Below are positions 1 to 43,552 of a stretch of DNA of 43,552 bases, piece by piece. The notes beneath the pieces were generated by a model that did not search any database, had not been told where the DNA came from, and saw only the letters and a list, made by a program, of their open reading frames with translations. The position numbers and the translations under genes were made by a program. Position 1 is the first letter of the stretch. Each line of letters starts with the position of its first letter. Source of the stretch: Sedimentisphaerales bacterium (lineage in GTDB: Bacteria > Planctomycetota > Phycisphaerae > Sedimentisphaerales > Anaerobacaceae); contig JAUWPZ010000013.1 in the NCBI GenBank assembly GCA_030611315.1, positions 1 through 43,552 of the forward strand, given 5' to 3'.

Positions 1-185
1 GTATCAAGAATAGTCTCTAACTCAACAATTAATTGATTTCTATCAAAATCCTCGACTACGAAGTCAATTCGTCCAAACTCAGTGGTAATCTCCTGCCCAA
101 TCTTGGTCGCTATGCTGAAATTCAAACATCTTGCCAGAAAACCCAAGTTATTCAACAGCGTCCATTGAACAAGGTTCTCATTCAT
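1..185 (-). CDS. Truncated unknown protein (N-terminal 61 residues), possibly nuclease-like
   Basis: This reading frame begins with an ATG at 185 (minus strand), preceded by an AAGGA ribosome binding site about five bases upstream, and runs off the left edge of the window without a stop. Only 61 residues are visible. The segment TEFGRIDFVVEDFDRNQLIV has the hydrophobic strand, acidic residue, strand pattern found in PD-(D/E)XK nuclease-fold proteins, where an aspartate is followed by an E-x-K. Here the second part reads VELE rather than E-x-K, so the catalytic lysine is not evident and the assignment is only a guess. It lies 55 bases downstream of argF in the same direction and may be cotranscribed with the arginine genes. 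It could equally be an unrelated conserved hypothetical protein. Confidence 0.5.
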   Translation of the reverse strand, partial: MNENLVQWTLLNNLGFLARCLNFSIATKIGQEITTEFGRIDFVVEDFDRNQLIVELETILD

Positions 186-240
186 GATCCTTACCCATTT
201 CAATAATATCAAAAGTCAATTCTTGCATGCACCTTTATTC

Positions 241-1148
241 TCAACTCATCAGTTTTTTCAGCAGTGCCCGCTGGAAGTGGAGGCGGTTCTCGGCCTGGTC
301 GAACATAATCGAATTGGGCGACTCTGTCACTTCGTCGGTGATTTCGTAGCCGCGTTTGGCCGGCAGGCAGTGCATAACTTTTACATCATCCGGCGCGGCC
401 TTGACCAGCTCGGTATTAACCTGGAAACCTGCAAAGTCCGCCAGTCGCTTTTGCTTTTCCTCCTCCTGCCCCATGCTGACCCAGGTGTCGGTATAGATAA
501 TATCGGCGCCGGCAACCGCCTGGACCGCGTCGCTGATTTGCAGGACGCTACCGGCTGAGGCCTGATTCGCCGCCTGGATGGTCTCGTCGTCAAGCTCATA
601 TCCGTTCGGCGAGGCGACAACCATTTTCATACCCAGCTTCGCGCAGGCGAAGGCCAGCGAGCGGGCCACGTTATTGCCGTCGCCGATAAAGGCGATTTTC
701 ACGCCTTCTATCCGTTCGCAATGCTCCTGTATAGTTAGCACATCGGCCATCGCCTGGCAGGGATGCGAGCAGTCCGTCAGTGCGTTTATCACCGGGACCG
801 TTGCGTAAGCGGCCAGCTCGGTGACGGTGCCGTGCTCGAAGGTCCGTGCCATTATGCCGTCAACATATCGGCTCATTACCCTCGCCATATCTTTGACCGG
901 CTCGCGCTTGCCGATACCGCCGATGTCTTCGGGCTTGACGTAAATCACACTGCCGTCGAGGTTTGTCATGGCGACCTGGAAACTGATTCTGGTCCGCAGG
1001 CTCGGCTTCTCGAATAGCATTGCCAGGACCTTGCCGGTGAGGCATAAATCTCTGCCGCCTTCGCCGTATAAACTTTTTAATTCAGCGCTTATTTGCAGCA
1101 GCTCTTTGAGCAGCTCTGCCGGGCAATCGTTTATGCAAAGGAAATCTT

Positions 1149-1152
<4 letters not shown>
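241..1152 (-). CDS. argF: Ornithine carbamoyltransferase
   Basis: Transfers the carbamoyl group from carbamoyl phosphate to ornithine to make citrulline, in the arginine pathway in the cytosol. The 303-residue length is normal for the family. The carbamoyl-phosphate loop is visible as FEKPSLRTR at about residue 48, followed by HPCQAMAD in the middle and the ornithine-loop motif HCLPAKRG near residue 260. WVSMGQE is the usual neighbour of the substrate-binding loop. The start codon overlaps the argD stop in an ATGA, which implies translational coupling and fixes the start. N-acetylornithine or N-succinylornithine carbamoyltransferases are related alternatives, but nothing visible points to them, and the upstream argD supports the ordinary ornithine route. 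It is the last recognisable gene of the arginine operon. Confidence 0.93.
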
Positions 1153-2330
<1,178 letters not shown>

Positions 2331-2333
<3 letters not shown>

Positions 2334-2365
2334 AACTCGCATCTCGTATTTTGCTTATCATATTA
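2331..2365. repeat. Short degenerate heptamer tract at the argD 5' end
   Basis: About three units with seven-base spacing (aactcgc, atctcgt, attttgc on the plus strand) cover the argD start region. The tract is short and imperfect, so it could be chance. It matters because it bears on the choice of argD start codon and resembles the longer seven-base tracts elsewhere in the window. Confidence 0.25.
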
Positions 2366-2371
2366 CGTTAC

Positions 2372-2421
2372 TGTCATTCCTGCCCCGCATCGTGGTGCGG
2401 GATAAACTCCAGCAGGAATCC
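2372..2421. repeat. Palindromic intergenic repeat (nested hairpin)
   Basis: An outer inverted repeat, ATTCCTGC (2376-2383) and GCAGGAAT (2412-2419), encloses an inner one, CCCGCA (2384-2389) and TGCGGG (2396-2401). The TGTCATTCC...GGAATCC frame resembles the interspersed palindromes of the cattccNgc/gcNggaat type seen in many bacterial genomes. It lies between argD and the small membrane protein gene and could fold in the operon mRNA. There is no T-run after it, so it is not a standard terminator. Confidence 0.5.
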
Positions 2422-2458
2422 ATTCCGTTATCATTTGCTCAAACTAGGTACTTTCTAT

Positions 2459-2489
2459 TGTCATTCTGAGGCGAAGCCGAAGAATCTCA
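2459..2489. repeat. REP-like element with GGCGAAGCC hairpin
   Basis: The element starts with TTGTCATTCTGAGG, contains the small hairpin GGC-GAA-GCC and ends with GAAGAATCTC; ATTCT and AGAAT form an outer pair. The same TGTCATTC start is found in the palindrome at 2372. Sequences of this form recur in many environmental genomes, from memory; copy number in this genome cannot be judged from one window. Confidence 0.45.
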
Positions 2490-2504
2490 CTTTTAACCCT
2501 GCCT

Positions 2505-2837
2505 TTACTCGTTTGCTCTCTCGGTTGCTGCCCGTTGCTCTCTCAATAAACGCACTTCCTGGGTGAGTTTTTCTAATAACCCGAAGGGCAGAGTTCCACG
2601 GGCTTGCCCGTGGGTGAATGGGAACTCGCCCGAAGGGCGTCGAGCGAAGCTCGTAAAGTGGAAGCAAGTGCCACGGGCTTGCCCGTGGGTATCTACTTGT
2701 CCCAGAATTCTTCGCCTGACTTTGATGGCGTGAATAACATATATAATGGGTGGCAGAAGAACCACACAGTAGAGAAGAATAAGCATCAACCCCGGTGCGA
2801 CTATAGTCCAGTAAGCCAACGTCTCGCTTATCATCAT
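2505..2837 (-). CDS. Small membrane protein with an in-frame repeat cassette
   Basis: Function unknown. After the start (MMISETLAYW) there is one long hydrophobic segment, about residues 8-34, then a basic stretch (KVRRRI) and a C-terminal charged, coiled-coil-like segment (LTQEVRLLREQRAATE). Between them lie about 35 residues encoded by a palindromic repeat cassette, giving THGQARGT twice in the same frame. The ATG pair at 2837/2834 follows an AAAGGGG ribosome binding site. A GTG at 2861 overlaps the argB stop in a GTGA and is an alternative, coupled start that adds eight residues. The gene is cotranscribed with argB and argD. Its homologue without the repeat would presumably be about 75 residues long. 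It may be a single-pass accessory protein of the arginine operon or a passenger. Confidence 0.6.
   Translation of the reverse strand: MMISETLAYWTIVAPGLMLILLYCVVLLPPIIYVIHAIKVRRRILGQVDTHGQARGTCFHFTSFARRPSGEFPFTHGQARGTLPFGLLEKLTQEVRLLREQRAATERANE
2581..2691. repeat. Composite palindrome cassette inside a reading frame
   Basis: Two copies of CCACGGGCTTGCCCGTGGGT (2597-2616 and 2672-2691), each an 8-bp stem with a two-base loop, flank two further hairpins with GAA loops: CGCCC-GAA-GGGCG (2628-2640) and CGAGC-GAA-GCTCG (2642-2654). A shorter CCC-GAA-GGG lies at 2581-2589. The two large copies are 75 bases apart, a multiple of three, so they are read in the same frame within the small membrane protein gene. 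The dense stem-loops suggest a REP/BIME-like interspersed element. Confidence 0.7.
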
Positions 2838-2857
2838 TGCCCCTTTCAATTTAACCT

Positions 2858-3736
2858 TCACTGTTTAACTATTTCGGTTCCGATACCTTTATCGGTATAG
2901 ATTTCGAGCAATAATGAATGAGCGATTCGCCCGTCGATAATATGTGCTTTTTTGACTTCCGCGTCTAATGCCTTGAGGCAGGCCTCGACCTTCGGGAACA
3001 TCGCGTCGGTGATAATACCGGCCTCAATCATTTCCTTTATCTGCGTTTCGTCCAGGCTCGAAATCCAACTGTTCTCATCTTCGATGTTGGTTCGTATCCC
3101 GTGTGTATCGCTTACGACAACGAGCTTTTCGGCGACGACTCCCGCTGCCACCATACCGGCGGCGCTGTCGGCGTTGACATTTAACTTGCCGCCCGCCCGG
3201 TTCTTGGCTACCGACGCGATGACCGGTATGGTCCCGTCGGCGCAGAGCGTCTTGAGCAGTTGAGCATTGATATCGACAACCTGCCCGACTAATCCGAGGT
3301 CGATTTTTCGTCCATCTTCGCCGGCCAGTCTCAGCGTCTCGGCAAACAACACGCAGCTGCTCAGAGAATGCAGCGCCATCGGCTCGCATCCCAGCTCGGT
3401 GAGGGTCCGGCAGATTGGCGTATTGATTTTATGCACGAGCGTATGCTCGGCTATCGTCAGGGTCCGCTCATCGGTATATCGGCGTCCCTGAACCCAGACA
3501 GGCTCGAGGCCGGCCTCGTTCATCGCCCTTGTAATGGCCTTTCCGCCGCCGTGGACGATAATCGGCTGCATTCCGACGGTAGCCATAAAGGCGATATCGG
3601 TCAGCAGCTTTTTCTGCAGGGAGTCGTCGTCGAGGACACTGCCGCCGAGCTTGACGACCACGATTCGGCCGCGAAACTGGCGGATATATCCCATCGCCTC
3701 AATGAGGGCACCGGCTTTTGCAATAGCTTCTTTCAC
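2858..3736 (-). CDS. argB: Acetylglutamate kinase
   Basis: Phosphorylates N-acetylglutamate with ATP, the second step of arginine synthesis. The amino acid kinase fold is shown by VVVKLGGSVLDD (catalytic lysine), the HGGGKAI motif that binds substrate, GLVGQVVDIN, and NVNADSAAGMVA. The segment before KLGG (EAMGYIRQFRGR) matches the N-terminal helix typical of arginine-inhibited enzymes, which suggests feedback control (inference from family knowledge). I choose the GTG at 3736 (VKEAIAKAG) because an AGGAG lies eight bases upstream; an ATG at 3757 would add seven residues but places that site inside the gene. It is the first gene of the operon. The stop overlaps a possible GTG start of the next gene. 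Confidence 0.93.
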   Translation of the reverse strand: MKEAIAKAGALIEAMGYIRQFRGRIVVVKLGGSVLDDDSLQKKLLTDIAFMATVGMQPIIVHGGGKAITRAMNEAGLEPVWVQGRRYTDERTLTIAEHTLVHKINTPICRTLTELGCEPMALHSLSSCVLFAETLRLAGEDGRKIDLGLVGQVVDINAQLLKTLCADGTIPVIASVAKNRAGGKLNVNADSAAGMVAAGVVAEKLVVVSDTHGIRTNIEDENSWISSLDETQIKEMIEAGIITDAMFPKVEACLKALDAEVKKAHIIDGRIAHSLLLEIYTDKGIGTEIVKQ

Positions 3737-3775
3737 GACAATAACTCCTGTAAACACCGCCTGAACAAGCTGACA

Positions 3776-3804
3776 AGTGTATTGGCGAATAAATGATTAG
3801 TCAA
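3776..3804 (-). promoter_or_regulatory. Candidate sigma-70-type promoter of the arg operon
   Basis: On the minus strand TTGACT (3804-3799) and TACACT (3781-3776) are separated by 17 bases, about 40 bases upstream of the argB ribosome binding site. This fits a -35/-10 pair with four or five matches in each hexamer. No clear ARG-box operator was recognised. Confidence 0.4.
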
Positions 3805-3928
3805 GCTATATTTGCTTTTGACTTTGCGTGGGGTGCCCGTCAAGATTATAGGTAGATTTTTTTGTGCCTTTGGCTCCGCTCAGGACAAGCTTGCGTATTG
3901 CGGAGATGAGAGAAGAAGGGCGAAGAAA

Positions 3929-5563
3929 TCAGGGGGATTTGGTTTTTCGGTAATTGATGCCTTTTGCGTCGAGGCGTTTGAGATGATGGCTTAGGGCGGC
4001 GATGAATCGTTCGTAGTTTTTCGCTTCCTTTTGAGACCACGCGATTTCGGCGAGGGCGAGAGCCCGCGGATATGCCATATAGTCACGATGGGCGGCGGTT
4101 GAAATATATTCGCCCCATAGCTGTGCCTGGATGCCCAATACATGTTTTACATTTTGAGGCTGGATCTGCTTTGGGAGAGGGTCATACTCATAGACCCTGC
4201 TGAGGGGGATAAAGCCGCCTATGGCGCGCGGCTCGGATTCCTTCGGGCCCTGATAGTAGTCGAAATACGTGTGCGAGGTCGGGGCCATTACCACATCGTG
4301 GCCAGCGTTGGCTGCGGTGATACCGCCCTGTTCGCCTCGCCAGGACATGACGGTAGCGCCGGGTGCAAGGCCTCCCTGGAGTATTTCGTCCCAGCCGACG
4401 AGCCGTCGGCCCTTGTTGGTCAGAAATGTATCCATCTGCCTGATGAACCAGCTGTGCAATTCGTGCGCATCCTTGAGTTTCAATCGCTTCATCTGTGCCT
4501 GCATTTCGCCATCGCGTGCCCAGTGCCCGGTGTCTGCCTCATCACCGCCGATATGGATCTGTCTGCCGGGGAACAGCTCGATCACTTCGCTCAGCACGTT
4601 TTGGAGGAAGGCGACCGTTTCGGGGCGCGGTGCGATCAGTCCCTTAGTCCTGCCCCACCGCTGCTCGGGCGGCAACTCGGCGAGGTGGCCCGTGTTGATG
4701 CCCAGTTCCGGGTAGGCGACGATGGCCGCACCAGTGTGGAACGGCATCTCGATCTCCGGAACAATTGTGATGTGGCGATCCGCGGCGTAACGGACGATCC
4801 GGCGAATATCGTCCTGCGTGTAGAAGCCGCCGACATATCGGCCGTCTTTGGTTTTTCGGCGGGAGCGGTCCATCTTCGAGCCGATCTGTGTTAGTTTGGG
4901 ATACTCGTTGATTTCAATCCGCCAGCCCTCATTGTCGGTAAAATGTACCTGCAGACGGTTGAGTTTATGCAGGGCCATGTTGTCGATGAAGCACAAGAGG
5001 TCGGGCATGGGTATGAAATGCCGGGCGGGGTCAACTAAAAGGCCTCGCCACTTGAAACGCGGATAGTCGGTGATCTTTATGCAGGGTACCTGCCAGGATG
5101 AATTATCAACTTTTGTTTTACTAAAGATAGACGGGGGTAGAAGCTGGAGCAAAGTTTGGATGCCATAGAAAAGGCCGGCCGGTCTTCGGGCACGAATCAG
5201 GATTCGCTGTTCGGTAACTTCGAGAGTGTATCCCTCATCGGCGAGGGCAGAGGGCCGGCGGTCGAGCGCCAACTCGATGGTCTTCTCACGCCCTTGAGGA
5301 TTGGCGGAGCATTGCAAAGAAAAACCCATTGGGCCAGCCAGAGCGTCAATCAGCTTGGCCGCCTCGGCTTGCGTATCGGCTTTGGCAATTACGCGAGTGG
5401 ATGGTGTGATGATAAAGACGCCATCTGATAGCTCAACCGATACGGGCAAAGGGATAACATTCACGCTTTGATTGCGATGTTCGGCTGCAATTGCAAGGGC
5501 CGGATTCAGGCAAGCTGCTGCGAGGGCAGCGAGAATTACAGCTAAATGTAATTTATGACTCAT
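3929..5563 (-). CDS. Secreted beta-N-acetylhexosaminidase (GH20)
   Basis: Removes terminal N-acetylglucosamine or N-acetylgalactosamine from glycans by substrate-assisted catalysis. A signal peptide occupies about residues 1-27 (hydrophobic LAVILAALAAACLN, cleavage near AIAA). An N-terminal GH20b-like domain (about 35-160) precedes the TIM barrel, which starts at YPRFKWRGLLVDPARHF. The catalytic Asp-Glu pair is D341-E342 in HIGGDEADTGHW. Length (544) is typical. The start is supported by AGGAG six to seven bases upstream. It lies 20 bases downstream of the DUF819 membrane protein gene and is probably cotranscribed with it. The substrate could be chitin-like oligomers, host-type glycans or peptidoglycan fragments; the sequence does not decide. 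Confidence 0.9.
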   Translation of the reverse strand: MSHKLHLAVILAALAAACLNPALAIAAEHRNQSVNVIPLPVSVELSDGVFIITPSTRVIAKADTQAEAAKLIDALAGPMGFSLQCSANPQGREKTIELALDRRPSALADEGYTLEVTEQRILIRARRPAGLFYGIQTLLQLLPPSIFSKTKVDNSSWQVPCIKITDYPRFKWRGLLVDPARHFIPMPDLLCFIDNMALHKLNRLQVHFTDNEGWRIEINEYPKLTQIGSKMDRSRRKTKDGRYVGGFYTQDDIRRIVRYAADRHITIVPEIEMPFHTGAAIVAYPELGINTGHLAELPPEQRWGRTKGLIAPRPETVAFLQNVLSEVIELFPGRQIHIGGDEADTGHWARDGEMQAQMKRLKLKDAHELHSWFIRQMDTFLTNKGRRLVGWDEILQGGLAPGATVMSWRGEQGGITAANAGHDVVMAPTSHTYFDYYQGPKESEPRAIGGFIPLSRVYEYDPLPKQIQPQNVKHVLGIQAQLWGEYISTAAHRDYMAYPRALALAEIAWSQKEAKNYERFIAALSHHLKRLDAKGINYRKTKSP

Positions 5564-5583
5564 TGCTTACTCCTGTTTATCCA

Positions 5584-6753
5584 TTAACCACTTAATATAT
5601 AGCAGAGCCAGGCGGTGAGGAGCGCTCCGTAGTTTCCGATGGCATATCCCAGAAGGGCCATTAAGATACTTACGGGTACGAGCTTTTTGTTGTGATGAGA
5701 GGCGACGACAGGGGCACTTGCAACGCCGCCGATATTCGCGGCACTGGCAATCGCAGTAGAATGCACATCCACTCTCAATAGATATGCACCAAGCACACAA
5801 AAGGCCCCGTGCACGGCTATCCAGAGATAGCACGCCAGAATAAACCATCCAGCGGAACCTGCAAGGCCGGAGACATCGGCTTTAGCTCCCATGTTCGCAA
5901 CAAAGATATAGACAAGGGCCATTGCGAGTTCATGGCTGGCGGGGATACGCCTTGCCGGGGTCAATGAAAGCAAAAGGCCCATTGTTGTGATTAAGAGAAT
6001 CTTCCAGGCGGAGGCAGTTAAAACCGGTTTAAGCTCAGGAAGTTTGCCTGAAAAAATTTCCGCGGCCCATGTGCAAACGAAGCCAAGAACAAGAAGATAG
6101 AGGAAATGCCTCATTTTAACGCTTTGCTGCGGGCCTTTTTGGGTTTGGGACATTTCAAGCATCCGGATTCGTTTTTCGTCCACCCGTGTAAAACGATTAA
6201 AGAATTTGGCAAAGCTTTTCGAGCCGAGCAGAATCGGCAGCCATATAATATAAACAAGATTATCACCAAGGACCGCAAGTCCGAATCCCTGTCCGCTTGT
6301 ATTAAGCCCTTCAGAAACAGCGGCCATATTGCCCGTACCGCCGATCCAGCTTCCAGCGAGCGTACCAAAAGCCTTCCATATATCTTCAGGCAGTCTGTTC
6401 TTAACGAGTAAAAAAGCTATCGGGGCGCCAAGCACTACGCCGGCAGTACCGAAAAGCATTACGAAGATTCCCCTGCCCATAATTTTTACCGTCGATGCAA
6501 CATCCACCTTTAAGAGCATTATTATAAGAAACATGGGCAATACGGTTGAACTCAGCCAATCATACACCGGCGAAGTTCTGGTCAATATGCCGGTGTTTGA
6601 CATTACGGCAGGTAAGGCGTAGATAAAAATCAACGGTGGAAAATAATTGAAGAGCTTCCATTTGGTTCGCTCTTCCAGCAAAAAGAAAAAGGCCCCAACA
6701 CCGCAAAGAATTGTTAAAACTCCTACCGGACTGGAAATATATGAATCATTCAT
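5584..6753 (-). CDS. DUF819 family integral membrane protein
   Basis: A 389-residue polytopic protein with about ten to twelve hydrophobic segments. It has the two conserved glycine-rich segments of the DUF819 (YjcL) family: GSWIGGTGNMAAV at about residue 138 and ASAANIGGVASAPVV near residue 340. The internal similarity of these segments suggests two inverted halves, as in some secondary transporters. The function of the family is not established. It is the first gene of a two-gene unit with the GH20 hexosaminidase, which hints at transport of an amino sugar or a muropeptide-like product, but that is inference only. The start has AGGA four to five bases upstream. Confidence 0.85.
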   Translation of the reverse strand: MNDSYISSPVGVLTILCGVGAFFFLLEERTKWKLFNYFPPLIFIYALPAVMSNTGILTRTSPVYDWLSSTVLPMFLIIMLLKVDVASTVKIMGRGIFVMLFGTAGVVLGAPIAFLLVKNRLPEDIWKAFGTLAGSWIGGTGNMAAVSEGLNTSGQGFGLAVLGDNLVYIIWLPILLGSKSFAKFFNRFTRVDEKRIRMLEMSQTQKGPQQSVKMRHFLYLLVLGFVCTWAAEIFSGKLPELKPVLTASAWKILLITTMGLLLSLTPARRIPASHELAMALVYIFVANMGAKADVSGLAGSAGWFILACYLWIAVHGAFCVLGAYLLRVDVHSTAIASAANIGGVASAPVVASHHNKKLVPVSILMALLGYAIGNYGALLTAWLCYILSG

Positions 6754-6852
6754 AGTTCCTGGCCTTGGACACAGAGATTTCCCGTATATCTTTGCCTAGC
6801 TTTGCTGTTGAGCTTTTTCCCATAGAATGCCAGGGACTCCCGGCTAAACAAA

Positions 6853-6873
6853 CCCCCGAATAAATTTGGGGGC
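6853..6873. repeat. CCCCCGAA/TTTGGGGG hairpin
   Basis: A stem of eight pairs, including one G-T, with a TAAA loop. It lies in the 161-base gap between the sulfatase end and the DUF819 start. Its form, flanked by aaac and ctaaat, resembles interspersed hairpin elements; only one copy is present here. Confidence 0.35.
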
Positions 6874-6888
6874 TAAATATAATTGATG

Positions 6889-6916
6889 CCGCAAAAGGAA
6901 TTGCGGTGTTTTTTTT
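6889..6916. terminator. Hairpin with T-run at the sulfatase 3' end
   Basis: CCGCAA (6889-6894) pairs with TTGCGG (6901-6906), followed on the plus strand by eight T residues (6909-6916). Read on the minus strand it lies directly after the sulfatase stop codon and follows an A-run, with only weakly T-rich sequence after it. It may end minus-strand transcription of the sulfatase or stop antisense transcripts coming from the left. Confidence 0.4.
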
Positions 6917-8360
6917 AATTGGTCCTGCGTTTTGTTTTGGTTTTTTGCTCTTTTTTATCTGTTTTTATTGACTTCCATTTCCCGCTGCCGGCGGGTAGGT
7001 CGGGGACTTTTTTGGTTTCGGAATAACGGGGCGGGAAACCTTCGAGCGGTTTATTGGCGGGAAAGGAATCCAGGACTTTGCGGAGTTTGTTTTTCGCTGC
7101 GACAACGTCGGGGTCGGCGCTTTCGGCGAGATTGTTCTTCTCGTAAGGGTCGGCGGCCAGGTCGTACAGTCGGCCGTCAACATGGAGGATAAATCGCTTG
7201 TCGCGGATGAAGCGGTTGTCGCCAATCTGGGAGAAAATCCACTTTCGCCGCGGGCCGGGAGTGTCTTTGAGGATGGGGACGATGGATTGGCCGTCGATTT
7301 TCACGCCATCGGGCAATGGGGCCCCGGCGAGTCGGGCAAAGGTCGGGAGCATGTCACTGATATCGGAAAGCTCCGAAGTAACGCTGCCCGGCTTGATAGT
7401 TGCCGGCCAGTTGGCAATGAGCGGCGTGTGGGCGCCTTTGTCCGATTTATTGCCCTTGGCCTTGTTGAGCTGTTCCTGGCCCCAGGCTTTGCCGCCGGAA
7501 CTGCTGCCGTTATCTCCGGTGTAAAAGATGACGGTATTGTCCCGGATGCCGAGTTTGTCCAATGTTCGAACCAAACGACCAATCAGGTAGTCGGCATATT
7601 GAACCATGCCTCGGTAAAGCTGCTTTTTGTCGGCTCCTTTTTGGAGCTTGTCGCGGTTGTGCGGAGTGGGCGAGAAAGGGCCGTGGGTGAGTATCATCGG
7701 GTAATAGACCATAAAGGGGCCATCCCGGTGACGCTTGACGAAGTCGATAAGGAAATCGTTGACGACGTCGGGGCCGAACTGGTCGTGGACTTTGCGTTTG
7801 CCGTTGGTAATGATGTATGGATTCCAATAGCGTTCGGCGCTGGGGGGATTGCCGGTTTCAAAGCCGCTCCAGAGACAATGCTCATCGAAGCCGTGCTTCT
7901 TGAGGGCATCGGGATGGGCGCGGAGGTCGTTGACCTGCCATTTGCCGCCGATAGCGGTTGCGTAGCCGGCTTTTTTCAGGAGGCGCGCGAAGGTGATTTC
8001 GCGGTTCCAGTCGAAATACTGACCGCCCCATCGCGGAGCATCGTGGTGTTTTATCCAGCCGTTGCGAAATGGATAGCGGCCGGTAAGCAGCATGTTCCTC
8101 GTGGGTGTGCAGATAGGGGTAACCCAGAAGGTTTCAAACCTCAACCCTCCGGCGGCGAGCTCGTCGAGGACGGGGGTGGCTTTTTCTTCGCTGCCGTAAC
8201 AGCCGAGCCAGTCGCGGCTGCAGTCGTCGGTCATAATGAAGATGATATTGGGCCTGCCGGCGCGGGATGCTTTTTTGTCTGCAAAGGTACATCCCTGCAG
8301 GGCCAGGGTACTTAAAAGCGATTTTTTCAGGAAATCCCTGCGTTTAATTGGCTGAGTCAT
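6915..8360 (-). CDS. Exported sulfatase, arylsulfatase family
   Basis: Hydrolyses sulfate esters, probably on polysaccharides. From the ATG at 8360 (MTQPIKRRDF) the protein has a Tat motif (RRDFLKK) and a hydrophobic stretch ending LQGC, a possible lipobox, so it may be a Tat lipoprotein. Metal-binding aspartates are in FIMTDD (about residues 41-46), and the formylglycine site is C84 in CTPTR. Further family features are GGKWQVNDL and TGDNGSSSGGK. The start is set by GGAG eight bases upstream; a TTG five codons earlier would overlap that site. Length is about 481 residues. It needs a formylglycine-generating activity, and none that looks catalytically complete is in this window. It diverges from the GH43 gene. 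Confidence 0.92.
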   Translation of the reverse strand: MTQPIKRRDFLKKSLLSTLALQGCTFADKKASRAGRPNIIFIMTDDCSRDWLGCYGSEEKATPVLDELAAGGLRFETFWVTPICTPTRNMLLTGRYPFRNGWIKHHDAPRWGGQYFDWNREITFARLLKKAGYATAIGGKWQVNDLRAHPDALKKHGFDEHCLWSGFETGNPPSAERYWNPYIITNGKRKVHDQFGPDVVNDFLIDFVKRHRDGPFMVYYPMILTHGPFSPTPHNRDKLQKGADKKQLYRGMVQYADYLIGRLVRTLDKLGIRDNTVIFYTGDNGSSSGGKAWGQEQLNKAKGNKSDKGAHTPLIANWPATIKPGSVTSELSDISDMLPTFARLAGAPLPDGVKIDGQSIVPILKDTPGPRRKWIFSQIGDNRFIRDKRFILHVDGRLYDLAADPYEKNNLAESADPDVVAAKNKLRKVLDSFPANKPLEGFPPRYSETKKVPDLPAGSGKWKSIKTDKKEQKTKTKRRTN

Positions 8361-8395
8361 AATGTTTTGCTCCAAATTACGTCAAGATTTAAGCA

Positions 8396-8426
8396 TTGAG
8401 TAAAACGAATTACTCTTAACTATAAT
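8396..8426 (+). promoter_or_regulatory. Inverted repeat next to a TATAAT box
   Basis: GAGTAA (8398-8403) and TTACTC (8410-8415) form a perfect six-base inverted repeat with a six-base spacer, seven bases before a consensus TATAAT (8421-8426) on the plus strand. The best -35 match, TTGAGT at 8396, has a long 19-base spacing. It lies between the divergent sulfatase and GH43 genes and could be an operator for either. Confidence 0.3.
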
Positions 8427-8569
8427 ACGCTATGGGCCGTTGGAAAAACAAGGATTTAATGGGTGTATGAAAAACGGCAGAAATAGTTGGAAGTTTTGGG
8501 AGAAATATAGTCATATAGTTTATCGAAATGTTGCGAAGCGACTTATTTGTTCAACAAGGAGATTCGAAT

Positions 8570-10222
8570 ATGCATGATAGACGGATATGGTCGGTTATAT
8601 TGTTAGTCATCACGCTGGGTTGTGCGGCGGCGCCAAGGGTACAAACAGGCTCGTGGGGCGACCAGGGCGACGGCACATATAGAAATCCCATGCTCAACGC
8701 GGACTACCCGGACGTGGATATCGAGCAGGTCGGCGGGATTTACTACATGATAACCTCGACCAACCATTACGCCCCGGGCATGACGCTGCTGGAATCAAAG
8801 GACCTGATGAATTGGCAAATCATCGGGCATGTCTGGGAGAAGCTGACGTGGGACGGCAAATACAACTGGGACAAGATGGGCGGCTATAGGCACGGCATCT
8901 GGGCGGGCGATTTGGCCTATCACGACGGCAAGTGGTACTGCTACTTCATCGATTCCACATCGGGGCTGTACGTCAGTACGGCGGATAGGATTACGGGGCC
9001 GTGGTCGCAGCCGGTGTGCATGCTGGAGAAGAAATCCTGGACGGATCCGGCAGTGTTCTGGGACGAGGAAGAACACCAGGCTTACTTAGTCTGCAATTTC
9101 GGCCGTGACCCGTCGGTCAAAGAAAGAGTGAACCAGAGCCGGCTTTTCAAAATGAGCTGGGACGGCTTGAAGTTACTCGACGAGGGCAAGCCCATCTACG
9201 GCGGTCCCGGTGCGGAGGCGGCGAAGATATACAAAATCGACGGGCGGTTCTATATCTTTATGGCGGAGTGGCGGCAGAACGACCGCAAGCAGATTGCGCT
9301 GCGCGGCAAGAGCATTTACGGGCCCTTCGAGCGCAAGGTGCTCATGGAGCGAGGCAACGTTGTGGGGCGAAGCGTCTGCCAGGGCGCGCTGATGCAGGCG
9401 CCCGACGGTTCGTGGTGGTACTCGCATCAGCTTGTGCAGAACCGGGCCAAAAAGAAAGGAGACCTTGCGGGTCCGACTACGGGGGAATCATACGAGGGGC
9501 GGTCGCAATGGCTTGTGCCGGTTAAGTGGAAGGACGGCTGGCCGGTGCTCGGAGAGGACCCGGACGGCAACGGTATCGGCAATACAGTTCATCACAGCCG
9601 CAAGCCAATCAAAGGCTATCCAATAACAGCACCGCAGGCAGATGACGAATTCGATTCATCGGCGCTCGGGCCTCAATGGCAGTGGAACCACAATCCCCGC
9701 GACGACCACTGGTCGCTGAGCGAACGGGCGGGCCGGCTGCGGCTCAAAGCCGGTGTTCCGGTTGGCGACGGCGGGTTCTGGAATGCGGCCAACACAATCT
9801 CTCAACGGATTATGGGCAAGGGAAAAGGCGTAGCAACTGCAAAGGTTGATATCAGCGGGATGAAGCCCGGGCAGCAGGCAGGCTTCTGTCATCATTCCGG
9901 TCAATACGTGCTGCTGGGCATCCGCGTCGAGGACGACGGCACGAAGAGGCTTACCTTCAACAACAACGGCAAACAGACCGAAGGCCCGGTTGTTAGCGCA
10001 GAGACAATCTATTACCGCACCGACATCGACGGCGATAAGGCGAGGTTTGCCTACAGCTTCAATGGCCGGAAGTGGAATCGCTTCGGCGACGAGTTCCAGC
10101 TAAAATTCGGCAGGTGGCGCGGCGACCGCATTGGTTTTTACTGCTGGAACGACAAGGCCGATGCCGGGCATATTGATATCGACTGGTTCAGATACAACTA
10201 CGATGGGCCGAAAGGACGTTGA
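8570..10222 (+). CDS. Secreted GH43-type glycosidase with C-terminal beta-sandwich
   Basis: Probable beta-xylosidase or arabinofuranosidase of the GH43 five-bladed propeller fold, closest in appearance to subfamily 12. The ATG at 8570 (MHDRRIWSV) has AAGGAG eight bases upstream. Residues 1-20 form a signal peptide, possibly a lipoprotein signal (LGC). Candidate catalytic residues are the base D48 in YPDVDI, the pKa-modulating D159 in WTDPAVFWD, and the acid E216 in GAEAAKIYK. From about residue 360 a concanavalin-like domain begins (DEFDSSALGPQW), as is usual in this subfamily. The enzyme probably acts in the periplasm or at the cell surface. Substrate identity is inferred from the family only. 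Confidence 0.88.
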   Translation: MHDRRIWSVILLVITLGCAAAPRVQTGSWGDQGDGTYRNPMLNADYPDVDIEQVGGIYYMITSTNHYAPGMTLLESKDLMNWQIIGHVWEKLTWDGKYNWDKMGGYRHGIWAGDLAYHDGKWYCYFIDSTSGLYVSTADRITGPWSQPVCMLEKKSWTDPAVFWDEEEHQAYLVCNFGRDPSVKERVNQSRLFKMSWDGLKLLDEGKPIYGGPGAEAAKIYKIDGRFYIFMAEWRQNDRKQIALRGKSIYGPFERKVLMERGNVVGRSVCQGALMQAPDGSWWYSHQLVQNRAKKKGDLAGPTTGESYEGRSQWLVPVKWKDGWPVLGEDPDGNGIGNTVHHSRKPIKGYPITAPQADDEFDSSALGPQWQWNHNPRDDHWSLSERAGRLRLKAGVPVGDGGFWNAANTISQRIMGKGKGVATAKVDISGMKPGQQAGFCHHSGQYVLLGIRVEDDGTKRLTFNNNGKQTEGPVVSAETIYYRTDIDGDKARFAYSFNGRKWNRFGDEFQLKFGRWRGDRIGFYCWNDKADAGHIDIDWFRYNYDGPKGR

Positions 10223-10416
10223 GGATACAGGGCAATTCTTTTTTATTTCCAATATCACAAGCAGCTATGCAAAGAATAATACCCGGCTTGTAACATCTGC
10301 TCATCTCGCGCAATATAACACAATAGAAGAGAAGAAACCGGTATGTACAAAGTGCGCCGGCAAGGGCTGAACCTGGGAAATGCGGGCAAAAAGCGACAAG
10401 AGCAAAGGACAAATAG

Positions 10417-11784
10417 ATGAGCGATTCGAGCGAAACAAAAGAGTTAGACAGACGTGGATTTTTAGAAGGTATTGCCGCGACCGGAGCGGCACTGGCGCTG
10501 GCGCCGATGGTTGCAGCAGGGCGAGACCAGGCGAAGGAAAAAGACGATATTAACGCAGCTCTTATCGGGTGCGGGATGCAAGGGTTCGCCCTGATGAGAA
10601 ATTGCCTGCGAATAGGGGGCGTGCGGTTCAAAGCGGTGTGCGATATATGGGAGGCCTATTCGCTGAAGCGGACGATGAGGTTGTTGGAAGCATATAAGCA
10701 TGACGTCAGGGGCTATATTGACTACAGAGAGATGCTCGCGAAAGAGAGGGACATCGATGCCGTGATAATAGCCACGCCGGATTCGTGGCATGCCGAGCAA
10801 ACAATTGGGTGTCTGAAGGCGGGGATGCACGTCTATTGCGAGAAAGGTATGTCTAATACGGCAGCCGATGCGCGGAAGATGGTGTGGGCGGCGAGAGATT
10901 CGGACAGGCTTCTGCAGATTGGGTATCAACGGCGGAGTAATCCGAGATATTTGCACTGCTACGAGAAGCTTTTGAAAGAGGCGCGGATTTTGGGGAGAGT
11001 GGGAATAGTCAATGGGCAGTGGAACAGGGTTTTTCACGAGCGGGGATGGCCGAAGAAATATGAGATATCCGCTGAGATTTTGGAGGAATACGGGTATGAG
11101 TCAATGCAGCAGTATCGGAACTGGCGCAGGTACAGGAGGCTCAGCGGCGGGCCAATCGTAAATTATGGTTCGCAGCAGATAGATGTGTATAACTGGTTCC
11201 TGGAGGCTGAGCCGAGGTCCGTTCTGGCGAGCGGCGGGACGAACTACTTCGAGCCGGACAGGCAGAAATGGTATGACAACGTGATGGCGGTATTCGACTA
11301 TCAGACGCGGGATGGAGAGGTTCGAGCCTTCTACCAGACGATTCCAATGAACAGGGCAGGCAGGTACAAGGAAGCGTTTCGGGGAGATGAAGGGACGCTG
11401 GTTATTTCGGAGAGTCCCTACTTGGGAGAGGCTCATCCGGAGCCGATGAATACGAATTATAAAAAATGGGCGGAACTGGTTAAGAAAGGCTATCTGGAGT
11501 CGCCGGATAAAATAAGTGATGCCCAGAAGGAGCTGTCGCTTCCATTGTACGTTGTGCCGACACCGCCGCCATATAAGATACTGCCGTACACTATCCCTGT
11601 TGAAATGAAGGAGCCTTTTCATAAGCCGCATCTTGGGAACTTCTTTGCGGCGATTCGGGGGGAGGCTGATTTGAACTGTCCGGGGGAGGTCGGATTCGCA
11701 ACGTTGGTGACGGCGCTAAAAGTCAACGAGGCGATAGAGGACGATGGGAAGGTCAATTTCGACCCGAAGGAGTTTGAGGTATAG
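10417..11784 (+). CDS. Tat-exported Gfo/Idh/MocA family oxidoreductase (1)
   Basis: NAD(P)-dependent sugar oxidoreductase family, here with a Tat signal: DRRGFLEG followed by an alanine-rich hydrophobic stretch. The Rossmann motif is ALIGCGMQG (about residue 47), and the family's EKP-like catalytic motif reads VYCEKGMSN, with G in place of the usual P. The C-terminal dimerisation domain contains the GPIVNYGSQQIDVYNWFL segment that normally supplies the catalytic histidine region. The protein has 455 residues. AAAGGA lies nine bases before the ATG. Exported members are very common in planctomycetes and are thought to carry their cofactor from the cytosol. It follows the GH43 gene by 194 bases and may work on sugars released by it. 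Confidence 0.88.
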   Translation: MSDSSETKELDRRGFLEGIAATGAALALAPMVAAGRDQAKEKDDINAALIGCGMQGFALMRNCLRIGGVRFKAVCDIWEAYSLKRTMRLLEAYKHDVRGYIDYREMLAKERDIDAVIIATPDSWHAEQTIGCLKAGMHVYCEKGMSNTAADARKMVWAARDSDRLLQIGYQRRSNPRYLHCYEKLLKEARILGRVGIVNGQWNRVFHERGWPKKYEISAEILEEYGYESMQQYRNWRRYRRLSGGPIVNYGSQQIDVYNWFLEAEPRSVLASGGTNYFEPDRQKWYDNVMAVFDYQTRDGEVRAFYQTIPMNRAGRYKEAFRGDEGTLVISESPYLGEAHPEPMNTNYKKWAELVKKGYLESPDKISDAQKELSLPLYVVPTPPPYKILPYTIPVEMKEPFHKPHLGNFFAAIRGEADLNCPGEVGFATLVTALKVNEAIEDDGKVNFDPKEFEV

Positions 11785-11853
11785 CACCTGCCGCTGCCGC
11801 AGTGGCTTTGACTGCCTTTGGCGGCTTGACAAGCTCGATGGCCGTAGCGGGGT

Positions 11854-13371
11854 TTAGTTAATGAAAAGACTTTTCGAAGAAAAATCAGGATCTGACGTAA
11901 GATTGACCCTCAGCTTTCTCAACCCAGCCTCATCGCCGGTTGTGGGAATATGAGTAATATGAACTTCGCACCCCCGGAGTTGCTTCAAATGCTCGACAGC
12001 CATCTGGGCCGCAGGATTCGATATGCCGCTGATGCTCAGGGCGATTAGTGTTTCTTCAAGGTCAAGACTAATCATTTTGCCGTTCATGACTTCCTTTTTC
12101 AGGAATTGTATAGAATCCGTAATATTCTGGGGCAAAAGATGCATTTTTTTCGGCAGGTCGGTAAGGTGCTTCGTGGCGTTGATAACAAGGCTCGACGCGG
12201 CGTGCATGAACGGTGAATTCTCGCCCGTAATAATGGTCCCATCCCGAAGTTCGATAGCGGCCCCGCAAAAAATGCCTTCATTGCCCTTGCCGCTTTCCTG
12301 CGCTTTTAGCGCAGCTTGTCGTGCCGGCAATACCACGGCTCGGTCTTCGACCGTGGCGCCGATGTTTCTCATAATGAGTTCCGACCTCTCCAGTATTTCC
12401 CTGTCCACGAGCCCCATTGCGTATTCGCACGCACACCTGAAATATCGCCTGACGATCTCCTGGTGCGCAGCTTCCTGGACCACCTCGTCATCCACGATTC
12501 CGAAGCGGGCACGGTTGACACCCATATCTGTCGGAGATTTGTAAAAGGATTCCTTGCCTGTGATTTTTTCTATGATTCTTTTCAGCAGCGGAAAAGCTTC
12601 GATATCGCGATTGTAGTTGACCGTTTTTTCGTTGTATGCTTCCAAATGATGATGGTCGATGCAGTTTACATCCTTGAGATCGACCGTTGCTGCCTCGTAG
12701 GCAACGTTTACCTTGTGTTTCAACGGCAAGTTCCAGATTGGAAATGTTTCGAACTTTGCATATCCTGCCTGGTTCCCGTTTTTGTATTCATGATATAAAT
12801 GGCAAAGGCACGTGGCGAGCTTGCCGCTTCCAGGTCCGGGTCCGGTCACAACTACGATTGGATGCTTGGTCGGTATCGGTTCGTTTTCGCCGTAACCTTC
12901 GTTGCTTACGATGGTGTCTATATCCGTAGGGTAACCCTTGGTGAGTTTGTGCGTATAAACCCTTATGCCCCGGCGTTCAAGCTTGTTCTTGAATGCCTTG
13001 GCCGAGGGCTGGTTTGCGTATCGTGTAATGACCACCGCCGTAACCTCGATGCCCCATTCCTTGAAGTCATCGATTGTTTTCATCGCGTCTGAATCGTATG
13101 TAATACCGAAGTCGGCCCGCACCTTCTTTCTCTCAATATCCCCGGCATAAATACATAGAATAACATCTATTTTGTCGCGTATTTTCTGCAGCAACCGCAT
13201 TTTAACGTTGGGATCAAAGCCGGGAAGCACCCGCGCCGCATGATAATCAAACAGAAGTTTGCCACCGAATTCCAGGTACAGCTTGTTGTTGAACCGATTG
13301 ACCCGCTCAAGGATGGCTTCGGTCTGTTCCTGTAGATACTTTTCATTGTCAAAACCCGTCTTTGGCGTCAT
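11854..13371 (-). CDS. DUF1846 family protein
   Basis: A cytosolic protein of 505 residues; the family's biological role is not established. It begins with the typical TGFDNEKYLQEQTEAI, has a glycine-rich phosphate-binding-like loop GPGPGSGKLATCL at about residue 177, and the segment DHHHLEAYN at about residue 240. Length agrees with the family. The gene faces the Gfo/Idh/MocA gene on the left; the 69-base space holds only a weak five-base hairpin. A DUF362 membrane protein gene lies 57 bases upstream in the same direction. No catalytic function can be claimed from sequence, although a nucleotide-dependent reaction is suggested by the loop. Confidence 0.88.
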   Translation of the reverse strand: MTPKTGFDNEKYLQEQTEAILERVNRFNNKLYLEFGGKLLFDYHAARVLPGFDPNVKMRLLQKIRDKIDVILCIYAGDIERKKVRADFGITYDSDAMKTIDDFKEWGIEVTAVVITRYANQPSAKAFKNKLERRGIRVYTHKLTKGYPTDIDTIVSNEGYGENEPIPTKHPIVVVTGPGPGSGKLATCLCHLYHEYKNGNQAGYAKFETFPIWNLPLKHKVNVAYEAATVDLKDVNCIDHHHLEAYNEKTVNYNRDIEAFPLLKRIIEKITGKESFYKSPTDMGVNRARFGIVDDEVVQEAAHQEIVRRYFRCACEYAMGLVDREILERSELIMRNIGATVEDRAVVLPARQAALKAQESGKGNEGIFCGAAIELRDGTIITGENSPFMHAASSLVINATKHLTDLPKKMHLLPQNITDSIQFLKKEVMNGKMISLDLEETLIALSISGISNPAAQMAVEHLKQLRGCEVHITHIPTTGDEAGLRKLRVNLTSDPDFSSKSLFIN

Positions 13372-13428
13372 GTGGTCAACGTCCCCTTTTCACTGTAATC
13401 ATAATTCTGTGCCTTCTTCTCGGAATAG

Positions 13429-15105
13429 TCAGTACGCCAAGTCCCTTCTCTTTGACTTGGCGAGGCGTTTTTCGCGCGTTAGCTTAACCAGCTCGATACC
13501 CTTGCCCGTTTTCAAATTGCGGGAGTACTGTTTATCTTTGGGATTGTTCCAGTGCTCGTAAACTCCCAAACTCGCCAGGCGAGCTACATTGCCTTTGTGG
13601 TCGGGGTCATAGAATGTCCCCGAAGGTGGGTTATTCGCCAGGGCCGCCTCGATGAGATAATCGTTTGTGCCGGACCTGTGAGGCGCATCGTCCCATTCGG
13701 TCCGCAGAAAATCGAAGCCGACCGAATCGATAGCGACCGGGTCCTGGGAAGCAAAGAGACTCGAAGTCCAGTCTCCATTGAAGGGGCTGCTGAGCCATCT
13801 TCTCGGGGCCCTCTCCTTTGCGTGTTTTCCGGCGTAGAGCCCGTCAATTAAATAGAGCAGGGTCTTGCCGCCAAGATGCTTGTGTCCCATCAGGTCCACG
13901 AGGGGCCTGTAACATCCATTGCCGGGGGTAGTAAAGGGCAGGTCTTTGTGCATATCGTAGTATTCGGGCATGCGGGCCGGCTTTCTAACGAGAGAGCCAT
14001 AGTGATTTTTGGCACAGAGTGTTATGCCAGCCTGGTCGTTGTGGCTCTTTAGATTCGCCAGGTTTATCAGGTAATCAGCCTCGACATAGGAAAGGGGCAG
14101 GAAATCGGTTTTCTTTCCCGCCGCATCCGGCGTGCTCCAGTATAGCGGAACCGACGAGGACTTTGCAGCAGTTCGGCCGAATTTGCCTAAGTATTCCAGA
14201 TACCGGACATTCGGAAACTTGTCATGGCACATTTTGTAGTACTCATTTGGAAAGTAGCACAAAGTGTCGCCAACGGTAATGTCGGCCTGGTCGGCGCCGA
14301 CTTCATTGACGAGCTGCCGGAGCAAAGCGATTATCATTTGCGGAGAGGTGTTCATATAATCAGAATTCCTCAAGTTATAATCTTCGATGCCTGTCACGGG
14401 GCGTCTATTCCAAACCCTGATACAGCCTACAAAATTGACCTTGATGATAATCTTTTCGCCGGCTTTATATCCGACATTTCCCTTTCCATGCGTTTTATTG
14501 AAGTACCTGAAGAGCTTATCCCAGGCGGCGGGACTGCTTTGCTCGCCACCAAGGGCCTTAATCGCCCTGCTCATCATCTGGTTGACCACCTTCTGGTTGG
14601 TGTGTGTGCTTTGCCACCAGTGCCCGTCTCCGGGGCCGTCCCAATCGGTTGCATCGGGGTCGTGTATCCAAACAACACGCCCCGGATGAAGGCCTTTGGC
14701 AGTGCCTATCGGAGCATTCGCAACCGGCTCATCAGCTAATACTATCTTCTCCGCGGTAATGCTTTGAGCCAGCCAAATAGAGCCTACACTTACAGCAACA
14801 AGTATCACACATAATACATAACGCGACTGTGTAAAACTGCGTTTTGCCTTGCGAATAGCCGCAATTGAGCCGAGCACCCCAGTAAGCCAAATCACAAAGC
14901 CCGATGCTAATGGGAATGCGACCCGCTGACACGGATATGCCGCCCGCGAAGGCTTTGGAATCACACGAATCAAGAACCACACCAGCGCCAAGGCCCCACC
15001 AACGGGAAAGAGCCAGGTAAAAAAGTGGTGTTTTCTCTTTTGCTTACGGCAGTTATCTTTCTTCGGGCAAACCGGGACGGCTTGTTTTTTTTCAGGTAAC
15101 AGCAT
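13429..15105 (-). CDS. Membrane-anchored DUF362 protein
   Basis: The N-terminal 130 residues contain about three hydrophobic segments (near 29-46, 66-83 and 98-114) after a cysteine- and lysine-rich start (VCPKKDNCRKQKRK). The rest is a DUF362 domain, seen in KIIIKVNFVGC, SPQMIIALLRQLV, LPLSYVEADYLINLANLKSH and ASQDPVAIDSVGFDFL. Many DUF362 proteins also carry a ferredoxin domain; no CxxCxxC motif is seen here. The reaction is unknown. The C-terminal coding end contains a nine-base inverted repeat, CGCCAAGTC (13436-13444) with GACTTGGCG, which could form a stem at the mRNA end. The start ATG has GAGGTT about six bases upstream. Confidence 0.85.
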   Translation of the reverse strand: MLLPEKKQAVPVCPKKDNCRKQKRKHHFFTWLFPVGGALALVWFLIRVIPKPSRAAYPCQRVAFPLASGFVIWLTGVLGSIAAIRKAKRSFTQSRYVLCVILVAVSVGSIWLAQSITAEKIVLADEPVANAPIGTAKGLHPGRVVWIHDPDATDWDGPGDGHWWQSTHTNQKVVNQMMSRAIKALGGEQSSPAAWDKLFRYFNKTHGKGNVGYKAGEKIIIKVNFVGCIRVWNRRPVTGIEDYNLRNSDYMNTSPQMIIALLRQLVNEVGADQADITVGDTLCYFPNEYYKMCHDKFPNVRYLEYLGKFGRTAAKSSSVPLYWSTPDAAGKKTDFLPLSYVEADYLINLANLKSHNDQAGITLCAKNHYGSLVRKPARMPEYYDMHKDLPFTTPGNGCYRPLVDLMGHKHLGGKTLLYLIDGLYAGKHAKERAPRRWLSSPFNGDWTSSLFASQDPVAIDSVGFDFLRTEWDDAPHRSGTNDYLIEAALANNPPSGTFYDPDHKGNVARLASLGVYEHWNNPKDKQYSRNLKTGKGIELVKLTREKRLAKSKRRDLAY

Positions 15106-15153
15106 TTTTGAACCTCATAACTTGCGGTTATTCATAACAAGACCCTTATAAAT

Positions 15154-15189
15154 CTATCAAATGATAGCAAATTTTCGAGGGTTTAACAA
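15154..15189 (-). promoter_or_regulatory. Candidate promoter and operator of the DUF362 gene
   Basis: On the minus strand TTGTTA (15189-15184) and TATCAT (15166-15161) are 17 bases apart. A perfect inverted repeat, CTATCA-AA-TGATAG (15154-15167), overlaps the -10 hexamer, which is a common position for a repressor site. It lies 49 to 84 bases before the DUF362 start. Confidence 0.35.
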
Positions 15190-15245
15190 GGCCCTTCGGA
15201 TGGTCTTTTCGTGGCGCGTATTTCGTTAAGCGGCAAGCGTATCTC

Positions 15246-15315
15246 GTGAATAGTGGATAGTGAATCGTGGATAGTGAATCGTGAATCGTGGATCGTGGAT
15301 AGTGAAGCGTGGATC
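15246..15315 (+). repeat. Ten-unit tandem heptanucleotide repeat
   Basis: Ten consecutive seven-base units fit the consensus GTGRATM (one unit has G at the sixth base), with no insertions. The tract lies in the 373-base gap between the divergent DUF362 and Gfo/Idh/MocA genes (15106-15478). Apart from this tract, the DUF362 promoter candidate and the AAGGAG site before 15479, I see nothing recognisable in the gap. Because seven is not a multiple of three, long open frames with a seven-residue repeat arise on the minus strand; I consider those artefacts. Confidence 0.9.
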
Positions 15316-15478
15316 GAACGAGACCGGGAGATGTTGAGAAAAAAGGCTTGAAAAGTGCCGGGTTATGGAGATAATAGTGGCAATATGGCCCGATCGCGGT
15401 TTGGGCCGATAGCAAATGGTAAATTTCGTAAAAACGCAGCATTTGAAGTAGATATCAATCAAAAGGAGAAAAAAAGCT

Positions 15479-16843
15479 ATGAGTGAAACTATGGAAAAAA
15501 ACACATCTCGTCGTGATTTTTTGAAGAACACAGGTCGAATAGCTGCTACTTCGGCCTTAGCGGCGGGGATTGCTTCGAGAGTCTATGCAGGGGAGAACAA
15601 TACCATCAAGCTGGCCCTGGTGGGATGTGGCGGCCGGGGCACCGGGGCGGCGTCTAACGCCCTATCGGTCAAGAACGGCCCAATCAAGCTCGTCGCCATG
15701 GCCGACGTATTCGAGAGCCGTCTTTCAAGCAGATACGATAATCTGGTAAAAAGGTACTCCAAGCAGGTTGACGTGCCCGAGGACCGCAGGTTCCTCGGCT
15801 TCGATGGATACAAAAAGGCGATGGATTGTCTGAGTCCGGGCGATGTGGCGATATTCGGGACGCCTCCGGCATTTCGCTGGGTGCATTTCGCATACGCCAT
15901 CAAGAAGGGCCTTAACGTATTTATGGAGAAGCCTGTCACGGTGGACGGCCCGAGCACGCGCAAGCTGCTGAAGCTTGCCGAGGAGTCGGTCAAGAAGAAC
16001 CTCAAGGTTGGCGTCGGCCTGATGATTCGCCATTGCAGGGGCAGGCAGGAGCTGAAACGCCGTATCGATGACGGCGAAATCGGCAGTATTGTCGCGATGA
16101 GGGCGTACCGGATGGGTGGGCGAGCATGCACAGTCGGGCAGAAGCCGGACGGCATCAGCGAACTGCTGTACCAGATACAGCGCTTCCACAGCTTCCTGTG
16201 GGCCAGCGGGGGTATGTACAGCGACTACTACATTCACCAGATAGACGAGTGTTCGTGGATGAAGGGCGCCTGGCCGGTGCAGGCACGCGCGTTGGGCGGC
16301 CGGCACTACCGCGGCGATTATATCGACCAGAATCTCGATACCTACTCTATCGAATATACTTATCCGGACGGGACCAAGCTGTTTTACTACGGCCGGGCGA
16401 TGAGCGGCTGCGAGGGCGGATTCGACAGCTACGTGCACGGCACGAAGGGTTCGGGGGTCGTCTCGACACGAGGGCACTACCCCGGCAAAGTCCGTACCTA
16501 CAAAGGGCACAATATGGAGAGCGAGGATCTTATCTGGCGGTTCCCGCAGCCCGAGCCGAATCCGTACCAGCTCGAGTGGGACGACCTTATAGACGCTATT
16601 CGCAAGGACAAGCCCTACAACGAGGCAAAGCGCGGCGCCGAAGCGAGCCTGGTCAACTCCATGGGCCGAATGGCCGCCCACACGGGCCAGGTTATTACCT
16701 TTGATGATATCCTCAACTGCAAGCATGAGTTCGCTCCAACCGTCGATAAGCTGACGATGGATTCACCTGCGCCGCTTCAGTTACTGGCCGACGGCAAATA
16801 TCCCGTTCCGCAGCCGGGCATCCTCAAAGACCGGGAATACTAA
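15479..16843 (+). CDS. Tat-exported Gfo/Idh/MocA family oxidoreductase (2)
   Basis: 454 residues. The Tat signal is TSRRDFLKN plus a hydrophobic alanine-rich stretch to about residue 37 (RVYAG). The Rossmann loop is ALVGCGGRGTGA, and the catalytic EKP motif is intact in VFMEKPVTVD. The C-terminal domain includes SGGMYSDYYIHQIDECSW with the catalytic-region histidine. AAGGAG lies ten bases before the ATG; a second ATG four codons in is less well placed. The next gene, 94 bases downstream, encodes a paralogue of the same family (both start with NxIK/IIRV...GCGGR), so the pair may form a two-enzyme unit. The substrate is unknown, presumably a free sugar or glycoside in the periplasm. Confidence 0.9.
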   Translation: MSETMEKNTSRRDFLKNTGRIAATSALAAGIASRVYAGENNTIKLALVGCGGRGTGAASNALSVKNGPIKLVAMADVFESRLSSRYDNLVKRYSKQVDVPEDRRFLGFDGYKKAMDCLSPGDVAIFGTPPAFRWVHFAYAIKKGLNVFMEKPVTVDGPSTRKLLKLAEESVKKNLKVGVGLMIRHCRGRQELKRRIDDGEIGSIVAMRAYRMGGRACTVGQKPDGISELLYQIQRFHSFLWASGGMYSDYYIHQIDECSWMKGAWPVQARALGGRHYRGDYIDQNLDTYSIEYTYPDGTKLFYYGRAMSGCEGGFDSYVHGTKGSGVVSTRGHYPGKVRTYKGHNMESEDLIWRFPQPEPNPYQLEWDDLIDAIRKDKPYNEAKRGAEASLVNSMGRMAAHTGQVITFDDILNCKHEFAPTVDKLTMDSPAPLQLLADGKYPVPQPGILKDREY

Positions 16844-16864
16844 GATTTTGCCTGGCAGGTCACC

Positions 16865-16925
16865 AGATTTTGAGAAAAATCCTGATTGGAAACAGAAGTT
16901 ATCCTAAACAAACAAAGATTTTGAG
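16865..16925 (+). repeat. Direct repeat AGATTTTGAG before the third Gfo/Idh/MocA gene
   Basis: The ten bases AGATTTTGAG occur at 16865-16874 and 16916-16925, in the short gap between the two paralogous genes; the second copy directly precedes the TAAGGAG ribosome binding site. It may be a small duplication. No terminator is seen in the gap. Confidence 0.3.
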
Positions 16926-16937
16926 TAAGGAGATATT

Positions 16938-18257
16938 ATGGCACAATCAAAAGAATCGGACAAAGGCGCCGGTACAACTCGGCGAGACTTTTTGAAGGCT
17001 TCGGCCGTGTTGGCTTCGGCTGCCGTGGCGGGTTCGCCGGATATCAACCGCAGCGTGTATGCCGCCGGCAGCGATATCATCCGCGTGGGTATGGTCGGCT
17101 GCGGCGGCCGCAATACCGGCGCCGCCAACCAGGCGCTGACGGCGGACGCGGGAGCGCGGCTGGTCGCGATGTGTGATATTTTCATGGACCGCGTCAAAGG
17201 CAAGCGTAAAGTGTTAGAGGGACAAAAGAAAGGCCAGGTCGTTGTGGACGACGACCACTGCTTTTCCGGCTTCGACGGCTACAAGAATGTAATCGAAGCG
17301 TCGGACGTGGTAGTGATTGCGAACGCGGCCAAGTTCCACCCGCTCCATTCCATGACGGCGATTCAGGCGGGAAAGCACGTGTTTGTGGAGAAACCTCACG
17401 GCACCGACCCGGCCGGGCTCAAGCTGATGCAGCAGGCGAGCGAGTTAGCAAAGCAGAAGGGGCTGAGCCTGGTATCCGGCCTGCACAGTCGTCATCACGC
17501 GGGCTACGCCGAAACGATTAAGCGGATACACGACGGAGTCATAGGCGATGTGGTTTCCATTGAGGAGAACTTCCTCCGCGGCCCGTACGGTGTGATAGCG
17601 CGAAAGGAGGGGCTGACGGAACTTGAGTGGCAGTGCAGCACTCAGTACCATTTCCGCTGGCTATCGGGAGACGATGTTGTCCAGTCGCTGGTACACAACC
17701 TGGACCGCGCGAGCTGGGCGATGGGGGATAAGGCGCCGGTGAAATGCCATGGCTTGGGCGGACGTTCTTCGATGACCGAGCCGATTTACGGAGACGTGTT
17801 CGACCACCATTCGGTGGTTTACGAACACGACAAAGGCGTGCCCATTTATGCCTTCTGCCGAACCACGACGGGATGCTACAACAAGTCTTCGAGTGTAGTG
17901 CACGGCAGCAAAGGCACGGCGAACGTTACGCGGTGCCGAATCTCGGGCGAGACAAACTGGAACTGGCAGGGAAGAAGCAATCCCTACCAGAGGGAACACG
18001 ATGTGCTCTTCGGAGCGATTCGCTCGGGCAAGCCCGTTAACCACGGCGACTACATGGTGCGCAGTACGATGATAACCGTGATGGGACAAATTTCCTGTTA
18101 TACCGGCAAGGAGGTTACGTGGGAGCAGATAAACAAATCGGATTTCTATTACCCGCCGAAGCCGGAGGATTGCCGGGACGGTATGGAACCGCCGGTTAAA
18201 CCCGGTCCCCACGGCAGCTATCCTGTGCCCAAGCCGGGTTTTACAAAGATGATTTAA
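16938..18257 (+). CDS. Tat-exported Gfo/Idh/MocA family oxidoreductase (3)
   Basis: 439 residues with TTRRDFLKA and a hydrophobic export segment, then MVGCGGRNTGAA (Rossmann) and VFVEKPHGTD (catalytic EKP). The substrate domain has SGDDVVQSLVHNLDRASW, carrying the conserved histidine. TAAGGAGA is six bases upstream of the ATG. It shares gene order and overall layout with the preceding paralogue, including C-terminal GSYPVPKPG-like endings (here and in the preceding gene as KYPVPQPG), suggesting a tandem duplication. It is followed by a SUMF1-domain gene 96 bases later in the same direction. The sugar substrate is unknown. Confidence 0.9.
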   Translation: MAQSKESDKGAGTTRRDFLKASAVLASAAVAGSPDINRSVYAAGSDIIRVGMVGCGGRNTGAANQALTADAGARLVAMCDIFMDRVKGKRKVLEGQKKGQVVVDDDHCFSGFDGYKNVIEASDVVVIANAAKFHPLHSMTAIQAGKHVFVEKPHGTDPAGLKLMQQASELAKQKGLSLVSGLHSRHHAGYAETIKRIHDGVIGDVVSIEENFLRGPYGVIARKEGLTELEWQCSTQYHFRWLSGDDVVQSLVHNLDRASWAMGDKAPVKCHGLGGRSSMTEPIYGDVFDHHSVVYEHDKGVPIYAFCRTTTGCYNKSSSVVHGSKGTANVTRCRISGETNWNWQGRSNPYQREHDVLFGAIRSGKPVNHGDYMVRSTMITVMGQISCYTGKEVTWEQINKSDFYYPPKPEDCRDGMEPPVKPGPHGSYPVPKPGFTKMI

Positions 18258-18353
18258 CCAAAACAAAAGATAAATGTAACTCGCGTGTTATCAACTTCCA
18301 TATTGCCACGAAAGGCGATGTTGAAGCGTGGATGTGTTTTGAGGAGATAGAAG

Positions 18354-19355
18354 ATGAGTATGAGACGTATATTGATTTACGTTGCTGTGCCGGCGATATG
18401 TTTTGGGATTATGACGGTTGCCAGTACCCCAGCCTCGCAAGATAAGCTCCCAAAGAAATATACCGAGGCGATTACGACCAAAAGCGGTGAGAAGATAGGT
18501 TTTGAAATGGTGCTCATTGGCGGCGGCAGCTTCCTGATGGGCAGCCCTGCGGGCCAGGCCGGTCGTAAGGATGACGAAGGCCCGCAGCACGAGGTTTGCC
18601 TTAAGCCATTTTACCTTTGCACGACCGAGACCACCATTGAGCTTTTTTTAGCCTACTATGAAGAGACAGTCAGTGCAGAAAAAGACCCCTTCGCGGCCGA
18701 GGAAGAAGAAAAGAAAACAGAGCAGGGCAGTGAGGCCGATGTCGACGCGATTACGGGACCTACGCCTGTCTATGGAGAGCTGACAATGGGGTATGGAAAG
18801 AAACACCCGGGCATGGGGATGACATGGCACAACGCGATGACGTTCTGTAAGTGGCTTTCGAAGAAGAGCGGCAAGCAATATCGTCTGCCGACAGAGGCGG
18901 AATGGGAATATGCCTGCCGAGCGGGCAGCACGAGCGTTTTTGGTTTTGGAGACGACCCAAAGCAGCTTAAAGATTATGCCTGGTATGAGGAAACGGCCGA
19001 TTTTGAGACCAACGAGGTGACCAGGAAAAAACCCAACGCCTGGGGTCTTTATGATATGCTGGGCAATGTTCGCGAGTGGGTTTACGATTTCTACAGTTCG
19101 GCGGCTTACAAGGAAGCTGCCGAAAAGAAGCCGGCGATAAATCCAAAAGGCCCAAAGACCGGCACAGTACACGTAGCTCGCGGGGGTGACTATAACAGCT
19201 CGGCAGAGGAATTGCGCTGCGCGGTCAGAAGCTTTGAGGAGAAGTGGTGGCGCTCGGGGGACCCACAGATACCCAAGAGCAAGTGGTGGCTGCCTGAAAT
19301 GGACTTCATAGGTATCCGTGTGGCGCGAACGATAGAGACGTGTACACAAAAATAG
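18354..19355 (+). CDS. Secreted SUMF1/FGE-fold protein lacking the catalytic cysteine pair
   Basis: 333 residues with an N-terminal signal peptide (about 1-27). The formylglycine-generating-enzyme fold is clear: MVLIGGGSFLMGS (52-64), YRLPTEAEWEYACRAG (176-191), GLYDMLGNVREW (231-242) and ARGGDYNSS (275-283), ending in FIGIRVAR. True aerobic FGEs have a Cys pair after the RGGS motif; here that region reads DYNSSAEELRC, with one cysteine only. I infer it does not make formylglycine for the sulfatases and has another, unknown role. An acidic insert (about 105-130, EEEEKK) is unusual. GAGGAG lies seven bases before the ATG. The stop codon overlaps the next gene's AGGAG site, so the two are an operon. 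Confidence 0.85.
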   Translation: MSMRRILIYVAVPAICFGIMTVASTPASQDKLPKKYTEAITTKSGEKIGFEMVLIGGGSFLMGSPAGQAGRKDDEGPQHEVCLKPFYLCTTETTIELFLAYYEETVSAEKDPFAAEEEEKKTEQGSEADVDAITGPTPVYGELTMGYGKKHPGMGMTWHNAMTFCKWLSKKSGKQYRLPTEAEWEYACRAGSTSVFGFGDDPKQLKDYAWYEETADFETNEVTRKKPNAWGLYDMLGNVREWVYDFYSSAAYKEAAEKKPAINPKGPKTGTVHVARGGDYNSSAEELRCAVRSFEEKWWRSGDPQIPKSKWWLPEMDFIGIRVARTIETCTQK

Positions 19356-19368
19356 GAGAAAGCGTCAG

Positions 19369-20379
19369 ATGTCCGGTGATTGCGTACGGAATCTTCCTGT
19401 GAAGGCTTTTTGTATCGTTACCTTTGCTTGCGTGATGATGCTCTCTGCTGGTTCGGCGGTTGGTCGAGAGGCAACCGGCGGCTCGGTGACATCGGTCGAA
19501 AGCAAGCCAGCCAAGCTCGCTTTTACTTCGAAAAAGAACGGTGAATATGTATTCGACACCGGTATTCTTCGCGGAAAATTGCCGCAGGGAGACAAAACAC
19601 TTGGTTTGTCATCGGCTGTGCACGTTCCCTCTGGTATGGAACTAAATGGGGGCTACGGCATTTTTAGTTACTACCGGGTTTTCACAACAAATAAGAGATA
19701 CGGGACCGCGGCGTGGGACTGGCCCAGTACATCAAAGCTGTTGTCCGACGGGGCGGTACAAATCACTTGGCCTGAAGGAAAGGAGCGGCCTTTTGAGATG
19801 GTCGCTATCTATCGCTGGGGGGAAAACTCGACGCTCGACCTTGAGACGATTGTTAAAGCCCGGAAGGATTTGAGCAATTTCGAGGTTTTTCTGGCATCGT
19901 ATTTTAACGAGACTTTTCCCACGTCTTATGTGTGCGTTGGCAACCATCCTGATGCGAAAAAGAGGCCGGGATTCCTCATGGCCAAAAAGTCCTATGGGGA
20001 CTGGCAAATGTTTCCGCGAAGCCGGAAGGTTTTGGGAGTTATTCACGATGGACGATGGCAGAAAGAGCCGCACCCGGTTAAGTGGGTGATTATGCCACGA
20101 ATGAAGAGACCAATCGGCCTGCGGTGCGGTGCAAAAGGGGACCTGACAGCGGTCTTGATGGCCCCGGTGGAGGATTGCTTCGCAATAGCGACGCCTTACG
20201 AGGGGGAAAGCCACTATTCGATGTATTTGTCACTCTTTGGCCGCGATATAAAAGCTGGAGAGACGGCAAGGGCGCGCACGCGGTTTGTTGTAACTACGGC
20301 CAGCTCGGAGAAGGAAATCCTGGACTTGTATCGGAAGTATATGAAGGATATTGCTAAAGAGGCAAAATATCGCCGTTAG
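19369..20379 (+). CDS. Secreted protein of unknown function
   Basis: Not recognised beyond being a secreted protein. A signal peptide covers about residues 1-32 (hydrophobic FCIVTFACVMMLSAG). The rest is rich in beta-strand-like segments and aromatic residues (GIFSYYRVFTTNKRYG, YRWGENSTLDLETIV), which suggests a sugar-binding or mutarotase-like beta-sandwich, but no catalytic motif is evident. The end is a charged helix (EKEILDLYRKYMKDIAKEAKYRR). The start is 13 bases after the SUMF1-domain gene, with AGGAG formed over that gene's stop, so they are translated together. A role in polysaccharide handling is a guess from the neighbourhood. Confidence 0.75.
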   Translation: MSGDCVRNLPVKAFCIVTFACVMMLSAGSAVGREATGGSVTSVESKPAKLAFTSKKNGEYVFDTGILRGKLPQGDKTLGLSSAVHVPSGMELNGGYGIFSYYRVFTTNKRYGTAAWDWPSTSKLLSDGAVQITWPEGKERPFEMVAIYRWGENSTLDLETIVKARKDLSNFEVFLASYFNETFPTSYVCVGNHPDAKKRPGFLMAKKSYGDWQMFPRSRKVLGVIHDGRWQKEPHPVKWVIMPRMKRPIGLRCGAKGDLTAVLMAPVEDCFAIATPYEGESHYSMYLSLFGRDIKAGETARARTRFVVTTASSEKEILDLYRKYMKDIAKEAKYRR

Positions 20380-20413
20380 TTAGTTCTGAGTTGTTAGTGT
20401 TGAGTGTTGAGTT
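20379..20413 (+). repeat. Five-unit heptamer-periodic tract
   Basis: Five seven-base units of the general form NTGAGTN or GTTAGTN begin at the last base of the TAG stop of the upstream gene. The match is less regular than at 15246 but keeps exact seven-base spacing. Confidence 0.6.
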
Positions 20414-20452
20414 ACGGGGGATGTGGATGGCCGGCGCGGGGATTATCTGTTA

Positions 20453-20521
20453 TGGATATATATAATCTTATCAGCTTTGGAGGGATATTTGTTCTGGTGG
20501 GGATTGCGTGGGGATTCGACC
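20453..20521 (+). pseudogene. 5' remnant, possibly of a concentrative nucleoside transporter gene
   Basis: From the ATG at 20453 the frame reads MDIYNLISFGGIFVLVGIAW, which resembles the N-terminus of NupC-type nucleoside transporters of planctomycetes as I remember them. After about 23 codons the hydrophobic pattern stops and the frame continues with unrelated, basic and cysteine-rich sequence. No further transporter sequence is present in any frame, so only the 5' end remains. Identification rests on a short stretch and is tentative. Confidence 0.35.
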
Positions 20522-20665
20522 TAACTGTTCCGTGCGTGTCCAGGTGTCAGGCTTTTTCCGGGGCTTGTCAGGTTTGCCTTTATTTGCCGGGCCGTGTGCG
20601 GGGGAATCGGCAAAGGCTCCGCAGAGGCAGAAACAAATCAGAAACAACGCGTTAATTTTGCCCAT
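20471..20665 (-). CDS. Small secreted protein or truncated gene, 64 residues
   Basis: Begins with ATG one base after the stop of the HoxU-like gene (TAATATG). It encodes a plausible signal peptide (KINALFLICFCLCGAFA, cleavage after AFA), then a Lys/Pro-rich stretch (ANKGKPDKPRKKPDTW). The last 16 or so residues are antisense to the transporter-like remnant on the plus strand, which suggests the original 3' part was lost and the frame now ends in foreign sequence. No strong ribosome binding site is seen; translation could be coupled to the upstream gene. It may be a degraded gene rather than a functional peptide. Confidence 0.4.
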   Translation of the reverse strand: MGKINALFLICFCLCGAFADSPAHGPANKGKPDKPRKKPDTWTRTEQLGRIPTQSPPEQISLQS

Positions 20666-20666
20666 A

Positions 20667-21230
20667 TTAATCGGCTTCTTCAATTGTCAAAGACTCCAAC
20701 GGACAAAGATAAGCACAGGCGCCGCATCCGATACATTTTTCTGATAACTTGTCAAAAGGCGTCTGTACCTTTCTGTTTATTCCTCTGCTGGAAAAGCTCT
20801 GGGCGCTTCTCTGGCTAACTTCCGCACAAACCCGCATACACAGGCCGCAGAGGATGCAATTTGTTTTATCTTTGAGCTTAATTCGAGTTTCGGTTACACC
20901 ATATTCTTTCGCGAGTTTTTTAACTTTTTCGGCGGAATCCGGACAGCGAGCCAACAAAAGCTCAAAAAGAATCTTCCGTGTTCTCTTGACCCTGTCGGTA
21001 TCGGTTTTAACCTCCAGGCCCTCGGTAACTTTATAGACGCATGAAGCTTCCAGGCCTTTTCTGCCGCCGCCGACTATTTCAACCAGACAGAGCCTGCAGG
21101 CGCCATAGGGCTTCAATTCCTTGTGGTAACACAAGGTAGGGATTTTTATTCCTTCACTCTGGGCTGCTTCCAGTATTGTGGCGCCTTGTTCTACCTGTAA
21201 TTTTTTATCATTAATTGTGAAGCTAACCAT
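20667..21230 (-). CDS. HoxU/NuoG-N-like Fe-S protein of a transhydrogenase (StnA-like)
   Basis: 187 residues: an N-terminal [2Fe-2S] ferredoxin domain with C34, C45, C48 and C64, and two C-terminal [4Fe-4S] motifs, CILCGLC...C (125-135) and CIGCGAC...C (166-176). This matches the N-terminal electron-wiring part of HydA, NuoG or HoxU. It stops before any H-cluster domain; no TSCCP-type hydrogenase motif is present here or elsewhere in the window. The His-containing NuoG-type motif between the domains is also missing. From context I infer it wires electrons between the NuoF/GltD fusion and ferredoxin, as in Sporomusa-type Nfn complexes. AGGA lies about ten bases before the ATG. It is the last clear gene of the redox operon. 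Confidence 0.85.
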   Translation of the reverse strand: MVSFTINDKKLQVEQGATILEAAQSEGIKIPTLCYHKELKPYGACRLCLVEIVGGGRKGLEASCVYKVTEGLEVKTDTDRVKRTRKILFELLLARCPDSAEKVKKLAKEYGVTETRIKLKDKTNCILCGLCMRVCAEVSQRSAQSFSSRGINRKVQTPFDKLSEKCIGCGACAYLCPLESLTIEEAD

Positions 21231-21311
21231 AAGAACACGTCCTAAAAATTTCCGCCCAGCCCAACTATCCTCGGTCAGCGACTTTTGAGGGCCTGGGGTT
21301 TATACTCTGCA

Positions 21312-21758
21312 TTATTCAAAAGAATCAAAATGATAATCGTAATCCGACGTTTTGTAATCAAGAATAAACTGCGTAGCGGGATTTCCCGCAACCAGGGCCG
21401 TCATCGTCTCGAAGACGTCGCCTACCGGCTTCATATCCGGATGGTCTGCATTGAAGACAGCGGTGATTTTTGTTCCTTTTCCCCGCTTAGAGTCTATCTT
21501 CAAATCTCCACCGGTCTGCCGGGCCGCCTGTGAGAGCAGAGAGAGTCCCAGGCCTATTTTTTTGCCGTCCTTCGTGGTAAAGAAAGGGTCCAGAGCCTTT
21601 TGGGCCATTTGCTCGTCCATTCCCTTTCCATCATCTTCGATGGAAAGAGTCAAGGTGTCCCGGTTTTGGTCTTCCAAGAGTCCTATCACTATTCTTTTCC
21701 CACCTGCTCTAATTGCGTTCTCAACTACATCCAGTATGTGTAACGATAAATCTTGCAT
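21312..21758 (-). CDS. Stand-alone HATPase-domain protein
   Basis: 148 residues with the GHKL ATPase boxes: N box DVVENAIRAGG (about 10-20), G1 box IEDDGKGMDE (about 40-49), and G2 box GLGLSLLSQAA (about 69-79). There is no dimerisation helix or phosphoacceptor histidine, so it is not a complete sensor kinase; it resembles anti-sigma-type kinases or the small ATP-binding proteins found beside [FeFe] hydrogenase and NADH-dehydrogenase-like operons in anaerobes. Its target is unknown. It starts six bases after the PHP gene and ends 81 bases before the HoxU-like gene. A regulatory role in expression or assembly of the redox complex is inference. Confidence 0.82.
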   Translation of the reverse strand: MQDLSLHILDVVENAIRAGGKRIVIGLLEDQNRDTLTLSIEDDGKGMDEQMAQKALDPFFTTKDGKKIGLGLSLLSQAARQTGGDLKIDSKRGKGTKITAVFNADHPDMKPVGDVFETMTALVAGNPATQFILDYKTSDYDYHFDSFE

Positions 21759-21764
21759 CCGATA

Positions 21765-22478
21765 TCAGATACTCACTGCTCTGCCCTGGATACCGCGAAA
21801 AGCCATCGCCACTTCGGAAAATGAAAGAGCGCTTAACAAAAATTTTGTAAAGACCCTGCCGATATCCGAGAGTAAATGCGCATCCGAAGAGGTAATAAGC
21901 GGAAGACCATAGCTTTTGTAATTCTCAATTTCATCGGGATTACACCTCGGCGATATTTCCAGGGCATCGAGGGGTAAGTCTTTCGGAATAAAACCCAATT
22001 GTCCAATAATGCTGAAGGATTCCCGGTCGATGTGCGAAGCAACGGTCAACCCGCCCAGACTGTGAGCCGAGGCGACAATTTCATTGACGCCAAGGGTGGT
22101 CGAGCCGATGAGCAGCTTTTTGGTTGAGCCGACTACCTTGTCATATTCATCGGCGATGAGCTGCTCTCCGAAGTACTTTTCATTATTTTCTCCAGGGAGA
22201 TTTTCATAAACGATTGTTTGCATTCGCATTAAAGCGTCATCATCTTCAAAAAAGGCCAAGACATGGACTTCTTCACGAGAACATATTTCCATACCGGCTA
22301 AAACGCGCAGTCCTGCTCTGTGGGCGGCCTTTCTTACGGCTGTGATGTTCTCGGCCGAGTTGTGGTCGCAGATTCCGAGGGCATCGAGATTTTGCTCTCT
22401 GGCTTTTTTGATAATCGCCGTGGGCAGCATCTCCGATTGGGCACAAGGAGAAAGGCAGGTGTGGATATGCAAATCCAT
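21765..22478 (-). CDS. PHP-domain metal-dependent phosphoesterase
   Basis: Starts at the ATG at 22478 (MDLHIHTCLSPC), one base after the upstream stop, with AAGGA eight bases before it; an ATG five codons earlier and longer forms are less likely. PHP metal motifs are seen: HIH at residues 4-6, GICDHNS, GMEICSREEVHVLAFF with the acidic ligand, and SDAHLLSDIG near the C-terminus. About 237 residues. Members hydrolyse phosphoesters of nucleotides or small molecules, but this subgroup, found in redox operons of anaerobes, has no known substrate as far as I know. It is embedded in the regulatory set between the DRTGG and HATPase genes. Confidence 0.85.
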   Translation of the reverse strand: MDLHIHTCLSPCAQSEMLPTAIIKKAREQNLDALGICDHNSAENITAVRKAAHRAGLRVLAGMEICSREEVHVLAFFEDDDALMRMQTIVYENLPGENNEKYFGEQLIADEYDKVVGSTKKLLIGSTTLGVNEIVASAHSLGGLTVASHIDRESFSIIGQLGFIPKDLPLDALEISPRCNPDEIENYKSYGLPLITSSDAHLLSDIGRVFTKFLLSALSFSEVAMAFRGIQGRAVSI

Positions 22479-22479
22479 C

Positions 22480-22842
22480 TTAAATTCCTTCAGCATTATC
22501 TTTAGTCCCGGACAGCCCCAAGGCATATAACTTTCCACATAGTTCAAATGCCGACATACTGCTTACCATAATGGGAAGACGTTCCTGGTCGGCTTTGCTG
22601 ATGGTTTCTTCTTCCGGCTCTCTGGCATTTATTATCACAATTCCAGCTAATTCCTTCATGCCGGCGATAGCAACGATATTTGGATGTATCTGGAGTGTTA
22701 TCCAAAGATTGCCTTTTTCGGCATTGGCCAGCACATCACTCAAAAGGTCGCTGACATATCCATTATTGACCTCGTTATCCAGTGCATCAACTGCAACTCT
22801 GGTTTCCAAGTGTAATTTTTCTACTATCTGTCCTAATTTCAT
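22480..22842 (-). CDS. DRTGG-domain protein (1)
   Basis: 120 residues, a single domain of the DRTGG type, which is found in phosphotransacetylase-like and CBS proteins and often binds small ligands. Visible features are VAVDALDNEVNNGYVSDLLS near the start and IVIINAREPEEETISKA in the middle, a layout shared with the second DRTGG gene at 23838. The name-giving residues are poorly conserved. The stop is one base before the PHP start, so the two are coupled. The start is five bases after the CBS-HATPase gene. Function is not established; a sensory or ligand-binding role is inferred from the neighbours. Confidence 0.75.
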   Translation of the reverse strand: MKLGQIVEKLHLETRVAVDALDNEVNNGYVSDLLSDVLANAEKGNLWITLQIHPNIVAIAGMKELAGIVIINAREPEEETISKADQERLPIMVSSMSAFELCGKLYALGLSGTKDNAEGI

Positions 22843-22846
22843 TTTC

Positions 22847-23851
22847 TCATCCTGCCTTTGTTTGAGGTTGAGTGGTTCTTATATCTATACGGATTTTTAA
22901 ATGAGTTCCTTTGCCCGGGCTTGAAGTCAGCTCCATATCGTCGGCGCATTTTTTGATATTAACCAGGCCCATTCCTGCACCGAAGCCAAGCTCTCTGACC
23001 CATTCGGCAGCAGTGGAGTATCCCGGCTGCATTGCCTTTTGGACATCGGGGATACCTGGACCGGAATCGGTAACGTCGATATGAATTTCGCCGGGCTGAA
23101 CCTCAACCGATATTTCGCCTGATTCGGCATAAATGATTACATTCATCTCGGCCTCATAGGAGGCGATGGCGGCACGGCGAACAATTTGGGGATGGATACC
23201 GAGGCGTTCGAGAGTTTTTTTCAGTCCGCTGGAAGCCTCGCCGGCCCGGTCAAAATCCCCGCCCTTGAGATAAGTGCGAAAGGTCAGAGCGACCTTGTCC
23301 GCAATAATGTCTTCAAAAATGTGGCTTGCACGGTAGCGGTGGATTTCCTCTTCGTGATAGTCAATCTCCATCTTTCGAAGTAATCTTTCAATGATATGGC
23401 CTTTGGTAATTATTCCGACGAGCTTTTTACTTTGGCGGTCAACGACGGGAAAACGGCCAAAGCCGGTCTGGTCAAGCTTGCTGACCGCGTGAATCAACGG
23501 CTCATCGGCATACATTGTTTTAACATTTGTGGTCATCTTATTTTTTATGGGGCAATCCTGGGCCCCTTCGGCCAGCCACTTAATGAAATCTTCGATGCTT
23601 ACAATACCAACCAACCTTCCGTTTTCTATTACAGGCGTACCCGAGATACGGTTGTCTCGTAAAATTTCCCTCAACTTGCTCATTGAAGTCTGGGGGGTGG
23701 TGGTGATTACTTTCTGCATCATCGCATCACCGATTTTCAACTCATAGACCAACTCCTGGACCTTTGTGAACTTCAGGTCGTCAGTTTTTCGGCGTTCCGG
23801 AATTTTCCGGCGAGCGGTGAACGAATCTTTTTTTGAATTATTTGAGCTCAT
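22847..23851 (-). CDS. CBS-pair protein with C-terminal anti-sigma-type HATPase
   Basis: A two-part regulator of about 334 residues. Two CBS repeats lie near residues 40-175 (for example DNRISGTPVIENGRLVGIVS and TGFGRFPVVDRQSKKLVGII), forming an adenosine-nucleotide-binding pair. A GHKL ATPase follows: EAEMN (N box), DVTDSGPGIPD (G1) and LGFGAGMGLVNI (G2), like RsbW/SpoIIAB. CBS pairs commonly sense AMP, ATP or NADH-type ligands, so the protein could link energy state to a protein kinase activity (inference). I choose the ATG at 23851 (MSSNNSKK); the frame overlaps the upstream DRTGG gene by 14 bases, and longer starts are possible. Similar proteins are known beside HydABC-type operons of anaerobes. 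Confidence 0.83.
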   Translation of the reverse strand: MSSNNSKKDSFTARRKIPERRKTDDLKFTKVQELVYELKIGDAMMQKVITTTPQTSMSKLREILRDNRISGTPVIENGRLVGIVSIEDFIKWLAEGAQDCPIKNKMTTNVKTMYADEPLIHAVSKLDQTGFGRFPVVDRQSKKLVGIITKGHIIERLLRKMEIDYHEEEIHRYRASHIFEDIIADKVALTFRTYLKGGDFDRAGEASSGLKKTLERLGIHPQIVRRAAIASYEAEMNVIIYAESGEISVEVQPGEIHIDVTDSGPGIPDVQKAMQPGYSTAAEWVRELGFGAGMGLVNIKKCADDMELTSSPGKGTHLKIRIDIRTTQPQTKAG

Positions 23852-24191
23852 CACAGCCAGGTAAACCTTCCCTATACAATCGGCCACAGGATTCATGCAT
23901 TGATAATTTAGTTGTCAAGAGGGGAATCTTTTTTTCTTCAGCGAGTTTTACCGTACCGGGCTGGGGCTGTTTGCCGCGTACAAAACAAATGCCGGCTATC
24001 CCAGCCATTTCAGCGGTCCTGACAACCTGCGGATTGGCCAAGCCGGTCAACAACAAAGAATCGGCTTTAATAAACGACAATACATCACTCATCAAGTCGG
24101 AGCCACAGGCCATTTTTATCTCTTTATCCAAATCCTTAACATCGCCTATGAAATCGGCTTGAAGTATTTTACATATTTCATTAAGAGTCAT
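23838..24191 (-). CDS. DRTGG-domain protein (2)
   Basis: 117 residues with the layout of the DRTGG protein at 22480: an N-terminal helix, a glycine/aspartate segment (KMACGSDLMSDVLSFI), a hydrophobic strand (SLLLTGLANPQVV), a second strand (GICFVRGKQP) and a C-terminal LLTTKLSMHESCGRLY, matching ELCGKLYALGLSG in the first. The two are clearly paralogues. It starts 12 bases after the NuoF/GltD fusion gene and its stop lies inside the CBS-HATPase gene. Ligand and partner are unknown. Confidence 0.75.
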   Translation of the reverse strand: MTLNEICKILQADFIGDVKDLDKEIKMACGSDLMSDVLSFIKADSLLLTGLANPQVVRTAEMAGIAGICFVRGKQPQPGTVKLAEEKKIPLLTTKLSMHESCGRLYREGLPGCDELK

Positions 24192-24203
24192 TTTTTGGTT
24201 CCA

Positions 24204-27200
24204 TTATTCATCGTCGGATTGTTGAAGGTCACATCTTAAACATCGCCTGGCTTCTCTAACAGCCATTTCCTCGGTGAAAGCCTGTTCGACTTCTTTGAAG
24301 TTCAAATCTCTTTCTTCTACAGGCAGAAGAGGTATTTCGGGCTCTTTAATGTTTTCGAGTTCTTCTTCGGTGAGCTCAACGGCCTCTACGTACATAGCCG
24401 GGCGGGTAACTTTGTATTCTCTCTTGACGGGCTCGCCTTCGAGGTATTTTTGAATCATCAAAGCAGCAATTTTCCCATCAGCAATGGCTTTGACTACGGT
24501 GTCGGGCCCGCTGACCACATCACCGCCGGCAAAAACCCCTTCGGCGGCAGTGCAAAGCGTCTCAGGGTCGGCTTCGATAGTCTTCCACTTTGTAAACTTT
24601 ACTTTTTTGTCGCCTATCGCCGAGCCAATATCAGGCTCCTGGCTAATTGCGGGAATTAAAGTATCAACATCCACAGTAAATTCGGAGCCTTCGATGGGGA
24701 CAGGCCTTGCCCGGCCGCTCTGGTCAACCTCGCCGAGTTTCATTTTCCGGAAATCAACGCCGGTCAATTTTCCGTTGGACGAAACTGCTTTTACCGGAGC
24801 GACGAGATATTCAATATCAATACCTTCTTTTACGGCTTCTTCGATCTCTTCGGCGGCGGCTGGCATTTCTTTTCTGGTCCTTCTGTAATAGATTTTGACA
24901 TCCTTGCCCAGGCGTTTTGCTGTCCTGGCCGCGTCAATCGCGGCATTTCCTCCGCCTATAACGATAACCCTTTGTCCGATTTGTACCGGCCGGCCGAGGT
25001 TGAATTTTCTGAGGAAATCCACACCGTCGATGACACCATCAAGCTCTTCGCCCGGTATGCCCAGCTTTAAGCCGGTGTGAGCGCCGGTGGTGATGAATAC
25101 CGCATCATACTCCTTTTTCAAATCATCAAAAGCTATGTCTTTTCCAACAGTAATATCGGTCTTTATCTGGACGCCGGTTTTTTTTATGATTTCTATTTCG
25201 TAATTCAGGATATCGCGCGGCAACCTGTATTCGGGGATGCCCACGGCCAACATTCCCCCGACGACAGGCAGGGCTTCGAGTATTGTTACATCATAGCCTT
25301 CGAGAGCAAGGTAATAAGCGCAGGACAGGCCCGCCGGGCCCGAGCCGATAACGGCGACTTTTTTGCCCTTTTTGGGCTTTGTTTCAATATCGACGGACAA
25401 GTTATTTTTCATTTCATAATCTGCAAGGAACCTTTTGAGTGCCCTGATATTAATCGGCGTTGCGCCCCCGGCGCCTGCCTTGCATTTGAACTCGCACGGA
25501 TGCGTACAGACCCTTCCGCATACGGCGGGCAAAGGATTTTCTTTTCTTACGATTTTTACGGCTTCTTCGAATTTTTTCTGTGCTATAAGGCCTACATAGC
25601 ATGGGACATCCTGTTCAAGCGGACAGGCATGCTGGCAGGCAGAGGAAATAATTTTCCTGCACACACCGGCGGGGCATCTTTTGTATTTTATATGCTCGAT
25701 GTATTCGTCTCTGAAATACTTCAAAGAGGTCAATACGGGATTGGGCAGAGTCTGGCCCAATCCACACATTGAGGCCTCCTTGACCGCAAGGCCAATTTCC
25801 TCAAGCAGGTCGAGGTCTTCTTCGGTTCCTTCGCCGCTGCATATTTTTTCAAGGATTTCGCGAAGCGCGGCGGCGCCTTCTCGGCAGGAAAAGCACTTTC
25901 CGCAGGATTCATCACAGGTAAACTCGAGAAAATACTTTGTCATATCGACTATGCAAGTATCTTCATCCACGACAATCATACCGCCCGAACCCATGATTGC
26001 ACCGGCTTCTTTCAGCCGCTCATAATCAATGGGCAGATGAATCAGAGATGTAGGGATGAATCCGCCGGAGGGACCGCCGGTCAGAACGGCCTTGAGTTTT
26101 TTGCCGTAAGGAATTCCGCCGCCAATGTCATAGACCATTTCACGAAGGGTTATTCCCATTGGGACTTCAACCAGGCCGCCGGCATTATAGATGTTGCCGG
26201 CGAGGGAGAAGACTTTTGTTCCCCGGCTTTGTTCGGTGCCTATTTCGCCGAACCATTTGGCTCCACGGTCGATTATCATCGCCACGTTTGCCAGCGTCTC
26301 AACATTATTGATATTTGTGGGGCAGCCCCAGAGACCGGATTCGACAGGAAATGGTGGTTTTTGTGTGGGCTCGGGAGCAAGGCCTTCAATTGAGTGAATC
26401 AGGGATGTTTCTTCACCACAAACAAAGGCGCCTGCGCCCTGAAAAGTGGTCAAGTCAAAATTAAATCCGGAGCCGAGTATATCATCTCCAAGCAATCCAT
26501 ATTCTTTGGCCTTTTCCATCGCAGCTTCGATTCTTTTTATTGCCAGGGGATATTCAATTCTTATATATACGTATCCATGCGTTGCCCCGATGGCGTATGC
26601 AGCGATACACATTCCCTCGATGACAGAGTGTGGGTCGGCCTCAATAATACTGCGGTCCATAAAGGCGCCCGGGTCGCCCTCGTCGGCGTTGCATATAAGA
26701 TACACAAGGGTGTCGGGATCCTGTGCGGTTCTTTTCAACGCATTATTCCTGCAGAATCCCCATTTTCTTCCGGTTGGGAAGCCGGCGCCGCCTCGGCCTC
26801 GCAGGCCCGATGCCTTGATTTCTTCGATTACCTGCTCCGCAGTCATGGTTGTGAGGACCTTTGCCAGGGCCTTATAGCCATCGTTTGCTATGTATTCGTC
26901 GATACTATCAGGCGAAATCAAGCCGCGATTTCGAAGGGCAACGAGTTTCTGGTTCTTGAAGAATGGGATGTCCTGAATTTTTGGAATTGGGGTTTCTTCG
27001 TCGGCGGGCACGTACATAAGGGACTCTACGGGCCGGCCCTTCAAGAAGTGTTCCTCAACGAGATTCGGGATGTCATTTTCCTTTAGATGCTGATAAAAGA
27101 TGCCATCGGGCTGGACCATCAAAATGGGCCCCTTCACACAAAGCCCGCTGGCGCCTGTCTGGACCACTTGAACTTCATCCTGCAGCTTTCTGTTGGCCAG

Positions 27201-27362
27201 CTCCGATTCAAGTGCATTTTTTATTTTTAACGCACCGTTGGAAATACAGTTGGTACAAGTGCAGATAATTGCGTGTAAACGATGGCGAACGGTCGTCTTT
27301 GCGCTTGCCTGGCCCTTCCTCAAGTTAATCACGCCTTTCATTTTTTGGGCAATCTTATCCAA
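24204..27362 (-). CDS. NuoF/HydB-GltD/NfnB fusion flavoprotein (StnB-like)
   Basis: 1052 residues with two complete modules. The first is NuoF/HydB: a thioredoxin-like [2Fe-2S] domain (CTCTNC at 34-39, GLC at 73-75), the NADH/FMN site (GLRGRGGAGFPTGRKW at 186-201, NADEGDPGAFMDR at 225-237), and the [4Fe-4S] CDESCGKCFSC (483-493). The second is GltD/NfnB: two Fe-S motifs (CPAGVC, ACQHACP, CGRVC, HPCEFKC; 563-627), FAD site GSGPAG (673-678), and a second dinucleotide site GGGNAA (803-808) followed by YYRRTRKEMPA, whose arginines suggest NADP(H). The C-terminus RRCLRCD is as in NfnB. I infer a bifurcating NADH/NADPH/ferredoxin transhydrogenase. The start shown is TTG; an ATC at 27386, with AGGAG six bases upstream, would add eight homologous residues. 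Confidence 0.9.
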   Translation of the reverse strand: MDKIAQKMKGVINLRKGQASAKTTVRHRLHAIICTCTNCISNGALKIKNALESELANRKLQDEVQVVQTGASGLCVKGPILMVQPDGIFYQHLKENDIPNLVEEHFLKGRPVESLMYVPADEETPIPKIQDIPFFKNQKLVALRNRGLISPDSIDEYIANDGYKALAKVLTTMTAEQVIEEIKASGLRGRGGAGFPTGRKWGFCRNNALKRTAQDPDTLVYLICNADEGDPGAFMDRSIIEADPHSVIEGMCIAAYAIGATHGYVYIRIEYPLAIKRIEAAMEKAKEYGLLGDDILGSGFNFDLTTFQGAGAFVCGEETSLIHSIEGLAPEPTQKPPFPVESGLWGCPTNINNVETLANVAMIIDRGAKWFGEIGTEQSRGTKVFSLAGNIYNAGGLVEVPMGITLREMVYDIGGGIPYGKKLKAVLTGGPSGGFIPTSLIHLPIDYERLKEAGAIMGSGGMIVVDEDTCIVDMTKYFLEFTCDESCGKCFSCREGAAALREILEKICSGEGTEEDLDLLEEIGLAVKEASMCGLGQTLPNPVLTSLKYFRDEYIEHIKYKRCPAGVCRKIISSACQHACPLEQDVPCYVGLIAQKKFEEAVKIVRKENPLPAVCGRVCTHPCEFKCKAGAGGATPINIRALKRFLADYEMKNNLSVDIETKPKKGKKVAVIGSGPAGLSCAYYLALEGYDVTILEALPVVGGMLAVGIPEYRLPRDILNYEIEIIKKTGVQIKTDITVGKDIAFDDLKKEYDAVFITTGAHTGLKLGIPGEELDGVIDGVDFLRKFNLGRPVQIGQRVIVIGGGNAAIDAARTAKRLGKDVKIYYRRTRKEMPAAAEEIEEAVKEGIDIEYLVAPVKAVSSNGKLTGVDFRKMKLGEVDQSGRARPVPIEGSEFTVDVDTLIPAISQEPDIGSAIGDKKVKFTKWKTIEADPETLCTAAEGVFAGGDVVSGPDTVVKAIADGKIAALMIQKYLEGEPVKREYKVTRPAMYVEAVELTEEELENIKEPEIPLLPVEERDLNFKEVEQAFTEEMAVREARRCLRCDLQQSDDE

Positions 27363-27398
27363 ATCTTCCGGTCTTAACTTTGCGATTTTGGGCTCCTG

Positions 27399-28349
27399 TT
27401 AATAATACTTATGCAACACTTCATCTATCATATTCAGTCTGAAATACCCATAGATGTCGTCATTAACAGCAATTACGGGAGATTGGCCGCAACAGCCAAT
27501 GCAACTGACGGTCTCCAGGGTGTACTTGAGGTCTTCGGTGTTTTGGCCAACCTTTATTCCGAGTTTAGTTTGCATGGTCTCGAGGATTCTCCTGCCGCCC
27601 TTGACGTAGCAGGATGTTCCCATACAAACCCTGATAATGTTCCTACCCTTCGGCGTAAGGCTGAAGGCGTTATAAAAAGTGGCAATCCTGTGCAGCTCGC
27701 TCAAAGGCATATCGAGGCTCTTGGCAGTGAATCTCAAAACAGGCTCGGGTAAATAATTAAAAGCGGTGTTAATCCTCTGCAGAACGGGGACGACGGAGCC
27801 TCGGGCGCCTCTATATTCTTCGAGTATTTTGTCGAGCTTTTCTTTGTCGTCGTGCTTTAGCTTTACTATTCTTTTTTCCTGTGAAAGCTGCTCCCGTCCC
27901 TTCATTATGAATTGCCATCGCAGTTTTGGGTCGTAGGTTTTGTTTTTGACGATAGTTCTGACGGTAGTGAGGAAATCGGGTATGAATATTTCGAGGTCGT
28001 CTTTGATTTTTACCTGACAGGCAAGCCTGGTGCCGGCAAGTTTCTCCTCGCGGCTCATAAAGATTTCTTCCGTGGGCAGTATCCGGCCTCCACCGCTTTG
28101 CACCTGGACTTTGCAGTAGCCGCAGGTTGCCTTACCTCCGCAGGAAGAGGTGATTTTTACTCCGTGGTCGATGAGGCTCGAAAGCAGGAAGCCTCCGCCC
28201 TGGACGGTAAATTCCTTAGACTCGCCCTCCTGGATGATGGATATTTTACACTCGCCATAAGAGACAAGGAGCTTGTCGGCAACGGCAAGAAGGATGGTTA
28301 TTACCAGCAAAATGCCGCTAATAATAAGTACAGGTAAAAAGCTACTCAT
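27399..28349 (-). CDS. NqrF-type anchor and ferredoxin domain fused to NuoE
   Basis: 316 residues. One membrane helix (about 5-25) is followed by a [2Fe-2S] domain with C70, C76, C79 (SSCGGKATCGYCKVQV) and C111 (RLACQV), matching the N-terminus of NqrF, including GGRILPTEE. In NqrF an FAD/NADH reductase domain follows; here, after a charged linker (about 135-175), a NuoE/HydC domain appears, with thioredoxin-like [2Fe-2S] ligands C242, C247, C283 and C287 (VCMGTSC, CIGCC) and PVLQRINTAFNYLPEPVL. No FAD site is present. The gene occupies the nqrF position after nqrE and precedes the NuoF/GltD gene by 36 bases. I infer that it tethers the soluble flavoprotein to the membrane pump and passes electrons between them. 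Confidence 0.88.
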   Translation of the reverse strand: MSSFLPVLIISGILLVITILLAVADKLLVSYGECKISIIQEGESKEFTVQGGGFLLSSLIDHGVKITSSCGGKATCGYCKVQVQSGGGRILPTEEIFMSREEKLAGTRLACQVKIKDDLEIFIPDFLTTVRTIVKNKTYDPKLRWQFIMKGREQLSQEKRIVKLKHDDKEKLDKILEEYRGARGSVVPVLQRINTAFNYLPEPVLRFTAKSLDMPLSELHRIATFYNAFSLTPKGRNIIRVCMGTSCYVKGGRRILETMQTKLGIKVGQNTEDLKYTLETVSCIGCCGQSPVIAVNDDIYGYFRLNMIDEVLHKYY

Positions 28350-28368
28350 AGAATGCCACCGTTACAAG

Positions 28369-28956
28369 TTAGTTTATATCTACCATTCCACCGAATCCCA
28401 TAAAAGCCAGTGCGATAATACCGGCGATAATCATAATGATGCCGGAGCCTTTGAGTCCGCCTGGAATATCACCAATCAACTTCAGTTTTTCATTGATAGC
28501 GGCCACTATCATAATTGCGAGCATCCATCCAACGGCTGAGCCGAGAGCGAAAACGAGTGTCATACCATAGGAATAATCTCTCAAGACCATAAAAAGCGAT
28601 ACCGCCAGGACGGTGCAGTTTACGGTTATCAGGGGCAGGAAAATGCCGAAGGCAGCCTGAAGCGGCGGGAAAAACCGCTCCATAATCATTTCCACAAGCT
28701 GTACGGAAGCGGCAATGACAATAATAAAAACGATGTAGTAAATGATTTCGCTTTCGAGAGGCACCAAAATCTTGTGGTAAATGGGCCAGTTAATCGCCGC
28801 GGTAAGCGTAACAACAAAAATCACGGCTATGCTCATCCCGAAAGCCGTTTTGATGCTTCGCGAGAGCGAAATAAAGGGACACATACCAAGAAGATACGTC
28901 AGGGCAATATTGTGAGTCAGAATCGCCGCTATGAATATAGTTAACGCGTGTGCCAT
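28369..28956 (-). CDS. nqrE: Na+-translocating NADH:quinone oxidoreductase subunit E (NqrE/RnfA)
   Basis: 195 residues with six hydrophobic segments. LGMCPFISLSRSIKTAFG and GIFLPLITVNCTVLAVS carry the two cysteines that in this family coordinate an Fe-S centre in the membrane together with subunit D. The ending IPGGLKGSGIIMIIAGIIAL is characteristic of NqrE rather than RnfA. It starts three bases after nqrD and is followed by the fused NqrF/NuoE gene. Its role is electron transfer across the membrane plane and part of the ion path. Confidence 0.92.
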   Translation of the reverse strand: MAHALTIFIAAILTHNIALTYLLGMCPFISLSRSIKTAFGMSIAVIFVVTLTAAINWPIYHKILVPLESEIIYYIVFIIVIAASVQLVEMIMERFFPPLQAAFGIFLPLITVNCTVLAVSLFMVLRDYSYGMTLVFALGSAVGWMLAIMIVAAINEKLKLIGDIPGGLKGSGIIMIIAGIIALAFMGFGGMVDIN

Positions 28957-28959
28957 TTT

Positions 28960-29592
28960 TTATGCTTCCTCTTCTGCCGAACCACGTTCAGCTATTGCTC
29001 TCGATATCCACAATGCCAATCCCAAAAGGAAAAAAGCGCCCGGGGCCATTGTCATAACGACCCAGTTTTCCCAACCTCCCGGCATAACCCGAAAGCCGAG
29101 CAAAGTTCCAAAGCCGAGAACCTCCCGTACTATAGCGATAGTAATGAGTGTATAGGAATAACTCAGGCCGTTTGAGACGGCGTCCAGGACGGAGTGATAA
29201 ACTTTGTTCTGTATGTAAAAGGCCTCTGCCCGGCCCATAATGATGCAGTTTGTAATGATAAGCCCGACATAAGGCCCGACGGATTCACTAATCACGGGAA
29301 AAAAAGCCTTGAGGAACTTGTCAACGATAATAACGAACGAAGCGATCGTTATCATATATGTTATTATTCTTACGCGCTGAGGAATCAACGACCTCAACGT
29401 CGAAACGATGATTGCGGTCGCAATGAGAACGAAGGTAACGCCCGCGCCCATAGCCACGGCGTTTTCGACTTTGTTGCTGACGGCCAGCGCCGAGCATATT
29501 CCCAGACCTGCAGCGAATATGGGATGTTCACGCCATATACCCTTTTTGAGGATTTTGTAACCTTCGGGGCCGAAAAGCTTCTTAAGCACCAT
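28960..29592 (-). CDS. nqrD: Na+-translocating NADH:quinone oxidoreductase subunit D (NqrD/RnfE)
   Basis: 210 residues, six hydrophobic segments. GLGICSALAVSNKVENAVAM and VGLIITNCIIMGRAEAF carry the paired cysteines of the shared NqrD/NqrE Fe-S centre; the IPQRVRIITYMITIASFVIIV segment is typical of NqrD. Its ATG shares one base with the nqrC stop (TAATG), showing coupling. The N-terminal cytosolic segment (KKLFGPEGYKILKKG) is basic, as usual. The C-terminal tail is acidic (EERGSAEEEA-like). Confidence 0.92.
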   Translation of the reverse strand: MVLKKLFGPEGYKILKKGIWREHPIFAAGLGICSALAVSNKVENAVAMGAGVTFVLIATAIIVSTLRSLIPQRVRIITYMITIASFVIIVDKFLKAFFPVISESVGPYVGLIITNCIIMGRAEAFYIQNKVYHSVLDAVSNGLSYSYTLITIAIVREVLGFGTLLGFRVMPGGWENWVVMTMAPGAFFLLGLALWISRAIAERGSAEEEA

Positions 29593-30176
29593 TACTTACT
29601 TTCCTTAATTAAAGATACGTACTTTTGAGTCTGGCTGTTTATAATTGCCACAAATGCCTTACAACTCAAAGTTGCGCCGGATATTCCATCCACTTCATTT
29701 TCCTGCGAGGCCTTGCCCTGTGATAATAATGTCAGAGTAGGGGAGATTTTTTTGGTCTTGAATCGGTTTAAGAAGTCATCTTCGGCAATTCTTCCACCCA
29801 GGCCCGGGGTTTCTTCCTGATGAATAATGCTGATTCCTTTTATCGTTTCGAGGTCAGAGGCCAGGGCGAGTGCACCCTCGATAGGCCCCCACAGACCTGA
29901 GCCTAAGAACTTAAAAACAATATCTCCGCTTTCTTTGGCTATGTAATAGGAATCCTCTTCGCCGATGGGTTCTGTCTGCACTTTTTCGGTAAATACTTCG
30001 TTCGCATCTTCCTCAGTAAAGGGGATATCAAGCGCTTTGAGGACACTGATTTGCAATTTTCTGGCCTGATTTTCTGCTATAAAGGGGGCGGTATAGGCAT
30101 CAACCCTGACCAGCGCAAAAGTCAAGAGAGAACCGAGTACCAGGACAAAAACGACCATCCATACTTTTTCTTTCAT
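29592..30176 (-). CDS. nqrC: Na+-translocating NADH:quinone oxidoreductase subunit C (NqrC/RnfG)
   Basis: 194 residues with one N-terminal membrane anchor (about 6-26) and an exported FMN-binding domain. The covalent FMN site is the threonine in VDGISGATLS near residue 168. GSGLWGPIEGALALASD and EETPGLGGRIAEDDF are typical of NqrC. The start overlaps the nqrB stop by four bases (ATGA). Flavin attachment requires an ApbE transferase, which is not in this window. Confidence 0.92.
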   Translation of the reverse strand: MKEKVWMVVFVLVLGSLLTFALVRVDAYTAPFIAENQARKLQISVLKALDIPFTEEDANEVFTEKVQTEPIGEEDSYYIAKESGDIVFKFLGSGLWGPIEGALALASDLETIKGISIIHQEETPGLGGRIAEDDFLNRFKTKKISPTLTLLSQGKASQENEVDGISGATLSCKAFVAIINSQTQKYVSLIKESK

Positions 30177-31201
30177 ATTTTCACCGGTCGGAATTTGAAC
30201 TTCAGGACAATATAGTCAATAAGGGGAGTAAAAGCGTTCATAATCACAATGCTGAACATCACGCCTTCCACATTTGCGGAGAAACTGCGGATTAAGACAG
30301 TGAGTATTCCACAGGATATACCAAAGAAGTATTTTCCGGCTTTTGAAAAGGGCGAAGTAACGGGGTCTGTCGCCATAAACATCGCCCCGAAGAGGAGTCC
30401 TCCTGTGAGGACCTGGAAGAGCGGCGGAGCAATTTTTTCAGGCAGGAAATGGTTGCCGGCCAGAGCGGCGATGAAAACCGAGCCGATGTAACAAACTGGT
30501 ATTCGCCAGTTGCCTACCCTGGTGAACATCAAAAAGATTCCGCCGAGTATTATTGCGATTCTGCATGTTTCGCCCATGCTGCCGGGCTGCGTTCCGATAA
30601 GCAGGTCGAGATACGGCGCCATAATGCCTTCACTATTATACACCGAGAGGGGCGTAGCCGAAGTGATGGCGTCGGTAAGAGGGTCCTGCCAATTGGTGGT
30701 CATTATGGCGGGAAAAGCGATTGTGATAAACAATCTTCCGACAAGAGCGGGATTGAAGATGTTTCTTCCAGTACCCCCAAAAACCTCCTTTCCAAAGAAC
30801 ACGCCGAACATAACGCCGACGGCGACAATCCAGAGGGGCGTTGTGGGGGGCAGGACAAGCGGGAAGATAAGGCCCGTAACGAGGAAACCCTCGTGTATCT
30901 TGTGCTTGCGAATCACCGCGAACATAAACTCGACAAACAGACCGGCTGCATACGATACCGCGATAATCATTATTGCTCTGAATCCATAGAAATACACCGA
31001 GGCCAGTGCGGCGGGTACGAGTGCGGCTATGGCGCAGGACATATATCTCTTGGTGTCGATAGTATCAACAATGTGCGGTTTGCCCCGGGTCGTTTCATCG
31101 GTCCCGAACATGGCGGCGTCCATAGCGTCAAGCATAGGCTTGGCTTTGTTCAGCGCCCGGATTTTATACAATTTGTCGATAAGTAACCTGATAGGCTTCA
31201 T
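30173..31201 (-). CDS. nqrB: Na+-translocating NADH:quinone oxidoreductase subunit B (NqrB/RnfD)
   Basis: 342 residues, about ten hydrophobic segments. RKHKIHEGFLVTGLIFPLVL and FFGKEVFGGTGRNIFNPALV are the NqrB signatures; the N-terminal segment GKPHIVDTIDTKRYM is also NqrB-like rather than RnfD-like. The flavinylation site region reads DAITSATPLS, where the canonical S-G-A-T has S in place of G (T-S-A-T); FMN attachment may still occur at the threonine but deserves a check. The subunit holds the ion channel and riboflavin site in known complexes. GAGG is about eleven bases before the ATG. Confidence 0.92.
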   Translation of the reverse strand: MKPIRLLIDKLYKIRALNKAKPMLDAMDAAMFGTDETTRGKPHIVDTIDTKRYMSCAIAALVPAALASVYFYGFRAIMIIAVSYAAGLFVEFMFAVIRKHKIHEGFLVTGLIFPLVLPPTTPLWIVAVGVMFGVFFGKEVFGGTGRNIFNPALVGRLFITIAFPAIMTTNWQDPLTDAITSATPLSVYNSEGIMAPYLDLLIGTQPGSMGETCRIAIILGGIFLMFTRVGNWRIPVCYIGSVFIAALAGNHFLPEKIAPPLFQVLTGGLLFGAMFMATDPVTSPFSKAGKYFFGISCGILTVLIRSFSANVEGVMFSIVIMNAFTPLIDYIVLKFKFRPVKI

Positions 31202-31262
31202 CTAATCAAAACCTCAACATTGTCTTTATCGTTATACGAGCGGCAAAATCGGCCGCTTCGAG

Positions 31263-32756
31263 CTATTTTAGGCTTTTCAATTTCTCAACAGCTTTCAGTT
31301 CAAAACCGCCAGAAGGACATTCGAACCCCTCCTCCAGGAGTTTTTGCTTTCCCTGTTTTATGTATTGGCCCACGGAGATCTTGGACGGGCAAACATAACT
31401 GCACAGATTACATTCGATGCAGTTGAATATTTTTAAGCTCAGTAAGGTCTCATCAATAACATCCCTTTCAACATAGTGGAAAAGATGATGGGGGATTATG
31501 GCGACGGGGCAGACATTTTCACAGAATGTGCAAAAAATACAGGGTCTTTCTTCGCCGTGAAGATTGGTTGAACAAGTTTTCTGAAAGGTATCGCTGCCAT
31601 CCTTAAACAAGGCCGAAAGAACGGTACGGGAATATGAGTCTCTTTTGAAGCCGGGCCTGGCAAAGGCGAGAAACTCTCTTTCGGTGTCTTCGGGAAGAGC
31701 GATTATGGTGTTGAATGTTCGGTCAACGGGCGAAGATAAATCAGAAAGAGCCTCGCCTGTCAAGGAGCTGTTCCGTATGAATCGCAACTCTTTATCCTGC
31801 CTGGCTCTGTCTTTGACAACGTGCTCGATGGGTGAGCCGATTCTTACACCGAGATGTGGCCTTTCTCTAAAGCCGCCGCCGCATAAGGCTATGGTCCTTT
31901 CTATGAGAGGCTTGCCCTGGGCGACTGCTTCATAGACGTGCAAAACAGCCTGGATGTCCAGTACAATCACCCCGATATTCGCCGACGAGAAACCGTGCGG
32001 GAATTCCCTGTCCAGCAGAATCGGGATTAGAACTTCATCGTAATCCAGAGGATATTTGGGCTTGAGGGAGTAAATGCCGAACGAGTCGGTATCAGCAAGA
32101 AAATCGGTAACTTCGGTAATCAGATTCTTTGCCGATTTGTCCAGGGCAATGTGGAAGGCAGCATTAGTCAAAAGCTTTTTTAATATCTTCAGCCCAACTA
32201 TGAAATGCCATAAGTGCCCATCCCTCAAAAGGACTTCCAGGGAAAGGTTGTGCACCTCTGAGCCCACGCCCTGAATAATGACATTCTCAACGTCCCGTGG
32301 AGAGATTATTGAACTGTTAAATCCTGTGGGTATGCCCGACTTGCCGAGGGAACCTGCGCCTGAGAGATAAATCAATCGGCCAATCTGTTCGGCGGACAAG
32401 TTTTCCCATTCGGATGAAAACCCGTCCAATTTCTGGAAGTCATCTGTGCCGTCAGATTCTATCGTGACCGCATTTATTTCGCGCCCGGAATAATTGACCT
32501 GTTCAACCTGGATGACCTTTCCATTTACCGATGAATGAACGGGGCTGGAAACAGATTCGTCGTCTCTTGCGATTATCTGCCCGGCTGCAACCTTGTCGCC
32601 CGGTTTGACAATGGGTGGAACCTCGTCGCCGAAACCCTGCTTCAACGGGATAATTACTTTTTCAGGAATGTTAATTTGGAGAAAATTGTCCTGTGGCTGT
32701 CCCTCGAAATTCTTAAAGGCGTAGCCGCGTGAAAACGATTTGTGTTTTGCTGTCAT
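31263..32756 (-). CDS. nqrA: NqrA/RnfC-type subunit retaining two [4Fe-4S] motifs
   Basis: 497 residues. An RnfC/NqrA barrel-sandwich domain lies near the N-terminus (IPLKQGFGDEVPPIVKPGD at 36-54, SPVHSSVNGKVIQV at 71-84). The middle domain is NqrA-like, for example LIERTIALCGGG and EFLAFARPGFKRDSYSR (361-377). At the C-terminus are two ferredoxin motifs, CIFCTFCENVCP (406-417) and CIECNLCSYVCPS (446-458), typical of RnfC and absent from ordinary NqrA. The RnfC NADH/FMN motif is degraded: GKSGIPT (138-144) where RnfC has a double glycine, and no E-C-E-P loop at 161-169. It therefore looks intermediate between the two families; nucleotide binding is doubtful, quinone binding untested. First gene of the redox operon, 61 bases before nqrB. 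No promoter was convincingly found. Confidence 0.85.
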   Translation of the reverse strand: MTAKHKSFSRGYAFKNFEGQPQDNFLQINIPEKVIIPLKQGFGDEVPPIVKPGDKVAAGQIIARDDESVSSPVHSSVNGKVIQVEQVNYSGREINAVTIESDGTDDFQKLDGFSSEWENLSAEQIGRLIYLSGAGSLGKSGIPTGFNSSIISPRDVENVIIQGVGSEVHNLSLEVLLRDGHLWHFIVGLKILKKLLTNAAFHIALDKSAKNLITEVTDFLADTDSFGIYSLKPKYPLDYDEVLIPILLDREFPHGFSSANIGVIVLDIQAVLHVYEAVAQGKPLIERTIALCGGGFRERPHLGVRIGSPIEHVVKDRARQDKELRFIRNSSLTGEALSDLSSPVDRTFNTIIALPEDTEREFLAFARPGFKRDSYSRTVLSALFKDGSDTFQKTCSTNLHGEERPCIFCTFCENVCPVAIIPHHLFHYVERDVIDETLLSLKIFNCIECNLCSYVCPSKISVGQYIKQGKQKLLEEGFECPSGGFELKAVEKLKSLK

Positions 32757-32813
32757 TTGGGCAACTTTACTAATACTTACTATTAGCTCTCGAACACGAC
32801 TTATACTTAAAAA

Positions 32814-32862
32814 AGACCAAAGACCGCAGACACAAAACCAGAGTCTTGGGTCTTGAGTCTAA
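32814..32862 (+). repeat. Seven-unit heptamer-periodic tract, partly self-complementary
   Basis: Seven units of seven bases. The first four have the form AGACCNN or a variant, the last three AGTCTTG, GGTCTTG and AGTCTAA. The GGTCTTG half is roughly complementary to the AGACCAA half, so the transcript could fold back. It lies in the 290-base gap between the divergent nqrA and isomerase-like genes. Confidence 0.7.
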
Positions 32863-32891
32863 CAAAATAGTGTAGTTTACCCTAAGTTGGG

Positions 32892-32923
32892 GCTTTGTCA
32901 AGCTCCAAAAACCTCATAAATGT
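32892..32923 (+). other. Stem-loop in the nqrA to isomerase-like gene gap
   Basis: TTGGGGCTT and AAGCTCCAA form nine pairs (one G-T) around a TGTC loop, near 32886-32907. No T-run follows, so it is more likely a structured site or a folded leader than a terminator. Confidence 0.25.
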
Positions 32924-32942
32924 ATCTGAGCAACACAATTTA

Positions 32943-32971
32943 TTGCGGACGGTTGCACTTTCGGTTAAAAT
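32943..32971 (+). promoter_or_regulatory. Candidate promoter of the isomerase-like gene
   Basis: TTGCGG (32943-32948) and TAAAAT (32966-32971) are 17 bases apart, 76 bases before the ATG at 33047. The -10 matches the consensus at five of six positions; the -35 is weaker. Confidence 0.35.
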
Positions 32972-33046
32972 CTACAACGCGGTGAGCGTGGAGCGGTCCC
33001 ACGGTTACCGGACCGGGAAATATCGGCCGAGAAAAGGAGAAGCCAA

Positions 33047-34615
33047 ATGTGCCAGTGCCACGTTCATAGTTCATGTCAAGGTTGCCGCCAGGTCGTTGGT
33101 CGGCGGCGTTTCCTCCAGGGCTTCGGGGCGGCCGCGGCTATGACTGTTGGGGGGCTGGCGTCGCTTGCCGGCGCTGCTGCCGACGACAAGGCCGGGAATA
33201 TCCGCGTCGCGGCGGTTTTTTTGGCCAACATTAAAATAAGAGAAATCTGGCCCTATCCGGGATTCGACACCAAGGGTCGCCAGAGCGAAATCCTCGCCCG
33301 CTTGAAAAAAGGCTGTCCCGAGGTCGAATTTGTCCCGGTGACGATCGAAAACAAAAATGACATTCAGAAAGCCGTCGCCATGCAGGGCGAGGTCGAAGGT
33401 TACCTGGTCTATGTGATGACCCTCGATTGGTCGCTGGGACAGGCGATAGTCGACATCAGCAGACTCGGCAAGCCGTTGGTCGTCGCCGACGAGTTCCTCG
33501 GGGGGTGCGGCACGTTTCTGACTCGCTACGCCGGTCTGCGAAGTCGAAAGGTCCCCGCGGTCGGCGTGTCATCGACCCGTCTCGACGATTTGGTGGCGGT
33601 GGCCCGGCAGTTCGCCTTCGTCCGTAAGCCCGGAACGACGCCCGCCTCCTTCGCCCGGCGGTGTAGCGAAGTCTATAGGAAAACCTTTCTCGCTCCGCGC
33701 GCGATGGAGTGTGCCGAAGATCAGATGTCCCTGACTGATATTGGCGAGTGCATCAAGCGGTTCCGCCAGTCGCGGTTCTTGATCGTCGGCCGAGGCAGAG
33801 GCGGCCAGGAGCAGGACTTCCTGGGGGCGAAGGGGCGTTACGTCGATTTCAGCGAACTGCAGGCTCTCTACGAGAAGGTTGACTACGACGAGGCCGCAGA
33901 ACAAGCCGGCCGCTGGCGTCAGCAGGCCGACAAGGTGATGGAGCCTGAACTCGAAGCCATCCACAAGGCGGCGGCCGTCTATCTGGCGACGCTGGAGCTG
34001 CTCAAGAAATACGGCACCGACAGCGTGACCATGAACTGCCTCGGGGGATTTTCCTCCGGCAGGCTTCCGGCCTATCCATGCCTCGGGTTTATGCAGATTC
34101 TCAACGACGGCGGGCAGGGAGTCTGCGAGGCCATGCCCGACGACACGCTCAGCATGCTGATGGCCAGGATACTCACTGGCCGCCCCGGCTACGTGTCCGA
34201 CCCGGCGCTGGATACGTCGAAGAACCATATTGTCTATTCTCACTGCGTGGCCACAACCAGGGTGTTCGGTCCGGAGGGTAAGTCGAACAGCTTCCGTATT
34301 CGTACGCTTCACAACCGCGACCCGCGCGGAGCCTGTGTCCAGTCGTTCCTGCCTGGCGGTTATATGACGACCTCCTTTCGCACCAGCTTCGGGCAGAAGA
34401 AGATGGTCATCCATCAGGCCAAGGCCGTGAGCAACCTCGACAGCGAGTACGGATGCCGCACCAAGCTGGTCGCCGAAGTCCGCGGCGACATCGGCAAGTT
34501 GTTCGAGAAGTGGGACAGTTTTGGCTGGCATCGGGTGACCGTTTACGGCGACGTCAAAGAGCCGCTTGTGGAATTCGGCAAGGCGTTAGGATTAGAAATC
34601 ATCGAAGAGACATAG
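33047..34615 (+). CDS. Tat-exported sugar-isomerase-like protein (L-fucose/arabinose isomerase fold)
   Basis: 522 residues. The ATG at 33047 has AAGGAG seven bases upstream. The first 14 residues, MCQCHVHSSCQGCR, hold four cysteines and two histidines, an uncommon start, followed by the Tat motif GRRRFLQGF and a hydrophobic segment to about residue 45. The rest resembles the L-fucose isomerase family without clear assignment: an N-terminal Rossmann-like part (VAAVFLANIKIREIWPYPGF), a middle part (RFLIVGRGRGGQEQDFLG) and a C-terminal part (GGFSSGRLPAYPCLGF, CEAMPDD). In such isomerases metal ligands are Glu and Asp in the corresponding regions; E and D in CEAMPDD are candidates. Catalysis and substrate are unproven. 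It is transcribed away from the redox operon. Confidence 0.7.
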   Translation: MCQCHVHSSCQGCRQVVGRRRFLQGFGAAAAMTVGGLASLAGAAADDKAGNIRVAAVFLANIKIREIWPYPGFDTKGRQSEILARLKKGCPEVEFVPVTIENKNDIQKAVAMQGEVEGYLVYVMTLDWSLGQAIVDISRLGKPLVVADEFLGGCGTFLTRYAGLRSRKVPAVGVSSTRLDDLVAVARQFAFVRKPGTTPASFARRCSEVYRKTFLAPRAMECAEDQMSLTDIGECIKRFRQSRFLIVGRGRGGQEQDFLGAKGRYVDFSELQALYEKVDYDEAAEQAGRWRQQADKVMEPELEAIHKAAAVYLATLELLKKYGTDSVTMNCLGGFSSGRLPAYPCLGFMQILNDGGQGVCEAMPDDTLSMLMARILTGRPGYVSDPALDTSKNHIVYSHCVATTRVFGPEGKSNSFRIRTLHNRDPRGACVQSFLPGGYMTTSFRTSFGQKKMVIHQAKAVSNLDSEYGCRTKLVAEVRGDIGKLFEKWDSFGWHRVTVYGDVKEPLVEFGKALGLEIIEET

Positions 34616-34632
34616 CCGTCCGATGGCCCGGA

Positions 34633-34645
34633 AGGCCGAGTCGGC
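34633..34645 (+). other. Small palindrome after the isomerase-like gene
   Basis: GGCCGAGTCGGCC forms a six-base stem with a single-base centre, about 17 bases after the stop. No T-run follows. It may stabilise the mRNA end. Confidence 0.25.
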
Positions 34646-34696
34646 CTCATAACGACGAGGTGATTCGGATAGGCTCTAAATGGAACAGCAGAATAG

Positions 34697-35959
34697 ATGC
34701 TCATCGAAGGATTCTTACAATATTGTGCCACGCGGTTAACACGGCGATACCTGGCTTTTGAAGAATATACGCAGGATTCCCCGCCACAATCCCAAAAAGA
34801 CGGGCGATATCTACTCTATATCCATATTCCTTTTTGCGAGGAACTGTGCCCTTATTGTTCTTTTGTGAGTATTAAGTTTGAGCCATCGGTTGCTTTGGGC
34901 TATCTCGATGCCATAAAGAAAGAAATAGAAATCTATCAAAGGTGCGGCTACTGCTTTGATTCGGTTTACATCGGAGGGGGCACGCCGACAATACTGCCGG
35001 AGAAGCTGGCGGGGATTATTTCTTTTGTCAGAGATACATGGCCAATAAAACAGGTCTCCGTGGAAACGAATCCCAATCACCTGGTTAACGAAACGCTGAG
35101 GATACTCAAAGACGTTGGCGTCAATCGGCTTTCGGTTGGTGTGCAGTCTTTTAACGATAAGATTCTTGAGAGTATTGGGCGGCTTGAAAAGTACGGCACG
35201 GGCGAAGAAATAAAAGAACGACTTGTCCGTATCGCAGGGATGTTCGAGACCCTGAACATCGATATGATTTTCAACTTTCCGAACCAGACCGAAGAGATAC
35301 TCGCTGAGGACATCAGGGCCATCAAAGAAAGCAAGGTCAACCAGATTACGTATTATCCCCTGATGGTTTCAGAGTATCGGAAAAATGAAATCTCCAAAAG
35401 ATGCGGAGAGGTAAACTACAGGCAGGAGAAGAAATTATACCAACAGATTGTAGAAGGGTTGACAGAAGCTTATGAGCAGGAATCGGTATGGTGCTTTTCA
35501 AACAAAAAAGGCGCTATTGACGAATATATAATAGACTATGATGATTACGTGGGAGTCGGGCGAGGGGCCTTCGGATATATAAATGGGACAATGTATTCCA
35601 ATACGTTTTCCATTGACCGATACATCAAACGGGCGCAAGAGGGCAAACATTCAATACTCGCATACAGAAGGTATTCATATATCGAAAGGATGCGTTACGA
35701 TTTTTTGATAAGGCTTCTTTACGGCACTTTAGAACTTTCGTATATGAAACGGAAATACGGCAAGAGCTATTGGTTTTATCTTTTAAGAGAGCTTTTGTTC
35801 TTTTCGTCAACTCGAGCGGTAAAATTTCGGGACGGCAAAATCGTACTAACCGAGAAGGGGCGAAATTACTGGTTGATTCTGATGCGTACTTTGTTTTCCA
35901 TGGCGGGCGATTACCGGGAAAGACGCGCGAAGTTAGATACCGCCGGAGACGAAAATTAA
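34697..35959 (+). CDS. HemN/HemW-like radical SAM protein
   Basis: 420 residues. The radical SAM cluster motif is CEELCPYC (CxxxCxxC) in YIHIPFCEELCPYCSF (about 44-59); SAM-binding segments are YIGGGTPTIL (about 96) and VSVETNPNHL. NRLSVGVQSFND is typical of coproporphyrinogen-oxidase-like proteins. The C-terminal part departs from HemN/HemW: LTEKGRNYWLILMRTLFS resembles a family annotated as coproporphyrinogen III oxidase family, whose function is not settled. Candidates are heme chaperone-like or porphyrin-modifying enzymes; true HemN activity is unlikely to be decided from sequence. The ribosome binding site is weak. It lies 81 bases downstream of the isomerase-like gene. Confidence 0.8.
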   Translation: MLIEGFLQYCATRLTRRYLAFEEYTQDSPPQSQKDGRYLLYIHIPFCEELCPYCSFVSIKFEPSVALGYLDAIKKEIEIYQRCGYCFDSVYIGGGTPTILPEKLAGIISFVRDTWPIKQVSVETNPNHLVNETLRILKDVGVNRLSVGVQSFNDKILESIGRLEKYGTGEEIKERLVRIAGMFETLNIDMIFNFPNQTEEILAEDIRAIKESKVNQITYYPLMVSEYRKNEISKRCGEVNYRQEKKLYQQIVEGLTEAYEQESVWCFSNKKGAIDEYIIDYDDYVGVGRGAFGYINGTMYSNTFSIDRYIKRAQEGKHSILAYRRYSYIERMRYDFLIRLLYGTLELSYMKRKYGKSYWFYLLRELLFFSSTRAVKFRDGKIVLTEKGRNYWLILMRTLFSMAGDYRERRAKLDTAGDEN

Positions 35960-35995
35960 ACCGGGCCATTAGAGTTAGTACAGCTTCGCTTTTTC

Positions 35996-37453
35996 TCAGG
36001 GAATTGATACAGCTTTGGGGCCTTGTTCCAAGAGCTTGCTTAATTCTGCGGCGGTAGCGGCATATTTTGGGTTCCGGGCAAGATTAGTGAACTCGCCGGG
36101 GTCGTTTTCGTGGTCGTAAAGCTCGGCATTTTCCGGGCCGCCCCATTCGGTATATCGCCACCTTTCGGTCCGTAAACTGCGATTCTTAGCACTCTGGCTG
36201 GTAAAAGCGGCCTTTTTCCAGGGACGGGCGGGGTCCTCCAACAACGGCTTCATACTGACTGCTTCGAGCTTTTCGGATGCCTTGAGACCACACAAGTCCG
36301 CGAGGGTGGGATAAACGTCAATCAACTCGACGGGACGATTGCATACGGCCGAGGATTTTGCCTGGCCGGGCGCCACTATTATGAATGGGACACGCGCGGC
36401 ATTTTCGAACAGAGTTAATTTTCTCCAGAGGGAATGCTCGCCCAAGTGCATGCCATGGTCACCCCAAAGGCAAATAATGGTATTATCCTCGCGGCCGGTT
36501 TGCCTGATGGCGTCGGTTATGATGCCGACGCAGGTATCGATGTAAGAGATACAGGCATAGTAGGCGGCGATGACCTGACGCTTTTCCTTTTCGTTGAGCC
36601 ACTTATCATCCGTTGTATTGAAGGTAGAATACTTGTGAGGAACGTCGTCAAGGTCGTTTGGGGGATTGTTCGGCAGAGCAATGTTATCCGGCGGATACAT
36701 GTCGAAATATTTGTCCGGCGCTCTCAAATCATAATGAGTGGCGTGGAATCCGACGGCCATATAAAGAGGCTTATCGTGCTTTTCCTTTAGCTCCTCGGCG
36801 ACGGCGTGCGCTATTGCGCCGTCACGCTGTTCTGCATCTTTCAATCCCGAAGGCCCCCATTTGAGACTCCTCGCAATATAGTGGTCTTCTTCGAGCCAGT
36901 CCGGTCGCGGGGCTTTAGGGGTGAGCGGTGGGCGCATATTCCATTTGCTTGTAGCCTTGAGTTTTTTGTGCCACATCCGGTTTTCCCGTTTTTGTGCCTG
37001 CTCGTCGGCATCGGTGAAGTAACGCGGATGGTGATGAATCTTGCCGCAAATTACAGTTTCGTAACCGTTGTCACGGAAGAAATCGGGCAGGGTCAACATA
37101 CCCTGGGGAATGCGTTTTCTCCAGTCGGTGCTGTTGCCGAAAACGCCGGTAGTTTCGGGGCGCAGGCCGGTCGATACGCAGGCGCGTGAAGGATTGCAGA
37201 TGGGGACCTGGCAATATGCCTTTTTGAACAATACTCCGCGTCCGGCCAAGGCGTCGATATTGGGAGTTTTGACGACGGGATGGCCGTAACAACCGAACAA
37301 AGGAGCGATATCCTCGATTGCAATGAAAATGACATCCGGCCGGCGGTCGGCTTGTTGTTTTTGAGCGAAAGAGCTTCGGAGTAATGTCATCTCCGCCAGA
37401 GCCGCGGCTCCAGCGAAGATGCCGCTTTTCTTGAGGAAATCACGGCGTTCCAT
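35996..37453 (-). CDS. Exported sulfatase, iduronate-2-sulfatase-like
   Basis: About 485 residues from the ATG at 37453 (MERRDFLKK), preceded by AAAGGG; earlier in-frame starts would put foreign sequence before the Tat signal. The Tat motif RRDFLKK is followed by an alanine-rich hydrophobic stretch to about residue 30. The formylglycine site is C86 in CNPSRACVSTG; the first metal-binding pair reads IEDIAP rather than DD, as in the iduronate-2-sulfatase branch. GKIHHHPRYF and LWGDHGMHLGEH are further active-site segments. It ends convergently to the radical SAM gene and diverges from the fourth Gfo/Idh/MocA gene. Activation again needs a formylglycine-generating enzyme that is not evident here. 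Confidence 0.9.
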   Translation of the reverse strand: MERRDFLKKSGIFAGAAALAEMTLLRSSFAQKQQADRRPDVIFIAIEDIAPLFGCYGHPVVKTPNIDALAGRGVLFKKAYCQVPICNPSRACVSTGLRPETTGVFGNSTDWRKRIPQGMLTLPDFFRDNGYETVICGKIHHHPRYFTDADEQAQKRENRMWHKKLKATSKWNMRPPLTPKAPRPDWLEEDHYIARSLKWGPSGLKDAEQRDGAIAHAVAEELKEKHDKPLYMAVGFHATHYDLRAPDKYFDMYPPDNIALPNNPPNDLDDVPHKYSTFNTTDDKWLNEKEKRQVIAAYYACISYIDTCVGIITDAIRQTGREDNTIICLWGDHGMHLGEHSLWRKLTLFENAARVPFIIVAPGQAKSSAVCNRPVELIDVYPTLADLCGLKASEKLEAVSMKPLLEDPARPWKKAAFTSQSAKNRSLRTERWRYTEWGGPENAELYDHENDPGEFTNLARNPKYAATAAELSKLLEQGPKAVSIP

Positions 37454-37625
37454 AACTGCATACCCTTTCTGTGGGGTTGTCTCTATAATTCTATTTCGAT
37501 ACTTCCTGCAAAATAATATCTGAAAATATCGAGCTCGGCAACAGCAAAAATCTGTCAAAAATTTCTTTAAACTGAGTATCAATTGAAAAAAGTGTGGATT
37601 GTTTGGGAGCGGTGTTGTATATTGA

Positions 37626-37652
37626 TTGGCAAATCGTTCAAAAACATATAAT
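37626..37652 (+). promoter_or_regulatory. Candidate promoter of the fourth Gfo/Idh/MocA gene
   Basis: TTGGCA (37626-37631) and a consensus TATAAT (37647-37652), 15 bases apart, lie about 90 bases before the ATG at 37743. The spacing is short but the -10 is perfect. Confidence 0.35.
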
Positions 37653-37666
37653 CAGTTTGAATAATG

Positions 37667-37683
37667 CTCAAGCAAAGCTTGAG
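37667..37683 (+). other. 5' leader hairpin
   Basis: CTCAAGC-AAA-GCTTGAG is a perfect seven-base stem located where the predicted transcript would begin. A second possible stem, GCCGC (37686) with GCGGC (about 37720), follows. The leader may be structured to protect the mRNA or control translation. Confidence 0.35.
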
Positions 37684-37742
37684 AAGCCGCAGGGCCGGGA
37701 TTTAATCGGCGGTTTCGCGGCTGGAAATGAAGGAGATGACCT

Positions 37743-39053
37743 ATGAAGCGTCGTACATTCCTAAAGAGCAGCGCTGCTGTCGGAGCGGGGCTGATGATTC
37801 TAAAATCCGGTACGCTCAAGGCGGGCCAATCGCCGAACGAGAAGCTCAATATCGCCGTGATTGGTGTCGGCGGGCGCGGGGGCGGAAACCTGAACTCCGT
37901 CAAAGGCGAGAACATCGTTGCCCTGTGTGATGTGAACGCCAAGAACCTCGCATCGGCGGCCGAGCGCTTTCCCAATGCAAAAACTTACGTCGATTGGCGC
38001 AAGTGTCTCGACCAGAAGAACATTGAAGCGGTGGTCTGCTCGACGACGGACCACACGCACGCCTTCATCAATATCTGGGCGATGAACCGCGGCATGCACG
38101 TTTACTGTGAGAAGCCGCTGGCCAATTCGGTGGAAGAGGCCCAGATGGTACGCAAGACATATCTCAAGAACAAAGGCAAACTCGCCACGCAAATGGGCAC
38201 ACAGATACATGACTCGGATAATTACCGTCGTATGGTCGAGCTTATCAGGGGCGGAGCAATCGGCGAGGTAAAAGAAGCCCGGGTATGGTGCAGCCGGATA
38301 CCTAAGGGAGGCGATTATCTTCCGGAGGTCAAGCCGATACCGGAGCACATTAACTGGGACCTTTGGGTCGGCCCATCGCCGATGCACCCTTACAATCCGG
38401 GATATATCGGCGGGTGTTTGAAGTGGAACCGCTTCTGGGATTTCGGCAGCGGGCAGATAGGCGACATGGGCAGCCACATGATGGATATGGCTTATTGGGC
38501 ACTCGACCTCAAGGTCCCGACGACGTGTTCGGCAGAGGGAACGCCGGTAAGCACGGATACGCTTCCGCTGTGGCTGACGGCCGAATGGGACCATCCCGGT
38601 AACGACTGGCGTGGGCCCGTGAAAGTATATTGGTACGACGGGGGCAAAAAGCCCGGAATGCCATCGGAAGCGTTCAACAGGGAGAAGCTATTCAAGGGGG
38701 TCGTGTTCAAAGGAGAAAAGGGCTGGCTCCTGGCCGACTACGGCTGGCGGATTCTTATGCCGAGAACCGATAGCGATATGACACAATACACTTCGCCCAA
38801 GGCAAAAGATTTGATCCCGAAGTCCCCGGGACATCATAATGAGTGGCTCATCGGGTGCAAAACCGGCAAGCCGACGCTGTGCAACTTCGACTACTCCGGC
38901 GCGCTGATAGAAGGCAATATGCTGGCTCTGGCGGCTTACCGCGTGGGCAAGAAATTAGAGTGGGACGCGAAAAACATGAAGGCCACAAACTGCCCGGAGG
39001 CCGATAAGTACATTCGAAAGACGTACCGCAAAGGCTGGGTTCTGAACGGATAG
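37743..39053 (+). CDS. Tat-exported Gfo/Idh/MocA family oxidoreductase (4)
   Basis: 436 residues. KRRTFLKSSAAVGAG is the Tat signal. Rossmann motif AVIGVGGRGGGN (about 39-50), catalytic VYCEKPLANS (about 119). WDFGSGQIGDMGSHMMDM is the substrate-domain segment with the conserved histidine, close to that of planctomycete glycoside-handling members. GAAGGAG lies about six bases before the ATG. The gene belongs to a different subgroup from the three genes at 10417, 15479 and 16938, judged by its PLWVGPS-like middle section (DLWVGPSPMHPYNPGY). Its downstream neighbour encodes a beta-helix protein, which suggests a shared polysaccharide pathway. Confidence 0.9.
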   Translation: MKRRTFLKSSAAVGAGLMILKSGTLKAGQSPNEKLNIAVIGVGGRGGGNLNSVKGENIVALCDVNAKNLASAAERFPNAKTYVDWRKCLDQKNIEAVVCSTTDHTHAFINIWAMNRGMHVYCEKPLANSVEEAQMVRKTYLKNKGKLATQMGTQIHDSDNYRRMVELIRGGAIGEVKEARVWCSRIPKGGDYLPEVKPIPEHINWDLWVGPSPMHPYNPGYIGGCLKWNRFWDFGSGQIGDMGSHMMDMAYWALDLKVPTTCSAEGTPVSTDTLPLWLTAEWDHPGNDWRGPVKVYWYDGGKKPGMPSEAFNREKLFKGVVFKGEKGWLLADYGWRILMPRTDSDMTQYTSPKAKDLIPKSPGHHNEWLIGCKTGKPTLCNFDYSGALIEGNMLALAAYRVGKKLEWDAKNMKATNCPEADKYIRKTYRKGWVLNG

Positions 39054-39106
39054 TTCGTGGATTGTGAGTTGCGATTCGCGAATCTTTGTAAAAGACCAAA
39101 GACCGA
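39051..39106 (+). repeat. Heptamer-periodic tract starting at a stop codon
   Basis: Eight seven-base steps can be laid from the TAG stop of the preceding gene: the first five are of the TGAGTTG/CGATTCG kind, and two at 39093-39106 are AGACCAA and AGACCGA, the same units as at 32814, lying in the same seven-base register after one non-matching unit. The tract covers most of the gap before the beta-helix gene. Confidence 0.6.
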
Positions 39107-39211
39107 CGAGTATGATGAGGCTGCAATCCCCCTCGGGCGCGAAGCCGAAGGCATCAACTAAGCCGCAAGATGATACGCCGAAAATTACGTCAAAAACGCC
39201 GCTGGAGGAAT

Positions 39212-41485
39212 ATGTCGGAACTTGTGGAACGAGTCAGATTTCGGTGCTGCTTGTGTATCGTTCTTTTTGCGCCGGCTTTGCAGACGCAAGGAGCGGAGTA
39301 TTTTGTCGCGACCGACGGCACCGATAGTAACAGCGGGACACAGGCCAAGCCCTTTCGCACGATTCAAAAGGCAGCGGACATAATGAAGCCGGGTGATACC
39401 TGCTATGTGCGAGGCGGCGTCTATCGCCAGACGGTTCGCCTGGAACGCTCCGGCAGCAAGGATAAATCCATCCGCTTTACAGCCTGTCCGGGTGAGGCGG
39501 CGGTCCTTTCCGGGACCGAGCCTGTCCGGGGCGACTGGTCGGTACACAAGGGCAGGATATATAAGACGCGGGTAACCGAGGCGTACAACCAGCTCTTCGT
39601 GGATGGGAAGATGATGGTCGAGGCCCGCTGGCCGAACATGCGTTTCGAGGAGCGTTTTGACAAAAAGGTGTGGGCCACGGCGGGCAAAGGCAGCAGATAC
39701 GGTACTATGGTTGACCCGGCCCTGGCCGAGACGGGTATCGACTGGACCGGCGCGGTCGCGACGCTCAACGTGGGTCAGTGGCAAACGTGGCGGCGGGAAG
39801 TCCGCAATCATCGGCCCGGCAGCGACAGCTTCAACTACGACCAGGACCTGCCCAGCCGTTTGAAAACGAAGCGTCGATGGGAAGGATTCGACCGGTACTT
39901 TCTTAGCGGCAAACTGGAGGCGTTAGACAGCCCCGGTGAATGGTTTCTCGATAAGCACAGTCAAACGCTCTATCTGTGGACGCCCGACGGAACAAATCCC
40001 AAAGGCCGCCGGGTCGAAGGCAAAATACGAAGCTACGCGTTTATCGCAAAGGACGTCAGCTACGTTGTCCTCTCGGGCCTGCATTTTTTTGCGACCACGT
40101 TCAAATTCGAACGGGCCAAATCCTGCATCATCGACAACGTGCACCTGCTTTTTCCAACCTGCGTGAAGGAGCCCTTTCGTGCGACGAGCGGCGGCGTGGT
40201 TTGGCCGGATGAACCGGAAAAATGGAACAGCCGGCATTGGTTCGGCGAGACGAGCATTGCAGCGCCGAGTTATGTGGGCGGCAGGAATAACAAGGTAATC
40301 AATTGCAGCATTCGATACACACAGGGGCCGGCGATTACACTGCAGGGCACGGAAAATACCATCGAAAACTGCCTTATGCACGATATTGACTGGTACGGCC
40401 TGGACACGGGGCTCGGAGTCGATATGTTAGGCTCGGCGCCTTCGGTTATCAGGCACTGCACGATATTTAACATCGGCTCTTCGGAAGGAATTCGGCTGTC
40501 GAACAACGGCCCAACGCTGGTGGAGTATAACTATATTCACCACGGGGGCCTGTGTCAGAGCGACGGGGCGCTGGTGCAGGCCGCTACGCCCGGTGTCGCG
40601 GGCACGGAGGTAAGGTTCAACTGGGTCCACAACCATGATGCGTTCAACTGGGGGGGCAATGGTATCCGGGGCGACAACCAAACTCGCGGGCTGCTCGTCC
40701 ATCACAACGTGGTCTGGAACTGCCGGGAAAAGGGTATCATCACCAAAGGCGATAATAACAAGGTCTTCAATAACACATGCTTAGGCAATCCGAAGATAGA
40801 TATTCTCCTGCCGCGGAATTCTCTGCCGGGTAGAACCGATGAACTGCGGCGGCAGAACCTGCATTCGCAGGCCGTCAATAACTTTGCGCCTGCGATTTCC
40901 GGGACGTATATCCACGAGAAGCCCAGGCAGTCCGCGCCGGGCGAGGTTCACAACAACTACAGCGGCCCCGCCCCGATGCTCGCCGATGCCGCGGGACGGG
41001 ACTTTCGACCACGGGCCGGCTCGCCGCTGATTGACGCGGGCAGGCACCTTGGGGGGATTACCGACGGATACCGGGGCAAGGCGCCGGACATCGGCGCGTA
41101 CGAATTTGGAGGTGAGGGCTGGCTGCCGGGCTGCCGCAACGGGCTATGGATTAGTGCGCCGGAAAAACAGGCAGACGGAACAGTTGCCATACGGATTGCA
41201 CTGCGGATGCCTCCGACTGAATCGGTCTCGCTGGCGGTAAAGCCGGGCAATCGAAAAGTGAAGGTCAAGAGCGGCGAGATGTTAAGGTTCACGCCGGCCA
41301 ATTGGATGTATGCTCAGGCCGTAACATTGAGCGGATACGAAAAGACGGCCGGCTTACAATTCTCCGACAAACATCTGGGAGACGCGGAAATATCCGTTTT
41401 GGGCGGTATTGACGGGCGAAAAGGGCAGGTGGTCGGCTTCGATAGGCCCATGCTGCCCGGCGAACCCGTCAAGTTTATCGATTGA
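39212..41485 (+). CDS. Secreted right-handed beta-helix protein, probable polysaccharide-active enzyme
   Basis: 757 residues from the ATG at 39212, which has GGAGG four bases upstream; a longer frame from 39170 has no such site. A signal peptide (CCLCIVLFAPALQTQG) ends near residue 28. Then YFVATDGTDSNSGTQAKPFRTIQKAAD marks the common N-terminal cap of parallel beta-helix enzymes; in shorter form, ATDGTDSNSGTQAKPF. Repeated strands with N ladders follow (NKVINCSIRYTQG, NTIENCLMHDI, VEYNYIHHGG, VFNNTCLGN). The C-terminal part (about 625-757) is a beta-sandwich-like domain after IGAYEFGG. Such proteins include polysaccharide lyases, GH120 and GH28-like enzymes; the active residues cannot be identified here. 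It probably acts outside the cytosol on the same glycan as its neighbours. Confidence 0.8.
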   Translation: MSELVERVRFRCCLCIVLFAPALQTQGAEYFVATDGTDSNSGTQAKPFRTIQKAADIMKPGDTCYVRGGVYRQTVRLERSGSKDKSIRFTACPGEAAVLSGTEPVRGDWSVHKGRIYKTRVTEAYNQLFVDGKMMVEARWPNMRFEERFDKKVWATAGKGSRYGTMVDPALAETGIDWTGAVATLNVGQWQTWRREVRNHRPGSDSFNYDQDLPSRLKTKRRWEGFDRYFLSGKLEALDSPGEWFLDKHSQTLYLWTPDGTNPKGRRVEGKIRSYAFIAKDVSYVVLSGLHFFATTFKFERAKSCIIDNVHLLFPTCVKEPFRATSGGVVWPDEPEKWNSRHWFGETSIAAPSYVGGRNNKVINCSIRYTQGPAITLQGTENTIENCLMHDIDWYGLDTGLGVDMLGSAPSVIRHCTIFNIGSSEGIRLSNNGPTLVEYNYIHHGGLCQSDGALVQAATPGVAGTEVRFNWVHNHDAFNWGGNGIRGDNQTRGLLVHHNVVWNCREKGIITKGDNNKVFNNTCLGNPKIDILLPRNSLPGRTDELRRQNLHSQAVNNFAPAISGTYIHEKPRQSAPGEVHNNYSGPAPMLADAAGRDFRPRAGSPLIDAGRHLGGITDGYRGKAPDIGAYEFGGEGWLPGCRNGLWISAPEKQADGTVAIRIALRMPPTESVSLAVKPGNRKVKVKSGEMLRFTPANWMYAQAVTLSGYEKTAGLQFSDKHLGDAEISVLGGIDGRKGQVVGFDRPMLPGEPVKFID

Positions 41486-41719
41486 GCCGAAACAAAGCGC
41501 GGATAGTTGGAAGCTGGCTCAAATAAGGCTGTCTTTGGCGGGGATTGCGAGCTGCTATCGACCTGCGGGGAAATTTGCGTTCAATCACCGTCCTATAACA
41601 GATTAGCCGGCTCAAGTAGCCGATGATGAAAGTCGATAAGCAAGACTATAGTGCCGCGGCGCGCGAATAGCGCGCTTATTGAGCAAGGCAGGGCCGAGGC
41701 GGCCTGGAAAAAAGGAAAA
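41486..41719 (+). other. Pseudopilin gene leader with GC-rich hairpins
   Basis: This 234-base gap contains GCGCGC-GAATA-GCGCGC (41659-41675), a perfect six-base stem, and GGCCG-AGG-CGGCC (about 41692-41704) just before the AAAAGGA ribosome binding site. I tested it by eye against c-di-GMP-I riboswitches, which often precede pilin genes, and did not find the GGGACGCAAAGCC core. It may be a structured leader of unknown kind. Confidence 0.3.
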
Positions 41720-42166
41720 ATGAACAGAGCATTTTCACTCGTTGAACTGATGATAGTGGTGGCTGTGTTGGGTATTCTGGCAGCTATAGTCGTGCCGCAG
41801 TTTCAGTCACACACGTCCGAGGCCAGGGCGAGCACGTCGAAGAACAACCTGCGGATTGTACGAGGCGCGATTGAATTGTACAGCGCCCAGCACGGCGGCG
41901 TGCCCCCGGGATATCCCGGGGATGATATAGAAGCTGCGCCGCAGGAGGCCGCCTTCTATGCAAGCCTGACGGGCGGCCATTACCTTTCCAAAAAGCCTGC
42001 GAACCCGTTTAATAAATTGACAACGATTCGCATGATAAGTAACGACGGCACTTTCCCGGCGGCGGCGACGGGGCAATTCGGCTGGATATACCAACCCGCA
42101 ACGAAGGAGTTCAGGATGGACCAGCCCGGGGCGGATTCGACGGGAACAAGCTTTTACAGCTACTGA
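41720..42166 (+). CDS. Type II secretion/type IV pilus-like pseudopilin
   Basis: 148 residues from ATG at 41720, with AAAAGGA five bases upstream. The start MNRAFSLVELMIVVAVLGIL is a class III prepilin signal: a short basic leader, a cleavage position before FSLVE with A in place of the usual G at -1, glutamate at +5, and a hydrophobic helix of about 20 residues. The globular part (IVPQFQSHTSEARASTSKNN onwards) is typical of planctomycete pseudopilins (AIELYSAQHGG, then a proline-rich loop). It probably is a minor subunit of a secretion pseudopilus. No assembly ATPase or prepilin peptidase gene is near, so it relies on machinery encoded elsewhere. Confidence 0.85.
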   Translation: MNRAFSLVELMIVVAVLGILAAIVVPQFQSHTSEARASTSKNNLRIVRGAIELYSAQHGGVPPGYPGDDIEAAPQEAAFYASLTGGHYLSKKPANPFNKLTTIRMISNDGTFPAAATGQFGWIYQPATKEFRMDQPGADSTGTSFYSY

Positions 42167-42270
42167 TTAAAAGGTCAACTCATAGCGCAGAGCAATCCCG
42201 GTGTGTATAAACAAGGGTACATTTGTCGAACTGCGAAAGAGTCGGGTTTCCTTGCCGGCAGCGACTCTGA

Positions 42271-42843
42271 CTATTTCTCTTTAACCTTTTCAAAGACCAA
42301 CGACTTTGTGGAACTTTCGTTCGGGTCGTCGTAGAATTTGAAATTTGGATGCTCGGCCGTGTGTGCCCTATACCGGGGAAAAGTTGTCCATTCAACCGGC
42401 CAGTAGTCGCCGTCCTCTGAAATCTGCCCGGCAAATACATCTATGCTGCTACCTTCTATGACATCTTCGCCTAATTCGAGGTATAAATTCTTTAACGATA
42501 TTTTTACTATCAGCTCCCGCTCCGCCGCAGTATATTGAACCAGCCATTCGCCCGGCTCGTATATTCCCTTGCCGCCCTTTTTCATCGGCACCGTGGTTAC
42601 CTGGCCGGGCTTCATTCTTACCTTGCCGAGACTGATTACCGCCGAGGAAATTGCCCCATCTTCCTCAAAGACAAACTCCCACCCATCCGTATCAGCCTTC
42701 CACCTGCCGACAAGAAATTCCGGAAATCCTTCATCGCCGTCAATAATCACTTCGACACCGCTTCTATCGGCGGCGGAATCCTGACAGCCGTTAAGTAAAA
42801 AAACGAAGAGACCACAAATCAATAAGGCAGATAATCGCTTCAT
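42271..42843 (-). CDS. Predicted lipoprotein of unknown function
   Basis: 190 residues. The signal peptide ends in a lipobox, FLLNGC at about residues 15-20, so the mature protein would be attached to a membrane by Cys20. The body begins with an acidic stretch (EVIIDGDEGFPEFLVGRW) and contains GRWKADTDGWEFVFEEDGAI, the layout of small beta-barrel or lipocalin-like proteins that report on growth or stress; no catalytic motif is visible. It faces the pseudopilin gene on the left, with 104 bases between. Upstream, 42847-42915 contains TCAATCCTGTT and AACAGGTTGA as a loose inverted repeat that could be an operator. Confidence 0.7.
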   Translation of the reverse strand: MKRLSALLICGLFVFLLNGCQDSAADRSGVEVIIDGDEGFPEFLVGRWKADTDGWEFVFEEDGAISSAVISLGKVRMKPGQVTTVPMKKGGKGIYEPGEWLVQYTAAERELIVKISLKNLYLELGEDVIEGSSIDVFAGQISEDGDYWPVEWTTFPRYRAHTAEHPNFKFYDDPNESSTKSLVFEKVKEK

Positions 42844-42942
42844 AAGTCAATCCTGTTTAATATTCGGCAAAATCGGTCAGTTTGATTAATAAAGCAAAAT
42901 AACAGGTTGATTTTAACATACCGCCCTGCAGGGGTGCAACAT

Positions 42943-42974
42943 AAAAAAAGAGGCAAGTCAAAAGACCTGCCTCT
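42943..42974 (-). terminator. Rho-independent terminator of the PEP-CTERM gene
   Basis: On the minus strand an 11-base stem, AGAGGCAGGTC with GACTTGCCTCT (one G-T pair), has a TTTT loop and is followed directly by seven T residues (A-run at 42943-42949 on the plus strand). It lies 39 bases after the PEP-CTERM stop. Confidence 0.85.
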
Positions 42975-43012
42975 TTCCTTTCTAATTAACAATGTTGGTC
43001 TTACCAACGTCT

Positions 43013-43522
43013 TTATTTACGACGACGCAGGAACAAACCTCCAAGACCCAGCAGCGCAATCGTCATCGGCTCAGGAACACCCAGGAACGTTCTGCTGTCA
43101 AGTTCGTTCAAGTTAGGGTCCATAAGCACGAGCTTAAAGTCTTCGCCTGTGGCAGCGCCGGTGAAATTAACGGTAACCGTAAACTGACTGCCCATCTTAA
43201 CACTGTCAAGGGGGTCAACCAGGTCAATGGCAACAAGGTGGTAAATATCAAACATGCCATAGCCATCACCAATAAGTGTCACCGATGCCTCATTTCCAGC
43301 AGCGGGCAATTTCACTACGCCGGTAATAGAGCCATAGGTTTCGTTATCCAGGCCGACGTACAGTTCCCAGGGAGTGACGTCTTCATTAGAAACCACATCG
43401 ACATCGTAATTACCCGCTGGTAATACTGCGGCTCCACTGGGGTCCAAACTTATCGTAAGCGCCGCGTTAGCCGAGGTTGCAAGACCAAGGACCAACATTA
43501 AAACTATCAATTTCTTCATCAT
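43013..43522 (-). CDS. PEP-CTERM sorting-signal protein
   Basis: About 169 residues. MMKKLIVLMLVLGLATSANA is a signal peptide, with GGAGGT four bases before the first ATG (43522); the second ATG at 43519 is equally possible. The mature part is a small beta-rich domain (SLDPSGAAVLPAGNYDVDVV, SVTLIGDGYGMFDIY), with no recognised family. The C-terminus VPEPMTIALLGLGGLFLRRRK is a PEP-CTERM signal: the VPEP motif, a hydrophobic segment and a basic tail, processed by an exosortase (EpsH family). No exosortase gene is in the window. Proteins of this kind are typically surface or matrix proteins of biofilm-forming bacteria. Its own terminator follows at 42943. Confidence 0.9.
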   Translation of the reverse strand: MMKKLIVLMLVLGLATSANAALTISLDPSGAAVLPAGNYDVDVVSNEDVTPWELYVGLDNETYGSITGVVKLPAAGNEASVTLIGDGYGMFDIYHLVAIDLVDPLDSVKMGSQFTVTVNFTGAATGEDFKLVLMDPNLNELDSRTFLGVPEPMTIALLGLGGLFLRRRK

Positions 43523-43552
43523 CTTTACCTCCATTCAACAAACATCCATTAA

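Follow-up and report, generated by a model that had tools for sequence, protein, structure and literature searches.

Gene organization of the locus

The stretch of DNA analyzed here (the window, 43,552 nucleotides) contains 13 minus-strand genes in one run from 32756 to 20667, with intergenic gaps of -68 to +81 bases when the first start codon is taken. The run is bounded at 32756 by a divergent plus-strand ORF that begins at 33047, and at 20667 by a convergent plus-strand ORF that has its end at 20379. Five NQR/RNF pump subunits, an F-NuoE fusion, a NuoF-GltD fusion, five regulatory-looking proteins and a HoxU-like Fe-S protein are encoded; RnfB, the NqrF reductase domain and a hydrogenase domain are all absent from the run. 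An earlier reading of the window (the sequence-only reading) had listed the same genes and the same three absences, and both were recovered, with every named gene on the minus strand. Its span of 20471-32756 was correct at the right edge, but the left edge lies ∼200 bases beyond the last stop codon.

The RnfC/NqrA-like A/C subunit (31263..32756, 497 aa) scored 255.7 bits with the RnfC model TIGR01945, above the cut-off of 245.95, and only 124 as NqrA (cut-off 321.05). It retains two [4Fe-4S] motifs (CxxCxxCxxxC), contrary to the NqrA criterion of no Fe-S clusters. Therefore, the gene previously named nqrA is present but does not encode a canonical NqrA. Its RnfC FMN/NAD motif is lost: SLGKSGIPT is found at the place of GLGGATFPT and GMGGATFPT in the RnfC chains of PDB 9eri and 7zc6, respectively. 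Similarly, the "nqrB" gene encodes an NqrB/RnfD-like B/D subunit (30173..31201, 342 aa) that passed the RnfD cut-off (256.4 versus 207.05), yet missed that of NqrB (349.9) despite a higher raw score of 273.3. It carries TSATPL as putative covalent-FMN threonine motif, and the NqrC/RnfG-like C/G subunit (29592..30176) has an FMN_bind domain with an SGAT motif. The NqrD/RnfE-like D/E (28960..29592) and NqrE/RnfA-like E/A (28369..28956) subunits have cysteines at the places of the predicted intramembrane [2Fe-2S] cluster; for both, the NQR models (NqrD, NqrE) gave somewhat better scores than the RNF models (RnfE, RnfA), every score being under its cut-off.

In the F position, the gene at 27399..28349 encodes a protein of 316 aa, confirming the NqrF-NuoE fusion of the sequence-only reading. 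Residues 7-130, a hydrophobic N-terminal stretch and an NqrF-type 2Fe-2S domain, match NqrF (PDB 8a1t_F), and NuoE/HydC follows at 169-315. The FAD/NADH reductase domain of NqrF is missing, and the only match to TIGR01941 in the operon is restricted to model positions 5-127 of 405. By homology, the hydrophobic stretch would anchor the fusion in the membrane. The NuoE (BfuC) part has a four-cysteine motif for one 2Fe-2S cluster, as expected for BfuC.

The next gene (24204..27362) encodes a NuoF/HydB (BfuB) core at residues 27-573 followed by GltD at 575-1045. The GltD part matches PDB chain 8oh5_C (1172 aa) at 103-567, a chain which we take to be StnC by its length. The BfuB core contains the FMN loop, the B1 cysteines and the B2 ligands C470, C508, H557, C563 and C568 by which BfuB is recognized, and its N-terminal cluster is taken to be B5 (Schut et al., 2022; PMC9304861). 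The C-terminal 2[4Fe-4S] ferredoxin domain (B3, B4) is missing and GltD occupies its place. AlphaFold models of NuoF-GltD (mean pLDDT 69.0) and F-NuoE (58.7) were too weak for domain placement, and the latter lends no support.

A regulatory-looking cassette of five genes follows: a DRTGG-domain protein (23838..24191), an anti-sigma-like protein with a CBS pair and a HATPase domain (22847..23896), a small protein without Pfam match that recurs in relatives and was labelled DRTGG2 (22480..22842), a PHP-domain protein (21765..22547) and a small HATPase (21312..21758). The run ends with the HoxU-like BfuA (20667..21230, 187 aa), which has one 2Fe-2S and two 4Fe-4S motifs, and neither a His-Cys3 motif nor an H-cluster domain.

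Occurrence in relatives and phylogeny of the pump

A genome scan identified, besides the window, at least 13 loci with the NqrF-type anchor; 80 of 82 loci were kept, and as a single query protein was used that detects close relatives only, 13 is a lower bound. Their titles name Planctomycetota, Lentisphaerales, Chitinivibrionales, Desulfobulbaceae, Spirochaetales and others. The gene cluster is rare among bacteria, and the design is common to relatives in several phyla. Since the arrangement is found again in distant loci, it is not due to chance.

Like the window, 10 of the 13 loci have anchor and NuoE fused in a single gene, and the three Spirochaete loci encode the anchor in a separate adjoining gene. 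Twelve of the 13 also have NuoF within the run, in the Spirochaete loci after the regulatory cassette, and 10 have HoxU there, with two contigs stopping before it. At L013 (G004) F-NuoE is present but NuoF and HoxU are absent beside it. The genome of L013 is identical to G004 by its contig coordinates, and was counted once among the 14 hybrid genomes. Pump genes accompany the anchor in 12 of 13 loci (L009 begins inside F), and none of the 67 loci matched by NuoE alone has them, although some flanks are short. HoxU measures 185-205 aa in the nine loci with a complete gene. No H-cluster motif was present in any listed ORF of the 13 loci, and with HoxU stopping at this length a hydrogenase remnant was rejected.

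Among the pump-linked loci, GltD was found only in the window and in L010, where it likewise takes the place of the ferredoxin domain (the GltD rows of L066 and L046, missed by the GltD pattern, were added from alignment A2). The other 11 of the 12 related loci with BfuB have no GltD and retain the C-terminal ferredoxin dicluster expected for the family, so that the pump-linked group shares this feature and the window is a modified Bfu member. The proposed equilibration of NADH, NADPH and ferredoxin by NuoF-GltD would thus at most be a local variant.

C470, H557, C563 and C568 are conserved in all 13 pump-linked BfuB (the window and 12 others), the fifth ligand being C, T or S, and also in the 68 other BfuB aligned, apart from one gap at C568. 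As this alignment holds BfuB only and no non-bifurcating NuoF, the argument for bifurcation rests on the published criterion that the B2 His is missing from non-bifurcating homologues (PMC9304861). In the pump, GGAxFP was absent from all eight testable hybrids and, by eye, from the window, and present in the four RnfC compared. Two 4Fe-4S motifs were kept in nine of ten A/C subunits seen, L015 having one strict motif. ATP(L/M) of the FMN-threonine motif was aligned in all 12 hybrids having B/D. Pump cofactor motifs were kept across the hybrids, with exceptions in L012 and L013 (the latter on a cut contig), where one D/E motif went unmatched.

In a tree of D/E and E/A rooted on RNF, the hybrid pumps fall on the NQR side, and the split of the hybrids plus L126 received a support of 100; the corresponding split in the NqrB tree received 99. 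Judged by sequence, the pump forms a lineage of its own, separate from both RNF and NqrF-type NQR. A group of G035, the window and L010 had a support of 100 in the second tree and 96 in the first. The first tree omitted L097, L102 and L114 (duplicates), L108 and L111; from the second, L144 and L132 were dropped because of missing genes, and its list is without L094-L097, L102, L108, L111 and L114, most of which are represented by longer stretches. L009 and L013 are in neither tree. G035, a member of the same family, has the same pump at 62-87% identity together with an ordinary NqrF of 365 aa, and Bfu genes are absent from 20 kb of its 20.7-kb contig, which indicates that the input module was swapped.

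Candidate electron route and alternative explanations

The locus is probably best explained by an NQR/RNF-Bfu pump, an NQR/RNF-type redox ion pump in which a Bfu module has replaced the electron-entry subunit. Of NqrF, the hydrophobic stretch and the 2Fe-2S domain are retained, and the FAD/NADH reductase domain would have been exchanged for NuoE, which would arrive with NuoF and the small HoxU as a three-subunit module. NADH would deliver electrons to the FMN of NuoF, and a second, low-potential donor to its far end, in most relatives reduced ferredoxin and in the window possibly NADPH, with GltD at that place. The NuoE 2Fe-2S cluster (or HoxU) would hand the merged electrons on to the F 2Fe-2S domain, from which they would reach the D/E 2Fe-2S cluster, the FMN in C and finally the flavins in B, and this passage would drive export of Na+ or H+. 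The electrons would leave to quinone, or to a soluble acceptor through the A/C 4Fe-4S clusters. The single physical complex, the electron direction, the ion and the exit are all inferred, and so is confurcation at the FMN, which taken alone has about an even chance. That the module, anchored via the NqrF domain, feeds the pump, as the sequence-only reading had it, is favored by the recurrence of both the fusion and, without GltD, the module (a search for the ordered gene set had been suggested), by the kept bifurcation-site ligands and by the ordinary NqrF that G035 has in this slot. Since GltD replaces the ferredoxin-docking domain, the window version might act as an NADPH/NADH transhydrogenase that pumps ions (or is driven by an ion gradient) and is made of NQR/RNF and Bfu parts; this is considered quite unlikely. 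PntB had no match in the source and L010 genomes, which is compatible with this rather than telling, as 11 of the 14 others searched had no match either.

Alternatively, the operon might encode two enzymes under shared regulation, one a pump of the NQR/RNF type and the other a soluble enzyme of the Bfu type, which the fusion would only attach to the membrane. The unfused anchor and NuoE of the three Spirochaete loci, the frequency of Bfu-type modules without a nearby pump (67 of 80 loci) and the further NuoE/NuoF/HoxU sets in the source genome are in line with this. However, the pump operons would be left without an electron-entry subunit (three bare Fer2, ten Fer2-NuoE, no reductase), and the anchor is an NqrF domain in the NqrF position, where it would feed the pump. 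A full-length NqrF encoded elsewhere might be lent to it; none was found in the source genome, rated 93% complete, nor in five other hybrid genomes. An RnfB is present in the source genome, and as it forms part of another, complete rnf set (contig C135), it was rejected as completing this pump. Among the 14 hybrid-bearing genomes, NqrF was matched over both halves in eight and RnfB exceeded its cut-off in 13, so subunit exchange is possible there. All in all, two separate enzymes appear rather improbable.

Two further alternatives keep the single complex, and both are judged unlikely. It could work as a closed-loop, RNF-like pump for net Fd:NAD+ (or NADPH:NAD+) transfer without quinone, where ferredoxin (in the window NADPH) would enter through BfuB, NuoE and F, and electrons would return from the A/C 4Fe-4S clusters via HoxU to reduce NAD+ at the NuoF FMN. 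The A/C subunit with its 4Fe-4S motifs and lost FMN/NAD motif and a HoxU without own catalytic domain suit such a loop, as does a source genome with neither a MenD nor an MqnA/D-family match. Yet NqrF-type pumps (L126, L130, L136, L140) have the same two A/C motifs, in L126 and L130 with Bfu genes absent from the stretch read, so that these clusters need no HoxU partner, and a complete RNF already exists in the source genome. Alternatively, NuoE/NuoF/HoxU could serve an NQR pump as a simple NADH module of the complex I type, the whole acting as a plain non-bifurcating NADH:quinone oxidoreductase. The NQR-side position in the tree favors this, as do the quinone genes found in four of the 14 hybrid genomes, namely MqnA/D-family genes in those of L017 and L018 and MenD above cut-off in those of L009 and L010. 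Against it stand the B2 His/Cys ligands in all 13 BfuB and the ferredoxin dicluster retained in 11 of the 12 related loci. Missing quinone genes were rejected as proof of a non-quinone exit: NqrF-type relatives, picked by E/A match (in 24 of 25 the F gene showed an FNR motif, the G002 frame being too short), have an MqnA/D-family match in 3 of 25 and MenD above cut-off in 3 of 24, and G058 and G039, single-contig and rated 99% complete, have neither. UbiA (PF01040) was uninformative, as all 16 genomes and all 14 controls had a match.

Relation to known systems

The proposed NQR/RNF-Bfu pump has the pump core of Na+-NQR and, in the gene position of NqrF, the N-terminal stretch and 2Fe-2S domain of that subunit; it differs by NuoE/NuoF/HoxU in place of the FAD/NADH domain and by an A/C subunit with two 4Fe-4S motifs that scores as RnfC. 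With RNF it has a homologous five-gene core in identical order, with A/C and B/D above the RnfC and RnfD cut-offs, whereas its operon is without RnfB, the RnfC FMN/NAD motif is lost and the lineage is separate.

The supposed likeness to the Stn transhydrogenase (Nfn-Bfu) of Sporomusa ovata is partly borne out, as both combine a HydBC-like core with a GltD NADPH domain. In Stn, StnAB is HydBC-like and GltD shares the StnC subunit with a NuoG-like part (PMC10482914). In the window GltD lies behind NuoF at the BfuB C-terminus, HoxU is a separate 187-aa protein and the module is pump-linked; with GltD on a different subunit, membership in Stn was rejected.

The bifurcating Bfu family is built around NuoE/NuoF/HoxU, and in Nuo-Bfu and Mbh-Bfu, as here, BfuABC adjoin a membrane ion pump in the gene cluster and the B2 ligands are found (Schut et al., 2022; PMC9304861). 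Here, however, they adjoin an NQR/RNF-type pump, BfuC carries a fused anchor and BfuA has just 185-205 aa. The main text of that study contains "Nqr" zero times and "Rnf" once, and of the clades in its tree, 57 in number, 17 BfuB clades are left without function, so that the pump-linked members may already be included there. We read NQR/RNF-Bfu as a membrane-bound Bfu class; no such class was found in the literature searched.

If this is true, it would be the third membrane-bound Bfu class, next to Nuo-Bfu and Mbh-Bfu, on a separate lineage of RNF/NQR pumps, and the electron-entry module of these pumps would be exchangeable, as the close pair of the window and G035 differs in it. If the transhydrogenase reading held, the window version would be a functional analogue of the proton-translocating PntAB, unrelated in sequence. 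The finding also bears on the origin of NQR from RNF: with its Fe-S motifs kept and the RnfC FMN/NAD motif gone, A/C would stand midway in a series of losses put forward earlier (PMC4014512). Whether one NQR-type complex joins bifurcation and ion pumping thereby becomes testable.

Organization and recurrence of the hybrid locus

On the minus strand, from 32756 to 20667, a run of 13 genes with intergenic distances of -68 to +81 bases was identified, flanked by plus-strand ORFs, one divergent and one convergent. By Pfam and NCBIfam, it encodes five pump subunits (RnfC/NqrA-, RnfD/NqrB-, RnfG/NqrC-, RnfE/NqrD- and RnfA/NqrE-like), an F-position protein consisting of an NqrF-type 2Fe-2S domain, the anchor, and NuoE (F-NuoE), a NuoF fused to GltD and a small HoxU-like protein. 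NuoF-GltD and the HoxU-like gene are separated by a five-gene cassette, in which DRTGG, CBS-HATPase, PHP and HATPase proteins and a small protein without Pfam match are encoded. Among solved structures, NqrF chains cover residues 7-130 of F-NuoE and chains of the HydC type 169-315; NuoF-GltD was matched by HydB-type chains at 27-573 and by the GltD-bearing chains 9bov_A and 8oh5_C at 575-1045 or 1046. A 522-aa ORF divergent from the operon (33047-34615) has no Pfam match. A formylglycine-generating-enzyme-like gene and a sulfatase, one per side (18354-19355 and 35996-37582), flank the operon; further out are an oxidoreductase and a beta-helix protein.

Genome contigs were scanned with F-NuoE as query; 82 loci passed and 80 were kept. 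The anchor was found in 13 of the 80 loci (L009-L018, L022, L039, L041), with record titles naming Planctomycetota (2), Lentisphaerales, Desulfobacterales, Chitinivibrionales, Desulfobulbaceae, Desulfofustis, Spirochaetales (2) and Spirochaetes; L011, L013 and L015 carry no phylum name. Anchor and NuoE are fused in 10/13, and in the three Spirochaete loci the anchor is a separate 149-aa protein adjoining NuoE. Pump genes adjoin the anchor in 12/13 loci, the contig of L009 starting inside F, and occur in none of the 67 loci without anchor, some of which have short flanks. NuoF lies in the same run in 12/13, at most ∼530 bases from F-NuoE in nine loci (the tblastn match being used where the ORF call was short) and preceded by the regulatory cassette in the three Spirochaete loci. 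HoxU, 185-205 aa long in nine complete cases, is present in 10/13; the contigs of L009 and L014 end before it and L013 runs on without it. No H-cluster motif was found in HoxU of the anchor loci. The operon type of the window is a real, recurrent hybrid, with a function predicted from sequence.

In L013 (contig C83 of G004), the gene after F-NuoE is an extra 2Fe-2S gene; those beyond it are unrelated, and the contig has neither NuoF nor HoxU. This extra protein of 126-135 aa, similar to the 2Fe-2S portion at the NuoF N-terminus, occurs in five loci: before NuoF in L011 (11072-11479), L022 (13922-14302), L039 (10912-11292) and L041 (12538-12924), and alone, with no NuoF, in L013 (1566-1967). 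The first residues of the window NuoF-GltD resemble its start.

The hybrid locus is rare: at E <= 1e-60 it was found in 1/294 genomes drawn across the phylum, which was the genome of the window itself. Among 61 genomes sampled with emphasis on the family, E/A matches of at least 88% were confined to this genome, G004 and G035, whose module is swapped. The open-access literature searched (main texts of published, non-subscription papers) yielded no case of an NQR/RNF pump linked to a Bfu module, nor did passages of PMC4014512, PMC10482914, PMC8880783, PMC12174285, PMC7382037, PMC6349859, PMC11406978 and PMC4814513. The main text of the 2025 RNF/NQR review (PMC12174285) contains 'fusion', 'hybrid' and 'variant' 0 times.

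Pump subunits, lineage and module swap

The first subunit had been called nqrA, which was contradicted by its scores (RnfC 255.7, above the cut-off of 245.95; NqrA 124, far below 321.05). For the second, called nqrB, the raw score was indeed higher for NqrB, but it was the RnfD cut-off that was passed; D and E scored somewhat higher as NqrD/NqrE, as had been assigned, but all below cut-off. The window A/C subunit retains two 4Fe-4S motifs, but its RnfC flavin/NAD motif is gone: SLGKSGIPT stands where RnfC of 9eri and 7zc6 reads GLGGATFPT / GMGGATFPT. The RnfC motif GGAxFP was present in 4/4 RnfC compared and in 0/8 hybrids where the region is visible (L012 and L017 are cut there; L009, L013 and L014 have no visible A/C). 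Both 4Fe-4S motifs were seen in 9/10 A/C, L015 having one strict motif. The A/C of L010 and L041 pass the RnfC cut-off, and those of L016 and L018 fall below every cut-off, with nearly equal TIGR NqrA and RnfC scores (133.7 and 132.5; 114.4 and 113.2) and another NqrA model scoring best (196.7 and 169.7).

Four operons with ordinary NqrF, L130 (9360-10856), L126 (13041-14558), L136 and L140, but not L131, also have an NqrA/RnfC-like first subunit with two 4Fe-4S motifs; their genomes (G036, G035, G071 and G004) gave neither MenD over cut-off nor an MqnA/D-family match. The flavin motif and the Fe-S motifs thus seem to have been lost separately. In PMC4014512, NqrA is proposed to derive from an RnfC that lost both after RnfB loss.

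In a D/E plus E/A tree (52 taxa, 380 columns, LG+F+G4), the hybrids with L126 were split off with support 100, RNF with 100 and all other NqrF-type NQR with 98; the NQR set came mostly from the same order and hybrid-bearing genomes, leaving out Vibrio and Bacteroides NQR. An NqrB tree (28 taxa) gave the hybrids plus L126 split with support 99, with NQR not forming one group and the position of L126 not resolved. In these trees the hybrid pump is a separate lineage.

The genome G035 belongs to the family of the window genome and shares 68, 75, 62, 77 and 87% identity with the window in A/C, B/D, C/G, D/E and E/A, but its F gene encodes an NqrF of the ordinary kind, 365 aa long and complete with the reductase domain. 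No Bfu genes were found on its pump contig (20 kb of 20.7 kb covered). Its locus L126 groups with the window and L010 (support 100 in the 52-taxon tree, 96 in an earlier tree), a nested position that speaks for NuoE having been replaced by NqrF in G035. One pump core thus sits with either input.

The genome of the window (3.70 Mb, rated 93% complete) was searched for alternative partners. That RnfB is missing is true of the operon, but the genome encodes RnfB on contig C135, as part of a complete rnf set of its own. The lack of a canonical NqrF was borne out genome-wide, with no full-length match; only Fer2 was matched in the pump operon and in stretches of two longer frames, and two further matches were limited to the reductase half. 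NqrF over both halves was found in 8/14 hybrid genomes (four over the curated TIGR01941 cut-off), leaving 6/14 without.

The Bfu-type module

By its sequence, the NuoE/NuoF/HoxU module is of the Bfu type. The fixed ligands of cluster B2 (C470, H557, C563, C568) are kept in 13/13 BfuB (window and 12 loci), the variable position being C, T or S. According to the main text of PMC9304861, nearly every BfuB has the B2 His, which non-bifurcating homologues lack; it is also present in the other 68 BfuB aligned, a one-sided test as the alignment held no non-bifurcating NuoF. The same main text gives two membrane-bound Bfu classes, Mbh-Bfu and Nuo-Bfu, leaves 17 clades without function, and contains 'Nqr' 0 times and 'Rnf' once.

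A C-terminal ferredoxin dicluster is present in BfuB of 11/12 loci; it is absent in L010 and the window, where GltD stands instead. The dicluster motif was also found in 0/9 loci with GltD-fused BfuB and no pump genes in the stretch covered (L019, L027, L030, L033, L043, L046, L048, L066, L071). The N-terminal cluster motif is changed in the window (24204-27362, residues 34-75) and L009-L012, reading CTCTNC ... GASGLC or GANGLC with loss of the usual TGC cysteine; comparable alterations were seen in several pump-free loci, e.g. L019-L021.

Further NuoE/NuoF sets were observed in the same genome. In L090 (C57, 2481-8850), a 293-aa protein is formed of an N-terminal stretch that looks HdrA-like by eye and a C-terminal NuoE; it lies beside NuoF and a protein of 1088 aa that starts with a HoxU-like 2Fe-2S part and continues with FAD and 4Fe-4S domains. 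L092 (C217, 2719-6659), possibly an Nfn-Bfu-like set, has a 784-aa NuoE-NuoF fusion and, next to it, a protein of 529 aa in which 2Fe-2S, Fer4_20 and part of an FAD/NAD domain were recognized. L091 (C100, 6649-11911), with NuoE, NuoF and a 262-aa HoxU-like gene directly followed by a Prismane/CO dehydrogenase family gene, is possibly a Codh-Bfu.

Proposed electron path

For the exit, MqnA/D-family genes were found in 2/14 hybrid genomes and MenD over cut-off in two others; since NqrF-type relatives are equally poor in these (3/25 and 3/24, respectively), the counts do not separate exit models. The parts, their fusion, the ligands, the recurrence, the lineage and the swap are the observed portion of the mechanism. 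NuoE would take the place of the former NqrF reductase domain, so that NADH electrons at NuoF should reach the 2Fe-2S domain of F and from there the pump. A second low-potential donor is likely, because the NuoE cluster of Bfu enzymes is proposed, in the main text of PMC9304861, to shuttle between FMN and B2, toward ferredoxin; this donor would be ferredoxin in most loci and, in the window, perhaps NADPH.
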